The position numbers and the translations under genes are program-made. Shown in pieces: positions 1 through 64,000 of a DNA stretch of 64,000 bases (position 1 is the first letter of the stretch; each line of letters opens with the position of its first letter). The DNA lies in assembly GCA_031763025.1 (NCBI GenBank), contig JASSKH010000003.1, forward strand, positions 5,198,718 to 5,262,717, written 5' to 3'. The stretch is from Macrocystis pyrifera (taxonomy: Eukaryota > Sar > Phaeophyceae > Laminariales > Laminariaceae). The notes beneath the pieces were generated by a model, which ran no database searches, had not been told where the DNA came from, and saw only the letters and a program-made list of their open reading frames with translations.

Positions 1-4
1 AAAA

Positions 5-245
5 TGGTTTTTTTTTCAGGTTTGGGAGGATACCGTTGGACGCCGCCGGCAAGCTCTTGCCCCCTAGAGCATGCATCCACCTCATTTCTTCGAGCCCGTC
101 ATCTATACTAGTTGATTTTGCCCGCCACCGCGCGGGTTGTCCGTGGGCTGAGTCTCTGTCGAGATCGAGCGTCAATCGTGTATCGTGGCACCAGCTGAAA
201 TGATACTTTTTTTGGTGAACTTCGCGTTTCCATTCGCATACTATA
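5..245 (+). repeat. R module, copy 1
   Basis: A T-run ending in cag is followed by a 29-base conserved segment (gtttgggaggatacc at its start) and then GCAAGC where the other copies have GTAAGC. A GC-rich self-complementary stretch (cccgc / gcggg, about 121-140) and a T-run followed by GG (about 208-216) come next. The function is unknown. Confidence 0.75.
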
Positions 246-316
246 GCAGGGTTTTTAGAGTACAACAGGAGTGGGTTGCTTTTTGCGTCAGAGCAAAATT
301 ATGGACGAGTACTGCT

Positions 317-650
317 GTACTTTTTTTTTTTTATCCATCACTTTTACTTCCCAGCCCACTCGTACGAGGTGTTACCCTCGACGACCTTCTGGACAAGCCG
401 TGGTCACAGGTGTCGTCCCTTCTCCCCCCCGGTACGTGCCTTTATTTTTTGTCGCGCATAGGGTCCAGCATTCCCACTGCTCGTCGATTTTCATCGAATG
501 TAGCCAACTCACGCTTTCGCGCTTTCCGCTTATCAATTTGTTATGCAAGAAAAAGTCCCTATGAGCATGCACTCGGTGGGACTTGAACCCACGAAATTGA
601 TCTTGACAAGCACGCGGACCACCTACCAAGCCACCGGGGACGCCGGTATA
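317..650 (-). mobile_element. SINE-like retroposon with tRNA-like head, copy 1
   Basis: The paralogous array unit at 4173-4345 reads straight through the point where this unit has about 334 extra bases, so it acts as an empty site. The filled site breaks after ctgtac and resumes at tactgcagagtgc, leaving at least TAC on both sides. Read on the minus strand, the insert starts with a tRNA-like head (650 down to about 575), then a body (490-345), and ends in a 12-base A-run (T-run at 317-328 on plus). This is the expected order for a tRNA-derived SINE. A second, truncated copy lies at 14775-15006. Confidence 0.7.
575..650 (-). other. tRNA-like pol III promoter region of the SINE
   Basis: On the minus strand an A-box-like TGGCTTGGTAGG is followed about 35 bases later by a B-box-like GGTTCAAGTCC inside a perfect 5-bp T-stem (gtggg / cccac). 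The acceptor and anticodon stems do not pair well, so this is a tRNA-derived head and not a working tRNA gene. Confidence 0.6.
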
Positions 651-753
651 CTGCAGAGTGCTGTATCCAAGAATTATCGTAACAGAATGGCAAAAAAAAT
701 GCATTGTGTCTATCAGTACATCAGTACAACAAACGTCTCGAATGGCAAAAAAT

Positions 754-998
754 AAATGTTTTTTTTTTTTTCAGTTTTGGGAGGATACCGTTGGACACCG
801 CCGGTAAGCTCTTGCCCCCTAGAGCGTGCATCCACCTCATTTCTTTGAGTCCGTCATCTATACTAGTTGATTTTGCCCGTCACCGCGCGGGTTGTCCGTG
901 GGCTGAGTCTCTGTCGATATAGAGCGTCTATCGTGTATCGTGGCACCAGCTAAAATAATTATTTTTTGGTGAACTTCGCGTTTCCATTCGCATACTAT
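754..998 (+). repeat. R module, copy 2
   Basis: This copy has the T-run plus cag, the 29-base conserved segment, a donor-like GTAAGC, the GC-rich hairpin region, and ATTTTTTGG resembling an Sm-protein site (about 961-969). It ends at catactat, where the 3.2-kb element is inserted. Confidence 0.75.
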
Positions 999-2091
999 AA
1001 AATATATTTTACAAGGTTCCCCTGCGGGAGGTGCCGTATGAATAGGGGAGTGGCGCAAGAGCGAAATCATATTCGTATGCAACCCTGCACACTTGTGTAG
1101 AAGTAGTACCTGCATCCACCCATCATTTTAACCTGAAGAACACACGACATATTTTTGAGGACAGACTATTATACTGTTCACGGAATTATAGTGTGGGATC
1201 ATTACTACACAATAATATTAAATAGGGTAGCGGTAAGTGGATATATCGATCCAGCCGACTCGCGGCGATATATTCTTAAGTATACAAAAAAATTGCACGA
1301 GGCCGAGGTTGCGCCATTATACTGTGTGACCGGTTGAGTAAGGTACAGCACGTACATACTGGTACAATAATATATACTGGTATGTTCCCCCAAAATATAT
1401 GTTTCCTGGTGCTCACGGTAACATCATTTACAGATAAATGCTCGAGAACAAATCGTGGTCCGAGCACTGAGAGTATTGGAGTACTGGCGGCAAAAATATT
1501 GCCAGCACTGAGAGGGCCCAAATACTGAGAGTAATGAGAGTGAGCAGTACCGAACCCCGATAATACAGGAAAGTATGTGCCCGCAGTAGTAGTATCGAAA
1601 CACGAAAGACTTGGAGTAAAGGCAATACGCGCAGTACAGAACCTCGAGATACTGAGAGTATTTCGCAGTACATGCATGATATATATTCCTCGCAAATGCA
1701 TATCTCGAAATACTGCCAGACTGCTTCAAGTACTCAAATCGTCTCCAGCGAAAGTGGTTTGCTCCAAGTCCCACTCGTGTGGGACTATCTGGGTGTGTTT
1801 GGTGCCGAACGCTGGGCCTGAGAATTGTCGACGCGGTGCACAGACGGTTGAAGTATACATCATACTCGAAGTATACTGGGCATATATATTGAGGGTATTT
1901 CATTATTGCGAGTACTGAGTCTCGCAGAAGAAACAGCAGTACGAACACTACCAACGGACGAAATACTGTTACTACTGTAGACTAGAATTCTTGTAGTACC
2001 CGCGGTACTTAACCCGAGACACTTGAAGCACAACAGGGTTGAAGCACAACAGGGGGTATCCACGCCAGCAGCAGTAGCGAACCCCGTATTA

Positions 2092-2196
2092 TTACGGGGG
2101 TCCATAGTTAACAGGACCTATGCTACACATAAAGAAATATATATTTACCTATTTTTACTAACAAAATTTGGTCCCGTTAACTATGGACCCCCGTAA
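2092..2196. mobile_element. MITE, 105 bp, TA target duplication, copy 1
   Basis: Terminal inverted repeats TTACGGGGGTCCATAGTTAA and its reverse complement flank an AT-rich core, with TA on both sides (2090-2091 and 2197-2198). The homologous place in the second 3.2-kb copy (near 17835) lacks the insert. A copy of the same length lies at 33933-34037. TA duplications with short inverted ends fit a Tc1/mariner-type non-autonomous element. Confidence 0.85.
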
Positions 2197-2677
2197 TAGT
2201 GCGAGCCCGAAAGTAAACGAAGTAGTATCGACAGAACCTGACAATACTGTGAGTACTCGCAGTATATATCTCGAGTACAAAACCCCCGAAATACTGCGAG
2301 TGTACGAAGTACCTACGATAATAATCAGTATTTTCTCGAGCATACTTTGCATTTACTCCCAACTATTGCGATTGGGAGTAGCTGTGAAATGTTGAGGTGT
2401 GAACGCACGCCACACGTAAGCGGGCCCAAACTCTTGACCTTGGGTAAAAACACACAACAAGTAACTTGCATATCATATTATACGTTCAGAAAAGCAAGGT
2501 GGATGAATGTACTGGTACAAAAAAAGTCAGAAGTGGAAAATAAACACACACAACTTGTATTACAGCAGTATATCATACTATACACTCAGAAAAGCAAATG
2601 TGTGAACGAATGTATGATTGTTAATACTACTGTTGTAGTCCTGGTACAAAAAAAGTCAAAAGTGAAATATAAAAAAA

Positions 2678-2820
2678 GCGTGCATGGTGCGAGTCGAACA
2701 CGGAAGACAGCAAGAACCGCCTAAACCCAGCCCACAACTCTGAAAACGCGTCCTGGGCCGCAAATGAGCGGCCGATTACCCAGACCAGTCCCAACACTGA
2801 GCGAGGGGGGGTAGGCAGGA
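2678..2820 (-). mobile_element. tRNA-like insertion inside the 3.2-kb element
   Basis: This block of about 145 bp is absent from the homologous site near 16305 in copy 2. On the minus strand it contains a TGGGCTGGG..AGG A-box-like word and GTTCGACTC, which resembles a B box, followed by a run of seven T's (pol III terminator-like). No proper cloverleaf could be folded by eye. It may be a short SINE or a tRNA pseudogene. Confidence 0.4.
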
Positions 2821-4345
2821 CAAACCTCGGAAACGAAATTTTTTATCGCGTGCAGTATAAATGTCTACGCTAGAACAGTGCTCGTACAACTGGCACGTCG
2901 TGTTTTTACGCAATCTAAAACACTTTGCACGATCTCCTACAGCAGTAGAGTGGATCGTACAGGTGCGACTGCATATCCAGCAGTACTGCTGTAGAATGCC
3001 ACGCGAGGAACGTACGTGTACTGACCCCCTTTCAGGATCTATCGGTCAGCAATGTAGGACACACAGCAATGAGAACTACTGCTGCTGTAAGTATGCTTTG
3101 TACGAAAGCTGCTGCTGTACGAATAATTTGTGGTACATACAGCAGTACGAACGATTTGTTTTTGTTGTATACTAGAGACGACGAACATATCGATCCGGGG
3201 ATAATGGGTCACACATTGCGGAAGGTACGTGCATCGGCCAATGAAGATGGCAACAACAACGAACTACAGTAGTAGTACTGAGCTTCCAGCGCGGATCTTC
3301 CACATGCGCATAGTACCCTGCCTGCTGCTGCTGTTGGCGCACTGTGCTGAGCACAGCTGGAGCAGTGGCAATGTTGGATCACACACAGCAATAAACAGTT
3401 ACTGCTGTAGTTCGTGGAGTGGTCAAGTGATCGATCGAATAAACCAACTGGTGTGATAGCCGCAGTACGATCATGCCATACGCGCAAGGTGTGCCCACTG
3501 CTGTTGCTGCTGGGCAGCAGGGCAGCAGGGTTGTGGTGCTGTAGGAAGCTGGAGGTAAGCGCGCTCTGTGCACTGCTGTGTGTATTGTTCTCTAGGCGGT
3601 GGTCCGTGCTCCGTGCAACACAAAAAATATGTACAGGGATATACCTGGTATACGTCATCCTGGGTATATACGGATCAAAAAGCATATGGCAAACGGTGGA
3701 ATGCGGACTGCAGGCTCCGACAAACGCAACCAACCACAGCAACACTGCGCATATGGGCGTGCCGCACACGAACGGCGGGTGGGCGGGGGGGCGGCAGCGT
3801 TGGGACGTTGGGATCTGTGTATGTTGTCTGTTGTGTACCTGGTACATGTCTGAGCTGTGTGCTCACACAGCTAGCTCGTGACAGCCTATATAGGGGAGAA
3901 AACAGACAGCATGAATGACATGTATGTACCGATACGTACGTACAAAGTAAGGCCTCTTTACTGAAACCAGGGAAATCGTCTTATCCACTCCCGCCGGAAA
4001 AAAAAACTTTGTGCGCCCGCCACGCGCTTCAGAGTGCATGGATCGCGCCGAGACCCAGACCAATGTGTCCGGCAGGGCTTCCCGTGTCCGTGCACTTAGT
4101 GTTTTGCCTAAAAGTGCTCGCGCGAAGAGAAAAGTTGGCAAAAGTACGAAAATTTGACAAATATACGTATACATTTAGGAGGTATGTACAGTACAGCAAC
4201 AGGAGTGGGTTACTTTTTGTGCCAGAGCAAAATTATCTACGAGTACTGCTGTACTGCAGAGTGCTGTATCCAAGCAGTAACATAACAGAATGGCAAAAAA
4301 ATTGCATTGTGTCTATCAGTACAGCAGTACAACAAACGTCTCGAA

Positions 4346-4600
4346 TGGCAAAAAATAAATGTTTTTTTTTTCAGTTTTGGGAGGATATCGTTGGACACTG
4401 CCGGTAAGCTCTTGCCCCCTAGAGCATGCATCCACCTCATTTCTTCGAGTCCGTCATCTATACCAGTTGATTTTGCCCGCCACCGCGCGGGTTGTCTGTG
4501 GGCTGAGTCTCTGTCGAGATCGAGCGTCTATCGTGTATCGTGGCACCAGCTAAAATATTTCTTTTTTGGTGAACTTCGCGTTTCCATTCGCATACTATTT
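4346..4600 (+). repeat. R module, copy 3
   Basis: This is nearly identical to copy 2. It has the T-run plus cag, the 29-base segment, GTAAGC, the cccgc / gcggg hairpin and a late T-run followed by GG. Its end runs straight into module B, giving the unoccupied form of the junction that the 3.2-kb element interrupts at 998/4173. Confidence 0.75.
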
Positions 4601-5390
4601 TATAGGAGGTATTTACAGTACAGCAACAGGAGTGGGTTACTTTTTGTGCCAGAGCAAAATTATCTACGAGTACTACTGCTGTGTCTCGAATGGCAAAAAA
4701 ATTGCATACTACCGCAAGTCTTTTACAGCAGCGAAAGGCAAAAAATGGGCTTTTCTTCAGGTTTGGGGGGATACCGTAGGACGCCGCCGGCAGCAGTGGA
4801 TTACTTTCTACGTTTCGCCTTTATTTGTTTGCGATCGTCGTCGTATTTTTCCGTGAATGACCCGTCAGTTGAAAACACATGTCAATCTGTCGAATGTGTA
4901 ACAACCCACAAAATGTTTTTCATTGGCCAACAAAGCGTCGTCACTCGCATACTATAGCAGCAGCAAGCAGTAGAGCCTGAAAACTACTACTACTAAAAAA
5001 TTGCATACGAACTATCGTCGGTCTTTTACAACAACAGCAGTTAGTTGATTACTTTCTACTTTTCGCCTTTATTTGTATTTTGCGATCCTCGTCGTATGTT
5101 TCGGTACTCGCAAAAGAATGACCCAAAATTGCATACTATCATAGGTCTTTTACAACACAGCAGTTAGTTGATTACTTCCTGCTCTTCGCCTTTATTTGTA
5201 TTTTGCGATCATCATCGTATGTTTCGGTACTCGCAAAAATAATAATCATGCAGTTGAAAATACGTCAATCTGTCGAATGTGTAACAACACACAACAAAAA
5301 ATGTTTTTGTTTTTTCATTTTTGGGAGGATACCGTAGGACGCCGGAGGCAAGCTCTTGCCCCCTAGAGCATGCATCCACCTCAGTTCTCA

Positions 5391-6301
5391 TTTCGCCAAC
5401 AACAGCTATTTCGTGGTACAGAGATCTCTTGTCAATTTGTCGTTTACTTGTTGTAATAAACATCCGACATGTTTTGCTTTGGCCAAGAGAGAGTCGTCAT
5501 CGTTCTGATTGATTGTTGGAGATCTCTCCCCGTTCATGTTTCGTTTTTTATTGGCCAACAGTCTTGTATTTAGCCCTGCAACCCCAATTACACCTCAATG
5601 ATATCGATCCCATTGCTGTGGTACTGGTGCGGGTGCTCGTGCTGTCTTCGTGTGCTGCTGCTGGATATATGTCCCCCCGCCGCGTACTATAACAAGCGGT
5701 ACCGATAGTCAACAAGTAGACGCCCTGCCTGAGCCAAACACAGCACTCTGGGGTTCCATCTGTGCTGGTCCCGACTGGCCTCTCCCGTCACTCTCAACAA
5801 CTCCACCTGCGACTTCACAAAAAAAGAGACAAGCAAGCTGAAAACAGCGCTCAAATGCATTTCATCGAGGGCAATAACAATACCTGAATTTAAGGATTCT
5901 AAACTCGATTTCCACCACATTTCCCAATGGGTCACATAAAAACGTATATGGATGGTTTTTCAGGGTCACGGGGAAGAAGGATGAGAACCCCCTCGACCTC
6001 AGTCTTGTCTACCTCACAACTACGAGTACAAAAAGTGGAACCTCTACAACGACAACAACAAGAGCAACAACACTATATCTTCTTTTGCTCCCGCGCCTCA
6101 TGGCAAGGCCGAGCGGCGCCACACCCGGTGCACGAGTTGTCCGCTTACGCTAGCGTGATAACTGGGTTCCCCGGGAAACGCGACCTTCCTCGACCGCCCG
6201 CTTATGCTAGCATGGACCTATAAGTCAGGATGGCTCGTGCCAGAGGGGATGCACTACCGCTGGATACCGTGCTGAGGGAGACCCGGTGAGAAGTTGAAAA
6301 A
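5391..6301. other. region without a recognised gene
   Basis: No conserved coding unit is recognised. Two attggccaac words (CCAAT-like, near 5551 and 4918) and an A-rich leader before 6302 are present. A minus-strand ORF at 5687-5935 contains IALDEM, which resembles a transposase motif only weakly. This stretch may hold the promoter and 5' UTR of the gene at 6302. Confidence 0.4.
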
Positions 6302-6503
6302 ATGGCTTTTGAGGTGGCTGGTGACGCCGTAGACATTCCTTGGATAAAAGTCATACTCGCGCAGCAAAAGTGGCGCGATGGGCTGACCGACGAGGAAAAC
6401 AAAGCGGCCGTTGAGGTAGGGTATTGGACTGCCGAAGAATGGCAGAATCTCGAGGCTATATCGGAATACGATAAACAACAGCAGCAGCAGAAGCAGCAGC
6501 AGA

Positions 6504-6534
<31 letters not shown>

Positions 6535-7186
6535 GCAACGTTATCACCAGCAGCAGCAATTCAGCCTCCGCAACGACCCCTACTACTCAGAACATCACCA
6601 CCAACTGCACCAACATGAGAAGCGTTTCCGCGAGTACCACCAGCAACAGCAGTACCGCGACCACTACTACCCGTCAGAATACTACCCGCAGCAGCAGTAT
6701 CATGAGCAGCAGCAATTTAGCATCCAAATCGACCCCTACTACTCAGAAGATCACCACCAACTGTACCAACATGAGCAGCGTTTCCACGAGCACCACCAGC
6801 AACAGCATTGCAGCGACCACTATTACCCGCAAGACCACTTCCAGCAGGAGCAGCATCAACAACATGCCATTCAGCGAGACCCGGCCGACGCTAGTTACGC
6901 ACAGCAGGTAGCAGTTAGAGCAGATGGGAGAGGAGCACCAGCCCAGGAGAGCAACGCCCCACCATCAAGCGAAACACCCTTGACTGCGATTTCGTCGAGC
7001 GAAAAATCGGGCGCAGGGTATGAAGTGGATATAATCCGCGTGCTCGGCGCTGTCTGTGAAAAACAGAAACGCGATCAAAGCCTACATCATGAAAGTGAGA
7101 CGCTATGCAGGAACACATGGAAAATCGGGTGCAGCGGCAACCACAGGGTTTTTGTCAGCGCAGAAGCCGAAGCAGGTGGTCAATGA
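6302..7186 (+). CDS. hypothetical Gln/His/Tyr-rich repeat protein
   Basis: This is an open frame of 294 codons. Its ATG is in a good eukaryotic context (A at -3, G at +4). Residues 1-57 look globular and charged, with WTAEEW near 42-47. Residues 59-79 are a polyglutamine tract broken by lysines and encoded by CAG/CAA. Residues 87-138 and 139-190 are two copies of a 52-residue repeat with the core DPYYSE..HHQL.QHE.RF, and a third repeat starts near 189 and decays. Residues 195-250 are low-complexity linker. The C-terminal end is uncertain. A donor-like GTGAGA lies at 7095 and an acceptor-like tttttgtcag ends at 7158, and another frame is open across 7079-7218, so the gene may be spliced or frameshifted. 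No family is recognised. Such Q/H-rich proteins are often adhesive or regulatory, but that is not shown here. Confidence 0.5.
6475..6538 (+). repeat. CAG/CAA trinucleotide repeat (polyglutamine)
   Basis: A CAG run interrupted by AAG and CAA encodes residues 59-79 of the protein starting at 6302. Smaller CAG blocks continue downstream in the same frame. Confidence 0.9.
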
Positions 7187-7364
7187 TCCGTTTAGAACCA
7201 GGAGGATCAGGTGGTGAACGTGGAGGAGGGTTGCATGCAGGAAGGAATTTTGCAGCTGAGCGATGGGGACCTGGTGGGGCGTGAGGAGGAACAGGTTGGG
7301 GGTGAAGAACAAGTGGAGAAGGACGCGAACCGCGAGGAGCATGGACGGGAGGCGATGGAGAAAA

Positions 7365-7857
7365 TACACCCAGCCGCAGCAGCAGCAACCGTTTCAGGAG
7401 GAGCCATCAGCTTCGACCTCCCCCATTCCGTGGCCGCCGCCATTGCCAGCCGAGTGCGAGGGAATGCAAAGTTGGGAGGCCAAGGATTTGGGCCATCGGG
7501 GGATTGACTGCGGGCAAGGTGCCCGACGTTGGACTGGTGGAAGGACACACCCAGCCGCAACAGCAGGAACTACCCCAGGAGGAGCTACCAACTTCGACCT
7601 CCCCCACGCCGTGACCGGCCATCATTGCCAGCTGAGCGCGAGGGAATGCAAGGTTGGGAAGACAAGGATTTGGGCCATCGGGGGTTGACTGTGGGCAAGA
7701 TGCCCGACGTTGGACTGATGGCAGGACACACCCAGCCGCAGCAGCAGCAACGACGCCCGGAGGAGCTACCAGCTTCGACTCCCCCAACGCCATGGCCGCC
7801 CCCATTGCCCGGGTTGACGGTGGGCAAGAAGCCCGACGTCGGACTGATGGAGGGGCA
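7365..7857 (+). repeat. minisatellite of about 180-bp units, left part
   Basis: Three units begin near 7365, 7548 and 7728, each starting cacccagccgcag. The third is shortened by an internal loss. A fourth, partial unit continues at 13955-14070 on the far side of the retroelement, so the array was one block before that insertion. The third and fourth units share a reading frame giving QPQQQQRR.EE.PAS and PWPPPLP, so this may be the repeat-rich 3' part of the host gene starting at 6302. Other units are shifted in frame. Confidence 0.75.
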
Positions 7858-8113
7858 TGTTCGTAGAGTCCAAGCCTGGATGCCCTGACCACCACGTGGT
7901 CTGATGAGTTTCTTTATACTCGTTGTAGTAGAGGACAGAGGAGGGGAGAGAGAGCGGAGCCTAGCTCGTAGCTCGGAGCAGAGAACGGAGCAGAGAACGG
8001 AGTCCTCAAACTCTCCTCGTGAACACACGACTTATTTCATAATAACGCCTGCGAAGATATACGCAACCCTCTACAACTTGTAACCGTCGCTGTTGGAACG
8101 ATCCAAAAGAACA
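7858..8113 (-). repeat. 3' LTR of the copia element
   Basis: This is 256 bp with TGTTC at one end and GAACA at the other. It is about 95% identical to 13699-13954 (about 12 differences by eye). The flanking gggca at 7853-7857 matches gggca at 13955-13959. A purine-rich tract on the minus strand (8114-8125 on plus) abuts it, as expected of a polypurine tract. Confidence 0.9.
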
Positions 8114-8426
8114 CCCTCCCTGGCTCTTCACAGCAGTGACGAGACCGAAAAGACGTTCAAGACTTGCTAGGACCTAAGAACAGCCAACGACAGTCCCGCA
8201 GGAGGTAACCCGGCCACCGGGTCAAAACCCCCTGTATAACACATATACTCCACCATTGCAATTGAAACAATGGCCGCATTCCAAACGATGACCATGGCCA
8301 GAGAATAAAATGCCAAGCGGTGCCCTACTCCCCCATGCCCCTCAAAGTAGCGCAGGGTTGGCGACCTGATAAATTATTCCTCGCATCACTCAAACATGGT
8401 ACTCATCGAATAATGCTCATACCCCC
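8114..8426. other. non-coding 3' part of the copia element
   Basis: This lies between the RNase H region and the 3' LTR on the minus strand. Apart from the purine-rich tract next to the LTR no feature was recognised. Confidence 0.6.
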
Positions 8427-11400
8427 TTACTCACCCTCCAAAGGCAGATTCAACAAGAACCTACGGTGAGACTTAAAAGGGGTCGCAGCAAGGGATTTCG
8501 TCAAAATATCCGCGTGCTGCTCTTCCGAAGCTACGAACTGAATGTCGATCTTCTTAGCACGAAGTAGCTCTCTGACAAAAAGAAAACGCACGTCGAAATG
8601 CTTACTCCGAGCAGAACGAAGAGGGTTTTCAGCCAACGCTATGGCCCCCTGGTTATCCTCGAAAACCCGGACACATGATCCGCTTAGCTCAGGACAGATA
8701 AACGACAACACCGCGCCCGTAAACAAAGCTTCCTTTACCCCTTCACCCAGGGCGACATACTCTGCTTCTGCTGTCGACAACGTAACACACCTCTGCGTGC
8801 TACTTGCCCAACTGACGGCCGCACCCCCTAGGGTAATTACCGTCCCCGATACCGAGCGCCTATCGTTCGACTTGTCCGCATAATCAGCATCACTATACGC
8901 AGTCAAATCCAAACCCGAATCCGTACAAAAGTCAATCCCATAAACCTGGTCCCGTGAAGGTAAGCCATAATCTTCAAAACTGCCTTCCAGTGCCTCTCCG
9001 TTGGGTTGTGGGAGTGGCGCGCCACAGCACGCACAGCGTTCGAGATGTCCGGCCTCGTCATGGTCGACAGCCACATCAAGCTGCCCACAGCCTCCCTGTA
9101 CGGCCAGTCTCCTCCAAGTTCGCCCTCCTCTCTTGGACCTAGTTCCACACCGGGGGTCGCGGGGATATCAGAGGATGATTTAACACCAAAACGATTCAGC
9201 ATGCTCTCCATGAACGCCTCCTGCGTAATCTCCAATGTCTCCAGTTCCCAGTCGCGTTTGAAAGCACAACCAGTGTACCAAGTCAGTTCGCCGAGGTTAT
9301 TCGTGGGAAATTTCATAGCTAGCGTGGCATGGAAATCTCTACATGTCTCATCCGATCCTGCGATCACGATGTCATCTACATGAACGGCCATGGTCAGTTC
9401 TACCTTGCCGTCCACAACCATGCGAAACACACACGGGTCAGACCTACACTTCTCCATTCCGTGCTCTACCACGGTCTCTACCAATAATCCGGCCCACTGC
9501 CGTCCGCTCTGCTTTAGACCATACAGTGATCTGTTTAGGCGGACGATCTTTCCTGGCATGTCACCACGCCCACCGGGCAGTTTCATGTATATCTCGGCGT
9601 CGAGTTTCGCGCGCGAACAAAAGCTTGTGCGACGTCTAGATGAAAAATCTTTAAGCCATGTTCATTTGCAACAGCCGCCAGAATTTTAACTGACGCTGAC
9701 GAGGGAGTTGGTGCAAACGTTTGAAAATAATCTACATCCTGCACCTGGCTAAAACCCTTAGCCACAAGTCTGGCCTTTGTCTTTACTATCAAGCCATCCT
9801 TATCCGTCTTGTATGTAAACACCCACTTCGCACCTAAAGGTTTCCGCCCTTTTGGCGGTGTCGCGGCTTCGTACGTACCGGTCGTTTTGTGACCGTCCAA
9901 CTCTATTTTCATGGCCTCGTGCCACGCCGCTTTGTATTGAGAACGCTCTACATCTGATACGGAGTGTGGGGGCGGTTCTACGTCTTCCGGGAAACCACTC
10001 GACATGCACACGCTCAACTCCCCTTTGTTCTCCACAGCAGGTCCTCCGGGCATCAAAGCCACTGCGTCCTCCGTCGTCCAGGACGTACGATTCAGCATAC
10101 TCCCAGGCTTCGTCCACGATTCGTACGCTGCCGCAAGGAGCGCGTCTGCGGCTCCTTCATCCATCCTTTCCTGGTGCACGGCAGGTTCACCCTCCAGGCG
10201 TTGGCTCTGACGCCGGGTCCGGCCCCGTACTGTCGGGGGGAGCCGGCCCCAGCTGCTGAGCTCGTGTGCAGTTCTCCCCGACAGGACCGCGGGCGGATCC
10301 TCACCGTTCCCTTGGACGGTGTCGGAGGCTGATGCTGCGCCCGGGTCGTTTCCGGCCCTCCCTGTTGGGACCGAGGAGGCGTCCACGGCGCCCCCCTGAG
10401 ACGAACCCGTCGTCTCGGGTGTTTCGGCCCCCCCCCTGCCGGGACCGAGGAGGCGTCCACGGTGCCCCCTTGAGACGAACCCATCGTCTCGGGTGTTTCG
10501 CCGGCGGCCTCGCCGGCGGCAGGTGCCTGCTGTGCGCGCTCCAGCATAAACGCGTCCAGGTCAAAACCCCCCACGTCACGTCGAGGTCGTTCAAGTAAAC
10601 CAGACCGTCGTCCAGCTCATCCACCACCCCCCCACCACCTCGATCCGACGTGCTCACGTCGTTTGCCTCTGACCCCCCCTATTCCGTAGACAGGGAGTCA
10701 TTCGCCTCGGCAGGTACAGGTGGTGTAGGCGACACGCGTTGCCAGGTGACATTGCGCGTCATTAGCACAGTGCGTTTCTTTGTCAACGCTCGTACTGAGT
10801 CTCGGGGGTTGGTTGTTGCAGGGCCAAGGTAAAAGCACTCTCGTGCTGTCGCCTGTGACTTGTTTTCCCTCTTTACCTTGCAGTAGCCAGGCTTGAGGAA
10901 GGGCAGTAGTACTACCGGGGGGGGGCTACCATGCCACATCTCATGCGGCGACTTGCTCTGCGGGTTAGCTGTTGTTGCTGTGCGGATCAAGGCGTTACAC
11001 GCCCAGTGGGACGCTTCCGCCCACAACGACGTCGTGGCCGGGAGGTTCGCGCCAGGAAAAAGCTCTTGAGCCTGGATTCGGCCCGCCATTGCGGCCGTCT
11101 CTATCAAACCTAGCGCGCGCTCTGCTACTCCATTGAATTGGGGACTGTCGGCCGTCGTGAATTCCTGCTTGATCCCTCGTGATCTACACAGGTCGCCAAA
11201 CTTTCTACACAGGTCGCCAAACTTTCCCCCGCGGAATTCACCACCCCCCCATCATATCGGACGATTACCACCGTAGAAGGGACACCGTCTGCTCGAGAAT
11301 CCACAAGGAACTGCTCGAACATTTCCGCGACGTCCGACTTGTGGCGCATAAAGTACAACCACGTATATCGTGATAAATCGTCGCGCACGATGAGAGTATA

Positions 11401-13698
11401 CCGCTTCCGCCCGAGAGACTCTACCACCTTTGATCCACTCAAATCCACAAAAACTCTCCCGAGCTTCTTATCTGCTCGTGTGTGTGTGGACTGCCTGATA
11501 CCTTTGCGGAGACCCTTTGCCATGGAGCACCCTTTGCACTCCAGTAGCTCTCCCTCGAGGACAATCCCTTGCTGCTCCGCGGTCTTGCGAAGTAGTACCT
11601 CGTGGAAGTGTCCTGCAGCGCAGTGGAAATCGTTGATGTTTATTGCAGACTTGTTGGGCAGTTGTCCCGGGGCTAGTACAGCACAGGCATTTTCCCCACA
11701 ACTGCGGTCGACCCGGTAGCCGTACAGGCTGTAGAGGGTCCCACTCAACGGAAACACGATCGAACGCTCTGACTTGAGCCTGACTACAACCCCCGTGGGG
11801 CGCCCTTCGAAAGAATGGCCGTTTTTGACGAGAGTGGGCAGGGAAAATAAGTGGTAGCGGAGATCCGGCACGTGCGCAACGTTCGTAAGCAGCACTTGCA
11901 CGGGACCGTTTCCGGAACGAAAGACAACACTCACGTCACCGTAACCTTCGATCGCTCGGGTGGATCCGTCAGCGATTCGGAGAGTCAAGTTGCATTCTCT
12001 ATAGTTGATCATGCAGTCAGCGGAGGGCGTCATGTGAGTAGACGCACCACTATCACATATCCAAGCCTCGTCTCCTACCTGCCAAGCAGACTCCCCTTCC
12101 CCCGAACCATCGCTCCACTTGCCTGTCTCTTCGGCCTTGAAAGCTGAGGCCTGGACCGTACCTTTTTCCGGGCCGTCGTTCTTTGCCCCATCTTGACTCG
12201 TCACCGCCATGACAGCTTCTTCTTTCGATGAGGGGCAGACATCAGCAGCGTGCCCCAGCCCGTTGCATCGACTGCATCGATCCGTGGACGTGGGACAGGC
12301 ATCGGCAGAGTGCCCGCGTCCCTGGTATCGACTGCATAGCTTCGCCGTACACTCACTCCTCCAATGGCCCTTCTTGCCACACCTATGACACTTGCCCGCT
12401 GGAGTACTTCCGCTGGCGGCTTTGGCGTTGCTGCCATTGCCACCAGCAGCCGCGGCCGAGCCACCACCGTCCTCGTTGGTGCCTCTACCGCCTCGTCCGT
12501 GACCCCGTCGTCCACCTTTTTCTTTGCCATTTCCTCCACCTTTCCGGCGACCACCGCCACCGCCGCCGCCGCCGGCGTACATAGCATGGCCTGCGTGGCC
12601 AGCGTTGGACCCCTTCTTCCTGTTTCCAGAACGTCGGTGATGCCGTTCTCGAACAGCCTTGATGATGTCATCACGGCCGATGCTGTCACGTGATGCCAGG
12701 TTCCGAGCCCCCACTTCATATTCGGCAGGCAGAGCGTCAATAACGATGGTGTACATCATGTGGTCGTCTACTACATTTCTGCTGTTTGCATTTCCGCGGC
12801 AAGATCCTCGATCCTGCCCATCTCCTTGAGCGGGTTGCTCCCCGGCGCCATCTTAAAACTGTTAAGGCGTCTGATTTGGCCCCCGTCGTCTGAGGGCCGT
12901 ACCACGCAAGGAGAGCGTCCCACGCTTGCCTCGGCGAGGTGCACCGGTGCAAAATATTTTTATCGCTCATGCTCTTGAGGGTCGTCGACAGGAAATTCCA
13001 TGCCAGTGTATGCCTGTGCACACTTTCGCGGCTAAACCCCCTAGCGACAAGCATCGAGTTTTCGGTGTCTAGTTCCCCTACGGGAACGTACTGCGGTGGA
13101 TCCGACACGAAAGCAGACAAGAAACCAACTCCTTTGGCGTAATACCGAGCGTCTCTTGTCCAGGGGTTGAACTCAGATTTTAGCCCACTAAACAATGGCA
13201 CAGGAGTGTGTTTGAATGCCAAATGGCGCGATAGAGGCAGGTCAAATCCACCACCCAACTCACCGCCAGGGTATGCACCCCATCCTCCTGTCCTCCCATG
13301 CTGGTCTGGCTGACCCCTCGGTGGGCCAACCTCGACAGGCAACGCAGTTCCTCCGCGTCCAGTTGCTCCCAAATCTTTCGAGGCGCCCTCACGCAAATTT
13401 GTCTCTTGTTCTGCTGCAATCTCTCTTACAGCAGTGGGTACTGCCCCTTGTGGGCTCTCCCCTACAGCAGCGCTACTCACAGCGCTGCCGAACTCCGATC
13501 GGCCGTTGTTCCTCATGAACTCGGCCATCATGTCCCTCATGGCGTTCAGCATCGACGCCTCTCTGTTCTCGATCGCCAGCTTGACCTCGCGTCGCAGCGT
13601 TTCAACGTCTTTCGAAGAATCGTGCTCTTCTTGAGCCGATCCCTTCGAGGGCATCGTGGGCTTCTTGTACCAGACCTCAAACGTTCAAGACACTAGTG

Positions 13699-13954
13699 TG
13701 TTCGTAGAGTCCAAGCCTGGATGCCCTGACCACCACGTGGTCTGATGAGTTTCTTTATAATCGTTGTATCAGAGGACAAAGGAGGGGAGAGAGAGCGGAG
13801 CCTAGCTCGTAGCTCGGAGCAGGGAACGGAGCAGAGAACGGAGTGCTCAAACTCTCCTCGTGAACACACGGTATAATTCATAATAACGCCTGCGAAGATA
13901 TACGCAACCCTCTACAACTTGTAACCGTCGCTGTTGGAACGATCCAAACGAAAA
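13699..13954 (-). repeat. 5' LTR of the copia element
   Basis: This is the partner of the LTR at 7858-8113, with the same length and about 95% identity. It is followed at 13955-13959 by the target duplication gggca and then by the continuation of the minisatellite. Confidence 0.9.
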
Positions 13955-14070
13955 GGGCACAGCCAGCCGCAGCAGCAGCAACGACGTCAGGAGGAGCCAC
14001 CAGCTTCGACATCTCCCGCGCCATGGCCGCCCCCATTGCCCAATGAGCGCGAGGACGAGCAACAAGGTGT
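13955..14070 (+). repeat. minisatellite, right part (fourth unit)
   Basis: This begins gggcacagccagccgcag and continues the array cut by the retroelement. Its reading frame agrees with the unit ending at 7857. A 25-base stretch at 14068-14092 begins GTGTGA and ends tttttcag, so it resembles a very short intron. The frame is also open through it until about 14227. Confidence 0.7.
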
Positions 14071-14774
14071 GAACGGATTTTGTTTTTTCAGCAGCTTCTC
14101 GGGTTGGGGTACGGGGCCGGGACGTAGGCATCCTAGTCGGCCGAGGAGGACGCGAGGACGCGAGAAGGACGAGGTCACCGCCTACAACTTAAGAGTTATG
14201 GAATGTATTCCTCATTTTTCTCTGATCTGATTTTTATGTTGGGAGGATTTCTGGTTGAATGGTGTACGAGCAACTGAAATCATTTTTAGTGTCACTAATA
14301 TTGTAGTCTACTGCATCGAATGTACCACGTACAAGAGGTCGTTCTATCTGGTACCAGGTAGGCTGGTATGGTACCACACGTATATGTAGACTTTGATTGG
14401 TTGATTTATTTTTGGTTTTTCCTGAAATTAATGTTGTGATTGGCCAATGGATGATTGTGAATTAGCATCCCTGTTTGCGTAAACATCACATACCTGGTAC
14501 CAGGTACGTGCATATGAATTTTCAGTGATTGCGATATTATTCGGTTTGGTTATTATTTTGGTGCTCCATCCACCAATGGATGTACTTTATATGTTCTGTG
14601 TTATACCTGGTACGTACGCACCATCACTGGATGGAATGATGCGCGTAGATTTTTCCAGTGGAAACGTACCTATATATATTTTTTATTTTGCTCTGGGAGT
14701 AGCATTTCTTCGAGGGCAATAACAACTTTCAATGTTGAGGTCCGAAATTTCCTTTTCTTAGGAACAAGGTGGTG
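14071..14774. other. region without a recognised gene
   Basis: It is AT-rich with repeated palindromic words of the type acctggtaccaggt (near 14347, 14495 and 14612). A short match to 5861-5884 (cgagggcaataacaa) lies at 14710. No gene or element is identified. Confidence 0.4.
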
Positions 14775-15006
14775 CCAAGTCGTCGCATCTCCGAGATCTC
14801 CATCAACAATGCTTTTTATTGGGCCCCGAATTTAACAACCCCAGAGCAGTGCGAATGCTGGGCCTGATGCGCCACAGAAACGAGGGCACATACCGGGGGG
14901 GAGAAAGGGACGATACTTGTGACCACGGCTTGTCCAGAAGATCGCTGAGGGTAAAAACCTCGTCAGGCTGGAAAGTGAAAGCGATTAAATAAACAAAAAC
15001 ATAAAA
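14775..15006 (+). mobile_element. SINE-like retroposon, copy 2, 5'-truncated
   Basis: About 14830-14990 matches the reverse complement of 345-490 (for example ttgtccagaag and gaatgctgg), followed by an A-rich tail (aaataaacaaaaacataaaa). The tRNA-like head is missing, so this is a truncated or decayed copy of the SINE at 317-650. Confidence 0.65.
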
Positions 15007-15106
15007 TATGATCTCGACGCCAGGCGTTGCGCCTCATTGCGCCTACGAGTATCTTGCCGCTCTGTACAGATGTGGTAGCTGCGGAGGCACACACTTCCAG
15101 ATCGTC

Positions 15107-18100
15107 ATATGTATACGTGTGTTTGTCAATTTTTCGGTCTTTTGCCAACTTTTCTATTAGTACGAGCAGTTTTCGGCTAAACACTAAAATTGCTCGGACA
15201 CGGGAAGCCCGACCGGACACATTGGTCGAGGTCGCGGCGCGATCCGTGCACTCTGGAGCACGTGGCGGGCGCTCAAAGGTTTTTTGCGGCGGGAGTGGAT
15301 AAGACGATTTCCCTGGTTTCAGTACGAGAAGCCTTACTTTGTGCCATGGTACATACGTACCGGTATGATAATATTGCCTGTATTCTTCCCTATAGGTTCT
15401 CATGAGCTGTGAGCACACATTCCGGACGTATACCAGGCACACAACAGACAACATGCACAGATACCATCGTTACAACGCTGCCATCCACACGCTGTGCGTG
15501 TGCGACACACTCGCATGTGCAGTACTGCTGTGGCTGGTTGCGTTCATCGGAGCCTGCCGTCCGTATTCCACAGTCTACCTTACCAGGTGCCATAGTTTTT
15601 TTCATGCGCATATACCCAGGCTGATGTACCTACCTGCATCATCATCATCACCTCTCTTCCTGCTGCTTCTTCTGCGTATTGCTGGGTATGATCCAACATT
15701 GCCACCGCTCCACCAGTGCACTGCCGTGCTCGGCACAACAGTGCGCCAATAGCAACAGCAGCAGCAGGCAGCGTGCTATGCGCACATGGCAGATCCGCGT
15801 TACACTCTCAGTACTCAGTAGTGTTTGTTGTTGTCATCGCGGCATTGGCCAATGCACGTACCTGCTGTAGTTTGTGTCCGGCAGTTTTTGCTCCGCGCCG
15901 ATCATGCCCGCATCGTGTACGTTCGTTGAGTCCAGTACAACAAATTGCTCGTACAAGCATCGTGTACCAAAAACAAACTTCCAGTTATTACTGACGGTTG
16001 TGTGTCCTTACCTGCTGACCGACAGATCCTAATATAGAGAGCCAGCTGAAAGGGCAGCAGTACATCTTTATCTGTCGCAGTACGCGTAACGTCTGCTGTC
16101 ATATCATATCACATGGCATTTTCCAGCAGTACTGCTGTACATGCAGTTGTACCTTTGTACTTGTACAAGCTACTCTAAGAGATCCTGCTGTGTGTGTTTG
16201 ATTGCGGAAAAAATACAACGCGCCAGTTGTATGAGTATTCCTGTAGCGTAGATGACAAACTGCGCTTGATAGTATTTTCGTTGCCGAAGTTCCACTCACA
16301 CAATCCCCGTTTTTTTCTCTTCAATTTTTTCTATAATTTGTACCAGTGCATCCACCTTCCTTTTCTGACCTCCCTGGTACTATTTACAAGGCGCTTCGCT
16401 CCACGGGCGGCCTACGCCGCCCGCTACGCTCGCTCAGGAAGGAAACATCAAATTATTCGAAGCGGACAGAGGTCCATGATTGAATATTGTCTTTTTTATG
16501 GCCCCTGTAGTTAGCTGCAAACTGGCGACCTGATAATGCCAAGAGTCCCGCCGCCATGCTTCAGGAGAAAACAGCTCGGACGCCACATATGTTTCGCATC
16601 GCGGGCGGTTTTCCGTTACGCTCGCTCACACGTCGTACATACGTACATACCCCAGGTAGGGTACATATTTTCTTCTTTCGATATGCTCTGTGTCTGTGTA
16701 CTCGTCATATGTACGAAAGATAAAAAGCACAGAACGGCACAGCAACACAGCAAAAACAATGGAAATGAAACTGAAAAATTCTAAAAGAAATAAAATCCCC
16801 GTCCCCTTTCGTGGTGTAATAATTTACTACTTGAGTGGAACACCTTACATCAGCCAAACAAAAAAAAAATGAAAAAAAGAAAAAAATCTTACAGCAGAGC
16901 TTCTCTCTCAGCCTCGTACGCCGCCCGCCCCTCTCGCGACCATCTCGCAACCGATTCAGTCCGGGTAAAGCTTCCCTCCCTCTCTTCCACAGTGAGCCCC
17001 GTCGCCCGCCTCGCGTGAAGCCCGGTGCTCACCGTGGACCTCGACGCAAGCTCGACAATGTTGGTGCTCATTCGGGGTACCTCCCTCTTGTGACTCTCAG
17101 CCCGGTCGCAAAAATAAGCACCGCTTGAATATTATCTTACAATCCCGAACGAACCTTAAATACTCGTACCTACTCTATCCAAAATCACAAATGGAGGCCA
17201 GACAGAGCCTATTGATGCATCCCTCGTGTCTCGAGGCACACGCGACGCCTAGGCACGAAAGCGGCGACCGCGCTCCTTGCAACTCCCCCTCTACTCGCCA
17301 GCATCCGCTGACACCCGCGACGGTGCCGGGTTCGCCCGCGCAACCGTGCTCGGAGTACACGCACGCACACGAAACGAAAGAAGAAAAAAGGAAAGAAAGA
17401 CTGAAAGTACGACGAGGAATGGAGAAAACAAAGACTCGCTAGAACGGTCCGGCACGTAATGAAAGGAGGCGATTCCCGAGTGGGAGCTCTGAGAGGCCAG
17501 GGATGTACCAACCGAGCACGCTCAGAGATCGAGATCTAAGTAAGCATATCTATACCTATGATAGAAAATAATTGGTTGTGTATTTTTACGCAAGGCCACG
17601 GAGTTTGGGCGCGCTTACGTGTGGCGTGCGTTCATACCTCAACCTTTCACAGTTGATGCTCCCAATAATACTTGGGACTAAAAAGCAAGCTTCAAGCATA
17701 TTCGAGAAAATGATGTGGGTACTTCGTGCACTCGCGGTATTTCGGTTTTGTTGCAGTAGATGCTGCGAGTACTCGTCGCAGTACTTCAAGGTTCTGTACT
17801 TCTGCTGATACTACTCTGCGGATGCTTTCGGGCTCGCACAAATTCGACATTCGCTACTACTGCTGCTGTGGATACTCCCTGTTGTGCTTCGCGAATATCT
17901 CGGGGTTTTGTACTGTGCGGGTACTGCAAGTATTATCAGTATTTCGTCCGTTGGCAGTGTACTCGCAGTACCGAAGTATTCTCATTATGCCCAATATACT
18001 TGGAGTATGGTGTATACTTCGACCTTCTGCGCACCGTCTCGACAATTCCCAGGCCCATTGTTCGGCACAAAACACTCACAGATGGTCCCACGAGAGGGAG

Positions 18101-18877
18101 TTGGAGCGAATTATTTTCGCTGGGGACAACTCCGAGTACTTACGGCACTGACAGTACTTTGAGAAAAATTACTGCGAAGAGCATGGTACTGCGAGTACTC
18201 TCAGTATCTCGAGGTTCCGTCATGCGGATATTGCCTGGACTCCAAGTATTTGGTGTTTCGGTACTGCGGGTACATATTTGCTTGTGCTCTAGGGTTCCAT
18301 GCTGCGCATACACTCAGTACTCTCGGAAGGTGGGCCTTCTCAGTACTCGCATTAATGTGTGGGTCTTCTTAGTACTCGCAATATTTTTTTACCGCCAGTA
18401 CTTCAGTCCTCTCAGCACTCGGAATACGAATTGTTTTCGGGCATCTATTTAATGTGTCTGTGAAGCCTATATTTTACTCTGAGCGCCAAAAAGCATTTAT
18501 TTTGCGGGAATATATTTTGTATGTGCTGGACTTTACTCAGTCGGTCACAATGTATTATGTCGGAACCTCGACCTCACGCTACTTTTCGTGCTTACGTTTA
18601 CGCCGCAAGCATTGATTGGATCGCCGCGAGTCATCTATTCAGGATCAATATCGACTTGCCGGTATACCCTCTGTTTGTTTTATTGATATGATCCCACAAT
18701 ATGTACTTCCACAAACAGCAGCATATGGTCTGTCCTCAGAAGTATGTGTGTGTTCTTGGGTAGATGCAGTTATTTACCGGTATATTAATAGTTGTAAACT
18801 GGTGTGCAGGTATTTCATACGAGTATTATTTCGTTCTTGCACCACTCCCCTAGGCCCCTCCCGGAGGGGAGCCTTGT
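15107..18877 (-). mobile_element. 3.2-kb non-coding dispersed element, copy 2, with insertion
   Basis: This is the reverse complement of 999-4172 throughout, except for an extra 1.2 kb at about 16385-17576. Its outer end, ccttgt at 18872-18877, mirrors acaagg at 1011. A perfect hairpin CCCCTC-CCG-GAGGGG lies at 18855-18869, just inside this end. It lacks the MITE and the tRNA-like insertion found in copy 1, so it preserves the empty sites. No coding region shared with copy 1 was found. Confidence 0.7.
16385..17576. mobile_element. 1.2-kb insertion within copy 2 of the 3.2-kb element
   Basis: Homology to copy 1 stops after the match of 16321-16380 with about 2480-2530 and resumes at 17577. 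The extra block begins near tactatttacaaggcgctt, contains two Ser/Arg-type low-complexity ORFs on the minus strand and a purine-rich stretch (17375-17410). No inverted ends, target duplication or enzyme gene was recognised. Loss from copy 1 is the alternative explanation. Confidence 0.45.
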
Positions 18878-20694
18878 AGATATGCATAACATGAAGTGGA
18901 AGCAACCGCGTATCGAGTGCCAGGAAAGTATTTACACACCTGATACGCCCGTACTGCCTGAAGTGTTATGATACTGCTTTCAATGAGGTCGAAAGCAGGT
19001 CGAAAGCCCGGCACTGGTAATTACCTGGGTTCAGGCACTGGGATCGTATAATACTTGGAAGGCGTATCTTAGGTGGAAAACCAGGGGTTTTCCAGAGGGG
19101 CACGAGCTTGGTCTCAGTCTCATCCGCGTGTACGAAAGGAATAAAATTGCTCTTCTTTCTCCAAGCAAGCAGAACACGTGAGTACCAACGAGTACCGAGT
19201 TGGTAGGCGAACCAGTGTCCCGCCTGCATGATCTTAAGTGACGTCTTCGGCTCAGGACTTGTACACGTTCGTACCTACTACATGTACACTCTACACCCCA
19301 TATTGGCAGGATACTGCTGCAATATTTTTAACTCTCCTCAAATGATCGCCTCGTACTATTATACTATTATAACTACAGCAGTAGTACCATTGTTGCAAGA
19401 TAATGTGCCACAAGTCAGGCGATCTCTGCTGTAGGTCTCTCTATCTATGGGCCTGGAGACAACACCGTCGGGATCATCGACAGTAGTAGTGGAAGCGCGA
19501 AGGTTTGGGTGGCAGACAAGGTCAACAAAACTTTGACTTTGTCGGTCCGGTCCGTGAGTAAGTTGCTGAGCCCTTCAGCCAGAAGAGATACGAACGTTTC
19601 ATTTGCGTCAAGGTTCGCCGATGTAGACGCAAGTTTACTTGCTCAAAACTCAAACCTGTGACGGACACCCCCTCGCCCAGTCAACAGCAGCGTACACTGC
19701 TGTTGTACCTTCTTGTACATCATGATGCTCTATTAATAGCTCGCCAACATCTCGCTACCTGCACACAGGTCGCAGAGCAAGTTTCACCTCCGTGATTTCC
19801 ACACGTCGTGGAAGTGGACGGAGCTAATCGGCATGGGGGCGCAGGAACATTGCTCACATATCACGTTGTCAACATCACATAGCTTTGTCATGTAGGACTC
19901 GTAGTTGTACTGCACTGGGAACAGCACGAACGTGATTGCCTCTTCTACCCGTTCTCACCACACACTGTATTCGATGCAGCAGTAGCAGCTACCAGAGGTG
20001 ATCGGTCAGTGTCACAGCATACATACGTAGAAAACCTTGTTTGGAGTGTGGTGGTTCGACGATGGTGTGCTATGGTCGACTGCCGATGATGCGCACAGCG
20101 CTTGATTCTGGCAGGTTTGCGTTGGAGGAACGACAAAAACCTCCCCAGTTGAATGTCGCAGTGGGTGTGGGGGGAGGTGAGACGGAGAGGCCAATGCTCT
20201 GTCCAGGAAATATATACATACGTGGAGTAAACCGCGCGGAGCGACCTCTACAGGTTGGCTGCTCTACCGCTGTGAAAAAACTATCCCACACTACAACTAT
20301 TCAGCATATCAAGAGAACAGGCCTTGACGGATCAACTCGATGGGGTCAACAAACAAATTACCTGCACTGAAATCATCCAAGCAAAGACCCCCTTGAAATT
20401 TACGACAACAATATTTTCAAAGAAAGCATGAATATACAGCAGATGCCAGATACCTGGTGTGAGACTGAGAGGTACGCGTGAACATCAGCCATCGGCGTAG
20501 GCAGCAAGCAAACAAATAAATAGCTCTGAAACCGTTGGGCTGTTGGAGCTACGACTATCCGTCGTATATATCGTACCTTAGACGTAGCCCTAAACCTACA
20601 ACCCTGACAGATTGTTTATCTTTATTTACTGCAATATATATAGCCCGCCCAGCTATGAACAACCAGGGCTGTTCGCGGGTCACGTTAATCCTCA
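18878..20694. other. region without a recognised gene
   Basis: Only short ORFs are present. The most protein-like is on the minus strand at 18966-19229 (87 codons), with no recognised family. No repeat or mobile element was identified. Confidence 0.4.
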
Positions 20695-20960
20695 CGGTTC
20701 GGCCCGACTCGGGTCGGGTTGGGTGGGATCGGGTGACTCGACCCGATCCGCGCAAAATGCTAAGGTTTCTTGACCTGATCCAACCCGACCCGATAAAATC
20801 CGGGAATCCTCCTGATCTGATCGGACCCGACCCGCGAGATGTGAAAACCTCCTATCGCGTCCCGACCCGTGATTCGAAAAAGACCTGGTCCAATTCGACC
20901 ATATCCAACCCGACCTGACCCGTGATATTTTGAAAAATGACTCGATCCGACTCACCCCTC
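20695..20960. repeat. degenerate GACCCG/CGGGTC low-complexity repeat
   Basis: Words such as gacccgaccc and cgggtcgggtt recur on both strands with irregular spacing. The arrangement switches strand near 20740, so it can form imperfect hairpins. Confidence 0.8.
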
Positions 20961-23072
20961 CAGATTCCGATTGACCAGTGAGATATGGGACATGTCGCGG
21001 GTCGGATCAACTCAATCCACGAGAACATTAAGTACCAGGCGGGTCGCCAGAATTTCTCATCGGGCTAACCGCACACATTTTTCTCGAAGCCGTGTATAGG
21101 GGATAAAAAGAGCACCACAAACAAGGCGCCCCGGGAAATCAAGTGCAAAGGTTCACCGCGTTATATTCCGGAGCAGACGTCAGCACGCTCGTCGGCAGTG
21201 TCCCGCTTCCTGACGATATTTTATCATGCTGTGCGCGATCAATGTGAGCTCTATATCAACATATCCGCGAACGCACAATGGGGAAAAAACATACGGTTGT
21301 CCCTGCGTCAGAGAGGAGATGATACTCATGATCACGGCTGCGGCAGGGCGGCCGGTTTTCTGAGCTAGCTCCACGAAAAAACGCAACACTACACCTTCAT
21401 AATGTTTTTGCACCTTGATTTTTGTTAGAGTAGTAACACCACGAAACTTGGCGTGGTTGTTCGTCACGAGGTGATCCTGAGACGTAGTGATTGGCAGTCT
21501 TTTTCTAGTTGCGTTCTGTGGGGGTATTGTAAGTTTTATTTCGGTATAATCAACCTTGGCCCTAAATATTGCAGGGACATGTTTTTTTCGAAAGAGGCCA
21601 CGAATATACGTCTATTCTTCAGGTCAAGAGGAACAACCTCGCCAAGCTTTTACTCCCGACTCTCAAATGTCAGGGTGAAAAAACAAATCCCGAGAAGAAT
21701 AATTGTTTTCCTACGGTTTCCAAAGAAGTCAACACATGTTCAAGTACCTTGACAGGCGTGTCTTACAACATCCCTTTGCGGCTTGCACAGTCTAACAAGT
21801 GTCCATATACGTCTTCCCTTAGGTGATGCGATCATGCCAACACGTCTATTGATAGTGTCAAAGTATTCGCCGTATTGAGCGATGTATGGCCTGAATATAA
21901 TCTGTACTGATTCTAATAAATAACCAGAATCCCTACTGGATAACGCCTCCCCCCCCCACGTAATACGAACGATGCCCATACCTCGCGAACTACAACTCCC
22001 ACGCCGGAAATCTCTTCACCGATATGTGCTCCTTGTTTACGTGGTCATGGCGATATATTTAGTGTTGAAATATTCAACGTATCGCGGTTTATATTGCCCG
22101 AAGGTGCAAGTTTTTATCCGTTCACTGGGACCAGCTCGTAGGTCCTTAGTTTTCAGCCGCTTAGAGCCGTCGGTGTGATTTTCTCCTTGGAGATTTTTCA
22201 CATATAGAATACGCGCGCTCGATTCATGACAATTCTTGTAAAATTCGGTAAAAATGGAAGATAGACGAGGCGTATTACGCAACTTGCAAAGTTGAGTATC
22301 AACTATTTAATCAGTCGAACTCACAGCTGACGTATTTCAAAAATTATAAAAAAAACTAGAAAATTGTTTTGGTTTCGACCCAAGCGCAAACACAATATGT
22401 CCATTAAACCTATTGTCGCCCACGACTAGGTATTAACCTTATTGTTTGTTAACCATTGACCAAGACCATCACACACTCCTCCTGCGGCAAGTAGTCGTTA
22501 CATCCTTGCTACACCCGCCCCCTCTCCTCACTTTTCGACACGTTTACAAAAGCCTTTACGTGCGATACAATGGCAAGCGTATAATAAATTCATACCAGGT
22601 ACTATTTGAAGGCAGTGAATACTGTAGTTCCCCATTTATGGGCACACTCGGGTGAGGTGCGGAGTCGCTCGCCGGAGTGGCCCATCCGCAGTGAAGGAAA
22701 TGGAAGGAGCCCCCTACCTTGATTTACCGAACCCAAATAGGTAAACGGATCGGTTACACTGGTGTGCTATATCGGTTCACGGTTGGCGGAGTAGCCCACG
22801 ATGGCCATGGGGCACGGTTCATCTCCTAACCATCATCGTCCGCTCGCTGACATCGTTGCTTGTAGCAGCATGGTCTTTGCCGTCCGGAAGTTCCCGAGCT
22901 TATGACGAGTTAAGTATACACAATATTGAGCTCTGCCTGTGACACAAAATCACAACTCGCGCTCGCGCATGCACTCATCCTTACCAGGGATGGCAGCTAT
23001 AGGCATGGACACGAGGCGGACGACCGCAACTACACATACATGCCGCTTACACGTGCAACACGCAAAAGGACA

Positions 23073-23073
<1 letters not shown>
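20961..23073. other. region without a recognised gene
   Basis: Minus-strand ORFs at 21180-21467 (95 codons), 21740-21979 (79) and 22037-22282 (81) have balanced, protein-like composition. They resemble no family I know and are within chance length. No mobile element was seen. Confidence 0.35.

Positions 23074-23156
<83 letters not shown>
23074..23156. repeat. poly(G) tract of 83 bases
   Basis: The tract is an uninterrupted run of G, flanked by aggacac and tactcatc. Glycine or proline ORFs across it are artefacts of the run. Confidence 0.95.
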
Positions 23157-23157
<1 letters not shown>

Positions 23158-26100
23158 ACTCATCATCGTGCATGGCCGTAGTCGTATAACCACAGACCCT
23201 CGCATCCTTACAATGCCAGGACGGAGCACGTCGGGGTTTCACCGACCACGCAGGCATTGCTTGCACCCGATGTGAAGCACCGTGAGGTGTTGGGCGAGTC
23301 GCATGAAGGGTGAGAGGCATCTCACCAAGAACCGATTTTGAGACAGATTGTCTCGGATATGGATGACAGCGTCAATGAATTGATTTTATTTCTGGTGTGG
23401 TCAGTTCCAGAAGCAGCAATGGCTTTACTATGTAACTGCCTCGTGGGTGCCTTACCCTATACACACTACGTCGGGGGGGAGGGGTGCAACAATCGAAACC
23501 CATGGAACACATGATTTCTCGAAAACCAAATGACGTTTCTCGATAAGGGCACACATACAACTGTTTGGCGCTCTTCGCTTGATCTTTATATTACCCTACC
23601 CAAACCCTACCCCCAAGAAAATGTGAATGCGCAAACTGATGGACGACTGACCTATGAATACATAGAAACATGGTTAAGAGTACAAGTAATTTTCCAGCGA
23701 TAATATATACTGCACTGGGTCATTCTTCAGTCGACGAGCGCCGTCATTCCGCCCATTGTGTTCGCCCACTATCGTGGCACGCGTTCCCAAGATGTCCTCA
23801 TCTTGGTCCTACGTTCTTCGCCCTCAGTTTATCCCGGGGACTAAAACTAGTGGTTTTCAAGAAAGAAAACGCCGTGTATGTGTCCGCGCTGTACTCCCTA
23901 CACAGCCGAACAGCCGACCGCACCGGCGACTAACCGCAGCAACATATCACCAACCCCGCCAACGATGCTGTGGCGAACAGCCGGTGCAGAGAAGACTCGG
24001 CGCACCATCGTCGCCACGACTACGGTCAGTCCGCTATGGTATACTCCGCCCGCCCCTTGTATCGGTCTGCATGCTTGATTTGAATGTTCGATTCACCAAG
24101 ACTGGAAAAGGGGTTGGGCTGCTTCTCGACAACTCTTGCAAAGCGCGTGAGATGAAACCTATTATTTCCAGATCTACAACCTCCAACGACGATTCGTCGT
24201 TTTCACTATTATTAATATATATGCTCAAAACACGAATTATTCGTGCATTGTAAAATCCGCTCAAATACAGAATCAATCCCTGTCGTATGGGCTAGGCACT
24301 GCAGCGCATGAAACCGTGAACCACTATCGGGACCGCAAGCACATTGGGTGTACACGAGTCCTCAAGTTGAAGAATGCGCAGTCCGTCGTGCATGCCTGGT
24401 ACGGGGCTTGCCTATGGTAGTCACCTGTACCGTCCTCCCGTGCCGCAGATATCTTGACACGTGCTACGTACACGAGATCATACAGGGGTGTGTGGTTACT
24501 CTCCCAATGGGGAGGCGTGCTACTGTACAACAGAAGTGTCATTTTGTTACCAAACTGTTTCTTGACTAACGGGGGGGGTTCCCCAACCCAATATCGTTGG
24601 GGGGCTGTGTATCCCTACACTCTTCGTTTTCTACCTAGGCCATTGAAGGCCTTATTCATCAAGTTTTGTTTTGTTTTTCTCACTTTTTGCTTCTTCTCGA
24701 AAAGTCAACGGTTTTGGGTGAGGGTAAACAGCTCCTCAAAGGGGGATCCTCAAAAAATGTATGGTGCGCCCTCCATGCCATAACTTCCACTGTAAAGTGT
24801 AGCCACCACACACGCCAACGTGGAGAGAAACATGAGAGTGTAACCCGATCGCCTACGGCATACAACGAAAGCACATATGAGACAAAAAAAAGGAGTTTCA
24901 AAGATACTGGATATAGAGTTCTTCGAGCAAGGGAGCACCGGCATTTGGCTTTTCTTTAGCGCGACCGATGCTACCCCTCTACCCTGCAATGAAAATATTT
25001 GTACATCATCAGACCGCGAGCTTCTTCCTACATACATGAAAAATAAAGGTGTCACTTCTAAACAACTTGCATAGTGTTCCATCGAGACGTGAATATGTCG
25101 CCAGTTGATGTTAGTGTGCAGAAAAATCACTGACTGTACCTCATCGAAAGTCAATACTTGCGGTATTAGGCTACTCTATTGCGACTTGACAACGCTGTGT
25201 TGGAGTTAACACGATACCAGTACCGTCCCGTAGCTGACCGCTATGACTTACATATAGACAAGTCCAGGTTCTACTCGCCGAGCAGTGCCGCAGCATAAAA
25301 GGTGAGTTGTACTTCAAGTTTTTGAGTTCCTCACATGCAGGCGCTCAACATTTCATCCGAAACACGACTTCCAAGAACGCTTGTTCGCTCGACCCGACCA
25401 CGTTTTCTATTGGCTTGTCCTAAACCAATCATTTTACTCAAGAGTGTCCAACTACCCGGTAGTTCCTCACTTGAGGAGTTCGGTCCGTCAGAAAAGAAGG
25501 GAGATTGAACGTCTCGCCCTTTACCATGAGGTGAGTCTCGCGCTTTCGTGTTTAGAGGGCAGATTCAAAACACCAACCATTCCACGTTCTCGGCATGCCT
25601 TCGTAGTTAGAGAGGACATTCACACCCAGTGAGGGATATGCGACACTTAACAACTACTGGAACATGCCGAGGACCCACGCGCAATCGCTAGACGACCACG
25701 GTGGTCTGTCGGTCTACGCTGTCACTGTTCTCTAATGAGCGTGCTCCGCTGTCTTCCGAAAGCGCGAAACTTGAACCGGAGCGCATCGGGTGGTCATCCC
25801 GGACCGGACGCCTGAAGAAGGAAGCAGCCCGATTCTGTGGCTGACGGGCTCCAGCCTACATGGACGGTGTCGCATACGTGTAACAGAGCGGCAGCCGAGA
25901 AGGGGGATGGGGACGGTGCAAAAAGATAACCGAACTTGTACTACCAGGCGTTGTCGCGTACGTGCGACAGAGTGGTGTGCAACCGAGGAATATATGCATC
26001 CGTGAAGGCGGGACAGGAGGGACGAGTTTGTATACTATATTTGGACACACCCTGTTGAAGAGAGCAGTAGGTTCGGCACAGCACGCACGCGAGGAAAACA

Positions 26101-26515
26101 GCTTTGATCGGTTTCATGTTCCCGTAGGTATACGCCAGGGGCGGTCCGTTTCACAGTGGTCCAAACAGCGCTTGTATGAGCGCCTGACATAAATCGGTTC
26201 GCGGCCGGCTATGGGCACTGAGCCAGTACGCGCCTGTGGAGAGGTCGCCGCTGGTACCGATATTGTTTCAGCGGAACACAGGCGTTCATCATGTCAGATA
26301 TATTCGTATTTCATCACAGCTGGCACCCTTGCACGACTGCTTGCACAATGGCGGCAACATAGGGCGTTCAACCAAGATGCGGGTACACGCTTGCTGCCTG
26401 CGGCACTCCGCCGGCAGACGTGTTCTCAGTTTTTCTCATTTAGATTCACCAAACTCGGAGACGCGCCCAGCTCGCGAGAGGTAACGAGCCTGCACATGTT
26501 CTGGCGAAATGAGAG
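23157..26515. other. region without a recognised gene
   Basis: Both strands carry scattered ORFs (for example 24750-25154 minus, 134 codons, and 23756-24253 plus, 165 codons) that are not recognisable. A weak duplication is visible at 25866-25920 and 25950-26010 (tgtcgcatacgtgt / tgtcgcgtacgtgc). No clear gene was found. Confidence 0.35.
25465..25485. repeat. short hairpin, gttcctcacttgaggag type
   Basis: A 7-bp palindromic arm (ctcctca / tgaggag type) with a short loop. Similar hairpins lie at about 30292-30312 and 30772-30792. Confidence 0.5.
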
Positions 26516-29500
26516 GTGAATCTTGAGGTCTGTATGTGGGATATTTTTCAGACCAATGGGTGTACTTGCAACGTGCTAGAGATCGCACCATGTGCTAGAA
26601 CAAAGGGTGGCTGGATGAACGCGCTCACATACAATACATATATGATATATATACCACATACTGCCAAGCATATCGTGCTCGAGATACTGATATATATAGC
26701 TGGCTTGGCAGACACAAAAGGCGTACATGATACTGATACTGTACGTCTATTCAAGTTGCCGCTACTTTGCAATAAAGTACATAGTGTTGATTTCAACATG
26801 AAACGCTTCCGTTTGTTCATGAAGCCCTGGTATCTACATACAAGAATGAGGGTCAGTGCGTTACACCGGCCAGCCGGTGAGTGTTCTCCATAGTCACCCA
26901 GGAGAGCTATCACCTACAGATCGAAAAATAAATCCTACGTCATCAAGACCCTGGAATGGTTTAACCCTCACCAGTTTCGTGTGGATGGACGCCTACACAA
27001 ACTCTGCGTAACATACTTCATGGCGTCGACTGGTTTCAACAGCACTTCGAAAGAAAAAGGAGACGCACCATGCACGTATGCTCATTATATATTTATGTCG
27101 AGCCAACGGCTATCTCATCCCCAGCCACTTAATGTGCCAGGCACTTTGCCAAAGTCATTACTATTGCACGAAACAAAACGCGGTTAATTGTACCTTGATT
27201 TGCGCGGTGTATCATGTCCTCACAAAAACTAAAATCGCGGTATGATCTGGTTGCGAATCTTGGTATCAACAGTTGTCGACCTTTTCAAATTTTCCAATGT
27301 CGCGATTCGTGACAGTTATCACGATGATGCTCGCCAAAATGTTACCTTTTCTCGTCACGATTCACTGACATTGTCGTTAGGAATTATCTTCCGGTAGAGA
27401 AAGATACGCAACAAAGTCATATGAAGTCAACGCGTTAGTTTCATCAGCCCGGGCCACCCCCTGCACACTCCAATCAGGTCACAACTACCCACGCGACATA
27501 TTCTGCGCAAGAATCTTGCTGATCTCAAAACAATAACATACCTACCCCCCCAAACCCTTTCGAATGGCGATACTATCATTTGTCAACGCTTTTTCACGGT
27601 GACATCGGTGATCAGGTCGCCTGCAGCTCGAGGTATGTTTAGTCAAGTACATGTCAATATTAATGGTGGCTATCCTTGGGTAGCGCAACTAGTCACAATC
27701 GGCAAACGCTTTCGACTCTTTCGCTGGTGCAAAAAAGGTACACTCCAAAGTTCGCTTACACTGTCCTAGAACAAGCGGTCACAGTTCTGAAGGGGTGAGG
27801 ATTTCGGTCGTGCACCACTTCCAAACGCTCGCGGGGACATAGCAGGCGCTATGGGTCGTACACGTTGCATTCCGCTTCTTGCATAATTGGCGCAGAACAT
27901 ATTCGCGAGCGAACGGCAGCTTTTTCATCCAGCCCTCGCGGGGTATGGCCTACCGTATGTAGGGGTTAACGTTTAATTGTATGACACCGACTCCTCAAAT
28001 CAACACGACTAGACGTGCCAAAGCCTGCCTAGGCTTGTTCCGGGGCATACACGCCGATCCATTGAAAATCTAATCCCCGCCTCGAGAGGTTTCACTAACC
28101 GGTGGTGCCAGGCGAATGCTGCTGACTCCAGGAAAATCCGGCCGACCCATCCCCGAGTCGCTCCAATATTCTTCACGGCCACCGTCTCCATCGGCGGCAG
28201 GTGTCTGCGTCCTAGGCCGAATCTTTCTACCGATGATTTCCTTTCCTCTCCGAATAGGCAGGGTAAAATCGCGACCTCTTTGTGTTGGTGATTCGCTCCT
28301 GGAGGCAAAAAAGCATAGCCCCCAGGTCACAAGCAGTATTTCTGGCCGAAGTGATGTGGAAATAAGGGTCGGAGAAAGGGGAGGAGGTTTGGTGTTTTTT
28401 GTGATTTATAAAGCTCAGGCGGATTGATAGACTTTTTGTATTCATCTCACCAAACCTCCGCTTCGAGATATGCGTAAAGAGTGTCAATTTAGTCCGTCGC
28501 TCTCATTGCAACAGAAGACCAAGCGGATGTGTTATCGGGCGCGTGAGCATATTGACCAGACCTAACGAACGTGTTGGGCAAAGTTAGGCAGTCCGAATCC
28601 TTCAAGGCAACTGAGGGACTGTAGAAACTTACCCCAGAAGCCACCAATGTTTCCTAGGATAGTGCCAATGTCAAGCGGGTTCATGTCGGAAAGCTCCGTG
28701 AGCGAGAGGTCTCCCTGGGTGAGGGTGAGGTGTAGATACCCACGTGCACGCAAGCTACTGTTGCCGTCTGCATCGTTGCTGGAATTCTGCGAGCACGAGA
28801 GGAGGAAAGCCCGGGGTGCGAGAAGGCGCGCGAACGGTTGAGGCGGATTGGAACATGTACCCGTGTACTACATGCTCAACAACTAAACACTTTCCCGCCC
28901 TCTATCAATTGATTGGATGGTGGTAGCACACACAGTAGTGGTGTCCAAGCTTGCTCCGATAGTCCAAGGCATCGGTCAAGCGAGATGGTTAACGGTCTCG
29001 ACGGCGCATGGTTTGAACTGCATTCAAGAAACCTTCACAGGTCGAGCCGTGCAGAAATGGTGGACGGAAGGTGATCCGCTGCCCCCATCTTGTCAAAATC
29101 CAATTTCGGTTCATGACCGACGGCATTCTGACCACTGCACCTACACTCATCAGGATAGGTTTGTCGCACGATAGGAGAACAGGAAAGTTCACCAACAGGG
29201 CAGACAACATTTTGCCTTCTTGACATCGAGTGTAGCATCCCGACGCAATTCTCGCCCGTGGAACACAGCAGAAACACACAATTATTCAATTATCCAACAT
29301 CCTACAAATTTGAAAAGAGTCGTTTATGTTGTCGATACGGGGCATTCTCCTATAAGGGTGCACGCAACAATGGTAGGGCTTGTGATGTTTTTCGCAAGGA
29401 AACGAACCATTCACAGCGGTCCAGCCGCACCTCGGGGCTCCGCCGAAGTCCGGGGCCAGCATGGCTTCAATAACTGGTTATTCGCATATGGATGTTGTGA

Positions 29501-32500
29501 CCCATACATATATCTTTATGCGCAGTCACCACGGATCCCTTTCCGTGTTCGGCTTATTTCATGTTCAAATTACCTTCATCAGGACGTTGACAACAACAAT
29601 GCAGGGCATCTAGCTTGCCACCATGCATATCCAGAAAATATTGCCGCATACTGGTAACGGACCGTCGGCAAGTGCAACAGCCCGTAGAGTACATGTATCC
29701 GTAGTGTGTGCGTCATCTCGGGATGATCAAGTGACCGCCACGCCCACTTCAACGACTTCTTCTTTTCCCCGCTTATTCTGGTTGTTTTTTCTTCTCTTCA
29801 CCACTCAGATGGGTCTTCATTCCACACTGGCCACATAATTGGCGGCTTTTCAAACCTTTTTTCTCTTTTCATCACAAGTGATCTGCACAGGTACTCTAAT
29901 ACCTCCTCTGCTGTCTCTCTCCACTGGGACAGAGCCTGGACACGCATCCGTATTTCACCGGCTGGGTAGATGGACCAATTTCATTCTTCAAGGAAAGAGA
30001 GAGAAACACGAGGGGCCTAATCGGCGACGTTGCCTAGCAGCAGTTACATTTTACGGTATACGTAAGAACCTGCACGCCTGCATATCAGCAGTAGACCCGT
30101 GTGTAGGTCAGAGGATGGTTCCCAGACGCCGCAGGGTCTTCACTCGAGGAGCTCTCTACATAACCAAAAGCAACTGGCTGATACAGAAATTGCACCGTTA
30201 TCCCATTAAAACAATCACATCACTCACGCACATATGAAATCAAATGACGTACTCAAACAAGCTTTAAACGACATTGTGTAACAGGTACGCAGTTCCTCTC
30301 ATCCGAGGAGCCCCGTCGTTCAGAAACAATGTTGCTAATAATACTATTGGCACCCGCGTCGTAAGTACGCATCATACAAGAGAGGGCTTACCGTATGAAT
30401 TTGTCCGTCGACATAGCTGCTTGTCGAAAGGGTCAGGACGTGAAAGTTCGTAGTCTCATCACCCGAAATAAATTTTCTGACGTTTTTGCCGATCGTCTGG
30501 GCATCAACGAGCAGGGTGAAAGCGGTACACGGGATTTGGCTCAGAGTCTGGGTCGACGGTCGATGGGCACAACGTCGGTTTTAGTGACTCACCCCGCGGT
30601 GGGATCGAGCGCGGGAGGAGAGACACATGCTAGGATGTCGGACGCACTGATTTCTTCTGGGGTTCTTCCGTCGGAGAGATACATGCATACCTCACCAAAA
30701 AAACTAAGTTTGGAGAATCAATGCACAACACGGGAAAACACGGTTTATTGTTCCATCGATGTCGGGGTAATTCCTCACTTGAGGAGCCCCCACAACAATA
30801 AAAGTTGATTTTTTTAAAATAAAGATCGATTCACCTACCGTAGCATGCGTCATTGGTTTGGCCTGACGACTTCGTAAACGCGGGCGAAACAGCATTTCTG
30901 GTTTAACCACTCACCAAGTCTGTTTCAGTCAAGGTAGCACCACCTTGCTCACTGCCCGGCGAATACGTGACGCGGCTGTAGGGTACAGTGACCAACTTCT
31001 CACCGTCTCCCAGGAAGACCCCAACAGATTCACTATCAAGTGGCAGAAAGCGACGAAATACATATATTTTTTATTGTATATCTGGATATAGTGGGAAACG
31101 AGCTAGATTGGTGTGCGTTGGTCGCCCATTTTGCAACGAACCTATCCATGGCGGCGGAAGACGCTTGGTTCTAGCCTTTCGCCCTGTCTTCAGGCCGACA
31201 GAGATGATGCGAACTGCGCCCCAATTCCCTCGTTTTTTTTTCCAGTTTGGGTTTTTGCTTCAGTCAACATGTGTCAACACACTCTTCGCTTGCTAAACCC
31301 CATGACATGCACGGCCAGTCTGATCGAACGATTCTGTCGCCCACTGACAAATACCAGGCGTATGTTTCCTGCCCCGCATGGGCCCCATGCACTCACCGGT
31401 AGTGGCTCTCGTTGTAAGCGTGAGTGCTTGAGTCCCAAACTATCTGCACTCAGCGAAAAGCAAGATCGAAACAATTGTCGGGATCATGCGCAGAAGGACC
31501 TCAGAACGTGCTAGCCTCGACCTTTGCTAGCCCCGACCTTATATACTAATTTACAGCCCCGGACGCATTTTTTGTGCCGTGCAGAGGACCAGCCGTGTCA
31601 TCATTTCGAGGCATTCTCAAATTTTCATCTGTGGGCTACTTTCGAGGCAAGTCGCGTATATGCTACGCCCCTCTCGGATTGTGTTCTTCCGGGAAATCTG
31701 ACACTACGATAGAGCGACGGCATGGGGTGACACCATACGTACGTCACAAACATTTCAGATGGTGTACCTGTCACAAAACTCATCGCGCAGCCTTGTAGCT
31801 TGAGTGCGTCGGTGGGTGGTGTACGTATACCAACTATCGCGATCGGAAATCGAATGTGCACCTAACGGAGAGGTCACCGCATGGGTGCACGCACTCGCCG
31901 GCACCCATGATTTGAGACATCTGTCGGAAATATATGTTACAGCGATTTTGATAAAAGTCCCTTGGTGGCGCGGTGTAAATTTGACTTTCTTGCCCCAAGG
32001 AAAGGCATTTGCGACCGTTGACATTGCTACCTGCGCTGAAGCTTATATATTCACGAAGAACATTTCCCTCTGATGTACGCTATGTTTCAGGTAGTTGGTA
32101 TCGGGATTATCGGTATGATACAACCAATCGCCGTAAAAATGAGAAAATCGTTCAACAGTCACTACTACCCCATGCCCCACATTTCCTATACCCCGCCTTT
32201 TGTCACGTGCCTTAGCTGACAGCCTAGAGCTGTGGGTACTCCACGGCCATCGACGACGTATGAAATTTTGAACACGAGAAATATGCAAGACTTCAATGTG
32301 TTGCGACTTCGGCTGCAGACGCATGTGCAGTAATCACGTTGGGAGCGTGATTGGCAGGAGAATGGCGACACTGCATTCGTACAGAGATTACATCTCACCG
32401 TCACCGTCGTAGAGGGCTTCCTTGGTTGTCTACTGTCAGCATCTTCCTCGTCAGACTGCTGCAATTCCAGGTCCTGCAGGTGGAAGTCCAGACAGTTCGA

Positions 32501-33930
32501 CCACTGTTTCGGGAAGAATCGGGTGGACACGCATGGGTTTCGCCGACGTAAAAACACTCCATGTTGCACACATTTGAAACGGTTGGGGCAAACAGGTGGT
32601 TCGTGATGCACGCCCACGCCCGACGTGTGTGCCTGGGATGCAGTAGGTCTGTCCACGCGTTCAGCGGTTGTAACTCATATCACTGGTTGATGCTATTGTG
32701 GAGGTACCCCTATTGTGGCTGAGGCTCCCCACTCGACGATGTTTTTCGCCCCACACGAAACCGAAATATGAGAGGAATAGCGCACTCAACCGTACTATCC
32801 TCCTTAGGACTCGCTGCAGTCACAGACCACTCAGACATCAAGTGGTTTGTCCGCAAAGCGGGACTGCCGCTTGTCGTACAAGGCCTCGCCGGCGCCGTAG
32901 AATACTCCCTACGTGGTTTAATCATGCTTACGTATTTTTTCGTTTCCCGCGGCAGCTGTACTATTTCCAGTATACGTGCGGCCTTTGGAACACCCCATAC
33001 GGAAAACGGCATACCTCCCGAACAACCTATGTGTTGTCACTGCAATCTACCTTTGAAGAAATCTTACATCCACGCCCAACGTGTGTAGTGCAAGTCCGTC
33101 ACTACAACGTGAGCCGTGTTGGGCTTGAAGCCCGTGAAGTGTTTCCTGTCATTTCGGTTATTCTGCAGCCCCTACAGCCCGTGTATCTACGTCGCGGCAC
33201 TCGTGATTTACGGAACGGCGGGCCCCGCTGGAGGTATGCATTGGTGAAAGCATGAATAGTTGATATTATCTGCGAAGTTCAATGCTAAACAACATGTGTA
33301 TCGCGAGAACGCGTACATTTTTCACGTTTACTATTAATAATCGATGACGGAGGGATATTGGATCGCGTTCGTTTTTGAGGCGGTTTTTCAGGGTGAAGAG
33401 TCCATCGTAGGGGTCTGGCAGTAGCACCAAGGATATTTCAGGGAACGTAATCCTTTGCCTGAGATAGGTGGCAGGGAAAAAAACTGTTTTTTGGGGAGGA
33501 ATGCCGTTTCACCGTATAGCACATTTTCTACCGCTAAACTATCTACGTACACTGCAAATGATCTCGAAAATGATCTAGATTCTGCTAGAAAAAGACGTAA
33601 GTCATGCATACTAGACAAATCATTAAAAAGACTAGATAAGAGTGCCCGGCGTGGGTTCTCAACTTTTCCGAAGGGTATGATGTAATATGGAAGGACGTGT
33701 ACATCCTGCTTAGCATGGGATTCCAAATGCCCTGCCCTGGCTATTTCACAGGCTGGGGAGCCTCGTGAGGCAGAACTGTGATTGGCCCGATGTATCCCTT
33801 CTACAGTACCGACGATACAGTGGTGTTACGTTGGGTACCGTACTCGTTTGGCGAGGCGAACGAAGGGCTTCTTGCAGTAATTGCGCCGTCCGTCATGGCT
33901 TCAACCTGGAGGTCGGATTGAATTTACATG
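26516..33930. other. region without a recognised gene
   Basis: The longest open frames are 26516-26893 (+, 125 codons), 26894-27187 (+, 97 codons without a near start), 30395-30808 (+, 137), 32186-32656 (-, 156) and 32698-33255 (+, 185). Several overlap equally open frames on the other strand, and none shows a domain I recognise. Donor- and acceptor-like splice words occur (for example gacgtaagtc at 33593) but do not define a gene. Hairpins of the ttcctca..tgaggag type lie near 30292 and 30772. Confidence 0.35.
30395..30808 (+). CDS. hypothetical protein, unrecognised
   Basis: This is an open frame of 137 codons starting MNLSVDIAACRKGQ. Composition is balanced (charged N-terminal half, Ser/Thr/Gly-rich middle). 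There is no signal peptide or membrane segment, and no domain is recognised. Its end overlaps the short hairpin at 30772-30792. An ORF of this length is expected a few times by chance in 25 kb, so the call is weak. Confidence 0.15.
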   Translation: MNLSVDIAACRKGQDVKVRSLITRNKFSDVFADRLGINEQGESGTRDLAQSLGRRSMGTTSVLVTHPAVGSSAGGETHARMSDALISSGVLPSERYMHTSPKKLSLENQCTTRENTVYCSIDVGVIPHLRSPHNNKS

Positions 33931-33932
33931 TA

Positions 33933-34037
33933 TTACGGGGGTCCATAGTTAATAGGACCTATGGTATACATAAAAACCTATAAATTTACCTATTTTTACT
34001 AACAAAATTTGGTCCCGTTAACTATGGACCCCCGTAA
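33933..34037. mobile_element. MITE, 105 bp, TA target duplication, copy 2
   Basis: It has the same length, inverted ends (TTACGGGGGTCCATAG) and core (atttttactaacaaaatttg) as the copy at 2092-2196, with roughly 90% identity. TA flanks are at 33931-33932 and 34038-34039. Confidence 0.85.
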
Positions 34038-34069
34038 TAAATGATACCGAATATTGTGTAGTAGACATG

Positions 34070-34125
34070 GGTCAATATATAGGTTTTTGAGTCCCGTAGG
34101 TCCTATTTACTATGGTCCCCCGTAA
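34070..34125. mobile_element. partial MITE of the related subfamily
   Basis: Only one end is recognisable (gtaggtcctatttactatgg then cccccgtaa, followed by TA). It matches the right end of the element at 61501-61601 and lies 32 bp from the full copy at 33933-34037. Confidence 0.65.
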
Positions 34126-34127
34126 TA

Positions 34128-35263
34128 AAGTGTTGCGATACTACAAAGGGGTGCTCGTTTGTTTGTGCGGTACGGTAGGTCTTGTTAGTACCAGCCACCA
34201 AGAACTTTTCTTGCATATAAGCCTACATATGACCTGGTATTCTACAAACACCCAGGTCAGAACGAATTATTGTGTGCCGACCTTACGTGGAAGCTGTACG
34301 TTTGAAGGTTCGCACCCAGAAAATTCCTCGGATGTTTGGCAATGGATCGATCGTTTGCCACAAATGGAATTAGACCGATATATATTTACGTACTCTGACC
34401 TTACTTGGAACCTCGACATCCTCATTTATTGTGTTGGACAGGTCATACACCTCAGCATGGGCGCTCTTCGCGCACTTGCTCGGGTCTAGATCTTTGTCGC
34501 ATCCTTGCCCTTTCCAAAAGCATATCTCCAAACGCGGAAACGGGTACAGGTCGTCCTGTAAGCGGACATCAGTAAGCAGATAATCACGAGTCGATGCAGT
34601 GAAAGTCAGCGTAAGGGGCGGTTGTGGTGAAGAGACCGCGCGGCGTCTGCCGGGGATGTGATCATGCTTCACAGTGGTTGAGCGTGGGATGTATTGCCGT
34701 TCGAGCGTGCACGCTGCACACTTCAGGGGGCAATGAGAAAGCAGTCGATGGTCTGCTCTACAGGTATGTGTCACGCTGAGAACCTGGACAAGGACAAAAA
34801 TTCCTCTACTTGAAAAAGCTCTTGCGGGTTCACATCTCTCTGCTCCTACGACGCATCGGCCTTCGGAAACGGCGATTCGACTACTACCAGCATATGCCCC
34901 ATGCCGAAACACAGGTCGTCTTAGGTTTTGAGGCGATAATGCGTAGGGACCGCGGTACGCTTTAGAGGTTCGTCCGTCGAGGAGGGCGGCGGGAAGTGAG
35001 CTGGTCGTCCATAGCGGCTATGGATCATGAACCATTCCACACGTGGGCGAAGGGGTACATAGGGTGCCCCTGGAGCAGCCAAGAGCTAAGCAAGGTTGAT
35101 ATCTAAGGGTGGTTGAAGATAGAGTACGAAACAAACGAACGCATAAAGACCAGCGCAGGTGGCGCTGGGAAGTTGCCGGGTGGTTAGAATGTGCAGCACC
35201 ATCCGACATTATCAATAGCCATGTGCACTTCGAAATGTTCCCACTGTTATCACGTGACTGCTC
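34128..35263. other. possible exon region, otherwise unrecognised
   Basis: On the minus strand 34405-34555 is open, preceded by an acceptor-like cttacag and followed by a donor-like GTAAGG. It would encode DDLYPFPRLEI and continue to NTINEDVEVP. The plus strand is also open at 34112-34489 (125 codons). Neither has a recognised family, and the two readings exclude each other. Confidence 0.2.
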
Positions 35264-35264
35264 A

Positions 35265-35490
35265 AGACAACCTCAGCATGCCGCACAACAATTGCAAATC
35301 GTTTTATCGGAGGAAGCAGGATAGTGGAGGACGTATCGCGCAGAGAAACGCGTTGAAGGTATCTCACAGGGAAAAACTGACTCAGACAACCTCAGCATGC
35401 CGCACAACAATCGCAAACCATTTTATCGGAGGAAGCAGGATAGTGGAGGTCGTATCGTGCAGAGAAACGCGTTGAAGGTATCACACAGGG
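35265..35490 (+). repeat. 129-bp tandem duplication
   Basis: The block starting agacaacctcagcatgccgc at 35265 recurs at 35394 with about 95% identity. The second copy ends near 35490. The function is unknown. Confidence 0.85.
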
Positions 35491-35796
35491 AAACACGTGT
35501 TTAAATACGGTAGACCGTCGGCTGCACTGAAAACAATTGGCCGGATTCTGAGGCGTTTAACAACCTTCACAAGATTGCGAAGGTGGGGTTATTAATACAT
35601 CGCGTCCACGTAGGAACAACGATAATAACATATCTACGGTATATTTGTGAACGTCTCGGTCAGGCGTTCTAGGACTTAGCTGGGGGGTTTGGCATTCGTA
35701 TGTAAAACGATAAACCCAATCGCCATGAATTTCAACATGCAAGATTAACAGAGTGTCAATGAACATTTAATTACGACTCCCGGTCGACCAGCGCAT

Positions 35797-35946
35797 ATGT
35801 ACAGTCCCGAGTTAGTCGCTATGATCGCTCGGAAAAGAAAGTTTGAAAAACAGGATTTCCCTAACGAGCGTACAAAGGGACCCAAGGCCAAACCCGCTCT
35901 CACCGACACCGAGAAGTTGGTGCTGGGATTGTTGAAATCGTTGTAA
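35797..35946 (+). CDS. small basic hypothetical protein, possible gene fragment
   Basis: The frame has 49 codons from ATG (MYSPELVAMIARKRKFEK) to a TAA stop. It is open upstream to 35749. It is rich in Lys/Arg with a hydrophobic C-terminal helix-like end (KLVLGLLKSL). It is protein-like but short, with no recognised family or neighbour, and could be a last exon or chance. Confidence 0.2.
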   Translation: MYSPELVAMIARKRKFEKQDFPNERTKGPKAKPALTDTEKLVLGLLKSL

Positions 35947-38289
35947 AGCTTCTCAATCTGCCACGCAGTGTCTGCATGCAAAATATACAAGGGAGGCATG
36001 GGATCTCGTGTTGGTTTCACCTACAAACCCCAGCACGTATATCGTCCATAGACGGGGTGTCGGCAGGTGAACGCGTGTTGCACGTGATAGTCTAGAGGCG
36101 TGGCGCGAGCCGCTGTTGGACGGCCCTGTGGACACAAGAAATTCATTACCTTGAGACGTGGTTTTATTTTGCCAAGATTGAGAAAACGAATTGAAATAAT
36201 CGAGAGAAGAAAGAGAAGGTTGCGAAGACTACGGCTTTATGGTGAAACCACAACCATCCTCAATATATCCCGACGATACGAGCCAGCCACGGCTAGATGT
36301 ACCCTACCAGGTACGTGACATTGAATCGACCCGCTTATGACTACGCTTTCTGGTGGCTGCTCGCGGAGGTTGGTCAGCTACACGTACTTGATGCTGTTGC
36401 AACGTTCTTACTGCTGTAAATAAGATATACCCTGGTGTAAGCACTGGCTACTACTGCTGTCGAAGAATACCTACAGTACATCTACACTACGTACTCTTGT
36501 GCACGCAACGCTCGAATGGATAGTACCATATATATGATATCCCTGTTAAGTATGCATATGGATCTATCTGCAGCGAACACGGTGCTCGGGCACCTGTGAA
36601 ACTTCTGGTAGCAGTACTCGTACTGTAGTTGCGATTGTGCTCCATACTCCACTACAATAGTCTATAGATTTGTTGCATCGACCCCACACGATTGGTTGAC
36701 GGGAAAAATGCAGAAAGAAGGACAAAGGAGACAAGCACACACGCTGGTGGGGACCCATCAGACAGCAGGCTGCCCGGTTGCCACCCCCAACCCGAAGAAA
36801 CGGTATGGACAAGTTATCATACACATGCGCGATGTCTTACTTAGCTGGGACCGCGGTATCTACCCCCGCTACGACTCAGACCAACACCATAGCTCATAAT
36901 ATAGCAGCACCGTTCTTGAGGGCACCGTCCTTTGTGGTACCCGTAAATTTCCGTTAAGAGTACGGTTATCAAACATCGCCGTAATAAACAACGATTGCAG
37001 ACATTTACAGACAGGTGGTTAGAAAAACCCGCTAATCAACGCCTGCGTTTACATTGTAGGGAGTACCTTCATACGGACGTTTCGGCATGCACATTGCAAA
37101 CCCCACCGGGTATAGAAGGTGTATTCCAGAGGTCAATGGGATCTCTGTGCTACACCAAGTTTCAACACGCGCTGTGGATTTAACATCACGAGTTATACGC
37201 TTCTCTTACATCCCACGATAGCTAGCAAGAGCGCCACCCAGATCAAAGTCGCCCGTTTCTTGTGCTCCGGCACCACGTAAATGGGCTTCCTGAAATCGAA
37301 AACGCCGAGCGCACCAGTTAGTCTCAAGGAAAAACGTTACACAACTACAAGTGATGAAAGCACGAATATCAGTCGGGCTAACGGTGCGAATATCAGTCGC
37401 GAACGGCAACCCCCGTATCTGCAAAGGCAAAATCTGGAAAGGCGTGAAAGAGGGAGTAGATACTAACATCTCCTTCGGCAACACTGCCTTCATCGCGCTT
37501 CTGGTTTGCGTACTGTTTTTTATGTGGTACCAAAAGGTATCATACTGTGTGAAGTCGCAGCTTCGGCGGGGGAAGGGTCAACCCAGTACTTACGTTTAGA
37601 TATGATCACAATAAAGTCGTAGCACGTATGCATACCAGTAAAGCAGTTCTGCAAAAACCAACACGCTTCGTACATACGTACTGTAAATATTATCCATCAC
37701 GTAAACGGACGTAAACACCCGTACTACGGCTATGATACTGCACCGCGGTGGTACTCTGATACTGCTCGAGCCCTCTGCCCTGGCCTGGCACTGCTGCACT
37801 GTCCCATCGCTGGCACTGTATCCCACATTTACTCGACCCACTAGACCGGTAGTCGTATTGGTGTGAACACGTCACAGCCAACGTTGATGTCTATAGCTGT
37901 TTGGTGCGGTTGGGGCTTGGGAGACAGACGCTACTGCTGCTGCTGCTGAAGCTGCTGCTGTGGCCTAGCTCCACAGCAAAGAGGAAGCGCAGGCAGTCAG
38001 ACATTGCAACCACACAGATTTCCAGGGAACATGGAGGCATGAGCGGCTTGCGATTTCGCTGATTGCGATTTCGCTGAGGGTGCGTTCGTTGACTGCGGTG
38101 CTTCGCCTAAGATGGTATAATACAACGCTCCGGGTATACGTTGGGGAAATGGGCATATATTTTCATGTGATGATGCGCATGCCTGAGTCAGATGCGTCCA
38201 GTGACCTATGGTTTAGTCCTAGAATACATCTATAATACACTGTATCAACACAGTTTCCCTTTCAAGTCGGCATGTACAATATTGAAGTT
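35947..38289. other. region without a recognised gene
   Basis: The region is mostly featureless. A frame at 37351-37599 (+, 82 codons) has one strongly hydrophobic segment (TAFIALLVCVLFFMWY) near its C-terminus. It stops at 37599, with an AATAAA signal at 37610-37615, so it could be the end of a small membrane-anchored protein. CTG repeats lie at 37931-37963. Basic ORF 36100-36318 (+) is unrecognised. Confidence 0.3.
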
Positions 38290-38990
38290 TTCGTGGCGAT
38301 GCCGCGGCAGTGCCCATGGCATACTGCGGAATGATTGCCGCGGCAAGCGCCACCTTGAGCCTCGAGGCACGTGACGGCAAGCCCAACGGTAAAAGACAAG
38401 TCCCACGGGACGCCACAGCAATGTTCACGGTAAATCAAGAGAACACCCACAGCAATACCCACGGCAAATCCCACGCCAAGCACCGCAGCTGTGACGAAGG
38501 CACGGATCTCGGCCAGGCCTGCCGCAAGGTCTGCTTGTTAAGGCCCGCGTCACGCCCGCGCCAGGTTCCACACCAAGGTGAAATGAGAATAGGGTGCCAG
38601 GTGCGCCTTTGGTGGATCTTACGGAGGGCCGACTAGATTTCTGCCATTTGTGCGTGGAGACAGGGTGCCAAATGGGATGGCCCCTGCTGGGTCGGATTTC
38701 CAAATTAGAAGAGGATGCCAGGTGGGTGTGTTGCCGTGACATCGCCGTGGGACCTGTCGTCGGTCAGGCCGCAGACATTGCCGGCGCGGGCTTTGCCGTG
38801 GGTCTATCGGTGGGTCTTATCGTGGGGTCCTTCCGTGGACATGGTCGAGGGGCTTGCCGGTGATACCATAGCAAGTACCACGGCAGTATCTGCGGGAAAA
38901 CCCGTGGGGCGTGCCGCGGCAACGCCATGGCCGATGGTAGCCCAGGGGCCTTGCCGTGACATGCCACAGCATGCCCCTAAAAAATCAAGT
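38290..38990. repeat. low-complexity GC-rich block with CCACGGCA-type words
   Basis: Words such as cacggcaa, gccgtggg and ccgcggca recur irregularly on both strands. Long ORFs here on both strands follow from that bias (for example repeated VG.AVG on minus) and are not called as genes. Confidence 0.55.
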
Positions 38991-40370
38991 AGTATGCATC
39001 CGTGTGACCAGGCGTGCCTTCAAACGAGCAAGCCCCGGCCAGCCCCATCGGACCAAAGGGAGTGTCGCACACGCCAGCGTGTTTTGGCGCGTGTCTCTTC
39101 ATTTAGTTGTTGGGCGCTGGTGGAGTACATCACCGCCGGGGAACAGCACCGCAAGTTGCAGTTTCGGCGCCATGAGTGGTGCCGTTAGGAATATTTGGGA
39201 CGTCGGGCAGCTGGAAGAAGCGTAGGCGGCCGACTGGCCGAGACGGCTCCGAAGTGCTGGGAAATTTGAAGCGCCGACGCCCGAGACGACCATGACAGGA
39301 ATAACGGATGAATAAATGCCCGTCAAGCCAACTATCGTTGAAATGTTTTTCGCGCGACAGCAACGTGTTTTCAGTGCTGAAACACGAGGAGCTCCTCGTG
39401 ATGGTTTGGGAAATCCATATAAGCTTTTTTAGACGTTAGACGATGTGTACAATTTCGGGTGCGCGTGCACGAAAGGTGCTGGAATTCCGTGTGCGGGAGG
39501 AGCAGACTTCGCGTCAAGTCTGAGAGACGCAACCAGCTATAACACAGACGAGGAGACGCTAGAGACGTCTCGTTAGCAAGGAGGGGACGAGAATGGAGTA
39601 GCACACACCAAAACAACTTTGCCTGCACGGTTGTTGTATCACACAGCCGGGGGATTCGCAATATGATATTTTCCGCGGCGCCGCTCGAGACCGAAATGGA
39701 GGAACCAGTCGAGACAGGAGCACAAGGACATACCGCGGGGCAGTAAACACGTGCCGGGCATGAGGACCACGCGCCGATGGTCCGCGCAAAGACGTGAATA
39801 AGAATAAACTTTCAACCATGGCATGGCATATATTTTTACTCGGTTCGAGGTCTCGATTGTACCCTCGGTACCCTATAATCAATCAACGTTCGGTACATGT
39901 AATCGCTTCTAGCGGCAGTCGCAGAAAAGAGCAATAGGCCTGGTGGGTTAAGGACTATTGCGGTGGTTTATATAAGTACACCAGGATAAATCGCCGTGTG
40001 GTCAGATTATACCTTTGGACGATGTTTTTTCTAAAGGGAACCTTTCGGAGTATACATCTGGAACAAAAGGTATTAGCTTGCTCCAGAAATATTGGCGTTG
40101 TCCTAGACGATGTACCCGACAACGACAGTTCAGTAGGCCTATAGGCGTTGTGGCTAGTCTCGACTCGAAGTGGCACAGGAGACTGCCCCAGACGCAGTCG
40201 CGCTTCCAAGCACCCACGTTAACTACACGAATTTCATGTTTTCAACTATTCTAATGCTTGGTAAGCATTTTTGCAGTCTAATCACAGAGTGCACCGGCAT
40301 AGACTCTAATGTCCATCAGCTTCAGTCCTGTCGTTATCTACCACGCCATTACGCACGTCGATCCCCGACA
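38991..40370. other. region without a recognised gene
   Basis: There are short unrecognised ORFs on both strands only. No repeat or element was identified. Confidence 0.4.
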
Positions 40371-40535
40371 GGTTATAAACTCACGACGTACTTTGCACTT
40401 CGAGTTTGCCGGGTACGTCGAGCAGAGACTACGCCGGAGACCTGAACAGCCACTCATACGTACTCATGCAGCAAATATCTACTGCTGTGAGTTTCTCCGC
40501 AGCGCTACGTAGACCTTCGTTAGTGAGTTGCAGAA
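40371..40535. repeat. direct duplication, copy 1
   Basis: This is about 80-85% identical to 40825-41000 (shared tttgccgggtacgtcgagca and gtgagtttctccgcag). On the minus strand both copies read LQL..E.LR.AAEKLTAVDI and stop at the same place, which suggests duplicated coding ends. Confidence 0.75.
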
Positions 40536-40824
40536 ACGAAGGACTGGGTCGGCGTTCTTACAGATCTGCCAAGGCCATCGTTTTCCGAAGCTTCTGCTGC
40601 CGCTTCCAAGGACTCACACTTCTAACGAGACCTGCTGCGAGTTGCACAGTATCGTCGCACTACTATGCCATATTCGACGGACATCAATGCAGCACAAGAC
40701 TGCGCTGGGGGTTTAACTACTAAGACTACGAAAATGCGAAAAGCGGACTACAGCGTCGGAGACAATATCGTCAGCGCCTCGAGAAGCTCTTCTGTAAGGA
40801 AAGGTCATTCTAGATCAACCGAGG

Positions 40825-41000
40825 ATAGGTTTAAACTCTCGACGTACTTTGCACTACCGGTTTGCCGGGTACGTCGAGCAGAGACTACGACGGAGACCTG
40901 ATCAGTATCTCGTACGCAGTCATCATGCAATAAATATCTACTGCTGTGAGTTTCTCCGCAGCTCTACGTAGATCTTCGTCATCGAGTTGCAGCAGTGAGG
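40825..41000. repeat. direct duplication, copy 2
   Basis: This is the partner of 40371-40535, about 455 bp downstream. It contains the C-terminal end of the minus-strand ORF at 40885-41331. Confidence 0.75.
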
Positions 41001-41331
41001 TGCGGAGAATTAGTAATTTGTTTGTTTTCTTTCGTTTCCGTTGTTCCAGGATCGCGTTTTTGCTTTTCTTCGACTCCTTATTCCTCAAGAAGGCGGGTTC
41101 TGTCTTTCGAGTAACTGATACACCCCCCCCCCCTCGCGCTACCTGCGAGTCTGATGAAAGTCTGAGTATTCTCTTGTTTGTTTTTCTGTTGCGTTTAATT
41201 GTTTCTCTTTCTTCCACCTTGGTGTTCATTTCGTCCTGTGCTTTTCTCCGGGATATCATGCCATTTCTCTGTTGCGACTCGTGCAGCGTATCATAAAATA
41301 TGTATCGAATGCGTACATATGCTGATCTCAC
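40885..41331 (-). CDS. hypothetical Lys/Arg-rich protein, C-terminal part
   Basis: This is a frame of 148 codons, very rich in Lys, Arg and Glu in the middle (KSKNAILEQRKRKK) and ending LRRAAEKLTAVDIYCMM. The last 36 codons and the stop are preserved in a diverged duplicate at 40371-40535, with changes largely tolerated in this frame. A poly(C) stretch (about 41125) lies inside. The plus strand offers competing splice acceptor-like sites (ttccag at 41044-41049, cgcag at 40958). No family is recognised. Confidence 0.3.
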   Translation of the reverse strand: MRSAYVRIRYIFYDTLHESQQRNGMISRRKAQDEMNTKVEERETIKRNRKTNKRILRLSSDSQVARGGGGVSVTRKTEPAFLRNKESKKSKNAILEQRKRKKTNKLLILRTSLLQLDDEDLRRAAEKLTAVDIYCMMTAYEILIRSPS

Positions 41332-41349
41332 TTCGTATTTTTGTTCCAG

Positions 41350-42090
41350 GCAATAAACTTATGTACATGAAACAATCAGGCCGTACAGCAGATAACGAAA
41401 ATTCAGATTTCGGTCGAAAACTCCATCCAGCAAGGAATATACTAAATAATCCACATCCAGCTAAAAAACTTCAAAAGCGAATTGCCAATGTACGCGATCG
41501 CGAACTTGTCGCTCGTCGTGTTCAGGATACCCGAAGGAATCTCCTCGAGATTTGTGGGTCCGAAAGAATACGTCCTCAGGCCGTGCGCGCCTTCAAGAAT
41601 ACGTTGGCGAAGGGTACGGCGAGGAGAGATGAAGGCAACAGTCGAAGGTCGCGGCTCAAGAAAAGCTTAGTAGACGATGTCGAGAAATCTGAGCTGCAAC
41701 GATCCGATACTGCTGGGGCCGGCATGGCCAAAATAAACTGTCGCCGGTCCCTTCGTCTGTCGTACTGCCCACATGACGATGTAGACATCTATATATGCCA
41801 TCAACAACACATTACGTACTGTGCTGGAAGAGCAGGCGCGCATAGGGGTTTCGCCGGAATACGCAAACGATTTGAAAGTCCATTTCGAGCCGGTTCAAGC
41901 ATACCACCCCGAGGTTTGTAAGCATCCAATCTCCACGCCTTTTTTCATTCAAGGCCCTGAAACCTGGCACCCGTGTCCCATAAACCCCTGCTATACCGTT
42001 ACCGAACGCTTGTGTTTTTCTCTTGTTTTTTCGCCACGTGTATTTTGTCGCATTTTGTCGCATTTGTTCGGGATGTATGGGATTCAATAG
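41350..42090 (+). CDS. hypothetical basic, charged protein with one frame slip
   Basis: The plus frame is open from 41199 to 41921 (240 codons), longer than expected by chance. A strong acceptor (tatttttgttccag) ends at 41349, so a natural exon could begin at 41350. The coding-like part starts MYMKQSGRTADNENSD, is Arg/Lys/Asp/Glu-rich and probably helical. Near 41787-41795 the sequence tctatatatgcc leads to an adjacent frame that reads AINNTLRTVLEEQ and continues to SPEYANDLKVHFEPV and PISTPFFIQGPETW, with a stop at about 42090. The junction lies in a TA microsatellite, which suggests slippage, a sequencing error or a pseudogene. No known domain is recognised. Confidence 0.35.
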
Positions 42091-44120
42091 ATATCTCCGA
42101 CGAAAAAACGAAACTAAAACAAACCCACTTGCCAACGCTCTGGTATGGGCTCATAGAACGCAGGCGAAACTATCAGGATCAATATCAGCACAACGGCGTG
42201 GGCATTGAGACGTTTCGGTTGTAAAAGTGCAAAAGCTTTGGCGTTGCGTTAACCCTTTCAGTACCGCAGACCCGTTTTGGGGACAATTGACTTGGAATTA
42301 GACTGTTGTGTCCCCAAATCGGGACTGCGGTGCTATAGAAAGTCAATAGTTTCTCGAATAGGATGAGCATTTGTCGTTAAACATGACGAGTATTTCGGTC
42401 CTGCGTGGTAAGATCTTCGAATATTTGCACTTGTCTACCCTCCTTAGTGCAATATGATGCAGTATCTCTGTGTCGTGGCTTGTGACCACACGGCTTGTAT
42501 TTTTCTAGGATGAAGAATCGGCACGGGATCCAAGTGTGGTGGATGTCGTCGGGTGAAGATGAGGTTTTAATACGAACAGCAGTACAAACACAGCGGCAGA
42601 GATTCCACATGAAAATCCACAAGTTTATGTACCTATCCTCTCGGGGGAAGGCGCCTCTCCATAGCTACAGATTTAAGGTACCCTCAACACCTACCTCGAA
42701 GCTGCGATCGATTCTGCTTTATTGTCTTGCTGGTGTGTTCATGCATGATCGATAGCTTGCAATAATTTGCGTCGCCCCTAACACTGAGGCAATCGAACCC
42801 GATCAACGCTTAGATAGCAATAGCCCCTTCGCCTCGTACACAGCAGTTAATACCAACCGTTTGATGGAATAAGTGGTTATTTTTACTGGAAGTTTCCGTC
42901 TGAGAGTCTCAGCCTACTCGGAGATCCAGTTCTGCAATCAGTTGACCGTTTCAGATCTTCTGCAGCGCATCGTCCCCTGCTTGGTTTTGAGTCGTTCCCT
43001 GAGACAATCAGACCCGATCAACCATTGTATAGCAATAGCCCCTCTGTCTCGTACCAGATACACATTTTGTACCAACATCCCCGTGTTCGAGCCGCCCTCG
43101 ACTACACACGTACCTACCGAGACGCGCGACTCGGCTATCGGAGTAATTCTGAGCGCAAAGCTGATAATCCTGAGGCATTGGGCGTTGTCGCGCGTAGAGG
43201 TTTTCTGGTATACCATTATCCCCAGGCACGGACTCCTGCCTACAAGTCGGGCCGACTCCAGTTTAGGCACCACCCACGCGATTTCCGCAAGCGTTGCTGC
43301 TTTGTTATGACGATTATGTGTCGGGTGGACGCTCATTTCAATGAGCTACGTAACTGCTTGTCTGTCAAGACTCTCATCATCCCGATTTTGGTTCCTGTAA
43401 AAACAGAATGTCTAGGAAAAACTCACGTAAACGTATGTACCGGATTGTCGATGTTGGTGGCAAGGAAGCGAGGAGTGTTTGTTTCCCTGGTTTTAAGGCA
43501 TCTCTGAGCTACGGTTGCTAATGAGGTCCACCGCTTGGTTCGCTGTTTATCTGTCTGTGCCTCACTTTGCTCCCTCCTCATCGATTCTGACGGGGGGGTG
43601 CTCGGCTCGTGTCGTGTCCTGTGGGTGTGTGCTGGTTTCGTTTTGGGCATTAACCATTGTCCAAACACAGGTACACCCGTTGCACTGGGAAACAACATAC
43701 AAACGTGCAGGTTGGAATTGAGCCAAAATATACCCCCCGAGCCATCACGAGATTGATTGGACCATACCCTGTACATCGTACACACCCGTCTCTGAGGGAC
43801 AGTTACACGAGGATTTACAACTCCACATGCGGGTGGCCATTTATTTACCTTGACTCCAGGTTCAGTTCGAAGGGCTCGGGAGAGATCAGGTCCGGGTTCG
43901 GTCAGGGTGGGTAGGGTGCTTGGAAGTAGAGTTCTGGTGGCAAGGCAAGCGCGTGTGTTTTTCTTCTTGGTCTTAGCGTCTACTTGCGTCGTCCCCTACA
44001 GTAATAGATTACATCCACGTCTTCTCGAAGGACTGTCTGAAGAGTTTGCTAACTCAAAGGACATGATGATATAGGGTGCCAAGATGGTATGCACTACTGG
44101 ACTGGGTGGATGTTTTCCAC
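42091..44120. other. region without a recognised gene
   Basis: This contains a diverged duplication of about 90 bp at 42771-42860 and 42989-43080 (shared cccgatcaac and atagcaatagcccct). Overlapping ORFs occur on both strands (42938-43336 minus, 132 codons; 43025-43507 plus, 160 codons) with no recognised family. Confidence 0.4.
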
Positions 44121-44124
44121 CTTG

Positions 44125-44310
44125 GACAGGTTTTTCGGCGCATCGATATCCACCACAGCTGTCCGTGCCGATTCTTCGATCCTACGGTAAAGGGATACAA
44201 GCTCTGAGGTCACGGAACTATGACACAGATACACTATAGCGTTATGCTGCAAGAGTAGACAGCAGTGAAATACCTACTATCGTACTGGATACAACAGGAA
44301 AGGCATACGT
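44125..44310 (-). mobile_element. diverged LINE 3'-tail fragment
   Basis: It resembles the first part of the next tail (44395-44560), with shared gtccgtgccgattcttc and cagagatac / cagatac words. It is shorter and more diverged. Confidence 0.5.
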
Positions 44311-44370
44311 TTTCTGTAAAAGAGGGAAAATAATAAGAAATAACAGCAAAAAAAATGGCAGAGACAACGT

Positions 44371-45170
44371 ATGTTGTTGTTGTTGTTGTTTTCTTCACAT
44401 TAAACCATTCTTTCTACGCGTCGACATCCAGCACAACCAGTGTCCGTGCCGATTCTTCAAACCTAGAGAGATACAATTATGTGGTCACAAAGCTACGCCA
44501 CAGAGATACTACGTTGCCACGTATGTAATGCAATGCCATGTCATCATACTGCGTACGACAGGCACGACATACACATTCCATGACTTAGAGAAACAAAAAC
44601 GAAACAAAGAGAAAAAACAAAAACAAAAACAAAGACAATTCGAAAGAGAAAAGAAACAAAAATAGAGTATCGTAGATATTGCACAGAAGGAAGTAGACAT
44701 AATAAGATAGATAGACCTTGTGCATAGGTTTCCTTCGTATCCGGGGATTTCTTCTTCAGGGATGCTTTGATTCATCGACGGTGAAGCTCATGCTGCACGT
44801 TGTTGGATGGCAAGCCTAATAATAAATAATGGTAGGAGAAACTAAAATAAAAACGAAAGAGTGTCGTGACCCCAGAAGGAGACATGGCAGACAACACACA
44901 ATCAAGCAAAAGACACAGCACCATCGCATAAAGAACATGACATGACTACGAACAGAAGGAAACTCATAAGACCGAACCACAACAAAAACAATATGACAGC
45001 ACTCTCCAGGCAGCCGGAGCAGTTTGTGGTGCGAGTAGGTCGGACAGTTTCTACCTAAAAGTCGGTCTGGTATCTTGCTATCCGGCATATCCTCTCCTTA
45101 CTGCTTTCGTCCACCGTGCCCCACCCCCCGAGAGGGTGCGTCATACAATACAAAGATAAACGAAACATGC
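44371..45170 (-). mobile_element. 5'-truncated LINE tail, copy B
   Basis: Positions 44383-44657 are about 98% identical to 55266-55545. Read on the minus strand it ends in (AAC)n (gtt repeats at 44371-44388 on plus), a typical short tandem 3' tail for some LINE clades. The upstream part (44995-45130) resembles the C-terminal end of the LINE protein at 56112-56180 (ttcgtccac, ggtac/ggtat, gctaccc/gctatcc). A T-rich stretch on minus occupies the middle. Confidence 0.6.
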
Positions 45171-45580
45171 TCGATATCCACTCATCGGACAAGACATGCC
45201 TTCATGATATCAGGAAGACAGACTAAATATTTAGGAATAAAAATCACGTAGGAAAGGACTGAAAGCAAAAAGCAAGAGGCGACCCTAACAAAATGAAGTA
45301 AAATGAAGAGGAAAATTAAAGGAATACGAGGGGTTGTAGCATGGCTGTCGTGTTCCTTTGGCGGAGCTGCCACGGACAAGACAACAAACGAAGTAATAAA
45401 AATATTAGCAAAATAAAGAATCAACGCGAAAAACACCAAGAAACCCAATTTTCTGATAGTTCTATCCAAAAAGTGAGCATATTGTTTTTAGTAGCATAAT
45501 CACTTTTTGGACAACGCTAAGAAACTTAGGCTAAGAAGAACCTATCAGTGGTGATTTATACCCTAAATCCTCTATAATTG
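45171..45580. other. region without a recognised gene
   Basis: It is AT-rich. The minus-strand ORF at 45182-45469 (95 codons, hydrophobic) is unrecognised. Confidence 0.4.
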
Positions 45581-45759
45581 TGATATGAGTGAGATACTCA
45601 TGGGCTCTAGACATAGATAATATGTTGCAGTTTGTAGTCTCACGAATACGAGAATAATCCAATGAATGGGTTACCCCGGCGGATATTCCGTTAGTCGAGA
45701 GTAACGCTTTTTCAGGAATGTTCTCTAGGGCGGATAGGCCCTTAGACGACAGTAATGTT
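45581..45759 (+). repeat. dispersed repeat H, copy 1
   Basis: This matches 49453-49638 at about 85% (shared tagtctcacgaatacga, cggcggatattccgttagtc and caggaatgttctctagggcg). The orientation is the same and the copies are 3.87 kb apart. No ORF or known family was found. It contains internal near-repeats (gggcggata, agtaatgttcc). Confidence 0.85.
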
Positions 45760-46059
45760 CCATATATCTCGGCCCGCTAGTGTTTGAAAGCAATGAGATA
45801 AGTACTGCTGCTGTGCATGAGGTTCGTACAATACTATTAATATTGATATTATACTTCTCAGTCTATGGCCGAAGATTCGATTGAAGCATTATTGTCTTCT
45901 ATAGATTACATGAAAATAATGTCCGCACAGAAACACAAAGATTAGATTTATTAGGGTTCGACCTTCAATATGCTTAATATACTTATACCCGATCTGGGTC
46001 GTGCCCTGAAAGGGTTTCATTGGTTTTGATCATGGTTGACCTATTCCATTCATCTAAAG

Positions 46060-46137
46060 GCCCGCGTGGTCTAGTGTATCGCTTCTGATTTTAGCGTTGA
46101 ACCATGGAGCTCGAATCTCATGATGGACGACGCGGGG
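46060..46137 (+). other. tRNA-like sequence
   Basis: An A-box-like TGGTCTAGTG is followed by a hairpin cgct/agcg around an anticodon-loop-like ctgattt, then a B-box-like GCTCGAATCT. The outer arms cccgcgt (46061-46067) and acgcggg (46130-46136) pair perfectly over 7 bp. About eight extra bases sit before the acceptor strand and the T-stem has a bulge, so it is a tRNA pseudogene or a SINE head more probably than a functional tRNA. Confidence 0.4.
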
Positions 46138-46620
46138 ATTTAGGAATCAACTGCTGAGATCGCCTAACGAGGGTAGGCGCAACGAAGGACTGAAGTATTT
46201 TCGCAATAAAAATCCAAGGCACAGACCACAGCGGGGAGGGGAATAAAGAGCTTGCTCTGTGACACCGGATGTCTATACGTATGAGGGATAGGGAAAAAAG
46301 GGCGAAGATAACAAATGGGATCGAACTCAACGATATATCTGTATCGTACATACATAGATAGCTAGACGTACGAAAAATGAATATAAGGTATGAAAAATCA
46401 GCAAACGAGTACGAAGAAACACCGCATGGTCGGTGGGCGTCGAGGGGTTTCAAGATCGTTTTTTTTAAGAATACACTGCCACTACCTACCTGTGCCTAGG
46501 TCCATACCATGGGTAAGTATCATCTGAAGATTGGATTTTGTCCGAGAACGAATCTGGCCAGCAGGTAAACGATGTAACTCCGAGTATGGGGTTGTCAAAT
46601 ACATACTGCTGTTGTAGTGC
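46138..46620. other. region without a recognised gene
   Basis: A minus-strand ORF (46118-46453, 111 codons) is unrecognised. It could be the body of a SINE headed by the tRNA-like sequence, which cannot be tested here. Confidence 0.3.
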
Positions 46621-46624
46621 GCAT

Positions 46625-46715
46625 TGGTGCGGAAGTGGAAGGCGCAGGCGCTGAAGCGGACCATGATCGTAATACCCGCTGGGCACCGTCGCTCATATGC
46701 GCCGTTCTGGGGGGG
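46625..46715 (+). repeat. duplicated segment, copy 1
   Basis: This is about 95% identical to 48568-48658 (shared tgcggaagtggaaggcgcag and accatgatcgtaatacccgc). The second copy joins directly onto the 120-bp tandem array. Confidence 0.85.
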
Positions 46716-46869
46716 TGTTTGTCTCCACCTTGCTGCAACTACTTGGACAAAAACCATTATACGAGGGGTAGGATTTGGAAGTGGTTCTGGACGAATGCCG
46801 TTTTAAGACGCATGATCGATTTTAGCACGAAAAAGTCGCACGAGTCGACAGTGTCCGTGCTGGTGGGGT

Positions 46870-47105
46870 GGCGTAAACGTCAGTACCTTCAAACACTTAC
46901 ATAACTCAGAATCAAATATCTACCTTGGCTAGTGCCAGCAAGTCGATGTGGCGTGAACGTCAGTACCTTGAAACCCACCTAGGTCACTCGAATAAACGTG
47001 GCTTAAACGTCTGTATCTTCACTTACTTAATTCGGAATCAAATATTTACCCTGGCTAGTGCCAGTAAGTCGATGTGGCGTGAACGTCAGTACCTTGAAAC
47101 GCCCC
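46870..47105 (+). repeat. higher-order tandem repeat of about 125 bp
   Basis: The core gtggcgtgaacgtcagtacc recurs at 46870, 46950, 46999 and 47072. The spacers alternate (about 80, 49, 73), so the true unit is a two-core dimer of about 125 bp. Spacers share tggctagtgccag and aagtcgatg. Confidence 0.8.
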
Positions 47106-47770
47106 TCGAATAATAGCTTTGGCCCAGAGTAGAAAGAGAACTCATGATGAACTTCCTACAGCCCGTGATGAACCTATACATAAAACGACCTCCACATTCG
47201 CAAGCAAAACCTACGCTCAATGCAGAGAAGTTTGAGGCCATCACCTAAAGAAAAGCCTATATAATACAAAACGCGTGGTACGCGCGACCGAACTATCACA
47301 CACAGCTTGCAAAGGACTAGCGTGGAACCTGGCGAGTTTCGACGAAATCCCCGATCTCTTCTCAGCTGTTGCTTTTATTCTGTCAATTTATCAAAACGTG
47401 GTATCCATACCAAGAGACTAGAGACATCTGGACAGAGTGGCAGATGAATTCTAACTTACGCAGAAACGTTTGTTGAAGGACGGTACAATGAGAAACGTCT
47501 GGCAAAGGTAAGTAAATGGTGGCAGCATCGACACGGTCCACTGCGCACGCTGAAACGTGGCAAGGCTACGTAAAGTTTTGCCACATGGACACAAACAAGT
47601 ACGTGAGTATAATGGAATACTCACCGGTGAACCGTTATAACAGGTTTGACAGTCAAGCGCGCAGATATATATATATAGAGAGGGGTAAAGTGGACAGCCA
47701 CCGCAGCGTCTCGGTAGTGTGGCCACGTATAGCCATACGACGAAGGGTTGGTAGAATTCTCTGACGTCTC
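47106..47770. other. region without a recognised gene
   Basis: The region has short ORFs only, and no repeats were recognised. Confidence 0.4.
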
Positions 47771-47999
47771 AATTAGAGGTGAGGTGGTGGGGTAGGACGA
47801 TGGTAGCTTTCAGTGGAATCTATGTCTGGCCAAAAGCTTAAAACATGTAGGTTATTGTCAAAGTGCAGACGTAGGCTCTCGAGAGGAACCCCCACCTCAG
47901 ATGTAGGTGAGACAGGAAGAAAACATGTGTTTTCGCAGATGAGTACATGCTCCGAGCGTGTTAGACAGATGTGGCGCTGGCAATTGCAAGTGGTGAAGA

Positions 48000-48595
48000 C
48001 TGTACGAGGGTCAGGTCCGCCGCTCTTCTCAACAACGTCCAAGGTCAGCACCGCGGGAACAAGAGGCGCTGCAACATTTGGCCGACGGCGATGGATGGAA
48101 GAGGAAAGCTGAGGAACATCTGGACTAAGGTCAGGACCGCCGTTCTTCTTACCACCGTCCAAGGCCAACACCGCGGAAAGTAAGGGCGCTGCAACATCCG
48201 GCCGACGGCGATGGATGCAAGAGGAAAGCTGAAGAACATCTGGACTAAGGTCAGGACCGCCGTTTTTCTTAACACCGTCCAAGCGCAACACCGCGGAAGG
48301 GCGCTGCAACATCGGGCCGACGGCGATGGATGCAAGAGGAAAGCTGAAGAACATCTGGACTAAGGTCAGGACCGCCGTTCTTCTTACCACCGTCCAAGGC
48401 CAACACCGCGGAAAGTAAGGGCGCTGCGACATCGGGCCGACGGCGATGGATGGAAGAGGAATGCGGAAGAACCTCTGGACGAAGGTCAGGACCGCCGCTT
48501 TTCTTACCACCGTCTGAGGGCAGCACTAAGGGAAGGAGAGGAGCTGCAACATCGAGCCGACGGCGAGGTGCGGAAGTGGAAGGCGCAGGCGCTGC
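48000..48595. repeat. 120-bp tandem array, five units
   Basis: Units start near 48005, 48125, 48245, 48360 and 48480. Each has aaggtcaggaccgccg, accgtccaagg, ggccgacggcgatggatg and gaagaacatctgg. One unit is about 6 bp short, still a multiple of three. The minus strand is therefore open across four units (47773-48510, 245 codons, repeated SIAVGPMLQRP). That ORF is probably a by-product of the array, but it is the only frame kept open. Confidence 0.85.
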
Positions 48596-48658
48596 AGCAG
48601 ACCATGATCGTAATACCCGCTGGGCACCATCGCTCATATGCGCCAGTCTGGGGGGGCT
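48568..48658 (+). repeat. duplicated segment, copy 2
   Basis: This is the partner of 46625-46715. It forms the right edge of the 120-bp array. Confidence 0.85.
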
Positions 48659-48659
48659 A

Positions 48660-49452
48660 GCACCGGGACACCGGCTTTGTGCCGACAATGGTTATGTGTC
48701 GGGCAGGCGGGGTGTTACAGCGGGTGGCGCCAGGGAGGGAGTAGCGCTGTGACTGTCGTGACCAGCGCTATGGGGAGGATAATCGGCGCGAGACCACTGT
48801 CCTGATCAGGGTCACGCGTCGGGTCTATTCGATAGGCAGAGGGCAAGCTTTGGTTAGCATCCTCTGGGCGGATCTTATAGGGGCAGGGAGGATCCCCGGT
48901 GTGGGAACGCCTTCGGTCTCGGGTACAGAGCCAGTAACGAGGTTCCGGGACCACCCGGTGTTTACAAAACACCAAGTCAAGAAACAAAGTCAAAGCCAAG
49001 TGATCTGTGATACCTGTTCTATCGACCCCCAGACCCTTGGGCCCTGCCTTGCCCGTCGTGCCCGTCGCCGTGTCTGTGATCCTTCGTTGAGTGTTCACGC
49101 TGACTGCTTGCATCTACGGCATTGCATCGATCCACGTTCTGCGTGACCCGATCATTACTGCTTGAAGGCACTTCCTCGAACTCCCAAACAACAGGTGAAC
49201 CGGCCTCAGAGATCTAACGAGCGCAGGTCCTTTTTAGGGTCTGAGAGCTGTACCCTGCTGTAACACTCAGTGAACACCCCTTCGTAGTGTTTGGGTCTTA
49301 TTACGACGTGTGGGAAAACCTATAGCCTCATTTGTTTTGTTTCGAATAGCCTCATCCTCGACCACCTTTTCCTGGCCGTTTGAGATGAACTTTGTCATCA
49401 CCCTCCGACCATCTTGTGGTCTCCATATACGACTATTCAGGGTGGGCTAATG
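48660..49452. other. region without a recognised gene
   Basis: A minus-strand ORF at 48715-49113 (132 codons) is unrecognised. No other structure was seen. Confidence 0.35.
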
Positions 49453-49638
49453 TGATATGAGTGAAGTACTCATGGGCTATAGATATTGAAAATATGTTGC
49501 AGTCTTGTAGTCTCACGAATACGAAAATAATCTAAACAATGGATTAACCCGGCGGATATTCCGTTAGTCAAGAATAACGTTCTTTCAGGAATGTTCTCTA
49601 GGGCGGATAACCCGGTAGACGAGAGTAATGTTCCTTAA
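49453..49638 (+). repeat. dispersed repeat H, copy 2
   Basis: This is the partner of 45581-45759, with the same orientation. The two copies bracket a 3.7-kb segment holding the tRNA-like sequence and both tandem arrays. Confidence 0.85.
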
Positions 49639-50094
49639 CGCAGATAGGACCTTAAAGTGACAAGTTCTTATATTAGCAGAAGAATGATCGGTAGCCATAG
49701 GAAGGTTCTTTAGGAGTACATCAGACAATGGGGATTTAGGAGAGCTTGTGGCGTGGGGTGGGACGAGTATTACTGGGTGTCCAGTCTCTTCCCCCTCTCA
49801 CTTCTCTACCAGAGCACCTCCTCAGCACTCGCCATCAATAAGATCTAAATCAGAAGAAGCGAAGTACTGCTTCCCAGCTGCCAGAAACACCTGCGCCCCT
49901 TTTACCCTACCTCGATCACCACTTCACATAACGGCCTATGCTCAAGGTTGTTTAAAGGTGGCGCCCCAAAACGAATCTAAGCCTTGCCCGAATTAGGTGT
50001 TTCTTGTTGGCGGGCCCATACTGTATGAACGAAAGAGGGGGGAAAAAACAATCTAAAACACAACAGCGTCGCATTCAAAGTAGCAGCAGAAGTG
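49639..50094. other. region without a recognised gene
   Basis: There is no recognised gene. The right end leads into the 3' end of the degraded LINE. Confidence 0.4.
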
Positions 50095-52965
50095 TGCGGT
50101 TTGAGTGGTCTAGAACTGTCCTGCCTATTAGTCAGCGTGGTTCCTTGCCACCCTGTCTGCTGTCTCCTTCCTGCGTTCGTCAACCGTGGTTTTCTTGCGC
50201 AATTGTCCCCCCGCCTTCGATTCTATAGGGTACCACCCCCAACGGATGTATGCCGCTATCTGCTCAGTTCCGCCTCATCAATTTGGCACTTGAACCACTT
50301 GGCTGTTTCGAGGACCACCAGGTACCTCTTGCCCGTCTTGTTTGCTGCAACGATCCACACCTCGGTCTCTACCCCAGACACCAATGAGGTATGTGCCCTT
50401 CGGTGACTCGAAACACGTTGAGGTATTATTCAGCAGGCTTATATGCCAAGTCTTTGGCTGCCCGCCCGGTCTCCGACCCTCCCCACCGGTCAACGTCGCA
50501 AACATCCTCCGCTCGTGGGTTATCGCCCCTTATGTTGCCGCACCACGGCCCGCTCAAAGAAGAGCCTTCGCTTACGGATGGTCGTTTCGATGATTTCGCA
50601 TTGTGCCTGCTTGAGGTCTGTCGCGTACGAGAGGGTCGTCTAGTCGCCTCATAGGTGCTGGAAGTCAACGACCTGCAGGCGTACTTGGTGGTGCACCGAC
50701 CGAAGCCGTGGGACGTGTTGCGCACTGAGCGTCCACGTCACACATCCGTACAGCAAGGTCTCAGTCACCTCGACCTTCAACGTCCTGACTTTCAGGCTAC
50801 GCAGGGCCATCTGACATCGTACAGCTCCGGGCCGAATCGTTGAGGCATGCCCACATGAGACGGATGTGTGTTTTTATTTCGAGCAAGAGGTCAGCGTCTG
50901 CGTGGATAATACCGCCGAGGAATAAAAACTGGGACGTCTGTCAATAACATCTGGCCAGCTGCTTCGATCACAAGCAGTGAAGCAGGGGATGTCTGGTCCG
51001 GTGTTCGTAGGAGCATCGTCTCCATATTCGTTTCCCAAACTGTAACGTATGCGGCGTCGAAGACAGTGACGATGACTGCTATGAGTCCTTTCACCGAGTT
51101 CGGGACAATTTCTGCGTCGTCGGGGCCTATAACATGCACCACACACTGCCCTTCGTCCGCATGTCAAAGTGGCCCTTTTTCCGACCACCGCGTCCTCCCC
51201 AATATGGACTTTGTATTCGTCGTCGCTGGAGCGTACTCCAGCAGAACAACGTATATTGCAGCAGCAAAGCACATGTTGATTAGCAACGGCGACAGCACGT
51301 GGGCTTGTCGTAGCCCCTGCGTGACATCAAATATTTCTGGGTGCTCATCATCATCTGTACCGACGCAAGCCCGTCTACCGTCAGGGAACTTGACTGTAAC
51401 CGTCTTGGCTGGCACGCCGAAGTGTGTGAGTACCGGCGACAGCAGCTCTCGGTCGACAGAGTCATACACCTCCTGCAGGTCAATGAAGCATGTGTACAAG
51501 GGGGTATTTCTCTATCTACGGAGATCTTGCAATTGTCGGGAGACGATCAGCATGTTGTCTGGTGATTGTGCCGGACGAGACCCGCTCTGCTGTTCCTCAG
51601 GGTGTATACCCCAGTCTTTGCCGTATTTGCTAAGGCGGGACGCTACTGCTGTTTTCAACAACACTTTGCCTGCATGAACCACAAGCGAAATCCGCCTGTC
51701 GTTGTTGTGATCAGAGCGATTCTTCGTTGTATGAAGGACCTTAATGGTCGTATAATTACATTGTTGGGGGACTTCTCCCGTTACCCAAGGATGTAGGTAA
51801 AGCACGGGACGAATTCCGGGTAATCGGTGTTTTATAAATCGGCCGGAAGGCTGGCTGGCATAGCCTCAAATACTTTGATCATTTCGTCCAAGGATGGTTC
51901 GTCCGCGAGCGATGGTCCAAGCGGTCGTGGTAGCAATGGGTTGATGATAGTGGAATCGCTTTTTGGTGATTCATGTTCAAAAGTTTTTATCACCCATCAT
52001 ACACGAATTCGCACTTTATCCCTTAGCGGCGTGTCATCCTCGTTCCTAATAAATTGCTCACCTCTCACTTTTTTCCGTTCCAACCGTACCGTGCTGTTCA
52101 GATGCTTGCAGAACCCTCGATGGTCGATATCGGCTAAACATCTCTCGGTATCAGCGACGTTTTCTTCAAAATAATGTTGTAGTCCTTCCGCAACCACCTC
52201 CTGCATATTCACACATGCGGTTCTTCAAGTTTTCCAAGCCGTTCTATCCCGGGGGTGGGCCCGCAAGTGTTGTCGCGCATCTCACCTCACGCTCTATGAT
52301 ATTTTGAAAGCAGCCAAGGCTTCAGTAGACTCACACCATCCACGCATGCGTTGTCGGCGTGGAGAAGGAGGTGCTTCTGCTCCTACTGCATCGATGATGG
52401 TTGCGGTGAGTAGAGCAACCAAACGAAGAGTGGTATGGGACTGTCGAGTGTTGGTTGAGTAGAAACGACCCTCGCGGCTACTCGCTCACGACACGTTCCG
52501 TCGGGCATAATAAACACCTGCCTGCCAAACGGTCGGCGTTTCGACGTTTTGCGTTATTGACGGTATGCCAGATTGGCTAACCGTCATGTACGCCATGTTG
52601 CGGCATGAGTCAGCCTTCGCTGATGACGGAAGGCGGAGGGACGGTTACCATCATGCAGTCTAGGCCGATGCACTTGTCGGGATAAGATGTAGTTTATCCG
52701 CGTCAGTCGGGCCTGTACCGTTGTGCGTATGTGATATTCCACGCTAACGTGAGCTGATAAAACGTTGTTGAGAGCTACCAGGTAACTTGCTATAGGTGGC
52801 GACAGACAGGAGTCGTGTGGCAACGTCGTTGAGAGTATCGCGCCCAAATGCTGCCGTACCCTATATTCATCATCACTACACCCTACCAGTCTCTGCCCAG
52901 TTTGTGCTTTAAATTAGCACCCATCGGTACAAACAAGCCCTCTTTCGTTGGGGACTGGCCTCAAC
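50095..52965 (-). mobile_element. degraded LINE, 5'-truncated copy
   Basis: This is collinear with 56085-59095 of the better LINE. Recognisable pieces in minus-strand order are the end of the endonuclease (52584-52965, RINYILSRQ), the linker and start of reverse transcriptase (51997-52212, ERCLADIDHRGF), the palm (51164-51499, CFIDLQEVYDSVD and FDVTQGLRQ), and the thumb side (50891-51142). The catalytic YADD region is not preserved. Many frame changes and stops separate the pieces, so it is much older than the copy at 56-59.7 kb. Confidence 0.85.
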
Positions 52966-53790
52966 CTCAACTCTAGCCCTAACCCTATGCTACTGTATGT
53001 ATTGTGACCCGGCAAGTTTGCATGAGTTCGGAAATCGAACGGTACAGTAACTATCGGGACCGCTTCCTGATTATAGTACTTTTGTAGTCACGCTATTCCC
53101 ACAAGTGGAGACACTCGACTACTGGGGAATATCTACAGTGTTTCTCTAGGCGTAATAATGTGGAGGACATGGTAGCTCCGATAATTCATGCCAACAATGA
53201 AGATACGTTAACAGGTCTCTGAGATCCGTCATCACTGATGGACCCTTCATTTTGGCTGACGTTCGGGCCAGAAAGTCCGAACGCGCCTGGCAGAAAAGAG
53301 TCCTTGAGTCTTTCGGAGAAGGACTCGCACTCTCGAAAATTTCCGTAAGTTATCTCCTTGCGACACGCGAGGGAGGCTTGTGGAAGCACCTCCTTGCGAC
53401 GTATCACGAAAAAACACGTGCACATCAAGGCCTCGGCCAACCCCGTCCAAGACGAAGACAAGGCCGACACCACCAACGGAGGCACTCTCTATATTGGCAT
53501 CGGCGATAAGTGCTTTTTTATTTGCGGTCCCAGCCAAAAGAGTGAATTTGATACAGCGCTACATATATGGTCCCTCGACTCCACTCTTTGATTGAACTCT
53601 TAAGATACGACTTGTATGTTGTCCTCTCTTGTTGGAGTACTCCACTGAAAATATATAATACCGGTGCCAGGTATGCTTAATACCTGGTCTGCTTCGGCCA
53701 GCTTCATGGCGAGTCCGTGAGCCTTCCCCATCCCATCCTCGTGGGCAAGATCCACCCCATGCACAAAATTGTGTGTGTGTTTCTCAAGAT
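52966..53790. other. region without a recognised gene
   Basis: A minus-strand ORF at 53247-53537 (96 codons) and plus-strand ORFs over the same bases are equally plausible and unrecognised. Confidence 0.35.
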
Positions 53791-53794
53791 TAAC

Positions 53795-54478
53795 CGATGA
53801 TTTCTACCCGTCGACACCCAGCACAACCAGCGCCCTTGCCACGTTTTCAATTCTTAAGAGATACCAGCTCCTCTGTGGTAAAACACAACGTCACAGAGAT
53901 GCTACGTACAGGGCATCGATATAAGGTAAGTAGAGTAAGCAATGCAATGCCCTGTCATCATGCTGGGTACGACAGACACGGCATACGTACTCTGCGAAAG
54001 AAAGAAAACAAAAGAGGCAAAAAACATCTTAGAGAAAAAAGAAACACGAAAATTAATATATAAGTCAAAAGGGTCGTACCCCCTCGACGGGGGCGTGGCA
54101 GAAAACACAGAACGACCCAAATAATAATACCACGACATATAAACAGAGTACCTGTACTGGGAAGACATAGAGCCAAGAGAAATGAGGGGCAAACCGAAGC
54201 ACAACAAAACACAAAAGCACCCTCCAGGCAGCCGCCGCAGTTTGTGGTACGAGTAGCGTAGACAGGTTCTACTGCTGTACCTACTACTAATGGTCTGATA
54301 CCTTGTTACCATGTCGGCAGTCTCAATCCTGGTTTCGTCAACCATGCCCCACCCCCGAAAAGCATGCGTCAGACAATACAAATCCTGCAAAGCAGGCTCA
54401 TCATCCACCCATGCTACAAAGCTCCTTTCATAAGGACATAAGGACAACTAATTGGAAAAAAAAAAAAAAAAAAAAAAA
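53795..54478 (-). mobile_element. 5'-truncated LINE tail, copy C
   Basis: This shares cgtcgacacccagcacaacc-type sequence, the A-rich middle (on plus) and the cagccgccgcagtttgtggt block with copies B, D and E. A minus frame at 53902-54447 keeps VDETRIETADMVTRYQ, matching [16 protein letters not shown] at the end of the LINE protein. A 23-base A-run lies at 54456-54478. Confidence 0.6.
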
Positions 54479-55249
54479 CTATGTGAAAAGGACGGAGGAG
54501 TAAAAAAGAAAAAGAGAACAAGGGAAGTATTTTAAGACCACATTCGAACAAGCTATCATTATCCATTTGTATTTAGAGTTCTATTTGTCACATCAGTTGT
54601 GGGAAAAACAACGATATATTTATAAATATAATGCATAGTTCGCCAAACAATTTTTTTGGAAAATATTCTGAGCACATTGTTGTTAATCCCTTCATTCAGA
54701 AGAATGCATCTTAGTAGCACGTACGTGCCCGTTTTTATCTCGAGATATACTCCAATATCTGTCGCGCAAACATCATGAGAAAGTCGGCGGGCAACTGAAA
54801 AGTTAATAGTCGCTGACACAGCTCGTACCATTGCACAGATTGTACGTTACAATTCAACGTCGAAGCTTCCACTTGCACACCTCCACTGGATCGCAGGCGG
54901 TGGCACAGCCCACCACGGTACGTCATCCGCAGCAATGCAGTCTAGATGCGTGTATACACCCGGTACCGGCGGGAAGAAAATCATGGACAACAGCGGACTG
55001 CAAACCTTCAGCGTACAGCAAAGTAGTATACCTCTGACTGCTGTGTTGTGCTCGAGGGAATTATATTCGTGGCTTTTCCTGTGTTCGTATCATAACCGTT
55101 CTCTTCACTCAACCCCTGGGCCCAGCAAAACCAAGGTCATTTGTACTCTCATGCAAGATATACTTCGGTGCGAAAAATTGTCGTTTTGGGCCCTTTTCGA
55201 GATCAAGCACGTTGCTTCACACAAAAAAAATAAGGCACGCACGAAACGA
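54479..55249. other. region without a recognised gene
   Basis: Short unrecognised ORFs only; no repeat identified. Confidence 0.4.
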
Positions 55250-56060
55250 AGCAGCATCTGTTGTCGTTTTCTTCACATTAAACCGTTCTTTCTACGCGTC
55301 GACATCCAGCACAACCAGTGTCCGTGCCGATTCTTCAAACCTAGAGAGATACAAGTTCTGTGGTCACAAAGCTACGCCACAGAGATACTACGTTGCCACG
55401 TATGTAATTCAATGCCATGTCATCATACTGCGTACGACAGGCACGACATACACATTCCATGACCTAGAGAAACAAAAACGAAACAAAGAGAAAAAACAAA
55501 AACAAAAACAAAGACAATTCGAAAGAGAAAAGAAACAAAAAAAGAAACTAAAATATACCTGGTATATGTATATACTTCAGTATAGCAGCAAACCATCGTA
55601 CCCCCACGTAGGGGACGTGGCAGACACTTGAAAAGAACGAGCTGGAAAAAAAAAAAGAAAAAGAAGAAAACACCACTAGTCGTCAACAGAGTAAGACTAA
55701 GAACCAAGGTAAAAATAACAGTCAAACCAAACAAAGCACAAGGCATGCTCCAGGCAGCGGCAGCAGTTTATGGTACGAGTAGCACAGCCAGGGTCTCCCT
55801 GCTGGCCCGCCTGGTACCTTGCTACCCTGTCTGCCACCATCGTCCAGCGTTCGTCAACTATGCCCGGCCCCTCGGCGTCAGACAGTACGAAACAAGCAGA
55901 GAAGGCTCGTCATCCACCCACGCCACACGACTCCTTCAATAAGGCTTATCAATCGGAGAAAGGAAGAGAAATGAAAATCACATAGGGTCACCGCAAAGAA
56001 GACAATAAAATGAAATAAAAATAAACAAAAACAACAGGAAGACAAAGGAAGACCACGTTC
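55250..56060 (-). mobile_element. 5'-truncated LINE tail, copy D
   Basis: Its first 280 bp are about 98% identical to copy B. It continues with the same A-rich middle, the cgtaccccc..gacgtggcagaca block and a C-terminal-like segment (55755-55870, minus reading VADRVARYQAG). It directly abuts the 3' end of the LINE at 56062, so two LINE ends lie in tandem. Confidence 0.65.
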
Positions 56061-56111
56061 GAACCAGCTGCACCAGTTGGTGGTACGAGTAGTATAGGCA
56101 TGTTCTACTTC

Positions 56112-57782
56112 TTAGTCTGCCCGGTACCTGGCTACCCTATCTGCCATCTCCTTCCTACTTTCGTCCACTGCAGTTTCCCTGCTACTCCTCTTCCCCCCCC
56201 TCTCCGCATTCCCTTGGTCGGGTTTTCTGCTACTCCTCTTGTTGCCCCTCCTCCCCCCATTCCCTTGGACACCACCCACGGCGGATGCGCGGCGCTGCCT
56301 GCTCAGCTCAGCCTCAGCCTCGTGCCACCTCACCATGAACCGTTCGGCTGCTTCCAGGATCCCCCGGTACCACTTCTCCGCCTTTTTTGCAGCAGTGGGC
56401 CACAGTGCGGTCTCAACTCCAAACACCAAGGGAGCAAGTTCCGTTGACCCTTCGGTGGCGCGGAACTCCCTAAGGTCTTCGACTACGCATCTATGCCAAG
56501 TCTTAACCTGTCCGCCAGGTCTCGGGTTCTCCCCACGAGCAATCGTCCCGAACATCACCCGGCTGGGTAATCGATCCTTGCTTTGCCGTGCCACCCCCCC
56601 CGCGAAGAAGAGACGCCGTTTGCGGATGGTCGTTTCGATGCTCTCGCAACGTGTCATCTTGAGGGCCTTCGCGTACGAGAGGGTGACATGGTCAGTACGA
56701 AGTCGGCGTTGGAAGCCAATGGCTCGCAACAGGACTTGGTGGTGAGCCGTTCGAAGCTTGGCAAAGTGTTCCGCTCTGAGGGTCCACGTCACACACCCGT
56801 AGAGCAGGGTCTCAATCACCTCGGCCTTCAGCATTCGGACTTTCAGGCTAAGGGGGGCGGTCGTCCTATCATACAGCTCCGGGCCGAACCGTTTGAGGCA
56901 TGCTCGCATGAGACGGATCCGTCGGTCGATTTCGAGCGAGAGGTCAGCATTTTCGTGGATAACGCCGCCTAGGTACAAGAACTGGGCCGTCTGCTTATAC
57001 CTCTGGCCTGCTGCTTCAATAACGAGCGGTGGTGCGAGGGTTTTCTGGTCTGGCGTTTGTAGAACCATAGTCTCTGTCTTCTTTTCCGACACCGTAAGGC
57101 CTGCTGCTTCGAAGACAGTCACGATGACTGTCATCATTTTCGCGAGCCCTTCAGCCGACTTCGAGACAATCCCTGCGTCATCGGCGTACAACATGCCCCA
57201 TACAGCCCTTCGCACGTACGCCAACGGCTCCTGCTCCTTCGTCCCGACTACTCCAGCATCACTAAGTTGGACCAAATCCCTTACGATTGCTTCGTCATGG
57301 CTAAAGCGTACTAGTACGACGTGCAACGCAGCAGCGAAAAATACGTTGAACAGTAACGGTGACAGCACACAGCCTTGCCGCAGCCCCTGCGTGACATCAA
57401 ACCATTCCGAGTGCTCGCCGTCATCCGTACGCACGCGAGCCCGCATGCCATCGTGGAAATTACGGATAATTCTCAGCATCTCGGTTGGTACGCCAAAACG
57501 TGTGAGTACTTCCCATAACAGCTCTTGGTCGACAGAGTCGTACGCTTTCTGCAGATCGATGAAGCACAAGTACAGGGGGATTTTCCTCTGTCTTCCAAGC
57601 TCTTGCAACCGGCGCACGACGAACAACATATCAATCGTTGATCGTGCGGGGGGCGGAAGCCGCACTGTTCCTCCGGGAGTAATTCCGCGGTCTCGCAGTA
57701 GTTGCTGAGGCGCGACGCGACGATTTTCAACAAGACTTTGCCTGCGTGGGCAACCAGCGAAATCCCTCTGTAGTTGTTGCAA
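56112..57782 (-). CDS. LINE reverse transcriptase, palm to C-terminus
   Basis: This frame covers the catalytic palm. [12 protein letters not shown] (first Asp motif) is at residues 74-85, [15 protein letters not shown] at 131-145, YADD (catalytic pair) at 199-202 and FLYLGG at 268-273. LYGCVTWTL follows at 328-335, in the connection region typical of these elements. The first 45 or so residues of the frame are out of phase with the family and should be ignored. The genuine reading enters near 57650 from the frame of 57473-58309. The protein copies element RNA at the target site. It ends VARYRAD at 56112. Confidence 0.85.
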
Positions 57783-58309
57783 TCAGTTCGGTCCTTCTTT
57801 TTGTGAAGGACCTTGATGATCGCGTCTTTCCATTGCTGGGGGACTTCTCCTGTTACCCAAACATTGACAAGGATGTTGTGAAAGCACTGGGCGAATGCGG
57901 GGTGGTCGATTTTCAGGAGTTCGGCCGGGAGACCATCTGGCCCGACAGCTTTCCAGTTTGACATCCCCTTAAGGGCTTCCGTCATCTCGTCCATGGATGG
58001 TTCATCTCCGAGCGACAGTTTAAGCGGTCGTGGTGGCAAGAGGTCGATGATCGTGGAATCGAGTTTAAGCGATTTCGTGTTCAAAAGTTTGTGGTAAAAC
58101 CTCCCCCACCGTTCACGAATTCGCACCTTATCCCGCAACAGCGTGCCATCCTCGTCCCTAATGAACTGTTCGCTTCTCGCTTTAGTCCCTTCCAATCCTA
58201 CCGTACTCTTAAGGTGCTTGTAAAAGCCTCTCTGGTCGTTGTTCGCTAGTAGTCGTTCGGTTTCAGCGAGGTACGCTTCGAAGTACGCATGCAGTCCTGC
58301 GGCAATCAC
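57473..58309 (-). CDS. LINE linker and reverse transcriptase fingers
   Basis: Residues 1-100 are the linker ([18 protein letters not shown]). Residues 118-133 read [16 protein letters not shown] and 176-185 [10 protein letters not shown], the conserved finger motifs of LINE reverse transcriptases. The frame loses homology after EEQCGFRP (near 57650), where the G-run shifts it into the frame of 56112-57782. The reading continues from the endonuclease frame across the 7-bp duplication at 58331-58344. Confidence 0.85.
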
Positions 58310-59741
58310 CTTCTGCAGGTTCGCACACGCAGATCTCAGATCTCAGTGTCTTCCACGCGGTTCTATTCTGGGGGTGGGCACGCAAGAATTGCCGTGCATC
58401 CTCCCTCGCTGTCCATGCTAATATGAATGCGGTCACGGTTTCGGCAGACTCACACCATCCATGTCTGCGGTGGCGACGTGGAGGGGGTGGTACCTCTTTT
58501 TCGACCGCATCAATAATAGCCGCAGTGAAAAACTCAACCATGCCAGACGTATTACGGGGCTGGTTAGGCTGGTTGAGAGTGGAGATGACCCTCGCGACTA
58601 CTCGTTCACGACACTTTCCATCGGACATAAAAGGCTGCCTGTCGAACTCTCGGCGTTTTGTCGGTCTACGTATTTGTCTGTTGGACGCAAAGTGACCACT
58701 GAGTCGGACTTTGACATACAAGATGTTGTGGTCTGAGTCAGCCTTAGCTGGGGCAGGAGGCTGTGGGACGACTTTAACATCTTGTACTCTAGGTCGATGG
58801 GCTTGACGGGTTAGGATGTAGTCGATCCGCTTACGGTCACTCGGGCTGGTGCCGTTGGTGCCGTTGTGTGTATGCGAAATCCCACCCTTGCGCGTGCTGA
58901 AAAACGTGTTGGTGAGAGCTAACTTGCAATTGGTGGCGAACGACAGGAGTCGTCTGCCATTATCATTACGAACATCACGCCCATATGCTCCAAGCACTCT
59001 ATTTTCATCATCACCACACCCTTCCATCCTCTGTTCAGTTCGCGCGTTGGCATCCATCAGTACAAACAGACACTCTTTCGTCGGGATCTTTTCCACCAAG
59101 TCCTCCAGCTTCTGCCAGAAGCTACGTTTCAGTCCAACGTCTTTGGTACAATCAGTTGGAGCATACGCGACGACGAAATTAACTGCCTCGTATTTGCTAG
59201 CCAGCTCAAAGCGCATAGACATAAGCCGCTCGTCAATGAACTGATGAGTGTACACAGCCTTACTGCACAACGATTCCTTTACAGCTAGACCTACTCCGTA
59301 CAGCCCTTGCCTAGCAGCTGTTGTTTCCTGACCTGAACAGAAAACGCGATACCCTGCCGCACGAAACGTCGTGCTACCGGCCCTCCGGGTTTCCTGCAGG
59401 CCAATGAAGTCACAGCCGAGTTGCCGTCCCTTCGCCAGTACACTCTCGTCATGTCCGTACCCGTTCTTCCCCTTTACAGCCAGGGTGCGCACATTGTAGG
59501 TCGCTACCGCGACCAGTGCCTCCTTCTGTCTCTTACGAACCTCGCGTGCTGATTTCTTTGCCAGCCGACGTGAGGCTCGTCCCCGCCTCCTTTTTTTCTT
59601 CTTTTGTTTCTTTTTCTTCTCTATGGCGAAAGTGGCTCTCCGTTTCGTAGCCCGGTACGCGCCTTGGTTTCCGTTGGCTGGGTGCAGCCGTCCCAGCCAA
59701 CGCCGACATTCCCATCCTTCCTGTCGTGCATGCATACCCAC
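58263..59741 (-). CDS. LINE AP-like endonuclease (EEP fold), N-terminal part
   Basis: The start at 59741 ([10 protein letters not shown]) is the first ATG of the frame. A Lys/Arg-rich stretch at 40-75 could bind nucleic acid or direct nuclear entry. The endonuclease begins at VATYNVRTL (79-87). Catalytic-type motifs are LQET at 115-118 (metal-binding Glu), LMDAN at 228-232, DYIL at 307-310 and SDHN at 336-339 (catalytic His). It nicks the target DNA for target-primed reverse transcription. The last 25 or so residues are out of phase because of the duplication near 58335. Confidence 0.9.
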
Positions 59742-60015
59742 GCTGTGGCCAGCCTCTCCACTCCCCCGACTGCCCGTGTAGCGCTCTCTGCTGTGGTGAT
59801 GTACCCGTCCCGCCAGAGGGATGAACTCCTTGGCGTCGGGGTTAAGAAGAAAAAAACATCACCACCACCCCACGCGGTCCTTAAAGCGACCAGGCCACCA
59901 GCCGGACCGCGCAAGGTACCCTCTCTACTCAGCCAGAAGCTCGATCTACGGTGAGTGCTCGAGAAGTATGTATTATCATGGGATAGACTTAGTGTCAGAG
60001 CCCTGTAACAACACT
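59742..60015. other. region upstream of the LINE
   Basis: The minus frame is open into this region (59621-60022), but no homologue is recognised. It could be LINE 5' UTR. Confidence 0.4.
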
Positions 60016-60019
60016 CTAA

Positions 60020-60235
60020 CAATATTACGGGGGCTATGAAGCTTCCCTTTCAGTACATACAATGGTTAGGATAGACTAAACCCGCCCGAGGAAAGTTCCA
60101 TGGGCAAGTGTATTTTACCCGTTGACAGAATGAAAGCAGAACGGTCTTGATGCCTTGAATCAAAAACCCCTATCGACTTACTCTCGACCGCTTTTCCTTC
60201 CATACCTCATCACGAAGACGATAAAAGCGCTTGAT
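60020..60235 (+). repeat. dispersed repeat K, copy 1
   Basis: This resembles 62510-62765 in patches (gcttccctt / gtttccctt, cgaggaaagttcc, cttgatgccttgaatcaa, ctctcgac). It contains the inverted pair ttgat..atcaa. It has no coding capacity. Confidence 0.65.
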
Positions 60236-60264
60236 ACTATTAGTAAAAAATACCAAGGGTGTGT

Positions 60265-60605
60265 TCGGTACGGTACGGGTACGCTCGGTACCGGTATGGA
60301 CATGGTACCGAACGTACCGAAATTCTCGGTAAGGGTATGGACATGGTACCGAACGTACCGAAATTCTCGGTACCGGTATGGGCATCGTACCGAACATACC
60401 GAGCTTCTCGGTATCGGTACGGTGTATCATACCGATACCGCCGGTAAGGGTACGGACATCGTGCCGAACGTACCGAAATGTTCGGTAGGGTATAGAACTC
60501 CAGACCGAACGTACCGAAATTCTCGGTACGATTTAGAACTCCATACCGAACGTACCGAAATTCTCGGTACGGTATAGACCTCCATACCGGTACCGTACCG
60601 CAGAT
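60265..60605. repeat. palindrome-rich TACCG/CGGTA tandem array 1
   Basis: Short units such as accgaacgtaccgaaattct and cggtatgggcatcg are built from CGGTA and TACCG and can pair with themselves. Positions 60331-60520 are identical to 61080-61269. Long ORFs on both strands (repeats of YRYG or RSVPCPY type) follow from the array and are not genes. Confidence 0.9.
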
Positions 60606-60975
60606 ACCAGCGGTATTTGTCAAACCGAGCGTCGCTCCACAGCAGTACCATGGTATTGCCCATCAAGAATGTGTGTGTCTGCGACAGTTTTTTTTTTTTT
60701 TTTGTTTTGTCATCACATTCATTTCCAGAGTTCGATGGGCGCCTTACCACACCGGGTATTATTTGTCTTGCCTGAACGTCTAAACCGTGGTCACACAGAA
60801 GGCTCCTCTCCCTGAGGCCCCCACTCCCATCCTCCTACGGTACTGACTGAAATTTTTATTGCGAGAAGAGTTCCAGCCACCTCTTTCCCACTGTGTACAC
60901 ACGCTTGCGCGCTATCCACCGGCAAGACACGACAACGAGAGAAAAAACTCATAACTACTTCCCGATTAGCCCGGG
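60606..60975. other. spacer between the two TACCG arrays
   Basis: It contains a 20-base T-run (about 60689-60708) interrupted once nearby. No gene was found. Confidence 0.6.
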
Positions 60976-61375
60976 ATCGGTACTCTCGGTAGGGTATAAG
61001 CTCGGTATCGGTACGTTGTGTCATACCGATACCGCCGGTACGATATGGACATGGTACCGAACGTACCGAGGTTCTCGGTAAGGGTATGGACATGGTACCG
61101 AACGTACCGAAATTCTCGGTACCGGTATGGGCATCGTACCGAACATACCGAGCTTCTCGGTATCGGTACGGTGTATCATACCGATACCGCCGGTAAGGGT
61201 ACGGACATCGTGCCGAACGTACCGAAATGTTCGGTAGGGTATAGAACTCCAGACCGAACGTACCGAAATTGTCGGTACGGTATAGAACTCCAGACCGAAC
61301 GTACCGAATCCTCTCGGTACAGGTATACCGGCGGTATTTTACCGCCGGTAGGCCTCGGTAGTACCGTACCGAACA
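60976..61375. repeat. palindrome-rich TACCG/CGGTA tandem array 2
   Basis: This is the same unit type as 60265-60605. It shares a 190-bp identical block with array 1 at an offset of 749 bp. Confidence 0.9.
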
Positions 61376-61500
61376 CACCCATGAAAAATACAAAACAAGA
61401 AGTCTCCTAAATAAGATAACCTGCCTCCCTACCCACTTCAGATATGCATGCCTTTCCCCCTTGCCACCACTGCTGTACTTGGTTTCTGCTATTGTGAAAG

Positions 61501-61601
61501 AGGGGACCATAGTAAATAGGACCAAATATTGTTAGTAAAAATAGCGAAATATATACGTTTTTGCGCATACCGTAGGTCCTATTTACTATGGTCCCCCGTA
61601 A
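61501..61601. mobile_element. MITE of the related subfamily
   Basis: The inverted ends ggggaccatagtaaatagga and tcctatttactatggtcccc flank a core (gttagtaaaaatag) related to the 105-bp MITEs at 2092 and 33933. The right end keeps CCCCCGTAA followed by TA, and the left end lacks the outer TTACG. Confidence 0.75.
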
Positions 61602-61674
61602 TAACATGCTGTTGAAGACATGCCGCCCCGGAGCCCGTTTTTATGCATTAATAGTTCGTGTCCTGTCTCACAGC

Positions 61675-62450
61675 ATTATTTCGGTTGTTGTTTTCTTCAC
61701 AAAAGACCGTTCTTTTTACCCGTCGACATCCAGCACAACCAGTGTCCGTGAGAAGGGATACAAGTCCTGTGGTCACAAAGCCACGTCACAGAGATACCAC
61801 GTTGCCACGAGAGCAGTAAGCACAGCAGTGGGCAATGCATGCCATGTCATCATACTGGACACAACAGGCCCGACATACACATTCCATGAAATACAGAAAC
61901 GAAAGGAAACAAAAAAAAAAACAAAAGCAAAGAACAGAAGGCAAATCGAAAGAGAAAAAGAAACAGAAAAAAAATATACGAGAAACAAACCGTCGTGCCC
62001 CCCCCCTCGGGATGTGGCAAACACTTGAAAAAAACGAGCTGGAAAAAATAGGAAAAAGGAGAAAAACACCACTATTCGTCGTAAACAGAGTAAGACTAAG
62101 AACCAAGGGAAAATAACACGCAAACAGAAGCACAAAGAAACCTGCAGGTAGCGGCAGCAGTCTGTGGTACGAGCAGCACAGCCAGGTTCTCCCTGCTAGT
62201 CCGCCTGGTACCTTGCTACCCTGCCTGCCGCCTCCGTCCAGCGTTCGTCAACTATGCCCGACCCCCCGGCATCAGACAATACAAAACATGCAAATCAGTC
62301 TCGTCATCCACCCACGCCACACGACTCCCTCAATAAGGCTTTTCAAAAGAAATAAAACGAACATCACAGAGGGTAATCGCAAGAAAAAAACACAGAAAAT
62401 GAGAAAAAAACAACACAAAACAAAATGCAGACAAAGGAATGGAGGGACGT
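61675..62450 (-). mobile_element. 5'-truncated LINE tail, copy E
   Basis: This has the same order as copy D: cgtcgacatccagcacaacc, an A-rich middle on plus, a gtgccccccc..gatgtggcaaaca block, cagtctgtggtacgagcagc, then caataaggctttt. Copies D and E also share the continuation beyond (about 110 bp). The C-terminal-like LINE segment is at about 62170-62260. There is no adjacent coding LINE. Confidence 0.6.
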
Positions 62451-62509
62451 CGCTGTGATATGATATACTTGTAGAATCGGGCTATATATGCGGTTATGAT
62501 AGTATCGAA

Positions 62510-62765
62510 GCCCTGAATACCCTAAAAGTACTCCCGGGGCTCTGAAGTTTCCCTTGAAGTTGGGACAGCCGATAGGAGAAGAGTAGACAAGCGCTCGAGG
62601 AAAGTTCCTCCGACAAGTAAGGTGAGTGTCTTCACCCGTCTAGCGGGTTAGTAGAAGGAGGTTAGTACAAGGAGAGAAGAGTAGGCTTGATGCCTTGAAT
62701 CAAGCCGCTATCGAATCACTCTCGACAGCTCTGTCCTCTCATCATGAAGAGGAATAATAGTACGA
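62510..62765 (+). repeat. dispersed repeat K, copy 2
   Basis: This is the partner of 60020-60235, with an extra internal stretch (62630-62665). It carries the ttgat..atcaa hairpin near 62688-62704. Confidence 0.65.
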
Positions 62766-64000
62766 CAACACAAGGAAGTCTTCTGAACAAGAGAAGTTGC
62801 CTTTCTATTCGCCAGTTGCAATGATAGTACCCGCATTCCTTTAAATTTTCACGTTCTCCGGTTCTACTGCATCACCTTACGAAATCAAGACCCGTAAGGG
62901 ACGAAAGAGCGTCTTAGTTGAAGGGTAAAAGTTTAAAACGCGTCTTAGCCGCTAGAGCATAGATACAGATGTGAGATGTTATTAGTCGTGTATGCAATAA
63001 GCTTAGTCGCTCAACAGCAGTTTCAGCCCTATCCCTTTGAATCTACAGACAGATTCACGGTTCAACTCCCGGAAGGCTCTTCTCGTGTTTGTGATGTTGT
63101 TGGTGCATCGTTTGTTTTTCCCCATTTTTTTCGTCCCCTCTTTTTTGTTTTGGCATTTTATATTTTCTATATGCGGTCACTTGCTCACTGCTGTTCGATG
63201 TGGACAGCATTGAATTGCTATTATCACGCTGTATCAACCTCGTACCATATGCACACCCTGGGCGAAAAGACAAGTAGTGGTGTTTTCTTTTGGGTTTTTG
63301 CCGAAATCAAGTATACCTGGCCACTTTCGTGCCAAAAACAGTTACATACTGAAATCAAGTACAAAACACGCACCAGGAGCCCTGCTATTGGCCAAGCTGA
63401 CATTGTAACTGATTTTGGCACGAAAAGGCCAAGGTACACCCGACTTTTTCTACTGTCTAGCTTTCAACTGATTTTGACCAACTTTGAACCAATCACAGAG
63501 GCCATACGTACCCTGCTGTGTTTTCTCTCCGTATGCGTCTGCCCTCCCTCGGTTTAATTCTTCTGTGTTGACGTATAAACTGTACCAGGTATACTCGTAC
63601 GTCGTACGTAAAAGTACGTATATACAATGCATACATGCATACGCTGATTTCACTTTTTCTCCTTTGGGGTGTGCGATGTGCTTCAGTTAGTTGTTGTGTA
63701 TCCTCTGTTGTTTTCCATGTTCACAGCAGTCTTTACAGCACCATGGACACTCGGTGTTTCGTCTGCACCACCCCGCGTCGAGGTGGTCTCAGGCTTGGTA
63801 CGGCAAGATAAAGCAGGCGGTTCCGCGAGGACGGTCTGGAAGCTTTAAAGCTGTCAACGGGGGAGGGGCGCCAGAGTAAATACTCTTCTTGGCGCTCCCG
63901 CCGTGGCGAAACAAACGAAGCATATTAATAGTGACTCTTTGCAGGTCCAAGTGGAGCCCCCGTGGTACCTACACCCTGAAGAAAACAAAGCAATTCAGAT
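62766..64000. other. region without a recognised gene
   Basis: A plus-strand ORF at 62976-63557 (193 codons) is hydrophobic and unrecognised, and the minus strand is also open in parts. At 63743 an ATG in a good context (caccATGG) opens MDTRCFVCTTPRR, which stops after 22 codons, so a downstream intron would be required for a gene. Confidence 0.3.

Follow-up and report, generated by a model that had tools for sequence, protein, structure and literature searches.

A non-coding element of about 3.2 kb, probably a non-autonomous transposable element, in two inverted copies in Macrocystis pyrifera

Described systems and the inverted pair

The LTRs of retrotransposons are defined by TG...CA ends and a target duplication of 4-6 bp. 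Canonical Helitrons, as characterised in an excerpt of PMC4067079, begin with 5' TC, end with 3' CTRR, insert between A and T and carry a 16-20 nt palindrome ~11 bp from the 3' end. Cryptons have no inverted repeats and bear short (4-6 bp) terminal direct repeats in fungi and stramenopiles, according to an extract of PMC3212892. For the brown alga Ectocarpus, a section of PMC12477816 records giant DNA transposons (KDZ, EnSpm and Sola-1; generally >10 kb) as well as 94 'Unknown' transposable element families, which make up 3.93% of the genome.

An inverted pair of sequences, similar far beyond chance and with differing flanks, was analysed in a 64,000-nucleotide stretch of Macrocystis pyrifera DNA (the window). 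The pair and its surroundings comprise the following features:

1010-4174, + strand: copy 1 (non-coding element), bounded by TACAAGG and ACGTATACAT, the limits of homology to copy 2
15109-18878, - strand: copy 2, in the opposite orientation, delimited by alignment to copy 1
1-998, + strand: tandem array with a ~427-bp unit, left of copy 1; SINE-like insert at 318-648; may extend past the window
4176-4678, + strand: continuation of the array to the right of copy 1; the junction at 4598-4603 is intact, and pieces of the array reach ~5388
999-1010, no strand: palindrome of 12 bp, AAAATATATTTT, separating the array from copy 1; only its last base is present in copy 2

The pair is best explained, with a probability of about 0.78, by a ~3.2-kb transposable element, stand-alone, non-coding and non-autonomous, that was inserted twice, separately and in opposite orientation. 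The observed basis is that copy 1 was inserted alone in the array, that recognisable coding sequence and a terminal inverted repeat are absent, and that the two ends, taken together, diverge more slowly. Against this reading, only two copies were seen, both in the window.

The longest shared blocks were 1010-1915 versus 18878-17959 (E 2e-94) and 3651-4174 versus 15628-15109 (E 1e-116). Collinear matches, counted from 8 collinear rows out of 10 alignment rows, covered 2,210 of 3,165 bases of copy 1 (~70%) and ~2,232 of 3,770 bases of copy 2 (59%); the full-length reverse complementarity described in the earlier note was therefore overstated. Ungapped identity was 72-88% in the measured blocks, with indels in addition. 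The middles of the two copies (2478-2863 and 16253-17556) have essentially nothing in common, and almost nothing in copy 2 corresponds to 3394-3650 of copy 1. The homology had been taken to start at 999 and is here corrected to 1010 (TACAAGG), as 999-1009 of AAAATATATTTT are without counterpart in copy 2; this palindrome can be read either as an array variant or as target-related sequence.

Copy 1 within the tandem array

One ~427-bp array unit is split almost cleanly by copy 1, in agreement with the interruption claimed previously: position 998 matches 4598 and position 4176 matches 4603, the left half (649-998 versus 4252-4598) being 94.3% and the right half (4176-4251 versus 4603-4678) 97.4% identical. 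The limits of the array and of the homology lie within ~12 bases of each other (998 versus 1010 on the left, 4176 versus 4174 on the right). By alignment with the joined flanks, two uninterrupted paralogous junctions were found, one close (4598-4603) and one less close (~245). Copy 1 is a precise insertion into otherwise continuous DNA, which marks a stand-alone transposable element. Since the array is in register on both sides of copy 1, the 3.2-kb unit was inserted alone, as had been proposed, and not as an arm of a 17.9-kb element; for copy 1 this is well supported. It follows that copy 2 would be an independent insertion. The earlier proposal of two separate insertions thus holds for copy 1 and is favoured by a divergence between the copies that exceeds that between array units; for copy 2, no empty site was found in its support.

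A single element of 17.9 kb (~11.8 kb if the Copia element is subtracted) whose terminal inverted repeats would be 3.2 kb long, for example a giant DNA transposon, is very unlikely. It would account for the TACAAGG end being outermost on both arms, giving the pair the look of long inverted arms, and giant DNA transposons are on record in Ectocarpus (the same section of PMC12477816). However, the array is in register on both sides of the first arm, the middles of the arms are unlike, and the outer flanks are without clear duplication by eye. The arms differ by 12-28% in the measured blocks, plus indels, versus ~3-6% between the array unit split by copy 1 (both halves) and the next unit; as judged from sequence divergence, this would argue against arms of one element, unless gene conversion had homogenised the array. 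A Pfam scan of 4176-7857 in six frames returned nothing above cut-off and a single match below it (E 0.041), and 6 of 9 ORFs in and beyond the pair match retroelement domains (Copia or LINE; one sub-threshold), the other 3 matching nothing. With 19000-23900, 24000-28900 and 36000-40900 included, the six-frame scans again gave no Pfam match above cut-off and three sub-threshold matches in all (E 0.04-0.05).

Ends, interior and coding content

Within the stand-alone element the following parts were distinguished:

1010-1100, + strand: hairpin-bearing end of copy 1 (counterpart 18796-18878; 85.4% ungapped identity over 82 positions)
3960-4174, + strand: other end of copy 1, the most conserved part (counterpart 15109-15323; 88.3% over 213 positions)
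1440-2340, + strand: third rich in AGTACT / CGCAGTA and internally duplicated in degenerate form (counterpart 17660-18443)
2860-3660, + strand: CAGCAG/CTGCTG-rich third (counterpart 15620-16260; 17 and 11 sites versus 1.24 and 0.93 expected)
2090-2198, + strand: MITE nested in copy 1, with no equivalent in copy 2; its relatives lie at 33931-34128 and 61502-61604
16253-17556, - strand: middle of copy 2, not in copy 1, whose own middle differs; its matches to the rest of the window are all short and weak

At the ends, 258/295 positions were identical (87.5%), versus 1,243/1,638 (75.9%) in six blocks of the interior; with the two ends pooled, Fisher p was 5e-6, as tested on author-chosen blocks that omit the shared segments 1945-1976, 2041-2081 and 3034-3136, with columns treated as independent. 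The hairpin end alone was not significantly more conserved (p 0.06), and the significance comes mostly from the non-hairpin end. Slower divergence of the ends is expected if a trans-acting enzyme needs them. The ends would presumably serve as recognition signals for an enzyme that a different element in the host genome supplies, so that mobilisation would probably occur in trans, and the interior would be free to drift, to duplicate or to be replaced. The two ends of one copy had been described as unmatched, and indeed none of the 21 inverted pairs found in 980-4190 links the ends of copy 1; no terminal inverted repeat of a TIR DNA transposon was detected among them.

The AGTACT-rich third and its counterpart contain 4 and 9 AGTACT sites (0.52 and 0.31 expected), and the internal duplication shows in a second match of the 1440-2089 profile, to 2179-2393 (E 5e-8). 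A binding-site array was considered and rejected: AGTACT-type motifs are enriched, yet in the one block compared conservation was no higher in motif columns (81/106) than in the others (272/345), so no function is claimed. The nested MITE is 93.6% identical to 33931-34039 and has inverted arms (2085-2118/2170-2203). For the middle of copy 2, the best match in the window was 36 bp long (2521-2486, E 5e-4). With profiles made from four blocks of the paired copies, no further copy was detected in the window; six extra matches (E 5e-8 to 3.1) all lay within the two copies. Exact-pattern scans of viral and prokaryotic collections gave 0 matches in viral_contigs (three patterns) and 0 in genome_contigs (one pattern). 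When viral_contigs was searched with the Copia reverse transcriptase, a single pattern match was obtained, and no relative was confirmed.

No Pfam match above the curated cut-off was obtained in the six frames of either copy (12 frames), and the one sub-threshold match was to Jiraiya (E 0.094). Translated comparison gave matches between the copies in every one of the six frames of copy 1; coding remnants are thus unsupported, and no protein shared by the two copies was recognised in these scans, in line with the earlier note. Structured or tRNA-like RNA was also looked for in the window: Rfam, run at gathering thresholds, gave 0 matches, and ARAGORN (bacterial code) gave 0 genes.

Class of the element

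By judgement only, the probability of the preferred reading was divided into about one quarter each for a Crypton-like and a Helitron-like element, about one fifth each for a solo LTR and a decayed derivative of a large DNA transposon, and the rest for other classes. Offsets were tried systematically at both copies for a target duplication, and exact readings of at least 4 bp were obtained three times for copy 1 (TACA, TTTA, ATTT) and five times for copy 2 (CATAT, TACA, ATAT, CATA, TATG). Except for TACA, no reading had matching end positions in the two copies; no candidate was accepted, and the two copies gave no clear target duplication.

Within the preferred reading, the copies are unlikely to be two solo LTRs of a very-long-LTR retrotransposon, the internal part of which would have been lost by LTR-LTR recombination. 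In favour of this, the copies are non-coding, kb-sized and stand-alone and are without terminal inverted repeats; the ends TACAAGG...GTATACA read as TA...CA, which we take to be a non-canonical LTR end pair, and a 4-bp duplication is readable as ATTT (copy 1) and ATAT (copy 2). These readings, however, need end positions one base apart and give inconsistent duplications, and exact readings are frequent among the offsets. No canonical TG...CA pair is present at the homology limits, and in the one LTR element scanned in the window, a Copia, the LTR match is 254 bp long.

A non-autonomous, Helitron-like rolling-circle element with the hairpin end as its 3' end is a possible, if doubtful, variant of the preferred reading, and would need neither inverted repeats nor a duplication. 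The hairpin end of copy 2 contains the 15-nt palindrome CCCCTCCGGGAGGGG ~10 nt from the terminus, close to the ~11 bp of canonical Helitrons in the excerpt of PMC4067079. Copy 1, though, has this palindrome in degraded form, and palindromes of the type searched occur in 81/3,737 30-nt windows of copy 2 and in 551/21,323 window-wide. Folding of the hairpin end was not significant (z-scores -1.14 and -0.87; -0.75 and -0.61 for 3960-4174 and its counterpart). The termini as read (TGTATACG...CTTGTAG/A) give GTAG/GTAA and not CTRR at the 3' end and TG or AT and not TC at the 5' end, and the flanks are not A and T.

Equally tentative is a Crypton-like element, non-autonomous, mobilised by a tyrosine recombinase and bounded by short terminal direct repeats. 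TACA, extended as TnTACA, is present at both termini of both copies, at most one base from the homology limits, inverted repeats are lacking as in Cryptons, and non-autonomous Cryptons exist (extract of PMC3212892). Two random 10-nt stretches of copy 1, however, had a 4-mer in common in 17.5% of 20,000 trials, and the array junction that this reading predicts for copy 1 is no close match to the intact junctions. In the same extract, most stramenopile CryptonS elements have TATGG and not TACA, and the non-autonomous Cryptons reported are from animals, the Cryptons of which are without terminal repeats.

That the element belongs to no described superfamily, being a large, non-coding element without inverted repeats, with a short hairpin end and a 215-bp conserved end, and moved by a rolling-circle or tyrosine recombinase system not yet linked to such ends, is improbable; the element has the appearance of a common type of genomic resident. 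No published account of it was recognised in the literature, which is not searchable by sequence. If a genome-wide search finds many copies ending in this way, a family probably left 'unknown' by automated tools gains defined ends, and the enzyme can be sought by way of matching ends. The tandem array acts as a built-in empty site, by which a stand-alone insertion is separated from an arm of a larger palindromic element.

Compared with described systems, the element resembles solo LTRs and LARD-type LTR remains in being stand-alone, non-coding and kb-sized, but is without TG...CA ends, a secure target duplication and a full-length partner in the window. With non-autonomous Helitrons and Helentrons it shares asymmetric ends and, in copy 2, a near-end palindrome, whereas the 5' TC, the 3' CTRR and the A-T target are not found. 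Its resemblance to non-autonomous Cryptons lies in the absence of inverted repeats, a non-coding interior and a short direct repeat at both termini (a fungal and stramenopile feature); its repeat is, however, TACA, which is not significant alone, and no recombinase partner was seen. By description rather than by sequence, it may be likened to the brown-algal 'Unknown' families in the section of PMC12477816, which are likewise repeated elements without class assignment.

Extent of the inverted pair and lone insertion of copy 1

Window self-comparison and a sensitive comparison of both stretches located the two copies of the ~3.2-kb non-coding element as an inverted pair:
1010–4174, plus strand: copy 1
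15109–18878, minus strand: copy 2

The pair, described in the earlier note as full-length reverse complements, is real (block E-values as low as 1e-116) but patchier than that: collinear matches account for 2,210 of the 3,165 bases in copy 1 and ~2,232 of the 3,770 in copy 2, counted over eight of the ten comparison rows (a non-collinear 35-bp and an isolated 36-bp match were left out). Ungapped identity was 71.6–88.3 % in eight blocks picked by us. The middles are unlike (2478–2863 in copy 1, 16253–17556 in copy 2), and ~250 bp of copy 1 (3394–3650) are almost without counterpart in copy 2. A MITE nested in copy 1 (2090–2198; 93.6 % identity to 33931–34039) is absent from copy 2.

Copy 1 is surrounded by a tandem array whose repeat unit measures ~427 bp (4176 to 4603). 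By self-comparison, the left part of the split unit (649–998) has 17 mismatches to 4252–4598 over 350 columns, and its remainder on the right (4176–4251) is 97.4 % identical to 4603–4678 over 76 columns. Flanks joined from 998 to 4176, by dropping the 12 bases 999–1010 together with the element, aligned to the intact junction 4598–4603 save for one 4-base gap; against the junction near 245 the alignment was poorer directly past the junction. Were the pair the arms of one 17.9-kb element, the array would not be expected to resume in register past copy 1, and the key argument that the 3.2-kb unit inserts alone therefore holds. Moreover, divergence from the neighbouring array unit is ~3–6 % for the two parts of the split unit, whereas the copies differ by 12–28 % in the measured blocks, indels extra. 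Unless gene conversion kept the array uniform, most of this divergence arose elsewhere than in copy 1 after its insertion, so that the copies are not arms of one recent element; copy 2 is then much older, or both copies came from sources already different.

Other repeats of the window

318–648, minus strand: SINE-like insert of 331 bp, splitting an array unit (317|649) as copy 1 does
~7858–13952, minus strand: Copia-type element between the two copies, with an LTR match and reverse transcriptase domains
33931–34128 and 61502–61604: MITE family, also nested in copy 1, with ends like TATTACGGGGGTCCATAGT
50291–51788, 51879–52952 and 56112–59741: LINE, two copies ~72 % alike
60284–60579 and 61001–61319: tandem repeats of the CGGTACGGTA type in two blocks, nested periods ~41 and 156 bp

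The 318–648 insert starts with a poly-T run and, read by eye on the minus strand, with an apparent tRNA-like head carrying a B-box (GGTTCAAGTCC); it is perhaps a tRNA-derived SINE. ARAGORN and Rfam reported nothing for it. A partial relative lies inverted at 14844–14999 (80.9 %). The Copia LTR match (7858–8111/13699–13952) is 95.7 % over 254 bp, and the reading frame is broken into several minus-strand ORFs within 8427–13654. Its host site is a separate 181-bp tandem repeat (7366–7809, one more unit at 13954–14041); it is uninformative on the inverted pair. Just beyond the MITE at 33931–34039, a more distantly related partial unit runs in the opposite direction (34046–34128). Domain scanning, applied to the second LINE copy, identified endonuclease and reverse transcriptase on its minus strand. 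The retroelements (Copia and LINE) and MITEs point to a eukaryotic origin of the window. A stretch of 83 consecutive G (23074–23156) may be an assembly or sequencing artefact.

Ends, interior and coding content

The TACAAGG or hairpin end (1010–1100; 18796–18878) carries the palindrome CCCCTCCGGGAGGGG in copy 2, degraded in copy 1; palindromes of the kind searched for occur in 81 of the 3,737 copy 2 windows, and the four ends did not fold distinctly better than shuffled sequence (z −1.14, −0.87, −0.75 and −0.61). The other end, ACGTATACAT, closes the best conserved part, a 215-bp block (3960–4174; 15109–15323) with 188 of 213 positions identical. Identity was 258/295 for both ends pooled versus 1,243/1,638 for six blocks of the interior (Fisher p 5e-6; hairpin end alone 0.06, other end alone 3e-5), p values that serve as a guide because the blocks were picked by us, some short shared stretches lie outside them and columns were taken as independent. 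AGTACT and CGCAGTA abound in the third adjoining the hairpin end, together with a degenerate internal duplication, and CAGCAG/CTGCTG in the third adjoining the other end; in one tested block, motif columns were not better conserved (81/106 versus 272/345 elsewhere).

The unshared middle of copy 2 holds a second ACAAGG followed by a hairpin, GGGCGGCCTACGCCGCCC (16386–16440; z −1.82), oriented opposite to the element's own end; it may mark where a nested relative ends.

With stops rendered as X, none of the 12 frames (six per copy) gave a Pfam match above cut-off, and translated copy-to-copy matches fell in each of the six copy 1 frames, as expected of non-coding DNA; both agree with the earlier note that no protein is shared. 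The sole sub-threshold Pfam match in the copies (E 0.094) was discounted.

Class of the element

None of 21 inverted pairs links the ends of copy 1, which bears out that the two ends of one copy do not match, and no fixed target duplication was derivable from the two copies. Helitron-like, Crypton-like and solo LTR readings were graded as shares within the preferred reading, a stand-alone non-autonomous transposable element, and not as its competitors. Canonical LTRs terminate in TG...CA, which is not found at the element's termini. The 5′ TC, 3′ CTRR and A|T target outlined for canonical Helitrons (PMC4067079) are likewise all absent. TACA at both termini of both copies would fit the short terminal direct repeats described for Cryptons (PMC3212892), a likeness to be read against the 17.5 % of trials in which a randomly drawn pair of 10-nt segments from copy 1 had a 4-mer in common. 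The element is best filed as one of the large non-autonomous transposable elements, a known kind; in Ectocarpus, 94 transposable element families (3.93 % of the genome) are described as remaining unknown (PMC12477816), so that a non-coding family lacking a class would be nothing unusual in that genome.
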